From positions 1-28,787 of the IMG/VR virus record IMGVR_UViG_3300024515_000392: DNA of 28,787 nucleotides. One strand, 5' to 3'. This DNA comes from a virus. The stretch's first letter is position 1; each line of letters opens with the position of its first letter. The notes beneath the pieces were generated by a model. It was not told the origin of the DNA and did no database searches. It saw only the letters and a list, made by a program, of their open reading frames with translations. Below are positions 1 through 28,787 of this stretch, piece after piece. A program made the translations under genes and the position numbers.

Positions 1-373
1 CGCCAGCATACGATGCTGTAGGCTTAACTGCGTACGCAAGTAAGTGTGCATATTGAGCAAAAATACCTGCTTCGGGAGTAAGCCACTTACCACCCTCAGC
101 ACCGTCATTGGTTGCGCCAATACCGGCCGGATTATAATTCTCCAACCACCGTCTGGAGGTAAACCACCCTGTCTCGTGAATAGCTTGAGCAAACGGCATA
201 AGATTGCCAATTAAGGAAATCTCCCCCATTACCACGTACGCCGTAACAATTCGGCTTACGTCTTCCGATCGCAGTGTTTTGTTCTTTGCTGTAAGCGCAG
301 TCTTCATTTTAGATGCATCAACATTAGGCCCATTAATAATTAGGCAATTTGCTAAGCGAGCTGATTCAGTCAT
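1..373 (-). CDS. Endolysin-like glucosaminidase, 3' end cut by window edge
   Basis: This reading frame starts with ATG at 373 and runs off the left edge, so only the first 124 residues are visible. The start is supported by AAGGAGG a few bases upstream. The visible segment FAQAIHETGWFTS, followed by NPAGIG and a conserved AQYAHLLAYA stretch, matches the mannosyl-glycoprotein endo-beta-N-acetylglucosaminidase (Glucosaminidase) domain common in phage lysins, with the His-Glu of AIHETG at the expected catalytic position. Such enzymes cleave the glycan strands of peptidoglycan for lysis. The first 40 or so residues resemble nothing I recognise. It is the first gene after tRNA-Leu, 14 bases from that tRNA's encoded CCA, so it may be co-transcribed with it. 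A structural-lysin role cannot be excluded because the C-terminus is missing. Confidence 0.75.
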   Translation of the reverse strand, partial: MTESARLANCLIINGPNVDASKMKTALTAKNKTLRSEDVSRIVTAYVVMGEISLIGNLMPFAQAIHETGWFTSRRWLENYNPAGIGATNDGAEGGKWLTPEAGIFAQYAHLLAYAVKPTASYAG

Positions 374-387
374 AAAACCTCCTTATT

Positions 388-473
388 TGGTGCCGAAGAC
401 GGGAGTCGAACCCGTACGAGGTCCCCCTCAACGGTTTTTAAGACCGTAGCGTCTGCCATTCCGCCACTCCGGC
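388..473 (-). tRNA. tRNA-Leu (anticodon UAA), CCA encoded
   Basis: The minus strand folds into a class II tRNA. The acceptor stem GCCGGAG/CTTCGGC has one G-T pair, the anticodon loop CTTAAAA is closed by ACGGT/ACCGT, the variable arm is long with a short GAGG/CCTC stem, and the T arm is ACGGG-TTCGACT-CCCGT. The discriminator is A at 391 and CCA is encoded at 390-388. Anticodon UAA reads UUA and UUG codons, which fits the A+T-rich late genes. The mature 5' end (473) lies 8 bases below a perfect hairpin. Confidence 0.95.
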
Positions 474-481
474 AACTATGA

Positions 482-514
482 AATAACTAGGAAGGATTTC
501 CCTTCCTAGTTATT
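482..514 (-). terminator. Perfect 14-bp hairpin between glycosyltransferase and tRNA-Leu
   Basis: Positions 482-495 and 501-514 are perfect inverted repeats with a 5-base loop. On the minus strand the hairpin follows the glycosyltransferase stop at 538. The sequence after the stem is only mildly U-rich (TTATTTCATAG), so it could be a weak terminator, a processing signal that separates the tRNA from upstream mRNA, or a bidirectional element. There is no gene on the opposite side. Confidence 0.5.
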
Positions 515-537
515 ATACACTATCGTTACAGTTTTTG

Positions 538-1134
538 CTATTCTCTGTCTGGCGGTGTGCGGAGATAGTTGTAGTATCCGAGATACTCATCAAGGCAAAG
601 ATGACCCCCAAATGAAGCTGCTCGCTCCGCAAGCATACCATCCGCGCAATAATCCATATCGAATCGAAGGTGTTTCATTAACCGACCGCGAACCATGTAA
701 CAGGAAGTATCAATATTACCCACACGAGGGTTTGGTGAAGGTGGTAGGCGAACCGATCCGTTTTTCCATACTTGTCCCCAACTAATCATGTTAAGTCGCT
801 CATCCTGCAACCTAATCACACGATTGAACCAGCTTGGGTGAATGATATTGTCGTCATCTAGAATATACACCCAGTCTAAGTCATCAAAAGTCATTTGATC
901 AAGAGCGAAGTTTCTATTCGGATTGCCCGCGTGTCCTGTATACGGTGAACGATACAACGTAACTGCTGAGTTATAGTTAGCAGGATCAGAAATATGAATA
1001 GGTATATCAAAGCTAATATTAGCATTTGCTTGTGTAGCATCTAACACAATTACCCAAGAACACGCAGTAGGCACAGTTGGCCGCATTATGTTTAAATTTT
1101 CTGGCCGTGTGCAGGGTGTAATAATATGAATCAT
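538..1134 (-). CDS. GT-A fold glycosyltransferase, GT43/GT2-like
   Basis: This 198-residue protein begins MIHIITPCTRPENL, the usual opening of a nucleotide-sugar-binding GT-A domain. It has an N-rich GNPNRNFALDQ segment and, at about residues 107-112, the metal-binding run YILDDDN. The spacing and the DDDN motif resemble GT43 glucuronyltransferases and small phage GT2-like enzymes. Expected chemistry is transfer of a sugar from a UDP-sugar with a divalent metal. The acceptor is unknown: modified DNA bases, virion proteins or host surface glycans are all possible. The start is supported by AGGAGG just upstream. It lies directly downstream of another glycosyltransferase gene (12-base gap), so the two are probably co-expressed. 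No transmembrane segment or signal peptide is visible. The family assignment is from remembered motifs only. Confidence 0.7.
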   Translation of the reverse strand: MIHIITPCTRPENLNIMRPTVPTACSWVIVLDATQANANISFDIPIHISDPANYNSAVTLYRSPYTGHAGNPNRNFALDQMTFDDLDWVYILDDDNIIHPSWFNRVIRLQDERLNMISWGQVWKNGSVRLPPSPNPRVGNIDTSCYMVRGRLMKHLRFDMDYCADGMLAERAASFGGHLCLDEYLGYYNYLRTPPDRE

Positions 1135-1146
1135 CGAACTTTCCTC

Positions 1147-1950
1147 CTAATCAACTAAGCTTTTCATAAACTCAGGATTACACCTGTTAATTTGGTGCAG
1201 AACAATGTAGAGTTCCCCGACATCATTGACTATTTTATTATCTTGAACATTCAAGCTATCAAAAACAACACTATCTAACGTTAATATTTGAGAGTCTCTG
1301 TGCGGTAGAATTTTTCTAGAGTGTGCGTCTATGTAGTTGTAGATATAAATGTTATACAATCCTTGATCGAAGAAATCTTTAGAACCCGATTTTCTGCGCT
1401 GCACACCAAGATAAAATTGCAAACAGTTCATTATACCTGAGTACGTGCCTAAGATTGTACCGGCACACACAACTGGCTGATTTTCAAAATTGTTGTTATT
1501 GTATTCGGCTACAGAGGACGCGTGCTCAATCCAGTATCTATTTAAACCTGAGCTGCCATTGTCTCTGTCTGAAAGTATGTTACACTCGGCAGCACAGTAA
1601 ATTTGCTCGTCAAACTGAATTGAAAAAGGATCCCCTTGAAAAATAATATCGTCTAGATCGCAAAGCATTATTTTGTCAATTTTTTCACTACCCCACTTTT
1701 CGAGTATTTGATGATAGATCTCGTATCGATGCAGCATCAAATCATAGTTAAAAACAAAATCACTGTAAATATCGAAGTTATACTCGTTGCATAGATCCTC
1801 TAATTCTTTAAACAGCTTACCTCTTTCGCATAGTATAATTACTTTGCAATCTTTATTGTGCTTTCTTAAGCTTTTCGCAAAGTAATATATCCCGCCTTTA
1901 CTAGTTTTTAAACTATTATACCCACTGTATACACCAAAAATAACATTCAT
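1147..1950 (-). CDS. GT8-like glycosyltransferase, A+T-rich
   Basis: This 267-residue protein carries LCDLDDIIFQGDPF at about residues 95-108, matching the D-x-D plus GDP motif of GT8 (glycogenin/galactosyltransferase-like) enzymes. A later FDQGLYN fits the conserved DQ-x-x-N acceptor-side motif. It likely transfers a hexose from a UDP-sugar; the acceptor is unknown. The SD is AAGGAG, a rather long 11 bases before ATG. The gene follows tRNA-Arg by 36 bases and precedes a second glycosyltransferase. By eye its composition (roughly 30 percent G+C in sampled lines) is clearly lower than that of the replication genes, which suggests later acquisition. It is rich in Asn, Ile and Tyr. It could belong to a related uncharacterised phage or cellular family with the same fold. 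Confidence 0.65.
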   Translation of the reverse strand: MNVIFGVYSGYNSLKTSKGGIYYFAKSLRKHNKDCKVIILCERGKLFKELEDLCNEYNFDIYSDFVFNYDLMLHRYEIYHQILEKWGSEKIDKIMLCDLDDIIFQGDPFSIQFDEQIYCAAECNILSDRDNGSSGLNRYWIEHASSVAEYNNNNFENQPVVCAGTILGTYSGIMNCLQFYLGVQRRKSGSKDFFDQGLYNIYIYNYIDAHSRKILPHRDSQILTLDSVVFDSLNVQDNKIVNDVGELYIVLHQINRCNPEFMKSLVD

Positions 1951-1986
1951 TTTTTGTCTAACTCCTTATGTTTGTCTAAAAGTAAC

Positions 1987-2062
1987 TGGTGCCGGTGGCG
2001 GGACTCGAACCCACAACTTACTGCTTAGAAGGCAGTTACTCTGTCCATTGAGTTACACCGGC
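1987..2062 (-). tRNA. tRNA-Arg (anticodon UCU), CCA encoded
   Basis: The minus strand folds into a standard cloverleaf. Acceptor GCCGGTG/CACCGGC is fully paired, the D stem is ACTC/GAGT, the anticodon arm is ACTGC-CTTCTAA-GCAGT with anticodon TCT, and the T arm is GTGGG-TTCGAGT-CCCGC. The discriminator is A at 1990 and CCA is encoded at 1989-1987. It would read AGA and AGG codons. The 5' end immediately abuts the T run of the upstream terminator-like hairpin. Confidence 0.95.
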
Positions 2063-2095
2063 AAAAAGAATGCAGCATCTACGCTGATGCTGCAT
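2063..2095 (-). terminator. Intrinsic terminator after the nucleotide-metabolism block
   Basis: Positions 2070-2079 and 2086-2095 form a perfect 10-bp stem with a 6-base loop. On the minus strand the stem is followed by TCTTTTT (down to 2063), a classic rho-independent terminator. It lies just after the stop of the gene ending at 2103. The last T is adjacent to the first base of tRNA-Arg, so that tRNA needs either read-through or a promoter I could not find. Confidence 0.8.
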
Positions 2096-2102
2096 CCCCT
2101 TA

Positions 2103-2384
2103 CTACGCTTGCTGAGTTACTTCTCCAGCTGCTTCAGCACGCTTCTCTTCAAGAATCATCTCTACTTCTTCGACATCAAGTGACTGCAGTACCATATTGT
2201 AGATACCAGTAGTGCATGTCACACAGAAACTTACAGGCAAAATTCCCAACCAACCCATGATACCCCACTCGTCTTCGTCAAATTCAGTGGAGCAGACACT
2301 ACACGCTTTACCGTACGGATGCATAGGATCAGTAGCGGGATTATACTCCGGTACTACTACGGGCACATTCATTTCTTCACTCAT
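2103..2384 (-). CDS. Hypothetical protein with paired CxxC motifs
   Basis: This 93-residue protein is not recognised. Cysteines at 28, 31, 54 and 57 form two CxxC knuckles that could bind zinc. The segment between them is hydrophobic (IMGWLGILPVSF). The last 25 residues are charged and probably helical. It starts one base after the stop of the DUF1599 gene, with GGGGGA as SD, and is the last gene before the intrinsic terminator. A small zinc-binding adaptor or nucleic-acid-binding protein is one option, but nothing visible decides the function. Confidence 0.75.
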   Translation of the reverse strand: MSEEMNVPVVVPEYNPATDPMHPYGKACSVCSTEFDEDEWGIMGWLGILPVSFCVTCTTGIYNMVLQSLDVEEVEMILEEKRAEAAGEVTQQA

Positions 2385-2385
2385 C

Positions 2386-2733
2386 TTATTTCCCCCATTT
2401 ACCGCGGCGATAGATTAGCATAATAATCGCGTAACTGGCCAAATCAAGAAGTGTGTCCTCGATTGGCTCATTGCGCGGTTCCTTTGCACTCCGCAGTGAC
2501 CCCGTCGTAATATCCCAACCCAACAAGTTCATTAACCGTGCCATCTTGTCCCAGAGACGCACCGTAATACCAATTTCTCCGACCCCATTGATGTTTGTAG
2601 GGCTGTAATCGGCGGTCTTTGCAATGTGTAATCGCAGTAACTGCTGAAGAATGGCCTCAAACTCCGCACGCTGTTTTGGGTACGCCTCATACGCATCAAC
2701 ACGTATGAGCTCCGCTGTGTGCTTTGACTCCAT
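2386..2733 (-). CDS. DUF1599 / nucleotide modification associated domain 1 protein
   Basis: This 115-residue protein has the conserved landmarks of DUF1599 (Nmad1): KTADYS near residues 39-44, VRLWDKMARLMNL near 58-70, and NEPIEDTLLDLASYAII near 89-105. The acidic and polar residues in these helices (E, D, DL-x-x-Y) form the presumed metal or nucleotide pocket. The family is found mostly in phages and has been linked by gene neighbourhood to modified-base synthesis; its reaction is not established as far as I know. I place the start at 2733, because GGAGAGGAG lies 7 bases upstream inside the end of thyX. An in-frame ATG at 2754 lacks such a site. The neighbouring thyX supports a role around deoxynucleotides. 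Confidence 0.8.
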   Translation of the reverse strand: MESKHTAELIRVDAYEAYPKQRAEFEAILQQLLRLHIAKTADYSPTNINGVGEIGITVRLWDKMARLMNLLGWDITTGSLRSAKEPRNEPIEDTLLDLASYAIIMLIYRRGKWGK

Positions 2734-2735
2734 AA

Positions 2736-3425
2736 TCACTCCTCTCCTTTCCATGAGTTTTGTGGATTAAACTCAGGTTCCCCAAGAACAGGAAAAACCG
2801 ACACCACAATCTCCCAACACTTCGTAGCCACTTCACGATGTTCCTTCTGTGTCTCAGGCCCCATACGTACTTGACAGTAGTGTAACCATGAACGGAGTGT
2901 CCCATTCATATAAATACGAGACACCGTGTTTCCCTCTGGAAGTACAACCCGGGCCAGTTCTTTAGCGATTCCCGCTCCAAGTGCCCAGTTATATTGCTCA
3001 TGGGCGACATCAGCGACGAGTGCTTGACGTCGTGCCCACTCTTCCCGTAACCATTCGCTCTCAGGACCATCAGGAAGCTCGATGCTGTTCTGACGATTAG
3101 TGTTGTCCTGTAAGCGTGCCTCTCGCAATTCTTTACCAAGCTCCAACGGACTTGTGTACCGTTGACTCAGCTCCTGAAACGCAAAGCTTCGATGCCGTAA
3201 AATCTGCCGTGTGATGTCACGCGGCGCAACAATCTCAATGACTAAGTTAACCATCTCTAACGGCGAGTAGTGTTTCTTTCGGAGCAAGTATCGCCAAAGA
3301 CGTTTGCTTGTTGCGTGATTCCCTTGATTCTTAGGGTTGCTGACTCGAGCCAAGTACGTAACAAACTCCTCAATAGAGATTGCTGCGTCCTCTGGCTGCG
3401 TTTTTCCTTGCAGTTTTACATACAT
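2736..3425 (-). CDS. thyX: Flavin-dependent thymidylate synthase ThyX
   Basis: This protein of about 229 residues carries the ThyX signature RHR-x7-S at residues 77-87 (RHRSFAFQELSQRY). The C-terminal half contains ARVVLPEG, TLRSWLHY and QKEHREVA, which match the substrate- and FAD-binding segments of the family. ThyX makes dTMP from dUMP with methylene-tetrahydrofolate, FAD and NADPH, and many phages carry it to boost thymidylate. Position 82 is Ala and 84 is Gln where some family members have Ser and Asn; the essential motif residues remain. The preferred start is ATG at 3425, which overlaps the upstream stop as TAATG with GGGGGA in front. An in-frame start at 3440 is possible. The tetramer would act in the cytoplasm with the DUF1599 protein next to it. 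Confidence 0.93.
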   Translation of the reverse strand: MYVKLQGKTQPEDAAISIEEFVTYLARVSNPKNQGNHATSKRLWRYLLRKKHYSPLEMVNLVIEIVAPRDITRQILRHRSFAFQELSQRYTSPLELGKELREARLQDNTNRQNSIELPDGPESEWLREEWARRQALVADVAHEQYNWALGAGIAKELARVVLPEGNTVSRIYMNGTLRSWLHYCQVRMGPETQKEHREVATKCWEIVVSVFPVLGEPEFNPQNSWKGEE

Positions 3426-3634
3426 TAGCGAGTCCCCCACAGCACCAATGGATTAAGCGAGAACCAGTCAGCGATCTTTAATCGCTCCGATACTTGCGGC
3501 GTGATTTCTCCGTTGAGAATCTGCCACACACGCTCAACAGGGACATCCATAAATTCTGCCAGATCTTCTGCTGTAGTCCCTGATTCAGCAAGTTCTTGCA
3601 ACAAAAGTTGACTGGTACGTTTAGTCTTGACCAT
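3425..3634 (-). CDS. Small HigA-like helix-turn-helix protein
   Basis: The likely product is 69 residues starting MVKTKRTSQLL at 3634. A longer in-frame extension to 3796 lies entirely inside the zinc-ribbon gene and looks like a shadow. The core TAEDLAEFMDVPVERVWQILNG is an XRE-type helix-turn-helix, and the tail ADWFSLNPLVLWGT resembles the end of HigA/VapI-type antitoxin domains. No toxin gene of the HigB type is visible on either side, so it is more likely a stand-alone DNA-binding regulator. It overlaps the zinc-ribbon gene by 14 bases and thyX by one base, so translation of the three is probably coupled. No strong SD precedes the ATG. Confidence 0.65.
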   Translation of the reverse strand: MVKTKRTSQLLLQELAESGTTAEDLAEFMDVPVERVWQILNGEITPQVSERLKIADWFSLNPLVLWGTR

Positions 3635-3800
3635 AGTATACCTGTGCGTAGTGGTGACGCATTGCAATCTCCTGCAGCGCTTGATATTCAGCAGTGCGTT
3701 GATCCTCTTCAGGATTTGCCTGAAGGTAGCAAAATCGGCATACACCGTCGTATTGGTCCTGATCAATAAAATCACCGCACTGTTCGCAATAGTCACTCAT
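3621..3800 (-). CDS. Zinc-ribbon mini-protein
   Basis: This 59-residue protein has cysteines at 5, 8, 21 and 24 (C-x2-C-x12-C-x2-C), a typical zinc ribbon, followed by an acidic helical tail rich in Glu, Gln and Tyr. Its function is unknown. The start chosen is ATG at 3800, with AGGAG seven bases upstream; a GTG at 3803 is the alternative. The start overlaps the end of the metallophosphoesterase gene by 8 bases. Its isoelectric character and size would suit a protein-interaction module as well as a nucleic-acid binder. Confidence 0.7.
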   Translation of the reverse strand: MSDYCEQCGDFIDQDQYDGVCRFCYLQANPEEDQRTAEYQALQEIAMRHHYAQVYYGQD

Positions 3801-4815
3801 CACGATACTCCTTCCGAAGATAAGTTAAATACTCACAGGCCGTTTTAAGACTCGACGAGTACCAGATACGACCATCTGGATGAAAAATTACCGCACCGCA
3901 ACCCGTCGTAACTGTCTCTGCGTACCCTAACTCTTTTGAATATGAGTCAAATCGCTTGTACGCTCCTGTAAGTATAGCAAGTTTCTCACGTCCGTGCCGA
4001 AAAAATGGCCGCATTAACGTACCAATGTGCGTGTGACCGCCCACGCCAATGTCAAACGGATTGCTCATGCGGTCGTGACCAACCTCAATACCGTGAGTAG
4101 GGTTAAAGACACTGCTGTACTTCCATTGATGGCGGACAAGCACATCCCACGCGGCGGGCCCACAGAAGAGCGTCACACGCGTCTCGTAGGGATCGTACAG
4201 CACATGCGTGTCGCCAAGCAACTCAGGAATCAAATCAAGGCCCGAAATCTTCTTAGTCCAGTTGTCATGGTTGCCAGCAACAACTAACAGTAACTTTTGG
4301 TGAATTTTACGAAGCCAGCTGCGAAAGATATTGATTTCGAACTGAAAGTTCCCGGCTTGACCTCGCTGAAGCGCCTGTAACTTACCCACAATCCAGTTGT
4401 CAATACCATCACCGTGGAAAGCGGCGTACATTCCCGGAGTGTTAACAATGAGGTTGGTGTCTTGAAGAATAGCTTCGTAGTCAGTCCCCGCGTTACCCAA
4501 ATGGAGATCACTTAGAAAAGCAATTCCAGTAGGTTTCTCCCCAAGATAAATATGTTGACTGTTTTTTGCATCGTGATGCTCCTTTGCAGTTTTAAATGCC
4601 TTGGCACCAATAGCAACCAGCTCCTCAAACTCAATGTCCTCGAGTTGAGTACTCACGCCCGTGATTATCGGGGTATCTGCTGACTTTGTGCGATTAACAA
4701 GGGCCTCGCATGCCTCTTCATAGGTGGCAAAGCGGCCACCATGAATAGACTTTTTCTGCTCTGGATCCCACCAGCGGATGCCGTAGCGGCCATTACTGAA
4801 ATAAACGCCTTTCAC
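3793..4815 (-). CDS. AP2-like domain fused to calcineurin-like metallophosphoesterase
   Basis: This 340-residue protein has two parts. Residues about 3-42 (GVYFSNGRYGIRWWDP, then GGRFATYEEACEA) resemble an AP2/integrase-type DNA-binding beta-sheet module. Residues about 97-300 are a metallophosphoesterase with all motifs in order: D103-L-H105, GDGID at 135-139, GNHD at 181-184, H229, and GGHTH at 259-263. Enzymes of this fold hydrolyse phosphodiesters or phosphomonoesters with two metals; relatives include the SbcD/Mre11 nucleases and many phage phosphoesterases. The domain pairing suggests a DNA-directed nuclease or phosphatase, an inference only. Translation starts at GTG 4815 with AGGAG upstream and a 4-base overlap with the previous gene. 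An SbcC-like ATPase partner is not seen nearby. Confidence 0.82.
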   Translation of the reverse strand: MKGVYFSNGRYGIRWWDPEQKKSIHGGRFATYEEACEALVNRTKSADTPIITGVSTQLEDIEFEELVAIGAKAFKTAKEHHDAKNSQHIYLGEKPTGIAFLSDLHLGNAGTDYEAILQDTNLIVNTPGMYAAFHGDGIDNWIVGKLQALQRGQAGNFQFEINIFRSWLRKIHQKLLLVVAGNHDNWTKKISGLDLIPELLGDTHVLYDPYETRVTLFCGPAAWDVLVRHQWKYSSVFNPTHGIEVGHDRMSNPFDIGVGGHTHIGTLMRPFFRHGREKLAILTGAYKRFDSYSKELGYAETVTTGCGAVIFHPDGRIWYSSSLKTACEYLTYLRKEYRDE

Positions 4816-5045
4816 TTCTTCTCCTCTCGAGCCAACTCGCGAATGTATAATCCGAAAGTGACTAAATGACTTGCAATCTTATCCAATGATTGCTGAACTG
4901 TAGGCTCGTTCTCCACAAAAAGCGGGATGAGTAGCGGCTGCTTTGCCCCTGCCCACGAGCTCGATACAACTAGAGCGACAACTGAACCATCTACCTCTAT
5001 ATGCACTTTACGAAGTGCATCCTCGGTAAGTGTCCGTTTTTTCAT
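4812..5045 (-). CDS. Hypothetical small protein
   Basis: This 77-residue protein is not recognised. It starts with a basic stretch (MKKRT), has a beta-rich middle (HIEVDGSVVALVVSSSW) and ends in a charged helix (IRELAREEKK). There are no cysteines or membrane segments. It overlaps both neighbours by four bases (ATGA upstream, GTGA downstream), with GGGAGG about ten bases before ATG, so it is certainly part of the operon. A small accessory protein of the nuclease genes on either side is conceivable, but only position suggests it. Confidence 0.7.
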   Translation of the reverse strand: MKKRTLTEDALRKVHIEVDGSVVALVVSSSWAGAKQPLLIPLFVENEPTVQQSLDKIASHLVTFGLYIRELAREEKK

Positions 5046-5428
5046 ACCATGTCTACCTCCCTTTCTGGTAATTCTGTAAATGTGTCATAATACGCATGAA
5101 ACACATTTTTGGCCATTGGGCGTAGCTGCTGCGGAATTACTGCTAGCACGCTAGCATCATCAACATTCAGTTTACGCCCCAGAAGCTCGAAGCAAAACTT
5201 TAAAATATCGCGGACCACGCCTAGATGCAGTTGATTTCGCATCGATATTTCAAAGATTGTATACCCAACTCCCCACTCCTGCAGTAAGACTAACGACATT
5301 GGATGATTATCAATCATAAATCGAGCGTTCTGCTGTAGTGCTTGCTGATACGAGATTGCATCATCGATGGGAAGTCTATCAGTAAAATAATCCCTCAATT
5401 CCTCCCGAAGTAATAGACGACTTTTCAT
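5042..5428 (-). CDS. Hypothetical protein, start uncertain
   Basis: The frame is open from 5512, but that start would overlap the nuclease gene by 134 bases. I prefer ATG at 5428 (128 residues, MKSRLLLREEL), which still overlaps by 50 bases; neither start has a good SD. The protein is mainly helical by eye, with a hydrophobic middle (MSLVLLQEWGVGYTIFEI) and a segment VRDILKFCFELLGRK. No known motif was found. It ends in an ATGA overlap with the next small gene, supporting a real translated frame. It might assist the Cas4-like nuclease upstream, since the two overlap so deeply, but this is inference. Confidence 0.6.
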   Translation of the reverse strand: MKSRLLLREELRDYFTDRLPIDDAISYQQALQQNARFMIDNHPMSLVLLQEWGVGYTIFEISMRNQLHLGVVRDILKFCFELLGRKLNVDDASVLAVIPQQLRPMAKNVFHAYYDTFTELPEREVDMV

Positions 5429-6152
5429 TTGATTGTGTCCAGCACAAATCGTGATAGGTGCAAAGGTTGGTGCAGAAGTACCCATAAGGTTGCTTAGGAA
5501 ACTCCGTGTCATTTAAAATTGACTGGAGAAGCTCCGTAAGCTTTGCAATCTTTTGCTCGTAATCTACCATTACGTCGGCTTCAATCAACTCAGCGGTTCG
5601 TAAATGATGCCAGAATACTTTCTCCGGCTTCTTTCCATACACTTGCTCGTATGCCCATACATACAGCAAGAGTTGTGGATTTACCGCGAGCTCTGCCTTG
5701 GTCGGCCGTTTGCCGGCACTTTTATGGTCAAGGATGTATCCTTCCTCAGTAATCATGTCGATAAAACCCCGCATGATTACCAGCGGGTTTTCCTTTGGGA
5801 ACGGAAATCGAAAACCAAATTCGATCTCCGTAGGATTTAACCGTCCCCAATCAAAATCTCGAATGATGTCTTGGCCAATCTGATGTGCTTTGCTGATAAG
5901 ATTACCAGCCACGATACCAGTCTCAGAGGATGCCGCCGCACGGGATAGTTCATTAAACTTCGTCGAAAATACCGTCAAGGGCAATTCTTTCGACTTGTAG
6001 TAATGCTCTATTGCGTAGTGAAGAGCGCTGCCCATCACAGTGTACGCATGAACACTTTTTGGCTGCGACTCGTGATACTGGTAATAATACATACGAGCAC
6101 ATGTCTTATAGGTATTAAACCGGGATGCACTAAATTCTGGCAGATTACTCAC
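5379..6152 (-). CDS. Cas4/RecB-like PD-(D/E)XK nuclease with Fe-S cysteines
   Basis: This protein of about 257 residues starts with LPEFSASRFNTYKTCARMYY, the typical opening of RecB/Cas4-like (PDDEXK_1) nucleases. A conserved His follows (GSALHYAIEHYY). The active-site string is GFID, then ILDHKS (D-x-K) and PQLLLYVWAY (the Q-x-x-x-Y motif). One Cys near residue 18 plus C-x3-C-x5-C at the end (FCTNLCTYHDLC) would ligate a 4Fe-4S cluster, as in Cas4 and AddB. Such enzymes are single-strand-specific exo- or endonucleases in recombination. ATG at 6158 is directly abutted by AGGAG, whereas GTG at 6152 has AGGAG six bases upstream, so I chose 6152. It lies two genes downstream of the RecA-like gene. 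No cas1 or cas2 is present, so a CRISPR role is unlikely. Confidence 0.85.
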   Translation of the reverse strand: MSNLPEFSASRFNTYKTCARMYYYQYHESQPKSVHAYTVMGSALHYAIEHYYKSKELPLTVFSTKFNELSRAAASSETGIVAGNLISKAHQIGQDIIRDFDWGRLNPTEIEFGFRFPFPKENPLVIMRGFIDMITEEGYILDHKSAGKRPTKAELAVNPQLLLYVWAYEQVYGKKPEKVFWHHLRTAELIEADVMVDYEQKIAKLTELLQSILNDTEFPKQPYGYFCTNLCTYHDLCWTQSNEKSSITSGGIEGLFY

Positions 6153-6495
6153 TGTCATCTCCTACTGGTGAATCAAATCGCATCTTGATTGTGTATGCTG
6201 ACGATGCAAACATCGACTTGGCAAACTCGAGCTGCTTGCAATACGCATCTAACACAGCTAACTCACCTTTCAATTCTGCCAACTCATCCAACAGTATTGT
6301 TGTGGCTTGGAATCGTTTTGCTCTTGCTGCATTACTTCGAGGCTTGTCGTCCTCGATCACTATCTGTTGCTCAATTCGTTCGATATCACGCTCTTTTAGA
6401 ATGACTAACTGCTTAATACGGCCCAGCGACTTATACGCGCGAGTCATATCATAGTAGTCAGGTGCATTTGATACCCACGTTTGCAGATCACTCAT
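6145..6495 (-). CDS. Hypothetical helical protein in recombination block
   Basis: This 116-residue protein is not recognised. Nearly its whole length is charged and helix-forming, and residues about 28-95 (KQLVILKERDIERIEQQ, then LLDELAELKGELAVLD) look like two coiled-coil arms. There are no cysteine clusters. The start at 6495 has GGGAG eight bases upstream. It overlaps recA by 8 bases and the nuclease by 8 bases, which indicates coupled translation between those two. A structural or loading partner for RecA or the nuclease is plausible from position, but nothing in the sequence proves it. Confidence 0.75.
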   Translation of the reverse strand: MSDLQTWVSNAPDYYDMTRAYKSLGRIKQLVILKERDIERIEQQIVIEDDKPRSNAARAKRFQATTILLDELAELKGELAVLDAYCKQLEFAKSMFASSAYTIKMRFDSPVGDDSE

Positions 6496-7438
6496 TGCTG
6501 GATCTCCCTTCTAAAACTAACCGGTGAAGTTCTGTCATATCAAATTGCTGTAAGCAATTTTCAAGACCCTGAGCTTTTTGCCCCTTAAATTCATACCACG
6601 CCCCGGCTTTACGTATTATACCATACTCTAAAGCTAACGACAACACGTCGTACTCAGGAGCAAGCCCTCGTCCCTGTCGCATAATATACTCACACCGTGA
6701 ACCATTACCACCCTGCTTAGACTTCGACACCGTTGCTTGAATTGTAACAAGTTCTTCTTCAGTCTTAATACGAACAAGCTCGATAATTACGCCGGAATTA
6801 TATCGCAACGCGTATGGTCCAAACGGCTTCTTATTAGTACGCGCCATCGGTGAAAGGTTAGCACGATACTGATTGATAAAAACCATAAGTGCTTTTGCGT
6901 TATCGACCAAACCCACAAGGCGAATAAGCCAACGACTTAGTACCCCAGCAGACCCGGCCATGCGTGCTGGATCGTCCATGTCCTTTTCAAACTCATCCTT
7001 GGTAATCATTGCAGGTACACTGTCAAACACTACAACTTGAAGACCTTGAGACAATAGTGCCTCAACCTGCGGTAATGCTTGCTCAGCAAAATCAGGTTTG
7101 TATACAAGCAGCTTACTCGTATCTACACCGATGGTAGCGGCATACGTGGCATCGTATGTTCGCTCAAGATCGATGAAAAGCGCATTGATATTACGCGTCG
7201 TTTTACCAATGGTAATCGATACATCTTTGACGCCTTTACGTTGAGCCTGAGCCACATAATCAAGAGCAAGAGTTGTTTTGCCATGCCCAGCATCTGCAAG
7301 AAGCTGAACAATTAATCCCCCACGAATCCCTTGGCCACCAAGTAGCTGATTCAGCGAGATAATGCTACTTGGGTAGTACTCAAAATCTTGAGGATTATCC
7401 CCAAAGTTTAACCCAGTCGTGTCTAACTTACGTGTCAT
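6488..7438 (-). CDS. RecA/UvsX-like recombinase
   Basis: This 316-residue protein contains a RecA-type ATPase core. Walker A is ADAGHGKTT (residues about 48-56), a catalytic Glu lies in FIDLERTYD, Walker B is VVVFDSVPA (near 138), and FINQYRANL corresponds to the loop that ends RecA strand 5. The length is close to bacterial RecA (about 340) but lacks the long C-terminal domain. It should polymerise on single-stranded DNA and drive homologous pairing in recombination-dependent replication and repair. It overlaps the polymerase gene by ATGA and has GAGG upstream of ATG. A RadA-like ATPase is less likely because no zinc finger or Lon-like domain is present. Confidence 0.85.
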   Translation of the reverse strand: MTRKLDTTGLNFGDNPQDFEYYPSSIISLNQLLGGQGIRGGLIVQLLADAGHGKTTLALDYVAQAQRKGVKDVSITIGKTTRNINALFIDLERTYDATYAATIGVDTSKLLVYKPDFAEQALPQVEALLSQGLQVVVFDSVPAMITKDEFEKDMDDPARMAGSAGVLSRWLIRLVGLVDNAKALMVFINQYRANLSPMARTNKKPFGPYALRYNSGVIIELVRIKTEEELVTIQATVSKSKQGGNGSRCEYIMRQGRGLAPEYDVLSLALEYGIIRKAGAWYEFKGQKAQGLENCLQQFDMTELHRLVLEGRSSNE

Positions 7439-9363
7439 TTGTCGTACCTCGTACTAATTGCGGGCTCTACTACTACACTTGAACCTAATCGCGGTAACAC
7501 TTGACGTGCTGCCTTCTCCATTGCGTCCTTGAGTATACTGGCTGCAGTCTCTGCGTACGCAATCGTACTCTCAAGTATGATCTCATCGTGCACTGTCGAG
7601 ATGATAGACGCCTGCTGCTCATCTAATCGTTTATACGTGTCAACGAGTGCCAACTTCACCATCGACGCGGATAATCCCTGAATTGGGAAATTCATCGCCT
7701 CACGCTCTGCTGCTTCCTTCTTCCATTTCTGAGAAAACTCGTCTCTGTTCCAATAGCGACGACGTCCAAACGAATCCGCTACCCATCCGTACACTACCGC
7801 ACTGCGAGCACTCTTCTTGAGCCACGCCGTAGCTTGAGGAAACAATGTCTTCCATGACTCAATAATCTTATCCGCTTGTGCTGCATTGAACTTTACGTTC
7901 AACGGAGCAAGTTGAATGGTCATCTGCTTGGCCAAACTTTCGCCACCAACTGAGTAAGCAATCGAGTAGTTCACCATCTTGGCAACATCACGCCAGATCT
8001 TGTACGGATGATCCTTTTTGTTCTTGTTGTTGATATCCTTGACCCCAAGAATCTGCTGGGCAACAAACGTATGCAAGTCATCCAGATGACTATCCAAAAC
8101 CTCATCCCCACTGGCGTCGGCGATAATTACTAGCTCAATGGTTGAGTAGTCAGCGATAATCATTCGATGCGTCTCTGCATTCACTGCGAATGCATGACGT
8201 ATGCTATGCGATAATCCTAAGTTCTTCATCTTCTGATCCGAGGGGAGGTTCTGCATATTTGGCCGTGAACTACTAAATCGCCCAGTCGCGGCCCCAATCT
8301 GCGTAAACGTCGCGTGAATACGCTTAGTAATAGGCGATTCCATTGACTGGAGCCCCTGTACGTAAGTCGATTGAAGCTTCCGTGCACCACCAAGATATGC
8401 GTGCATACGAAGATAGAAGTTCTCGTAGCGACCATACGCATCAATTGATTCGAGCAGCTCATCCTCGAATAACGAGGAGTCCGGTACGTACTTTGAGGCA
8501 GTCTTACGATTGCGATAGTCCCATTCGGTAACTGTGCGTGCATTGAGGTCAGTGACATCTATACCAAGGGCATTAAACGCGGTCAGCATTTGCTGATTAG
8601 ACGAGGTATTAATCGCACTATACCCATCCTTTGTAAACACAATTTGGTCCACAACCCCAGCGCTAATAAGCGCATCCTGCATGCCCTGCTCAGCCTCAGC
8701 TATTAACTGATCGAGCACTGGCTCAATACCAATCAAATGATCCTTGTGAAATGGCATACCAATGTATTCCATCTTTGCGACTACAGGTACGAGATCCATC
8801 TCTAGCTGGTACACTTGGTGTAAGTCGGCATCGAGAATATCCTTTAGCTGTTGAGCATAGATAGCAGGTAATACCGCCACATCAGTGGCGGCGTACGTAA
8901 TCTGATCATCCGTCAGATCAATACCCGACGCACCAATGAACGTATCACGAACAGACTTGTCCAATGATACTTTTAATCGACGCTGTGCCACGGAGGCAAG
9001 ATCGAACTTATTCTCGATGCCAGCTTTAATCAGAACCTCCGCGAACCGCGTATCGTGTACCGGCCCAACCATATACCCAGCAAAGTGGTAAAACACCTTA
9101 AGATCAAACGACGCATTATGAATAACTTTGATCGTTTGTGGTGAGGTTAACACACCCTCAAAGTGACGCAAAGCAGATAAGGGAATGCGCGTAAAATCAT
9201 AGACATAGATAGTCTCCTCCGTACCGAGCTGCACCATAAGAAGCTGAGAAGCCCGAGGATCTAACCCAGTAGTTTCCGTGTCTAAATAAACCACGGGACT
9301 GAATTCGAACGTTTCCAACGTACGCACGAGCTCGCACTCACTCCGGACGATTTGCACTTGCAC
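7435..9363 (-). CDS. polA: Family A DNA polymerase with 3'-5' exonuclease
   Basis: This polymerase has about 642 residues and lacks the 5'-3' nuclease domain of bacterial Pol I. Exonuclease motifs are intact: LDTETTG (D28, E30), HNASFD (D87) and YAATD (D161). Polymerase motifs follow: TGRFSSSRPNMQNLP, motif A ADYSTIEL (about 402-409), O-helix RDVAKMVNYSIAY (about 457-469) and motif C VHDE (about 591). The aromatic position matching E. coli Phe762 is Tyr, as in T7 polymerase. Motif A has Thr where Gln is usual, and Val replaces the following Arg. I place the start at GTG 9363 because GGAGG lies six bases upstream; an ATG at 9408 lacks a site and deepens the overlap with the previous gene. It is the likely phage replicase. 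Confidence 0.95.
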   Translation of the reverse strand: MQVQIVRSECELVRTLETFEFSPVVYLDTETTGLDPRASQLLMVQLGTEETIYVYDFTRIPLSALRHFEGVLTSPQTIKVIHNASFDLKVFYHFAGYMVGPVHDTRFAEVLIKAGIENKFDLASVAQRRLKVSLDKSVRDTFIGASGIDLTDDQITYAATDVAVLPAIYAQQLKDILDADLHQVYQLEMDLVPVVAKMEYIGMPFHKDHLIGIEPVLDQLIAEAEQGMQDALISAGVVDQIVFTKDGYSAINTSSNQQMLTAFNALGIDVTDLNARTVTEWDYRNRKTASKYVPDSSLFEDELLESIDAYGRYENFYLRMHAYLGGARKLQSTYVQGLQSMESPITKRIHATFTQIGAATGRFSSSRPNMQNLPSDQKMKNLGLSHSIRHAFAVNAETHRMIIADYSTIELVIIADASGDEVLDSHLDDLHTFVAQQILGVKDINNKNKKDHPYKIWRDVAKMVNYSIAYSVGGESLAKQMTIQLAPLNVKFNAAQADKIIESWKTLFPQATAWLKKSARSAVVYGWVADSFGRRRYWNRDEFSQKWKKEAAEREAMNFPIQGLSASMVKLALVDTYKRLDEQQASIISTVHDEIILESTIAYAETAASILKDAMEKAARQVLPRLGSSVVVEPAISTRYDK

Positions 9364-9664
9364 TGTGAACCTCCAATCGATAAGTCGGAAAGATAAACCA
9401 AAAGCCATCTCGAGATGCTACCAACTGACAATCCTCTAGCACAATAACTAATGAGCCCGCATCAAAAACAAGCCGTAGGCACTTAGGAGTGTACCCTTTA
9501 CCATCCGACCCAACCCGCTTCTCAGGGGGGTTAGTCATGCTAGTGAGCTTCTGCAGCTCAACAGAGACCAGCGTAGCACTGAATGAGTGCGAGCCAAACA
9601 CAACCAGTAGATTCTGGCCAATTAAGGTGGATAAGGCTGTTACTTCTGTACTAGGCTGTTTCAT
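9338..9664 (-). CDS. Hypothetical protein between resolvase and polymerase
   Basis: This 108-residue protein is not recognised. It looks beta-rich (LLVVFGSHSFSATLVSVEL, then LRLVFDAGSLVIVLEDCQLV), with a polar loop around residues 44-58. There is no membrane segment and no metal motif. The start at 9664 overlaps the resolvase stop as ATGA, with GGAGGA in front. It overlaps the GTG start of the polymerase by 26 bases. A polymerase-associated factor is possible, but only from gene order. Confidence 0.75.
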   Translation of the reverse strand: MKQPSTEVTALSTLIGQNLLVVFGSHSFSATLVSVELQKLTSMTNPPEKRVGSDGKGYTPKCLRLVFDAGSLVIVLEDCQLVASRDGFWFIFPTYRLEVHSASANRPE

Positions 9665-10266
9665 GCTTCCTCCAAAATCTGCTTAAATTGCACAACCGTC
9701 AGCAAATAATATAACACGAAGTCAATCCATACACAAGTCACTCCCGGGGATTCTTTGCAAGTCTGTGCTTTACTCAGCGGAAAGATCGCCGTCTTCGTCT
9801 TAATGTTATCAAAACGAAGTATCTTCTCTGTAGTCTCGTTAATAACCGCTATCTGACCCATGTCAACCGCTTTAATCAGCATGTAGTCATCCGTACGACC
9901 ATGATAGCGGAAAATCAATGCTCCGAAAAGTGCTCGTGTCTGCTTTGCCTCTTCGTGTATCTTTCGTAGCCACGCTTTACTGATTGCAATACATGGTTCA
10001 CCATATCGCCAAAGCTCGGTAAGCTTGCACTCAATAAGAAATTTTCCCGGGCGATTATTGAATAGCACAACAACATCACCCTTAGTGGTACCAGCCCCAG
10101 ATTGGGGGGTGCGATCACCCCCAAGAAACTTTGCAATGCGGCGCTCCATTGCCTTGGACCGCTGCCGATTCATACGATTGCGCTCACGTCGCTCTTCTTT
10201 CAGCCGCTCAAATTCTTCGGGCGAAGTGATTGGCTTACTAGTAACTGAACTTTTGCGTGCTCCCAT
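9661..10266 (-). CDS. PD-(D/E)XK nuclease, Holliday-junction-resolvase-like
   Basis: This 201-residue protein has a basic, Arg-rich N-terminal helix (residues 20-42), then the resolvase signature: E41 in ERRIAKFLGG, a Gly/Ser/Thr-rich loop (TPQSGAGTTKGD64) and the catalytic IECK (E79, K81). This order matches archaeal Hjc-like and phage endonucleases that cut four-way junctions or branched DNA. The C-terminal 100 residues are less conserved and may form a dimer or DNA clamp. It overlaps dnaB by 29 bases and the next gene by four bases. The SD is weak (GGTGAT). It would resolve replication and recombination intermediates before packaging. A different nuclease of the same superfamily is the main alternative. 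Confidence 0.78.
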   Translation of the reverse strand: MGARKSSVTSKPITSPEEFERLKEERRERNRMNRQRSKAMERRIAKFLGGDRTPQSGAGTTKGDVVVLFNNRPGKFLIECKLTELWRYGEPCIAISKAWLRKIHEEAKQTRALFGALIFRYHGRTDDYMLIKAVDMGQIAVINETTEKILRFDNIKTKTAIFPLSKAQTCKESPGVTCVWIDFVLYYLLTVVQFKQILEEA

Positions 10267-11428
10267 TAAATATCACCGTACTCGTGCCGAGCCTCCCATT
10301 ACGATTTTTATGAAACTTCAAACCAATTGCGCGATTACCCAGTTCGTCTGGTACATCATCGATAGGAGACATTTCAATCACCGTATCGGCGACCTGCGAA
10401 ACCTCGCCTGAGTCACGTACCGCATCTAGGCCCTCGCCGACTTTGTTCATCTGCGAAAGCAATACTACTGCAAGATCTGACTCCTTTGCAGCTTCCTTCA
10501 AATTCTGAGCAACCTCACCCAGATCATAGTTCTTCAGACCTGTGTTGTGATGCTTCACAATCTGCAGGTAATCCAAAAATACGACGCGACATCCAGTACG
10601 AGCGGCATCACGAATCTCCTTGCGAATGCCTGCTAAACTGATAATGGGGTTGTCAATTACAGCCATCGGTAATGTCTGTATCGTAACAAGTGCTTGTTCA
10701 ACCTCAGTAAGTTGGGCCCCAGAAAGCTTGCCGAATTGAAGCAACGTCGTGTCAATGTTAAGCATGTATGATACCCAACGTGACATTAATTGTTCTTTCG
10801 ACATCTCAAGCGAAAAGAACAAACTTGATGTACCGTACTGCAACGCCATCTCGAGCATCGATTGACCAACAAGGGCCGTCTTCCCTGTACCGGGTTTGGC
10901 CATAATGACTGATAAGCTCTTCGGCAGCCACTCGCCACCAAGCATCTGATCGAGGAATCGAATACCAGTATGCGTAAACTTATACGTACCGTTGTACTTG
11001 CGATTCAAGTCAGACATCAATTTCTGAGCACCCGGTAGTAGAGATAGGTCGGATGACGGCATGATAGGCGCGAAGTTGAGTATCTCTGCAATACGTGATT
11101 CATTAGGATTGTACTCTTTTGCCTCAAGAGCCAAGATCTCGGCTGCTTGCTGAAGCTGCCGTCTACGCGCTGTAATAGACAACTCGTCTATAATTGCGCG
11201 CTGATTACACTGAATTGAAAGCATGAGTTCACTTGGTACGTCACCATTGAACGCCAACCGTATAACTTCGTACGTTAACTCACCGTAGTGCGTGTACGCA
11301 TTCTTCAGTGCGTTAAACACAATTTGCCGCTCATCAGTAAACAGCGCCGGGGTTACTTGGTGCATTACTTCTGGCGATTGAGTGAATGATGAGAGTAACC
11401 GCCACTCACCAACTACGTCTTGTTGCAT
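10238..11428 (-). CDS. dnaB: DnaB-type replicative helicase
   Basis: This 396-residue protein has a short DnaB-like N-terminal helical domain (residues about 1-110) and a RecA-fold ATPase. Walker A AKPGTGKTA is near residue 176, SLEMSKEQL near 206, Walker B VVFLDYLQIV near 283, and LLSQMNK near 322 contains the sensor Gln. An Arg-finger region lies towards the end (GLKFHKNRNG). It should form a hexamer that unwinds the fork, loaded with the primase encoded just upstream (23-base overlap). The SD is AAGGAG eight bases before ATG. It is shorter than bacterial DnaB (about 470), in line with phage versions. Confidence 0.93.
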   Translation of the reverse strand: MQQDVVGEWRLLSSFTQSPEVMHQVTPALFTDERQIVFNALKNAYTHYGELTYEVIRLAFNGDVPSELMLSIQCNQRAIIDELSITARRRQLQQAAEILALEAKEYNPNESRIAEILNFAPIMPSSDLSLLPGAQKLMSDLNRKYNGTYKFTHTGIRFLDQMLGGEWLPKSLSVIMAKPGTGKTALVGQSMLEMALQYGTSSLFFSLEMSKEQLMSRWVSYMLNIDTTLLQFGKLSGAQLTEVEQALVTIQTLPMAVIDNPIISLAGIRKEIRDAARTGCRVVFLDYLQIVKHHNTGLKNYDLGEVAQNLKEAAKESDLAVVLLSQMNKVGEGLDAVRDSGEVSQVADTVIEMSPIDDVPDELGNRAIGLKFHKNRNGRLGTSTVIFNGSTQKFSY

Positions 11429-12317
11429 TGCTCGGTCTCCTTAAAAGTTGGGCCCACGTTTCGTAGGGCAGTGCTTTATCCAGTACTAGTTTAAGTTCAT
11501 GTAGGCCCTTTGTCAAGACGAATTCGTCAAGATCCATCTTCTCTCGCCCCATAAGCGGTAGAGTTGCAACCTTACATGACTCTAGTCTAGATGCTAACTT
11601 ATCAATAGCTTGGTATACTGCCTCATTCACTGTAGGACTTCTCTGCGAGTCAAACACGACCGTAACCGACTTTGCGGACAGTTCACGCACGCGCCACTTC
11701 CATGTGTTAATACCGGGCAATCCTATTGTCGGGAACCCGTGCTGCGTGGCAACAATCGCCTTTATTTCTCCCTCAGTGAGTAAAAAAGAATCCGCTGAAA
11801 TCTCAGCTCCGTACGGCCACTCATCCGCACCACGCACATACGCAGACCCAAACGGTCCTTTATACTTGACAGATTCATCGTCAAGGGCGCGTCCACGCAT
11901 ATCCACAATCGCTCCGGTGGTTGGCGCAATGTACGGAAATATAATACGACCATGAAGAACTGAATTTCTCCCAGAGCTGATACCCGCAGTCTTAGCAATT
12001 GGAAGATCGTACAAACTATGATGAGTATCGGGACAATAGCCTATACGACGTTGCTGAATTACTGAATCAGAGATACCGCGCTCTCGAAGATACGTAAGTG
12101 CCGCGCCAGATAAACAGCTCACGTAGTAGCTTACGCACTTTCCGTAGAAATCACGGATTTCTTCGATCACCTCGGGATTACTAGTAAATGCATTACCACC
12201 TTGACTACGTCCGTTACGATACCCACAATTAAAACAGTAAGCTAACCCATTATGCGGTGTAACATATAGGTTGTGACCACCACACTCCGGACAGTTTTCT
12301 TTGTGCCCACTGGCCAT
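11406..12317 (-). CDS. DNA primase, zinc ribbon plus TOPRIM
   Basis: This 303-residue protein has an N-terminal zinc ribbon (C9, C12, C28, C31; CPECGG and CFNCG) as in DnaG and T7 gp4 primases. A linker resembling the RNA-polymerase fold region follows (YLRERGISDSVIQQRRIGYCP; GRIIFPYIAPTTG). The TOPRIM domain has LLTEGEIKAI (catalytic Glu near 182) and VTVVFDSQ (near 219-223). The second acid of the usual TOPRIM D-x-D is Gln here (DSQ). It would make RNA primers for the co-encoded helicase and polymerase. GAGGAG lies six bases before the ATG. A terminator hairpin sits immediately upstream, so its transcription depends on read-through or an unseen promoter. Confidence 0.88.
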   Translation of the reverse strand: MASGHKENCPECGGHNLYVTPHNGLAYCFNCGYRNGRSQGGNAFTSNPEVIEEIRDFYGKCVSYYVSCLSGAALTYLRERGISDSVIQQRRIGYCPDTHHSLYDLPIAKTAGISSGRNSVLHGRIIFPYIAPTTGAIVDMRGRALDDESVKYKGPFGSAYVRGADEWPYGAEISADSFLLTEGEIKAIVATQHGFPTIGLPGINTWKWRVRELSAKSVTVVFDSQRSPTVNEAVYQAIDKLASRLESCKVATLPLMGREKMDLDEFVLTKGLHELKLVLDKALPYETWAQLLRRPSNATRRSW

Positions 12318-12330
12318 GATTTACTCCTCT

Positions 12331-12367
12331 AAACAAAAAGTCGGCGGTGAGGTAAAATCTCACCGCC
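12331..12367 (-). terminator. Intrinsic terminator after the putative ssb gene
   Basis: Positions 12343-12351 and 12359-12367 pair perfectly (9 bp, GC-rich) around a 7-base loop. On the minus strand the stem is followed by GACTTTTTGTTT. It lies 16 bases after the stop of the gene ending at 12384 and 13 bases before the primase start, so it would reduce transcription from the ssb gene into the replication genes. Confidence 0.85.
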
Positions 12368-12383
12368 AACAACAGACTATGGA

Positions 12384-13178
12384 CTAAAACAACTCAGGAG
12401 TCTCGGCAAGCTTTGGCATCACTTCAATGTTGTACGCCTTACATACATCGCCGTAATCTGCACCCTTGACCAGATCCTTGACAGCATCCATTGGGAAAGG
12501 ACGTGCATATTTAGCCAAATCGAACCGAGGTGCTGACAACAATGGACCCGGAATTGGATCGCGATTAGTGCCCACATGAACACTACGAGTGGTCTTAATT
12601 TCTTTACCACGAGTGATAATCTCGATGTCAATCTCCGTAATCGGAATAAGCTTACCAGTATCATCGTCAAAGATCGTCTTCGAAAGTTCTTCAATGTCAT
12701 TCAGCATGCCATTGCGACCTTCACCGGACGACACACTACCTTCAAGCACCTGAATTGCCATGTGGCGCTCCGGTTTGTACGAGGTGAGCGTTTGTGTCTG
12801 ACCGTCCAGCACAGTAATAAACTGATTCTGATTGTTCGCATACACGACCGAACCATTCTCAAGCTTAACCACCATTGACTTGTCCAACACGTTCATAAAA
12901 AAGCGACAGCGGACTGCTTCGTTCACCTTAGCAGGCAGTACAGCGCGAGTCAAGCTGTCCACAAAAATGCGACGCTGAACCAGTTGCCCGTTCTTAGCCA
13001 CAGGCATCCACACTGACAACACCGTAGGTCCAATCATTGGTTCCGTTGGGTTGACCAAATCAGGAAGGAAGCGGATAATACGCTTACCTTCGCGTGTGTT
13101 AATAAACACGTTGGTCTGTTGAGCCGTGCTCGGTGAGCTGTAGGTCGGGATCGATTCAATCATCTTGCCAAATGCCAT
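12384..13178 (-). CDS. Putative single-stranded DNA-binding protein
   Basis: The product is 264 residues starting MAFGKMIESIPTYSS. The preferred start at 13178 has AAGGAG ten bases upstream; a longer frame to 13238 overlaps the previous gene without a site. It is beta-rich at the front (NVFINTREGKRIIRFLPD; RRIFVDSLTRAVLP) with a long C-terminal part ending in ETPELF. I recall phage proteins with this opening annotated as ssDNA-binding, and its position before primase, helicase and polymerase, with its own terminator, fits a highly expressed SSB. There is no classic OB-fold motif that I can confirm by eye, nor the gp32 zinc site. The role is therefore an inference. Confidence 0.5.
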   Translation of the reverse strand: MAFGKMIESIPTYSSPSTAQQTNVFINTREGKRIIRFLPDLVNPTEPMIGPTVLSVWMPVAKNGQLVQRRIFVDSLTRAVLPAKVNEAVRCRFFMNVLDKSMVVKLENGSVVYANNQNQFITVLDGQTQTLTSYKPERHMAIQVLEGSVSSGEGRNGMLNDIEELSKTIFDDDTGKLIPITEIDIEIITRGKEIKTTRSVHVGTNRDPIPGPLLSAPRFDLAKYARPFPMDAVKDLVKGADYGDVCKAYNIEVMPKLAETPELF

Positions 13179-13179
13179 C

Positions 13180-13344
13180 TTAGTCATGCTCCTTGTGCAT
13201 TGCGGCGATTTCTCTCGCCATCGAATTGAGTTCATCAAGCACTGCTTTCCGAATCTCTGGAGTTACTATACCAGACTCCTCAAGCCGTGTCAAGAGTCTT
13301 TTTATGTATTTTTTGTTGATCTTACTGATTTTTAAAGAGTCCAT
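13180..13344 (-). CDS. Small hypothetical helical protein
   Basis: The likely product is 54 residues, MDSLKISKINKKY onward. The start at 13344 has GGAG seven bases upstream, inside the 3' end of the glycosyltransferase gene (23-base overlap). A start at 13371 is possible but has no site. The protein is Lys-rich at the front and helical throughout (LLTRLEESGIVTPEIRKAVLDEL). It ends one base before the ssb-like ATG. The function is unknown; a small DNA-binding or regulatory protein would fit its charge. Confidence 0.6.
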   Translation of the reverse strand: MDSLKISKINKKYIKRLLTRLEESGIVTPEIRKAVLDELNSMAREIAAMHKEHD

Positions 13345-14518
13345 CGATAATCTCCACGAACTGACTTCCAATATTCTTCCATGAGAATTTTGCGCTACGC
13401 ATATGCTCTAATGATTTTTGGCCGAGTTCATTACGCTTTTCTTGATTTGTGTACATGTAGTGAAGCGCTTGAATCGCGCTTTCCATTTCTGTTACATGAT
13501 GAATTGTGTTTAATCCGCGATCTGTAAGTTGAGGGAAGGGATAGCAGTCCATGTACACCGCATTACCTTCGGGCCACTCACTCAAAGCTGAGTGGTTTGG
13601 AATAATTGCCGGTTTTCCTGCAGCCATTGCTTCTGCCACTGGTAAACACCAACCCTCTGCCGCCGTAGTTGTGAAAAAAACATCGGCATTATTATACACC
13701 ATGTTTAGTTGCTGCGGAGTCAGGCCCTTTGCGGCTGTGATATTTGGTGATGAAATTACCAGACGGTCCTCGATACCTAAATACTCACACCACTGAATTA
13801 TATCAATACCGAAATCCTGCAAAGCACCGTGATAGTAGATCTTTACATCCTTAGATAAATTGTATCGCTTCACCCATTCAGAAAAATAATAAAACGTTAA
13901 ATCAAGTCTTTTACGTGGTTGATTACGCTGCAAACACAAAACAATATAGTCCGTATCTTTTAGATTCATTTGTTGACGCAAAATTGCACGCGGCACGTCA
14001 ATGGGGTGAAACATCGTAGTATCTACTCCGTGTGGAACTACAAAGACATCAGCAACGTCTACTTTTGCCAGCTGCTCTTTACCGAAATTAGTGTATGTAG
14101 CTACAGCATCAAATTTCTGAAGCCCTTGTGCAAAATCTTTTTTAACATTCTCTGCATCAATTGGGGTATACAAAACAGTTTTAAACTGTTGATCCTTAAT
14201 TTGCGAAAGAACAGCAACGTAGTCGTTAGCAATCCAAGAGTCATTCAATATAAAAATAACATCCGGTCGAATTGATCGCACCATACTTTCAAGACGTTCC
14301 TTACCCCAAACGTCCCCACCACCAAGAGAAGCCGGGTACACTTTAAGTCCTTCGCACAGTGGGTCATAATCACCGTAATAGTTCACACCCATAATGTGTA
14401 AATCATATTTTTTACGGAACGTTTCAATCAAATTCTTACTGACAACTCCGAAACCAGTTTGCACTGGAAAATCCCCGATGTACAGCATCTTTTTCTGTAC
14501 TGGTACAATTCTTCCCAT
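13322..14518 (-). CDS. GT4-family (GT-B fold) glycosyltransferase
   Basis: This 398-residue protein is a retaining GT-B enzyme. The N-terminal Rossmann half begins KKMLYIGDFPVQTGFG, with a Gly-rich acceptor-side loop. The C-terminal half has VLCLQRNQPRKRLD (phosphate-binding Arg/Lys) and the E-x7-E motif EGWCLPVAE near residue 288, followed by AMAAGKPAI. It would transfer a sugar from a nucleotide-sugar; DNA bases, virion proteins or host glycans are possible acceptors. The start at 14518 has AAGGAG five bases upstream; the frame is open to 14554. It is the second gene after the consensus promoter, between an adaptor-like gene and the ssb-like gene, and far from the other two glycosyltransferases. 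Confidence 0.88.
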   Translation of the reverse strand: MGRIVPVQKKMLYIGDFPVQTGFGVVSKNLIETFRKKYDLHIMGVNYYGDYDPLCEGLKVYPASLGGGDVWGKERLESMVRSIRPDVIFILNDSWIANDYVAVLSQIKDQQFKTVLYTPIDAENVKKDFAQGLQKFDAVATYTNFGKEQLAKVDVADVFVVPHGVDTTMFHPIDVPRAILRQQMNLKDTDYIVLCLQRNQPRKRLDLTFYYFSEWVKRYNLSKDVKIYYHGALQDFGIDIIQWCEYLGIEDRLVISSPNITAAKGLTPQQLNMVYNNADVFFTTTAAEGWCLPVAEAMAAGKPAIIPNHSALSEWPEGNAVYMDCYPFPQLTDRGLNTIHHVTEMESAIQALHYMYTNQEKRNELGQKSLEHMRSAKFSWKNIGSQFVEIIDGLFKNQ

Positions 14519-14528
14519 AAGAACTCCT

Positions 14529-15113
14529 TTAATAGTACTTAGTTCCTGTAACAATATTTACGGGCTGTCTTGTCGATTTCGGCACCGCAATTTTTGTTTT
14601 AAACAGGTAATTTATCTCCTCTAGCAACGCGTCGAGAACGACTTTCATTGCTCTAGAAGACTCAGTATTTGTGTATTTTAAATCTTCTGTTGACCATGAA
14701 ACGAAAGTAGTTGAGCTACTTGTAATCTTAGCCAAATGAATTAAATACACAGCCATTAATACAATGGCATCCTCATCAATCTGCTCAATTACTGGGGGAT
14801 CCGGCTGATCAAAATCTAAAAATGGATTTCTATAAACATCGTTTACATTAAATGATGAACTTATAAATGCATACCCATTAACTGTGCTTACCCACAGTTG
14901 ACCGGACTCAGCAGCCCCCTGAGGTTGTAAGTCTGCAATTGCATCCGCAGTAAGTATCTGGTACTTTGCCCTCCATCGCTTTTGCAGTTGCTTCACAGAG
15001 TTTACTAACGATGTACGCACCAGCGCACTAGAAAATGCCGTACCACTAAAATCACCCAAGCGTATTCGCACTGAGTCGATTAGATAATCAAGATTACCAC
15101 TTGTTGTTATCAT
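14529..15113 (-). CDS. Probable virion adaptor / structural protein
   Basis: This protein of about 194 residues begins MITTSGNLDYLIDSVRIRLGD. That opening, followed by SSALVRTSLVNSVKQLQKRW, resembles phage neck/head-tail adaptor proteins, but the match is weak. The middle is beta-rich; the end is helical then basic. The ATG at 15113 has TAGGAG five bases upstream; GTG at 15119 is an in-frame alternative. The perfect sigma70 promoter lies so close that a transcript from it would begin only about 4-6 bases before the ATG. No enzyme motif is seen. It could instead be an early protein of unknown function. Confidence 0.6.
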   Translation of the reverse strand: MITTSGNLDYLIDSVRIRLGDFSGTAFSSALVRTSLVNSVKQLQKRWRAKYQILTADAIADLQPQGAAESGQLWVSTVNGYAFISSSFNVNDVYRNPFLDFDQPDPPVIEQIDEDAIVLMAVYLIHLAKITSSSTTFVSWSTEDLKYTNTESSRAMKVVLDALLEEINYLFKTKIAVPKSTRQPVNIVTGTKYY

Positions 15114-15124
15114 AGTCACTCCTA

Positions 15125-15153
15125 ATTATAGTTATTTTTGAGACTCTTGTCAA
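15125..15153 (-). promoter_or_regulatory. Consensus sigma70 promoter (TTGACA-17-TATAAT)
   Basis: On the minus strand TTGACA (15153-15148), a 17-base spacer and TATAAT (15130-15125) match the bacterial housekeeping promoter consensus at all twelve positions. The -35 box overlaps the stop codon of the tail assembly chaperone gene. The predicted transcription start is near 15117-15119, inside or just after the SD of the next gene. It marks the boundary between the tail module and the replication-side genes. The short AT-rich spacer supports a real promoter. Confidence 0.8.
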
Positions 15154-15422
15154 CTTGGAGGTGTCGGCCAAGCAACATTGTTAAATTTTTGAGCTAGTAC
15201 GAGTTCTGGAAAATCTCTTAAAGACTGTCGATACGCGTACCATTCATTTTTGTTAGTTATTGGGGAGTCTGGTAGAACTCTCCAGTCTGACTCACTAAGA
15301 AGTCGGTTCCGCTCTTTTCTAATTACGTCCAAAGCCCACTGTTCATGGGGTTCAATACGCTCTACTCCCGTAGAATCAACCTCAATCCAGCGTACCACAG
15401 GGAAAATTTCAATAACTCTCAT
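15150..15422 (-). CDS. Tail (fibre) assembly chaperone-like protein
   Basis: This 90-residue protein contains ALDVIRKERNRLLSESDW, then EWYAYRQSLRDFPEL and the closing WPTPP. This is the pattern of the small phage tail assembly chaperone family (Phage_tail_APC): an R-x-x-RN helix, a DW, a W-x-x-YRQ-x-LRD-x-P helix and a terminal WP. Such proteins are usually encoded right after a tail fibre gene and help it fold or attach, and that is the arrangement here (ATGA overlap with the fibre). GAGG lies five bases before the ATG. It is not expected in the finished virion. Confidence 0.8.
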   Translation of the reverse strand: MRVIEIFPVVRWIEVDSTGVERIEPHEQWALDVIRKERNRLLSESDWRVLPDSPITNKNEWYAYRQSLRDFPELVLAQKFNNVAWPTPPS

Positions 15423-18262
15423 GTTAACCTCACTACTCTTAAGGCACCAGTTACGCTAGCAGAACTACCGCCGGTATTGTTTACAAAAAGTCCGACAGTA
15501 TCATTTGCACTTAAATAAAATATAGTTGTATTAAGTTGCCGTCCGTCATTAAATGTAAGCCCGGGTAACACCTGTGTACCTGTTGTAAAACTAGTGGCGT
15601 TTTGGCGCACATTCCATGGTAGGTTAGTGGTAGTAGAACCCAGGGCGGCATTTACAATGTAAAGACCGGCATTAGTAACAGTAATTTCGTATGTTGTTGC
15701 GTTCCCTAAAATATTACCGGTACCAGCAACGTTTAGTTGCACTCTTGCAGAAGTACCAGCATTGACAGTCTGCCCCGCAGACCTTGATAAAATTCCTGCG
15801 TCCCTATGTGAAATACTACCGCTAACAGTTACATTACCACGAATATCGGTATTCCCGTTTGAGGCTGTAATACTAACTTTATTGGTGTTAATCGCAAGAT
15901 CACCGGTAACTCCTAAAATACCTGCAACTGACGTATCACCTGTAGAAGCTGTTACATTGAATTTGTTTGTATTAACTGCAAGATCACTAGTAACTCCTAA
16001 AGTACCTGCAACTGATGTGTTACCTGTAGAAGCTGTTACTTTAAACTTGTTCGTGTTAACTGCCACGTCGCCTGTAATTGTAACTGCACCTGTATTAGCC
16101 TCGACATTAAAAATACCTACTCCTGCTGTAGAATTTAATGATATTCTATCACTACTTAACTCATACAAAGTTGTTTGATCAGAATCGTATCCTCTAATAG
16201 AACCTGTTGGAATATTAGGCGGTGTACCCGGAGTTCTTCTCATATCAAAGTTACCATTATAAATTCTAAACTGACCTGTATAAGATTCTTTAAAATTTAC
16301 ATGAACCGCCGCAGTATTGTCGGAAAGATTATTTGCAATCTCCAATGTACTTGTCCCATCTAAATTAATTGATGCGAGCGGCGTTGTTGTACTTTGAGCA
16401 ATATTAAACATAGCTATACCTTGCAGATCACCGGATGTTCCAGAAGCTACAATAGTGAGCACGTTAGAATTAAGCGAGGGTAAAGCCGCCTGCGTAAGCG
16501 GGTCTGCTAAACTACCGACACTCATTCCATAAGTATTAATTTTTGTTTGACCCGCAGTAATTGTACCGTTTACTGTGAGACTTCCAGTATTTGCTGAAAC
16601 TGCTTGTAGATTAGTCACTGAAATTTTGTCAGAAGTAATTGCACCAGCTTCAATATTTTCGGCTTTTATGCCACTTATCGTTAATAAGACACCCGAAATA
16701 GTTCGTGCGGCGATTTTATCTCCAGTTATAGTGTTTGCCTGTATTTTAGTTGCTGAGATTGTGCCGTCAGTAATAAGCACACCTGATACAGTGCCTGCAA
16801 CTATTTTTTGACCGGTTATAGTTCCATCTGCAATCTGAGCAGCTGTTAAAGTCGAAGTGGCTATATTGTCTGCAGTAATAGTTCCCGTTGTAATAAGGGC
16901 ACCAGATATTGTATTTGCTGCAATTCTATCGCCTGTAATAGTGTTCGCTGCGATTGCATATGCAGTCACGGACCCAGCAGCCAAATTGTTCGTCTGTACT
17001 GCACCAACGGCGAGCTTTCCACTGATAACAGCACCGCTAGCTAATGCGGCTGAGGTGACTGCTTCTGGGCCCAGTAAATCAGCAGTAACACCGCTGAGCA
17101 CAATTTTATCAGCCGTTATTGTTCGTGTTGTAATATTATCCGCCGTGATTGAGTTAGCTGCAAGACTTCCTGCAGTTATACCGCTGACCGCAATTTGCGT
17201 AGATGTAATAGTTCCTGCGGTGATTAAAGAGCCTGAGATTGTAGCTGCTGCAATTTTATCTCCGGTAATTGTATTAGCTTGTATGTTACTAGCGGAGATT
17301 GTGTTATCCGCAATTAACACTCCGGATACAGTACCTGCCACAATTTTTTGGCCTGTAATTGTTCCATCAGCTATTTGGGATGCAGTAAGAGTGCTAGAGG
17401 CAATTCGATCTGCGGTTATTGTCCCGGCCGTAATTAATGATCCTGAAATTGTCGCGGCTACGATCTTGTCTCCAGTGATAGTTGATCCTGCGATAAGCAC
17501 GCCAGATATTGTACCAGCTTGTACTTTATTACCAGTTACTGTTCCATTAGCAATCAGAACACCCGATATTGTGCCGTCGATAATCTTACCGCCATCAATG
17601 CTTTTTTCGCCAATTAAGCCTGACCCTACTACAATAGAGTCCGAAACTTGTAGTGCAATTGTATCGATAAGCGTTGAAGACACATGATACGCCTTAATAG
17701 AGTTAACTTCTATATCATACTTTTGTATAATTTTTCGCGGAAGTATTTGACTTATGCTATAAGTACTTGAGCCCGAGTGAGTAATTGTGAAAGCACGACT
17801 TACTAGAGGACTAGGGAAAACTACTGAGTATGTACCCGGAGTTGTAATCGAGAAGCTGTTTGCAAATGGATTTTGCGGTGTGTCATCGTAGTAAGTCGCA
17901 ATAAATAAATCGTCTAAACCACCTTCACCAGATACTATATAAGGTCCGGCAATGTACGCGGGATTACTGTCGCCCGCGTACTCCATTGACTGCACATAAA
18001 AAGAAATTGAACCACTGGTTGTTAGAGTAATACTACCATAGCGATCCAGCTGACTCGTTGTTACAGTAGTCTGATGTACCCCTGCTGGATATGCTAAATA
18101 CTGTTCCGAATTATCCGAGTACAAATCGTTTGGATTTAGAGAACCGGATTGAGTAGGGTATGAAAACAGAAGAGGAAGTTGAGTCTGAAATCTTCCATAC
18201 GAGTCAGCGTAAGAAATAGATTGCTCTGTGTTTAAATTTAATAGATAATCCGAGTTTGTCAT
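15419..18262 (-). CDS. Tail fibre with decapeptide repeat stalk and C1q-like tip
   Basis: This protein of about 947 residues is organised as follows. Residues 1-225 form the presumed virion-attachment part with beta-rich segments. Residues about 229-558 hold about 33 uninterrupted decapeptides with consensus x-x-T-I-(T/S)-(G/A)-x-x-I-x, probably a beta-helical or trimeric stalk. Residues about 559-730 are a second beta-rich stretch. Residues about 731-814 contain three copies of a 28-residue repeat (VNTNKFKVTASTGNTSVAG). The last 130 residues (NAGLYIVNAALGS, then FYLSANDTVGLFVNN) resemble a C1q/TNF-like trimeric head, a plausible receptor-binding tip. The start at 18262 overlaps the previous gene as ATGA, with GGAGG five bases upstream. 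The assembly chaperone gene follows directly. Confidence 0.85.
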   Translation of the reverse strand: MTNSDYLLNLNTEQSISYADSYGRFQTQLPLLFSYPTQSGSLNPNDLYSDNSEQYLAYPAGVHQTTVTTSQLDRYGSITLTTSGSISFYVQSMEYAGDSNPAYIAGPYIVSGEGGLDDLFIATYYDDTPQNPFANSFSITTPGTYSVVFPSPLVSRAFTITHSGSSTYSISQILPRKIIQKYDIEVNSIKAYHVSSTLIDTIALQVSDSIVVGSGLIGEKSIDGGKIIDGTISGVLIANGTVTGNKVQAGTISGVLIAGSTITGDKIVAATISGSLITAGTITADRIASSTLTASQIADGTITGQKIVAGTVSGVLIADNTISASNIQANTITGDKIAAATISGSLITAGTITSTQIAVSGITAGSLAANSITADNITTRTITADKIVLSGVTADLLGPEAVTSAALASGAVISGKLAVGAVQTNNLAAGSVTAYAIAANTITGDRIAANTISGALITTGTITADNIATSTLTAAQIADGTITGQKIVAGTVSGVLITDGTISATKIQANTITGDKIAARTISGVLLTISGIKAENIEAGAITSDKISVTNLQAVSANTGSLTVNGTITAGQTKINTYGMSVGSLADPLTQAALPSLNSNVLTIVASGTSGDLQGIAMFNIAQSTTTPLASINLDGTSTLEIANNLSDNTAAVHVNFKESYTGQFRIYNGNFDMRRTPGTPPNIPTGSIRGYDSDQTTLYELSSDRISLNSTAGVGIFNVEANTGAVTITGDVAVNTNKFKVTASTGNTSVAGTLGVTSDLAVNTNKFNVTASTGDTSVAGILGVTGDLAINTNKVSITASNGNTDIRGNVTVSGSISHRDAGILSRSAGQTVNAGTSARVQLNVAGTGNILGNATTYEITVTNAGLYIVNAALGSTTTNLPWNVRQNATSFTTGTQVLPGLTFNDGRQLNTTIFYLSANDTVGLFVNNTGGSSASVTGALRVVRLT
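15818..16069 (-). repeat. Three 84-base tandem repeats in the tail fibre gene
   Basis: Three consecutive 28-residue units share a VNTNK-x-x-VTAS-x-G-x-T core. The first two are nearly identical (NTNKF, VTASTG, TSVAG, LGVT); the third is more diverged (INTNKVSITASNG). They lie between the stalk array and the C1q-like tip and probably form repeated beta-arches. Confidence 0.85.
16589..17578 (-). repeat. 30-base periodic decapeptide array with a 270-base internal duplication
   Basis: About 33 decapeptides in register encode the fibre stalk. Blocks starting at 17488 (17219-17488) and 16948 (16679-16948) are two copies of a nine-block, 90-residue unit with the same order of variants (ITGDKI, ISGSLIT, ITADRIA, LTASQIA, ITGQKIV, VSGVLIA). 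The copies lie 540 bases apart, start to start. The periodicity removes stop codons from antisense frames, which explains the long plus-strand frames there. Confidence 0.85.
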
Positions 18263-20481
18263 TTGACCCTCCATATATAACCGTAAGTATATTTGTTAGT
18301 CGGCAGTGACAAAGTCGAACGAACAAGATGTTTTGTCACATTAGCTACTCCATACTGTCTAACAAAGTCAAAAGGAAGCAAGATACTTAACCTGTATTTT
18401 TGATTTGTTGTAAATTGAAGTGCCTTAGCTATTAGTTTTCTCTGATCGCTGCTTATAAGTATCTTTCTTATTTGAGAGCCACCTATTAAAAACTTTTCAA
18501 TTGAGTAATGTACCCCCTCGACCAACGGTAGATTAATAGTCGAGTATTTGTATGTTTCGACTTTATTTACTATCTGAGCATACTCTGCAATACAAATCAA
18601 TTTAGTATTAAACGAAAATGATTCGTTTATTGGTACCGAGATACTATCAAAATCAAACGTTGTAGCCGAGATGACGCGTAGTTGATTTACAACATCAAGC
18701 GGTGTGCCATTTACTGTTAATGCAGTGGATGGAATTAACGACTTAGGTTGAAAAATAGAAGATCCGGTAATTTGTCCGTAAAACACCCACTGCTGGGGAT
18801 TAATAAACGGTGACTCCGCCCGCGTAACGACGGTGGGTATGTTAGTAAAGGCAGAAGTTGCTAATTCGTTAAAAAAAGAATCGTAAAAAGTAAACGACAG
18901 TTGTTTACTAGTTGTCATAAGGTAAAGCGCAGCTAATTCAGTGCTGGTAAGATTAGTCCACTTAAACAAGATATCCACCACGTTTATGTTAGTTGTACTT
19001 AACGGTGCCGAACGATCGGCGGACACTTGAAACGAAGTCTCGATATTGCTAAGACTGACTGAAGTATAATCGGCTTGATTAACAAACGACTTACCTACAC
19101 GAATACTACACTTTTGGAAAAAGACACCATCTGCTTCAACTTGAGTTGAAGAGTAAGTATTAGAGTGTGAGCCGCTTTTAAAAGCAGTGAACTGAGACGC
19201 TGGGCTTGCCGTCCTCTTACTCACTGACCCAATTATCAATAATTGTCCAGAGGCAGTATCTAACTCGATTCCTCGTAAATTTTCTTTCATAACATACTCA
19301 CTCAGTTTTAATTGATACCGTAGCTGCACCGGATTTTTAGGTTCACTAGTACTTTCATGAAGAAGCTGATTAAAAATCCCAGCTGAAGTACTAACTGGTG
19401 TAACTCTAAGACCAATTGTTACATTGTAGAGATTATTTTCAGCTTTGTAAGAGCAGGTATAATTACTAGTATCTAAATTTAACTTTGATGTTGTCGGTTT
19501 ATGTGTAAAATTTGAAAAAAATACTCCCGTATAAGTAACCGTAGTGGAATCAGGTTTAAAAAAGTAATTATATGTCAATTTAGGCTGATCTATGTAAAGA
19601 CCACTAACCGCATCAATAACGTAGTCACTCATACCTAAAGACTCGTTTGCAGTAAATAACGTGTTGGTTGTTATAGGTAATTTTAAAGAACTATTAGTCA
19701 ATAAATTGTTTTTCAAAAAAGAAAAAGAAAGTTGACCCGATCGAGTAAATTTCCCGTTAAGAAGAATTGAAAGTTGATTACTGTTTTTATTGTAGACCGG
19801 GACAGATACAGAGGCACTTGAAACAAGTGGCTCAGGTGACTCTACTTGAACTAAATACTCAAACTTTACTTGCAGAGAAAATCCTGTTTGATACTCACTC
19901 GAACTTGTAGATCGATACAAAAAATCAAGTTGCATTGTTAAGCTAGATAAGTTATTTCTAAAATAAACGTACGGGTCTCCTATTTCTACTGAATCTAATG
20001 CTGCGAGAATACTTTGTAATTTATAGTGCAAAGCGTCAGTCAAAAGAGAAGCAATCTTACTAGCACTAATTTGGATATTAAAATTTGCAGCATCAGTTAA
20101 ATTAGCATTTGCGTAATTCTGAACGGATTGAACAAGTGCCTCTTGATTAGAACGAGTTGCTGTGAATTGTGTAAGTTGAACGTTTAACAGCGAAGGGACT
20201 ATTAAAAAATCGTACAATAACTCTTGATCTTCGGTAAACGCAAAAATGATTACATCACTTAACTTAAAAAAAGTAACAAACGAGTTAATCATTACCTGCT
20301 GTGCCGACCGAGCGCTGCTGTAAATTAACTGGACATTAGATATTCTAGAAATCTCTGTTGTCTGATTATCTAAAAGTGCAAAGGAAGTGTCTTTGAGAAA
20401 ATCATTGATATCTGGATAGCGAAGATCTATCTGATAGTTATTATCAATTCTTGGAAGGGATCTACGTTTGTTATCTGACAT
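18259..20481 (-). CDS. Large tail structural protein, unknown family
   Basis: This 740-residue protein is not recognised. It is Ser/Thr/Asn-rich and looks beta-rich almost throughout (for example SVSVPVYNKNSNQLSILLNG and FTAFKSGSHSNTYSSTQV). It has a helical N-terminal section (residues about 95-165, VQNYANANLTDAANF) and no enzymatic motif. It starts as TAATG on the stop of the previous gene with GGGGGTG upstream, and ends as ATGA into the tail fibre. Size, composition and position between hub-like genes and the fibre suggest a baseplate or fibre-base protein. By eye it is A+T-rich like its neighbours. Confidence 0.7.
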   Translation of the reverse strand: MSDNKRRSLPRIDNNYQIDLRYPDINDFLKDTSFALLDNQTTEISRISNVQLIYSSARSAQQVMINSFVTFFKLSDVIIFAFTEDQELLYDFLIVPSLLNVQLTQFTATRSNQEALVQSVQNYANANLTDAANFNIQISASKIASLLTDALHYKLQSILAALDSVEIGDPYVYFRNNLSSLTMQLDFLYRSTSSSEYQTGFSLQVKFEYLVQVESPEPLVSSASVSVPVYNKNSNQLSILLNGKFTRSGQLSFSFLKNNLLTNSSLKLPITTNTLFTANESLGMSDYVIDAVSGLYIDQPKLTYNYFFKPDSTTVTYTGVFFSNFTHKPTTSKLNLDTSNYTCSYKAENNLYNVTIGLRVTPVSTSAGIFNQLLHESTSEPKNPVQLRYQLKLSEYVMKENLRGIELDTASGQLLIIGSVSKRTASPASQFTAFKSGSHSNTYSSTQVEADGVFFQKCSIRVGKSFVNQADYTSVSLSNIETSFQVSADRSAPLSTTNINVVDILFKWTNLTSTELAALYLMTTSKQLSFTFYDSFFNELATSAFTNIPTVVTRAESPFINPQQWVFYGQITGSSIFQPKSLIPSTALTVNGTPLDVVNQLRVISATTFDFDSISVPINESFSFNTKLICIAEYAQIVNKVETYKYSTINLPLVEGVHYSIEKFLIGGSQIRKILISSDQRKLIAKALQFTTNQKYRLSILLPFDFVRQYGVANVTKHLVRSTLSLPTNKYTYGYIWRVK

Positions 20482-22769
20482 TAAGGCACCCCCATAGTCT
20501 CTGCGGCATATCGGACATCGCCTTGTAAGTAGTAGCGTTCGCCATGAGAAAGACCTTCTAAAGAGTCAAATCCAAGTACAATAGTTTCTAAAACGTCACC
20601 GCAAAGTGACTGCTCTTTTAAAAACTCAAATTGAAGTGCAGCGGGCCAAGTTGCTACTGGATTATCTCGGTAAACTTTATCAAAACCACCCCACCCAATA
20701 CGTATATTAGTCCCACGAACAATTAGATAGTCGGCCTGACGCGTATTTGAGTAGTAAACCGTAGCGCGCTCCAATTTAGAATAGAATCTATCAGCGTCAT
20801 TTGAGGTAGAGCCGGCATTCATATACTTGTCATGATGATTTAAAAAACTTTTAGGTTTTGTCCAGAACACAGGAATATAACGATAAATATCAAGCTGTTC
20901 AGTAAGCAGTTTAACTGAATTAAGTCGAGTGTTTATTTCATTAAGATGATTAAGTAGCCCACTATAAGTAATTGAATTAAATGAATTATACCTTTCAAAT
21001 ACATCAAGATTATATTCTGTGTTGATTCTTGAAACGTCTGTTAAACGAAACGTTCCAATATAACTTGCTTTTGAGTACGTAGCTCCTTCTGCTGATTCTT
21101 GCAGATCAACAGAGAAATCGCAGTAATCATCGCTACTTTCTATGTAATAGGAGGAATGATTACTTAAACCACTGTAAGCCTGATAGATTAAAGGATAAAA
21201 TCTATTTGTATTCTCAATTTGGGGAATAAGTGAGAAATTGAAAGAATCCGCATAATACAATGCGTTATTATCTGAACCACGTTTAAAAAAGTCAATGCTT
21301 GTTCCCAGTACAGTAGTTGCGGCATTATTATAGTAGGATACCGGATTAAATGTAGACGGATTAATAAAGTAAAAACCGTTAAACTCCGGAGCAAACGAGG
21401 CCCCGTAATTTGCGTTGTTTTCTAATCCGGCTGACGAACCCGCATAAAAAAGAAAATACCCGGGATCAGGAAAATTTGGCGGTGTTGTGATACTTACAGC
21501 CGGTGATCTACTACTAGGACCCATGGTTTGAAGAAGGCCTTGACGAGCGACCTTTCCCTCCATTTTAGAAAAGGAGACTGCCTTATTATTAAGTACTGTA
21601 GAATACCACTGAGGAACAGCAGCCTTACTTTCTTTATCTAAATCATATCTATACCAAGCAGCGCTTGTTACTTTCTTAGACAAGATACCTAACATTGTAA
21701 ATCGAGTAAGTGTGTTTGTGCTTGTGGCATAGCTTACTCGTATTGTATTCTTTAAATCAAAGCGTTTTTGAGTATAATAACGTGCTTGTTGAGCCACTCT
21801 GCTGGCACTTAGATAATTCCAGTTTTGAATTAACCCGTACAAATAATTTAACATATTGTATTCTCGAACAGACTTAAAAACATGAAAATTAGAGCCGACA
21901 AGTACTTGATCCCACAATGCAACTCGTAGTGGATTATCATAAACTTTGAAATAATTAACTAGATACTGTTGATTTTTAATTAAGGTTTTTATATCAGACA
22001 ACGATTGAATCGATTCTAAATTCTGCCATGTGTTCGGTACAACAGAGTGATCTATATTTGCATAGATCATACTAAAATAGTACGTGGACGTAGCATTGTC
22101 GGCGTCTCTATTAGGATTGTTAGATGTTGTATTATACGGTGCAATACGAAACTTTATACTTACTACCTCACCCGGAGTCAAATCTAAATTAGTAAGATCA
22201 ATTGAAGCATACGAAATATTTGTATGATTTGCGGCAAGCGTCAGTTCTTCAAAAGTGTTTACTGGAGAACCAAACGCAATATTAGGATTGTATCGCCATA
22301 TTCTATTGTATTTACCGTATTTAGTCTGATTTTTTATCTGTTCGTGAATTGGTACGTCAGTATACTTTAAAGTAGTGAATAAGCAAATACTACCCATCTT
22401 TCCGTCTACGTGACGAAATAATTTTCCATTTGCGCTGTAGTTTGCGCGATACGATTGAAAAGCGACTCGTAGTGTGTGCATACCTTCTCTGTACACAAAA
22501 CTACCTTCCCATACGTCAATCTCAGAAAAGCGGAATTTCTTGCCGCTAAGCGTAATTACCTTACCATCATTACCCGTAACGCTAATATCTCCGGTATTAC
22601 TTAGAAAAAACATCGGAGGTGCGTACGCCCAGCTGCTAAGAAAGAGACGATCAGGTCCGTTTACAATCTGCTCAAGAACTTCAGTATTTTGTGCTAAATT
22701 ATTTAAATCAGCGGCCGATAACTCTTGCCCATCAAATAGTGATGGAAGAGTCGAAAGCGCAAAAATCAT
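20481..22769 (-). CDS. Large tail/baseplate structural protein, unknown family
   Basis: This 762-residue protein is not assigned to a family. The N-terminus LFDGQELSAADLNNLAQNTE, then VNGPDRLFLSSWAYAPP, is a pattern I recall from phage structural proteins with an attachment helix. The rest is Tyr/Asn/Ser-rich, beta-type sequence with a helical insert (residues about 235-335). No catalytic motif, signal peptide or membrane segment is seen. AAGGAGG sits seven bases before the ATG. It lies between the putative hub gene and another large structural gene, so a baseplate or receptor-binding complex component is most likely. Confidence 0.7.
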   Translation of the reverse strand: MIFALSTLPSLFDGQELSAADLNNLAQNTEVLEQIVNGPDRLFLSSWAYAPPMFFLSNTGDISVTGNDGKVITLSGKKFRFSEIDVWEGSFVYREGMHTLRVAFQSYRANYSANGKLFRHVDGKMGSICLFTTLKYTDVPIHEQIKNQTKYGKYNRIWRYNPNIAFGSPVNTFEELTLAANHTNISYASIDLTNLDLTPGEVVSIKFRIAPYNTTSNNPNRDADNATSTYYFSMIYANIDHSVVPNTWQNLESIQSLSDIKTLIKNQQYLVNYFKVYDNPLRVALWDQVLVGSNFHVFKSVREYNMLNYLYGLIQNWNYLSASRVAQQARYYTQKRFDLKNTIRVSYATSTNTLTRFTMLGILSKKVTSAAWYRYDLDKESKAAVPQWYSTVLNNKAVSFSKMEGKVARQGLLQTMGPSSRSPAVSITTPPNFPDPGYFLFYAGSSAGLENNANYGASFAPEFNGFYFINPSTFNPVSYYNNAATTVLGTSIDFFKRGSDNNALYYADSFNFSLIPQIENTNRFYPLIYQAYSGLSNHSSYYIESSDDYCDFSVDLQESAEGATYSKASYIGTFRLTDVSRINTEYNLDVFERYNSFNSITYSGLLNHLNEINTRLNSVKLLTEQLDIYRYIPVFWTKPKSFLNHHDKYMNAGSTSNDADRFYSKLERATVYYSNTRQADYLIVRGTNIRIGWGGFDKVYRDNPVATWPAALQFEFLKEQSLCGDVLETIVLGFDSLEGLSHGERYYLQGDVRYAAETMGVP

Positions 22770-22781
22770 GACATCTCCTCC

Positions 22782-24518
22782 TTAAAATGAAAGTAACTTT
22801 GTATCAGTAGCCTGATAGCTGTTACCAATTATAAAAAAATCTTCGCGCTCTGCTAGATCGTTTACGTCTACACAAGCAAGATCCATACGCGCTCCTGTAT
22901 TTTTAACAATAATTTCAACAATTTTGTACTTACCCTTAACTTGGTAAAACGTACTATTAACAGAAACAATGTCCCCTAAGGCCAATGTCGGATTATAAAC
23001 CAAGTCAGTAAATCGATGTACAGGTCTAGGTCGTTTATGAAGATACTTTACAATTTCAAGCATACGCATCGCGTGATCCTTTGATTGAACATATGCATTC
23101 TCACTCATACGAATTTCTCTAAAACCGGAGGGAATAATACCAGTCTGTACAAGCCCGCTAAACACAATCGGTATATCTTTTTTGATTGTTTGTTGTTCAC
23201 CGGCAATTAAAGGAATTCCGTAAAGTGTTAATTTACTTAAGTATAAACCACGACCTACGTCGTCATTACGGACAAACACCTGCATAAACTGTCCGGGTGT
23301 CTTTGTAACGTCCTCAATGACTGTCCAGTAACCGGACGCAGCCACTGAATCCCAAAACCATTTATTTTTAGGATACATTACTTCATTTAACCGTGGAACT
23401 TTTAGAGAGACAGAGGCAGTGTCGCCGTTAAAATCAACTGCTTTTACAAAATCGCGACTTGTAATGTACTCATCAATTCCAAAGTAACCGCCGCTAGCGG
23501 CAAAGCTAACACCGGATCCGTAGTAAGTATTATTAGTTAATCTACTGACTGGTTGCGGAAACTCAACATCATGTATGTACTCTTCGCCGTATGGTAAGTA
23601 TTTACCAAGACTTGCATCGATTAAAGCTTTATTTGCTCCAAGAAATCGCGGCGAGAACGTTGTGATAACTTTACCAAACGTCACCGCAGCCTCGTCATCG
23701 ATAGATAAAGAAGAAAACATTGAATCAGTAATTGTAAAATTATTTTTTGATTTTGTAAACGAAAGGGCATTTACAAACTGCACTACACCATTCGCTGATT
23801 GCGTTAGCTGACCGCCGCCTGCAATAGCTAAAGCGGTTAAATCTTGTAGAATGTCTTCGCGATTCAACCACGTAAACCGAGGGGAAATTATAGACGCGTC
23901 ACAGTCAAAGTAAAACCGTGGAATTTGATTGGTCTCTTCTAAAAAAGTCTTATACTTGTACGGCCTGCCTCCGCATAGCCAGAATACTGTATTAATTGTT
24001 CCTATTGTGGTACCACTAAGCGTGGTAGGATTTTGAGAATTATACAACTGCCCCCAGATACCGCTTACTGATGTTGAGTAAGGTGTTGGTGGATCAGGTA
24101 TAACGGTAGCGGCAGGTTTATTCTCCCACAAAGGTGTGAGGTGCTTATAGTACTCCACATGTCGTAAATACCCACAAGCTTTAAATACCACTTGTGTCAG
24201 ATTTTCTTGGCGTGACTCTAAGAATCCAGCAAAAGCAGGATAAAAATTAAGGGCGTCTATTGAATAGAGTACGAGAATATTGGCCAATCTCCAGTTGTAC
24301 TGACGATCCGCAAAAAAATTATACGCGGATTTAATAAGCGTTATTGAACACTCCGGCGGTGCCATCTGTCCAAGGGTTACGCCCGAGGTTAATTCAGTAG
24401 CCATACTATGTGATATACCTATATCTTGCACATACTGGCTAGGTATTAAATTTGCTGGTTGATCTACCTTAGTATTAATCGCAGAAACATAAACACGATA
24501 CGAAAGTTGATAGTTCAT
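22782..24518 (-). CDS. Putative tail hub / tail-tip protein
   Basis: This 578-residue protein has a mixed beta-rich layout. The segment DILQDLTALAIAGGGQL (about residues 220-236), followed by VVQFVNALSFTKSKN, is like the modules of phage tail-hub proteins. The C-terminus (LVYNPTLALGDIVSVNSTFY; KGKYKIVEIIVK) has the repeated beta-barrel character of tail-associated lysin N-domains and gp27-type hubs. No lysin domain is attached. It overlaps the previous gene by ATGA with a weak GAGTGG site. Order after the tape measure (small protein, then hub) matches many siphoviruses. The family call is by context and general character. Confidence 0.55.
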   Translation of the reverse strand: MNYQLSYRVYVSAINTKVDQPANLIPSQYVQDIGISHSMATELTSGVTLGQMAPPECSITLIKSAYNFFADRQYNWRLANILVLYSIDALNFYPAFAGFLESRQENLTQVVFKACGYLRHVEYYKHLTPLWENKPAATVIPDPPTPYSTSVSGIWGQLYNSQNPTTLSGTTIGTINTVFWLCGGRPYKYKTFLEETNQIPRFYFDCDASIISPRFTWLNREDILQDLTALAIAGGGQLTQSANGVVQFVNALSFTKSKNNFTITDSMFSSLSIDDEAAVTFGKVITTFSPRFLGANKALIDASLGKYLPYGEEYIHDVEFPQPVSRLTNNTYYGSGVSFAASGGYFGIDEYITSRDFVKAVDFNGDTASVSLKVPRLNEVMYPKNKWFWDSVAASGYWTVIEDVTKTPGQFMQVFVRNDDVGRGLYLSKLTLYGIPLIAGEQQTIKKDIPIVFSGLVQTGIIPSGFREIRMSENAYVQSKDHAMRMLEIVKYLHKRPRPVHRFTDLVYNPTLALGDIVSVNSTFYQVKGKYKIVEIIVKNTGARMDLACVDVNDLAEREDFFIIGNSYQATDTKLLSF

Positions 24519-24931
24519 ATCTGCACCACTCTAAAACTTACTGTGTAATATGGAACGTTTGTTAGCGTTACCTCATTGGCCGATAATTGCTCCGACCATG
24601 AGTTTGGGTCAGGAATAACATTATAGGTCTGACCCTGAATAACAAGGTTAATGCTTGTCCCAGATAACGCAACTGAGCGGTAGAACGCTTTTAGTTTTTC
24701 TACGGTCGCAAGAGGGTAGCCTTGTGGCGCAGAGTAACGAATCAAGTTCCATGTAAACGTCCACTGGTCTTTAAACGAACGGTGCATATAGTGTACCGAT
24801 CCGTCCACCGCTTCAAGCTTATCTCCAAAAGTCACTGTGGTTTTTTGAACCGAGCTTGCTTTCGCGTCCATATAGAACACGGTTGTTCCTTGATAGCCAC
24901 TAAAGTATATCGGACTTAACTCATATGTCAT
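24515..24931 (-). CDS. Small distal-tail-like structural protein
   Basis: This 138-residue protein is beta-rich (MTYELSPIYFSGYQGTTVFY; YYTVSFRVVQI at the end) with one helical segment (TVEKLKAFYRSVAL). Its position immediately after the tape-measure-like gene and before the hub suggests a Dit-like or tail-completion protein, but it is shorter than typical Dit (about 200-300). AAAGGAG lies four bases before the ATG, directly abutted by a 13-bp hairpin. No motif confirms the role. Confidence 0.6.
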   Translation of the reverse strand: MTYELSPIYFSGYQGTTVFYMDAKASSVQKTTVTFGDKLEAVDGSVHYMHRSFKDQWTFTWNLIRYSAPQGYPLATVEKLKAFYRSVALSGTSINLVIQGQTYNVIPDPNSWSEQLSANEVTLTNVPYYTVSFRVVQI

Positions 24932-24941
24932 ATTTCTCCTT

Positions 24942-24975
24942 TATAGAGAGGAAGCACAGGTACTTCCTCTCTATA
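24942..24975 (-). promoter_or_regulatory. Perfect 13-bp hairpin abutting an SD
   Basis: Positions 24942-24954 pair perfectly with 24963-24975 around an 8-base loop. On the minus strand it lies between the tape-measure-like stop (24995) and the SD AAGGAG of the next gene, which starts immediately after the stem. There is no following T run, so it is not a standard terminator. It may be an mRNA processing or stability element. Confidence 0.55.
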
Positions 24976-24994
24976 TTTATCACTATTTTGTACT

Positions 24995-27900
24995 TTATCC
25001 TTTCTCACCAGTACGTGGATTGGTGAGAAAAGCATCTTCTCCATTACCCCCGCCTTGATTAGTGGATACCGTTCCCGGATTATCAATTGCATCTGCCTCT
25101 TTACCAAAAAGTACGACACGCAGTACGTTTTTCCCGTTTACTGTTGTACCGTAGGCAGATAAACTTGATGGTCCTAAATTATCATCTGCGCTTTTCATAC
25201 CTTCGGCGGTAAACCTGTTTGATTGAAGGTTTAAGGCGGCCATCATATCTGTGTAGCCTTGCGTACCTTCTGGATATAGTGAGAGCGCCATTGCTCGATT
25301 TGTGTTGCTCATAACATTTTTTGCTTCTGTATATTTTCCAGCATCAAACAGTATATTTGCTTCCATAAATCCACGCTGATAGTTTGTGGTTGCCGCCATA
25401 ACCCCTGCCAACTTTGCCGGAACTGCTAGTGCAATTTCCGTGGCAGCGTCACCAAACGAGCGAACCATGTCCTCTTTTGCGCGGGTAAATCCTCTATACG
25501 CGTCCGCTAACGTCTGAGCATTTTTAATATTAAAATCTTCTAATTGAGTTACTAGTCCAGAAATAGTACTTTGAGTGCTTTCAAGAATATTTTTACCAGC
25601 TTCTCTCCAACTATCTGCCCACAATGGTGCAGTTTTTGTCACTGCCTCAATTTCGTTTGCATTCTGCTGAAGGGCTTGACTATTCTTTTCAAGAGCTACT
25701 CTGTTATCTTCGATAGCATCCTGAGCAGAGCGCATTTCTTCTGGGGTTTTTGCCTCGGCCAATCTTTTTTGCAATTCAGGGCCTTGCTGCTCCAGTCGCC
25801 GTCGCTCACGTTGTAAATCATCGCGATTACGTAACGCTTGCTCTTTTCGTGCTGCAAAATCTAATTCCTGATTTGCCATCTCGTCAACGTACTTACGGTA
25901 GTTCATCTCACGATCTGGACTTCTGCCAAGGTAACCAAGTTGCAATTGAGCGGCGGATTTTTCATCTGTGTTCGTAGCATTATCAAAACGAGCCTGTGCT
26001 GCTGCTCTACGTGATCCAAGAAGATCAGTTACTTTTTTCCACGCTGCTTGCTTGACTTCGTAGTTATCCCATGGCACTGCATTGTACTCAGCAAATGCAG
26101 TTTGTAGTTCGCTATCCTGCATACCCTCAGGTGTTTTAAGGTACCCTCCAACGTCGGCTTCACCAATATGGGAGGCTTCTTGTTGGCCTTGCTCACGTTT
26201 TGCAGTAATGCGAGCTTTTTCAGACGCCGATACGTTTGCACCAACAGCGTTAGTGTAAAACGACGCAGTACCCTGACGCTTCTGCGCTTCAGCCTGCTGT
26301 GTTAATTGTAACATATTTCTTGTGTAATTGCGATGAATATCTTCGAGTGTTCGCATACCATTTCGATTTATATCCTCAAGGCTGCGATTATGATTAATAT
26401 TTGCGTCACGCATACGGAACCCAAACTGAATATTTCTATTTACTAACTCTGTATTTGCTTGCGCGGCTTGCATCGCTACTGACTGCATTGTTGCTGGATT
26501 ATAAAGCATTTTTGAAGGATCACTTAGCAAATCTTCAGAAAACTTTAATGTTCCACGCGGTCCCATAGTGTATCCCATATTGTATGATGGAGCAATATAT
26601 CCGGGACCGGAAACACCAAACGTTGTTGGATTGTTATACCCAAAAAGATTGGCGTTATTCATTAACACACGATTTTGCAACGAGCTTTGTACATTAAATC
26701 CGCTCATTTGCTGACTTAATTCCAAGAAACCACGAGGGTTTCCTTGAGACAAGTAGGTTGTAAGCATTTCTCCGCCGTCAGCAGCATTCATCATTGTCTG
26801 CACAAAATTGCTATACGTCCCTTTAACTTGAATGTTAAACTGACGAGTAATATCTTCTTGCTCTTTGTAAGCTTGAATTTGACTCAAAAGTATTTTTACT
26901 GCCTGAGCTTGAGCGTTTCTAATGTTATCGCCCGCACTCTTGTCGTACTCAACTCCGTCTACAAACTGAGATCGATTCAATACTTGCATGGCATTTTGTT
27001 CGATGCGTTGGCGCGTGGTTAACTGAGTAAAGTTAGGCATTCCGTAATTGTTTGCCATTAGTGCTTGTACAGACCTATCAGGTGCATTGTATGCAGTAAG
27101 CGCATTAACCGCATTAGCATCTGTAAATTGAGTAAACCGCTGCTGTGTAAGTTGATACAGCTTCTCCATACTCTGGTCTGTGTATTCTTTTGCAAATCGT
27201 TGAAAATTAGCTCGTGAACTTACAGCGATTAACTGACTATTTACTTCATCTTTTTGACTATCAGATAGGCCGTAGTATGTTTGCTCATCTATAACTCTAT
27301 TCTGCAATGTACCGAGCATACCTGATTCAAAACGCTCACCGCGAGGTATGTCAGGGCGATAACGCACTTTTATACCATACTCTTGTGCAAATGCTAATTC
27401 TTTGGCCATCTCAAATGTGCGAGTAGCAGCCCGATTAAAATTATTAATTTCAGATGCTTTATTTTTTAACAAATCTTCGGCAACTGTATCAGGCGTTCCT
27501 GCTGCCTGAGCTGCAGCTGCTCTAGTATTAAGTGCAGTTATCTCTCTAATTGCAGCAAATACTGTGGATTTTTCACCAGTAATTGGATTGTTAACCATTA
27601 CCTCGTATACGCGTTTTTCTGCTTCGCTTAGACCATTGTATCGCTCACTTATTACTTTATTAGTAGCTTCTAACTCTTGTGCAAACTGAGCAGACTCTGC
27701 GTAATAATTTACCTGAGATATAGGGCTTGCGGGGCCGCCTCCGCGGCCTCCTCCGCGACCGAATCGTTGGCCATTTTTCTTCGCTTCTTGATAAAGACGT
27801 TCCCTTTCTTTAGCGGCTCCTTCATTGTAAACCTCATCTGCAATCCCTTGGTATACTCGACGCTGTTCAATTTCTGATTCTATGCGATATAACTCACGCT

Positions 27901-28787
27901 GTTTTGCTGAACTTGTATCGTTTACATCTCTATTATATGCATAACCAAGATACGCCCCGCCTGCAAGACCTGCCGCAATCAAAGCAGGAGCAGCTACAGG
28001 AATTGCTGCAGTACCCGCTGATGAAGCAGATCCTCCAAGAAATGTGAATAAACTTGCTATGGGAGATGTAGCAGCTGCAGTACCCGCGGCTGAGTTCAGT
28101 GCGAAAAGACCGCCACCCAAAACTGCTCCACCACCAACTCCAAATAACCCAGCAGTACTTAAGTACGTATCACGAAAATACTGACTACGAGCTTCATCCG
28201 AAACAATTGGATTTGCTCCTAAACCAAGTAGTGCTGCTTGTTTATTAACTGAGCCTCTTCCTTGATCGGCAGCGGTTTGTTGCAGTATTTCTAGAGCAGC
28301 TCTTTTGGTTGCGTCTGATTCATTGTATACTCGTGCATACCCTTGCTGAACAAGTATTGAAGCCAAGTCTACATTATTTGCACTAATATCGCCTATAGTA
28401 CGGCCGTAAGGGTCTAATCCGCCACGTCTACGCAATCGTAGTTGCTTTCCTGCTAGAAATTTACCGGCTTCTTCGGTTGACTCAGCACCTGCCTCTGTAG
28501 CACTTTCTGGAGCGTCGATACCAGCAATACGAACTCTCTCTTCTTTACCTGCTGCATTCCTAACTATGTAGGTGTCTGCGTCAAGCTGTCTAACAAGCGT
28601 AACCTTCTCACCGGGATTAGATATGTTTGAATTAAACGTTTTAGTGCTTGCCCGACGGAACGCATCTCGCTCTCGTTGCCTACCTTCAGCAGACGCTGTG
28701 TTGTAAAATCCCAACTTTCTACGCTGACCCATAAATTCTTCAGATGTATTAAAGTCGCCATTGGTATCACGCATTGCTTTAAGAATA
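24995..28787 (-). CDS. Tape-measure-like virion protein with SNase domain, 5' end cut
   Basis: At least 1264 residues are visible and the frame is still open at the right edge. The first ATG (28774) has no SD, so the true start is probably outside the window. From that Met, residues about 57-165 form a staphylococcal-nuclease-like domain with its key residues: D67 in DADT, R82, D87 and E90 in GIDAPE, and R125 in PYGRT. A Gly/Ala-rich hydrophobic stretch follows (about 205-275), then GRGGGRGGG near 340, long helical Gln/Asn/Arg-rich sequence, and a strong coiled coil (about 980-1060). Size, helicity and position before tail genes indicate a tape measure or an ejected internal protein. It should act inside the tail and perhaps enter the host. 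Confidence 0.75.
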   Translation of the reverse strand, partial: ILKAMRDTNGDFNTSEEFMGQRRKLGFYNTASAEGRQRERDAFRRASTKTFNSNISNPGEKVTLVRQLDADTYIVRNAAGKEERVRIAGIDAPESATEAGAESTEEAGKFLAGKQLRLRRRGGLDPYGRTIGDISANNVDLASILVQQGYARVYNESDATKRAALEILQQTAADQGRGSVNKQAALLGLGANPIVSDEARSQYFRDTYLSTAGLFGVGGGAVLGGGLFALNSAAGTAAATSPIASLFTFLGGSASSAGTAAIPVAAPALIAAGLAGGAYLGYAYNRDVNDTSSAKQRELYRIESEIEQRRVYQGIADEVYNEGAAKERERLYQEAKKNGQRFGRGGGRGGGPASPISQVNYYAESAQFAQELEATNKVISERYNGLSEAEKRVYEVMVNNPITGEKSTVFAAIREITALNTRAAAAQAAGTPDTVAEDLLKNKASEINNFNRAATRTFEMAKELAFAQEYGIKVRYRPDIPRGERFESGMLGTLQNRVIDEQTYYGLSDSQKDEVNSQLIAVSSRANFQRFAKEYTDQSMEKLYQLTQQRFTQFTDANAVNALTAYNAPDRSVQALMANNYGMPNFTQLTTRQRIEQNAMQVLNRSQFVDGVEYDKSAGDNIRNAQAQAVKILLSQIQAYKEQEDITRQFNIQVKGTYSNFVQTMMNAADGGEMLTTYLSQGNPRGFLELSQQMSGFNVQSSLQNRVLMNNANLFGYNNPTTFGVSGPGYIAPSYNMGYTMGPRGTLKFSEDLLSDPSKMLYNPATMQSVAMQAAQANTELVNRNIQFGFRMRDANINHNRSLEDINRNGMRTLEDIHRNYTRNMLQLTQQAEAQKRQGTASFYTNAVGANVSASEKARITAKREQGQQEASHIGEADVGGYLKTPEGMQDSELQTAFAEYNAVPWDNYEVKQAAWKKVTDLLGSRRAAAQARFDNATNTDEKSAAQLQLGYLGRSPDREMNYRKYVDEMANQELDFAARKEQALRNRDDLQRERRRLEQQGPELQKRLAEAKTPEEMRSAQDAIEDNRVALEKNSQALQQNANEIEAVTKTAPLWADSWREAGKNILESTQSTISGLVTQLEDFNIKNAQTLADAYRGFTRAKEDMVRSFGDAATEIALAVPAKLAGVMAATTNYQRGFMEANILFDAGKYTEAKNVMSNTNRAMALSLYPEGTQGYTDMMAALNLQSNRFTAEGMKSADDNLGPSSLSAYGTTVNGKNVLRVVLFGKEADAIDNPGTVSTNQGGGNGEDAFLTNPRTGEKG

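Follow-up and report, generated by a model that had tools for sequence, protein, structure and literature searches.

The tail tube of a phage is filled by its tape-measure protein (TMP), which leaves it together with the genome; TMPs are known with wall-cutting enzymes and, in one case, with an RNA polymerase. The Thermus phage P23-45 provides that case, as its gp96 is a 5,002-aa TMP with a virion RNA polymerase together with membrane and metallopeptidase domains (PMC10770324). The TMP of mycobacteriophage TM4 has a peptidoglycan-hydrolase motif and helps entry (PMC1796659). A staphylococcal nuclease-like (SNase) domain has been described in a different virion protein, the baseplate hub of BtI1, a homologue of gp147 of phage 0305phi8-36 (PMC2147016). 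The gene that we describe here, from a viral contig of 28,787 bases (the whole of which we call the window), shares part of its design with each of these systems. Like P23-45 gp96, it encodes a giant TMP that combines a nucleic-acid enzyme with putative membrane segments, but the enzyme of gp96 is an RNA polymerase that lies at the N terminus and has a DxDxD motif, whereas the window TMP has nuclease domains and the TMP of its relative G001 an SNase. The TM4 TMP likewise has an enzyme within it, although one that targets the cell wall and not nucleic acid. In BtI1, as here, an SNase is joined to a virion tail protein; however, that protein is a hub and not a TMP, its SNase replaces the peptidoglycan hydrolases of its relative, and no activity is known for it. 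The stand-alone phage SNases (PHROG 452; found in cyanophages and as the SPbeta-like NucH) have the fold and catalytic residues of the TMP SNase, but they are small separate genes, whereas the SNases of the TMP and of a neck protein discussed below form a clade of their own and, in the TMP, lie within frames of thousands of codons. Polyvalent proteins also combine many domains in one large phage protein and are proposed to enter the cell along with the DNA, but the survey that describes them mentions neither a staphylococcal nuclease nor a tape measure in its main text (PMC5512222), whereas here the carrier is a TMP. Our literature search, with most subscription journals outside its scope, turned up no description of a tape measure with a nuclease, and within the literature searched, PMC2147016 was the only relevant precedent for a tape measure with an SNase, thermonuclease or exonuclease. 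Enzyme domains in TMPs and an SNase in a baseplate hub are already known; a nuclease in a TMP is apparently new.

The minus-strand frame 24995-28786 is free of stops up to the end of the window, which holds the 3' portion of the gene (24995..28787, minus strand; 1,263 codons), while the 5' three quarters lie in two further contigs, L002 and L006. L002 shares 13,790 identical bases with the window and extends the frame by at least 1,355 codons, to an open-ended total of 2,614; L006, which comes from another sample, overlaps L002 by 761 bp at 100% identity and provides the gene start, 3,027 codons upstream of the ATG at position 28774 (ATG28774). The composite protein is about 4,286 aa long, with the SNase internal to it at about residues 3,084-3,207. 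An initial annotation of the window had placed the SNase at the N terminus of the protein, which is contradicted by the frame running on upstream of ATG28774; this ATG lacks an obvious ribosome-binding site and is not the start. Because the full-length protein of the window lineage was pieced together from contigs of two samples, we sought single-contig versions in relatives and found TMP ORFs of 4,476 aa in G001 and 4,665 aa (counted from the first methionine) in G003, and one in G002 that is ended by the contig edge at 4,470 aa. Such continuous ORFs of 4,476-4,665 aa exclude the possibility, left open at first, that the SNase frame belongs to a separate upstream gene. They also bear on the concern that assembly or gene calling has artificially joined a stand-alone SNase gene to a TMP, which might be suspected as the majority of viral SNases are small separate genes. 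Eight contigs cover this part of the TMP (window/L002, G008, G001, G002, G003, G004, G010 and G013), and in every one of them the SNase occupies the same slot within one open, stop-free frame; an artefactual join is refuted by these independent contigs, and we regard it as wholly improbable.

Gene order and similarity to annotated TMPs both support the identification of the giant gene as a tape measure, and agree with the tape-measure-like protein of the initial annotation. Upstream of it on L006, the gene order is canonical: it begins with the end of a major capsid protein gene (a weak match) and a 170-aa gene, followed by a head-closure gene (Hc1; PF05521, PHROG 25/161/615), a gene of 176 aa in the Ne1 position, a terminator-like gene and a tail-tube-like gene (both weak), and, last before the giant gene, a tail-chaperone pair whose frames, of 133 and 129 aa, overlap in +1 phase. 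G003, L057 and L060 share this order and these gene sizes. In L006, L031, L057 and L060 the giant gene follows the tail tube and a frameshift-type chaperone pair and precedes the distal-tail gene, with the tail-tube and distal-tail genes named mainly by position. The chaperone pair (L006:2997-3660, L031:8969-9632, L057:3043-3706, L060:7601-8264) has a start offset of 274 in 4/4 contigs, and since the overlap is in +1 phase, the frameshift needed is +1 or -2 and not the common -1. Independently of position, the C-terminal core of the G001 TMP resembles TMPs annotated in phage D6E (1e-9) and in Brevibacillus phages (8e-4 to 3e-6, with Abouo/Davies at 3e-6), and the matching stretch overlaps the most conserved block of the TMP, which contains the motifs FDPAQGM and SLSRRF. 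In the window, the C-terminal part of the TMP (24998..27634, minus strand; residues 381-1259) is mostly helical by inspection, and its w of 0.14 against L003 shows purifying selection.

The phage family is uncultured, and its sequences all come from metagenomic contigs. It probably consists of long-tailed bacterial viruses; the neck and tail layout points to a probable siphovirus-like morphology, with no sheath gene seen in an unsystematic look, and the giant TMP gene suggests that the tail is probably very long. Directly downstream of the TMP, a 138-aa gene at the distal-tail position (24515..24931, minus strand) has no match in Pfam and PHROG searches, and is followed by a 578-aa gene at the tail-hub position (22782..24518, minus strand), which served as the hook for finding the family; both roles are suggested by position. 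Beyond these lie three long genes of 762, 740 and 951 aa (15419..22769, minus strand), of which the 951-aa gene matches PHROG tail-fibre and virion-structural families. This fibre-like gene (15419-18274) has internal repeats, and is 951 aa in the window against 1,178 aa in G003 (L032:10372-13908), beside a well-conserved hub gene. Elsewhere in the window, the replication module includes two PD-(D/E)XK nuclease-like genes, one at 5379-6158 (minus strand; PF12705 with a Cas4-like match) and one at 9661-10266 (minus strand; PF24608 just below cut-off). Two genes, at 538-1950 and 13322-14554 (both minus strand), appear glycosyltransferase-like by eye only, the latter adjoining the tail module, and a glucosaminidase/endolysin-like fragment lies at the window end (2-373, minus strand; PF01832 just below cut-off). 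A scan of genome contigs for a prophage relative found none. The DNA polymerase has its best match in Pseudanabaena phages, at 29%, and since the matches of DNA polymerase and ThyX are spread over many hosts, we draw no conclusion about the host.

The SNase domain lies at 28235..28606 on the minus strand (residues 57-180 from ATG28774). Its match to Pfam PF00565 (28253-28537; residues 80-174, counted from ATG28774) has E=3.2e-12 for the whole ORF and E=5.9e-13, or 49.6 bits, for the excised domain; with scores of 47-50 bits against a cut-off of 21 bits, a chance match is excluded. The SNases of the relatives also exceed the PF00565 cut-off. In a phmmer alignment, residues D65, D67, R82, D87, E90 and R125 (numbered from ATG28774) correspond to the catalytic D19, D21, R35, D40, E43 and R87 of staphylococcal nuclease, and the 60 matches listed against PDB chains are all staphylococcal nuclease (thermonuclease, nuclease A). 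An AF2 model built from a six-sequence alignment has an OB-fold core with pLDDT of about 80-90 and segment ends of low confidence, and Foldseek aligns it to staphylococcal nuclease in the PDB with a best E of 9.5e-10 and a TM-score on target of 0.72-0.79. The initial annotation had recognized an SNase domain in the frame 24995-28787, named D67, R82, D87, E90 and R125 as its key residues, and proposed a fold prediction as a check. The Pfam match (E 3e-12) and the fold match bear out the domain, all five residues stand where it put them, with D65 now added, and the predicted structure shows the OB fold of an SNase core, with staphylococcal nuclease as its match. The frame therefore encodes a genuine SNase domain.

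The domain is also under purifying selection, with dN/dS of 0.17 (window against L003) and 0.24 (G001 against G003). Identity between lineages is about 40%, and in six aligned SNases 6/6 catalytic positions are invariant, against 46/166 positions overall; a simple hypergeometric calculation that treats columns as independent puts the chance of this at about 4e-4. The two residues before the active-site arginine R125 (YG) differ among relatives, and conservation is poor, at 48-49% identity, in two linkers (residues 28-56 and 301-380). Both the fusion to the TMP and the intact active site are well supported by these comparisons, and we consider it quite likely that the SNase is catalytically active. 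The inactive binding module that had been offered as one option is disfavoured, as all catalytic residues are kept across lineages at this level of identity.

Other enzyme-like domains of the TMP are less constant. Outside the window, the window-lineage TMP contains a DnaQ-like DEDDh exonuclease domain at about residues 1,611-1,871 (L006:8501-9445). The excised region matches PHROG 192 (E 2.2e-11) and PF13482 (26.3 bits, where the cut-off is 22), and has the Exo I/II/III motifs FDLET, GHNIKEFD and HDAFTD; a single-sequence AF2 model is poor, with pLDDT of 43, and tblastn of the region gave no significant match. The DnaQ-like domain is absent from the G001 and G003 TMPs, which have at this slot a weak DUF4326-like domain (L033:9715-10197, minus strand, and L031:15247-15729, plus strand) with E values of 0.003 and 0.001, below cut-off. 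A search for the P23-45-type RNA polymerase motif DxDxD found none in the window and G001 TMPs and one DIDSD in the G003 TMP. The SNase is thus constant, while the TMP slot upstream of it varies between DnaQ-like and DUF4326-like domains. Such domain mosaicism in these virion proteins might suggest that the SNase is a passenger domain used for structure or binding, copied between virion genes with catalysis not selected, and the authors of PMC2147016 did invoke intragenomic transfers for the SNase of the BtI1 hub protein. We nonetheless find this quite improbable, given six catalytic positions that are all invariant at about 40% identity and w of about 0.2.

A scan of viral contigs with the SNase alignment gave 80 loci, of which 79 were examined. 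Seven of the 79 belong to this TMP family, with 1,404-3,203 codons of the gene on the contig, and the other 72 are in ORFs of at most 309 codons. Among these 72, five (L056-L060), which represent one sub-clade of the family, are a neck gene at the Ne1 position with an SNase inserted mid-gene (L057:1212-2075, L060:5773-6636 and L056:3752-4615; also L058 and L059), and the remaining 67 are small separate genes. The Ne1-position protein is 287 aa with the insert, its catalytic residues kept, versus 175-176 aa without; the insert is present in 5/12 Ne1 records and absent from 7/12, and the genes of L006 and G003 are among those that lack it. L057 and G001 share 99.6% identity over 4.6 kb, so that TMP and neck SNases both occur in very close phages, although on different contigs. 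A maximum-likelihood tree places the SNases of TMP and neck in a single clade (99/99), separate from 45 stand-alone viral SNases. The SNase may have been acquired once and then copied between TMP and neck genes, which we call likely rather than shown, as long branches meet at the TMP and neck group and the root is unknown. Searches by tblastn of 50,697 phage records with the whole ORF and the window SNase gave no significant match. The G003 SNase reached 482 phage records; the matches listed fall in endonuclease, nuclease or hypothetical genes, none of those listed is annotated as a tape measure, and three unannotated ones are separate ORFs of 156-198 aa.

The presence of the SNase in two proteins of the DNA conduit, the TMP and the Ne1-position neck protein, raises the possibility that it grips or trims the leading end of the phage's own genome in the tail or neck, with a role in packaging or ejection. 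The lambda Ne1 protein gpZ is required for full infectivity (PMC4362835), and the DnaQ-like exonuclease of the window-lineage TMP would also be consistent with such a role. However, the SNase lies in the C-terminal third of the TMP, which by analogy would be tip-proximal and far from the genome end at the neck, and a neck copy missing from 7/12 records is not required; on balance we think that a role on the phage's own genome end is unlikely.

A different role is suggested by what follows the SNase in the TMP. Two hydrophobic segments found in a hydropathy scan, the first AGLFGVGGGAVLGGGLFALNSA (28088..28153, minus strand) and the second SAGTAAIPVAAPALIAAGLAGGAYLGYA (27938..28021, minus strand), are the only two above threshold in the whole window-lineage TMP. 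In three divergent full-length TMPs (window lineage, G001 and G003), strongly hydrophobic stretches occur only directly after the SNase: two in the window lineage, two in G001 and one longer stretch in G003. Our best explanation overall, to which we assign a probability of about 0.6, is a catalytically competent, virion-borne TMP SNase that is presented at the membrane during genome entry. On this reading the SNase has the conserved TMP core on one side and a hydrophobic hairpin on the other. The TMP would exit the tail ahead of or with the DNA during infection, the hairpin would become embedded in the cytoplasmic membrane, with the adjoining SNase displayed at the entry site. SNase-family enzymes use Ca2+, and from this family knowledge, the low-Ca2+ cytoplasm of the virion-producing cell may keep the SNase quiet while the cell envelope switches it on. 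It could then cut host or rival DNA or RNA, its presumed targets, at the start of infection. Membrane insertion beside the SNase is proposed by analogy with the TMPs of lambda, which is near the inner-membrane ManYZ during injection (PMC13190303), and of P23-45, whose TMP-borne RNA polymerase binds phage DNA in infected cells (PMC10770324). The parts of this explanation differ in strength: the SNase is very probably present in the virion, whereas it is about as likely as not that it reaches the envelope or cytoplasm as a working nuclease. Against the explanation, an active SNase so close to the exit pore would put the genome of the phage itself at risk, and the variable YG before R125 also counts against it.

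Staphylococcal nuclease is itself secreted and Ca2+-dependent, which counts in favour of an action outside the cell, where the SNase would clear extracellular DNA or other nucleic acid from the cell surface as the tail tip opens. TMPs are known with surface-acting enzymes such as peptidoglycan hydrolases (PMC1796659). Yet a TMP that stays inside the tube until triggered cannot act before binding, and the neck copy of the SNase is far from the surface, which makes surface clearing distinctly unlikely in our estimate. Returning to the display of the SNase at the membrane, an extended form of that explanation would include the neck copies and the DnaQ-like exonuclease of the window-lineage TMP: the family may arm its DNA-conduit proteins with nucleases, injected via a membrane-anchored TMP and cutting host, rival or defence nucleic acid at the entry site before phage gene expression. 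We put forward this broader idea only tentatively.

Should the SNase prove active and be delivered, a DNA- or RNA-cutting enzyme would enter the envelope with the tail as the genome goes in. The host defence SNIPE cleaves the DNA of phages beside the tape measure (PMC13190303), and the TMP SNase would, if this is true, act at the same place as that defence. This raises the question of how the phage genome could pass an active nuclease without harm. The family offers a natural comparison here, with the SNase constant and the other enzyme-like domains of the TMP swapped.
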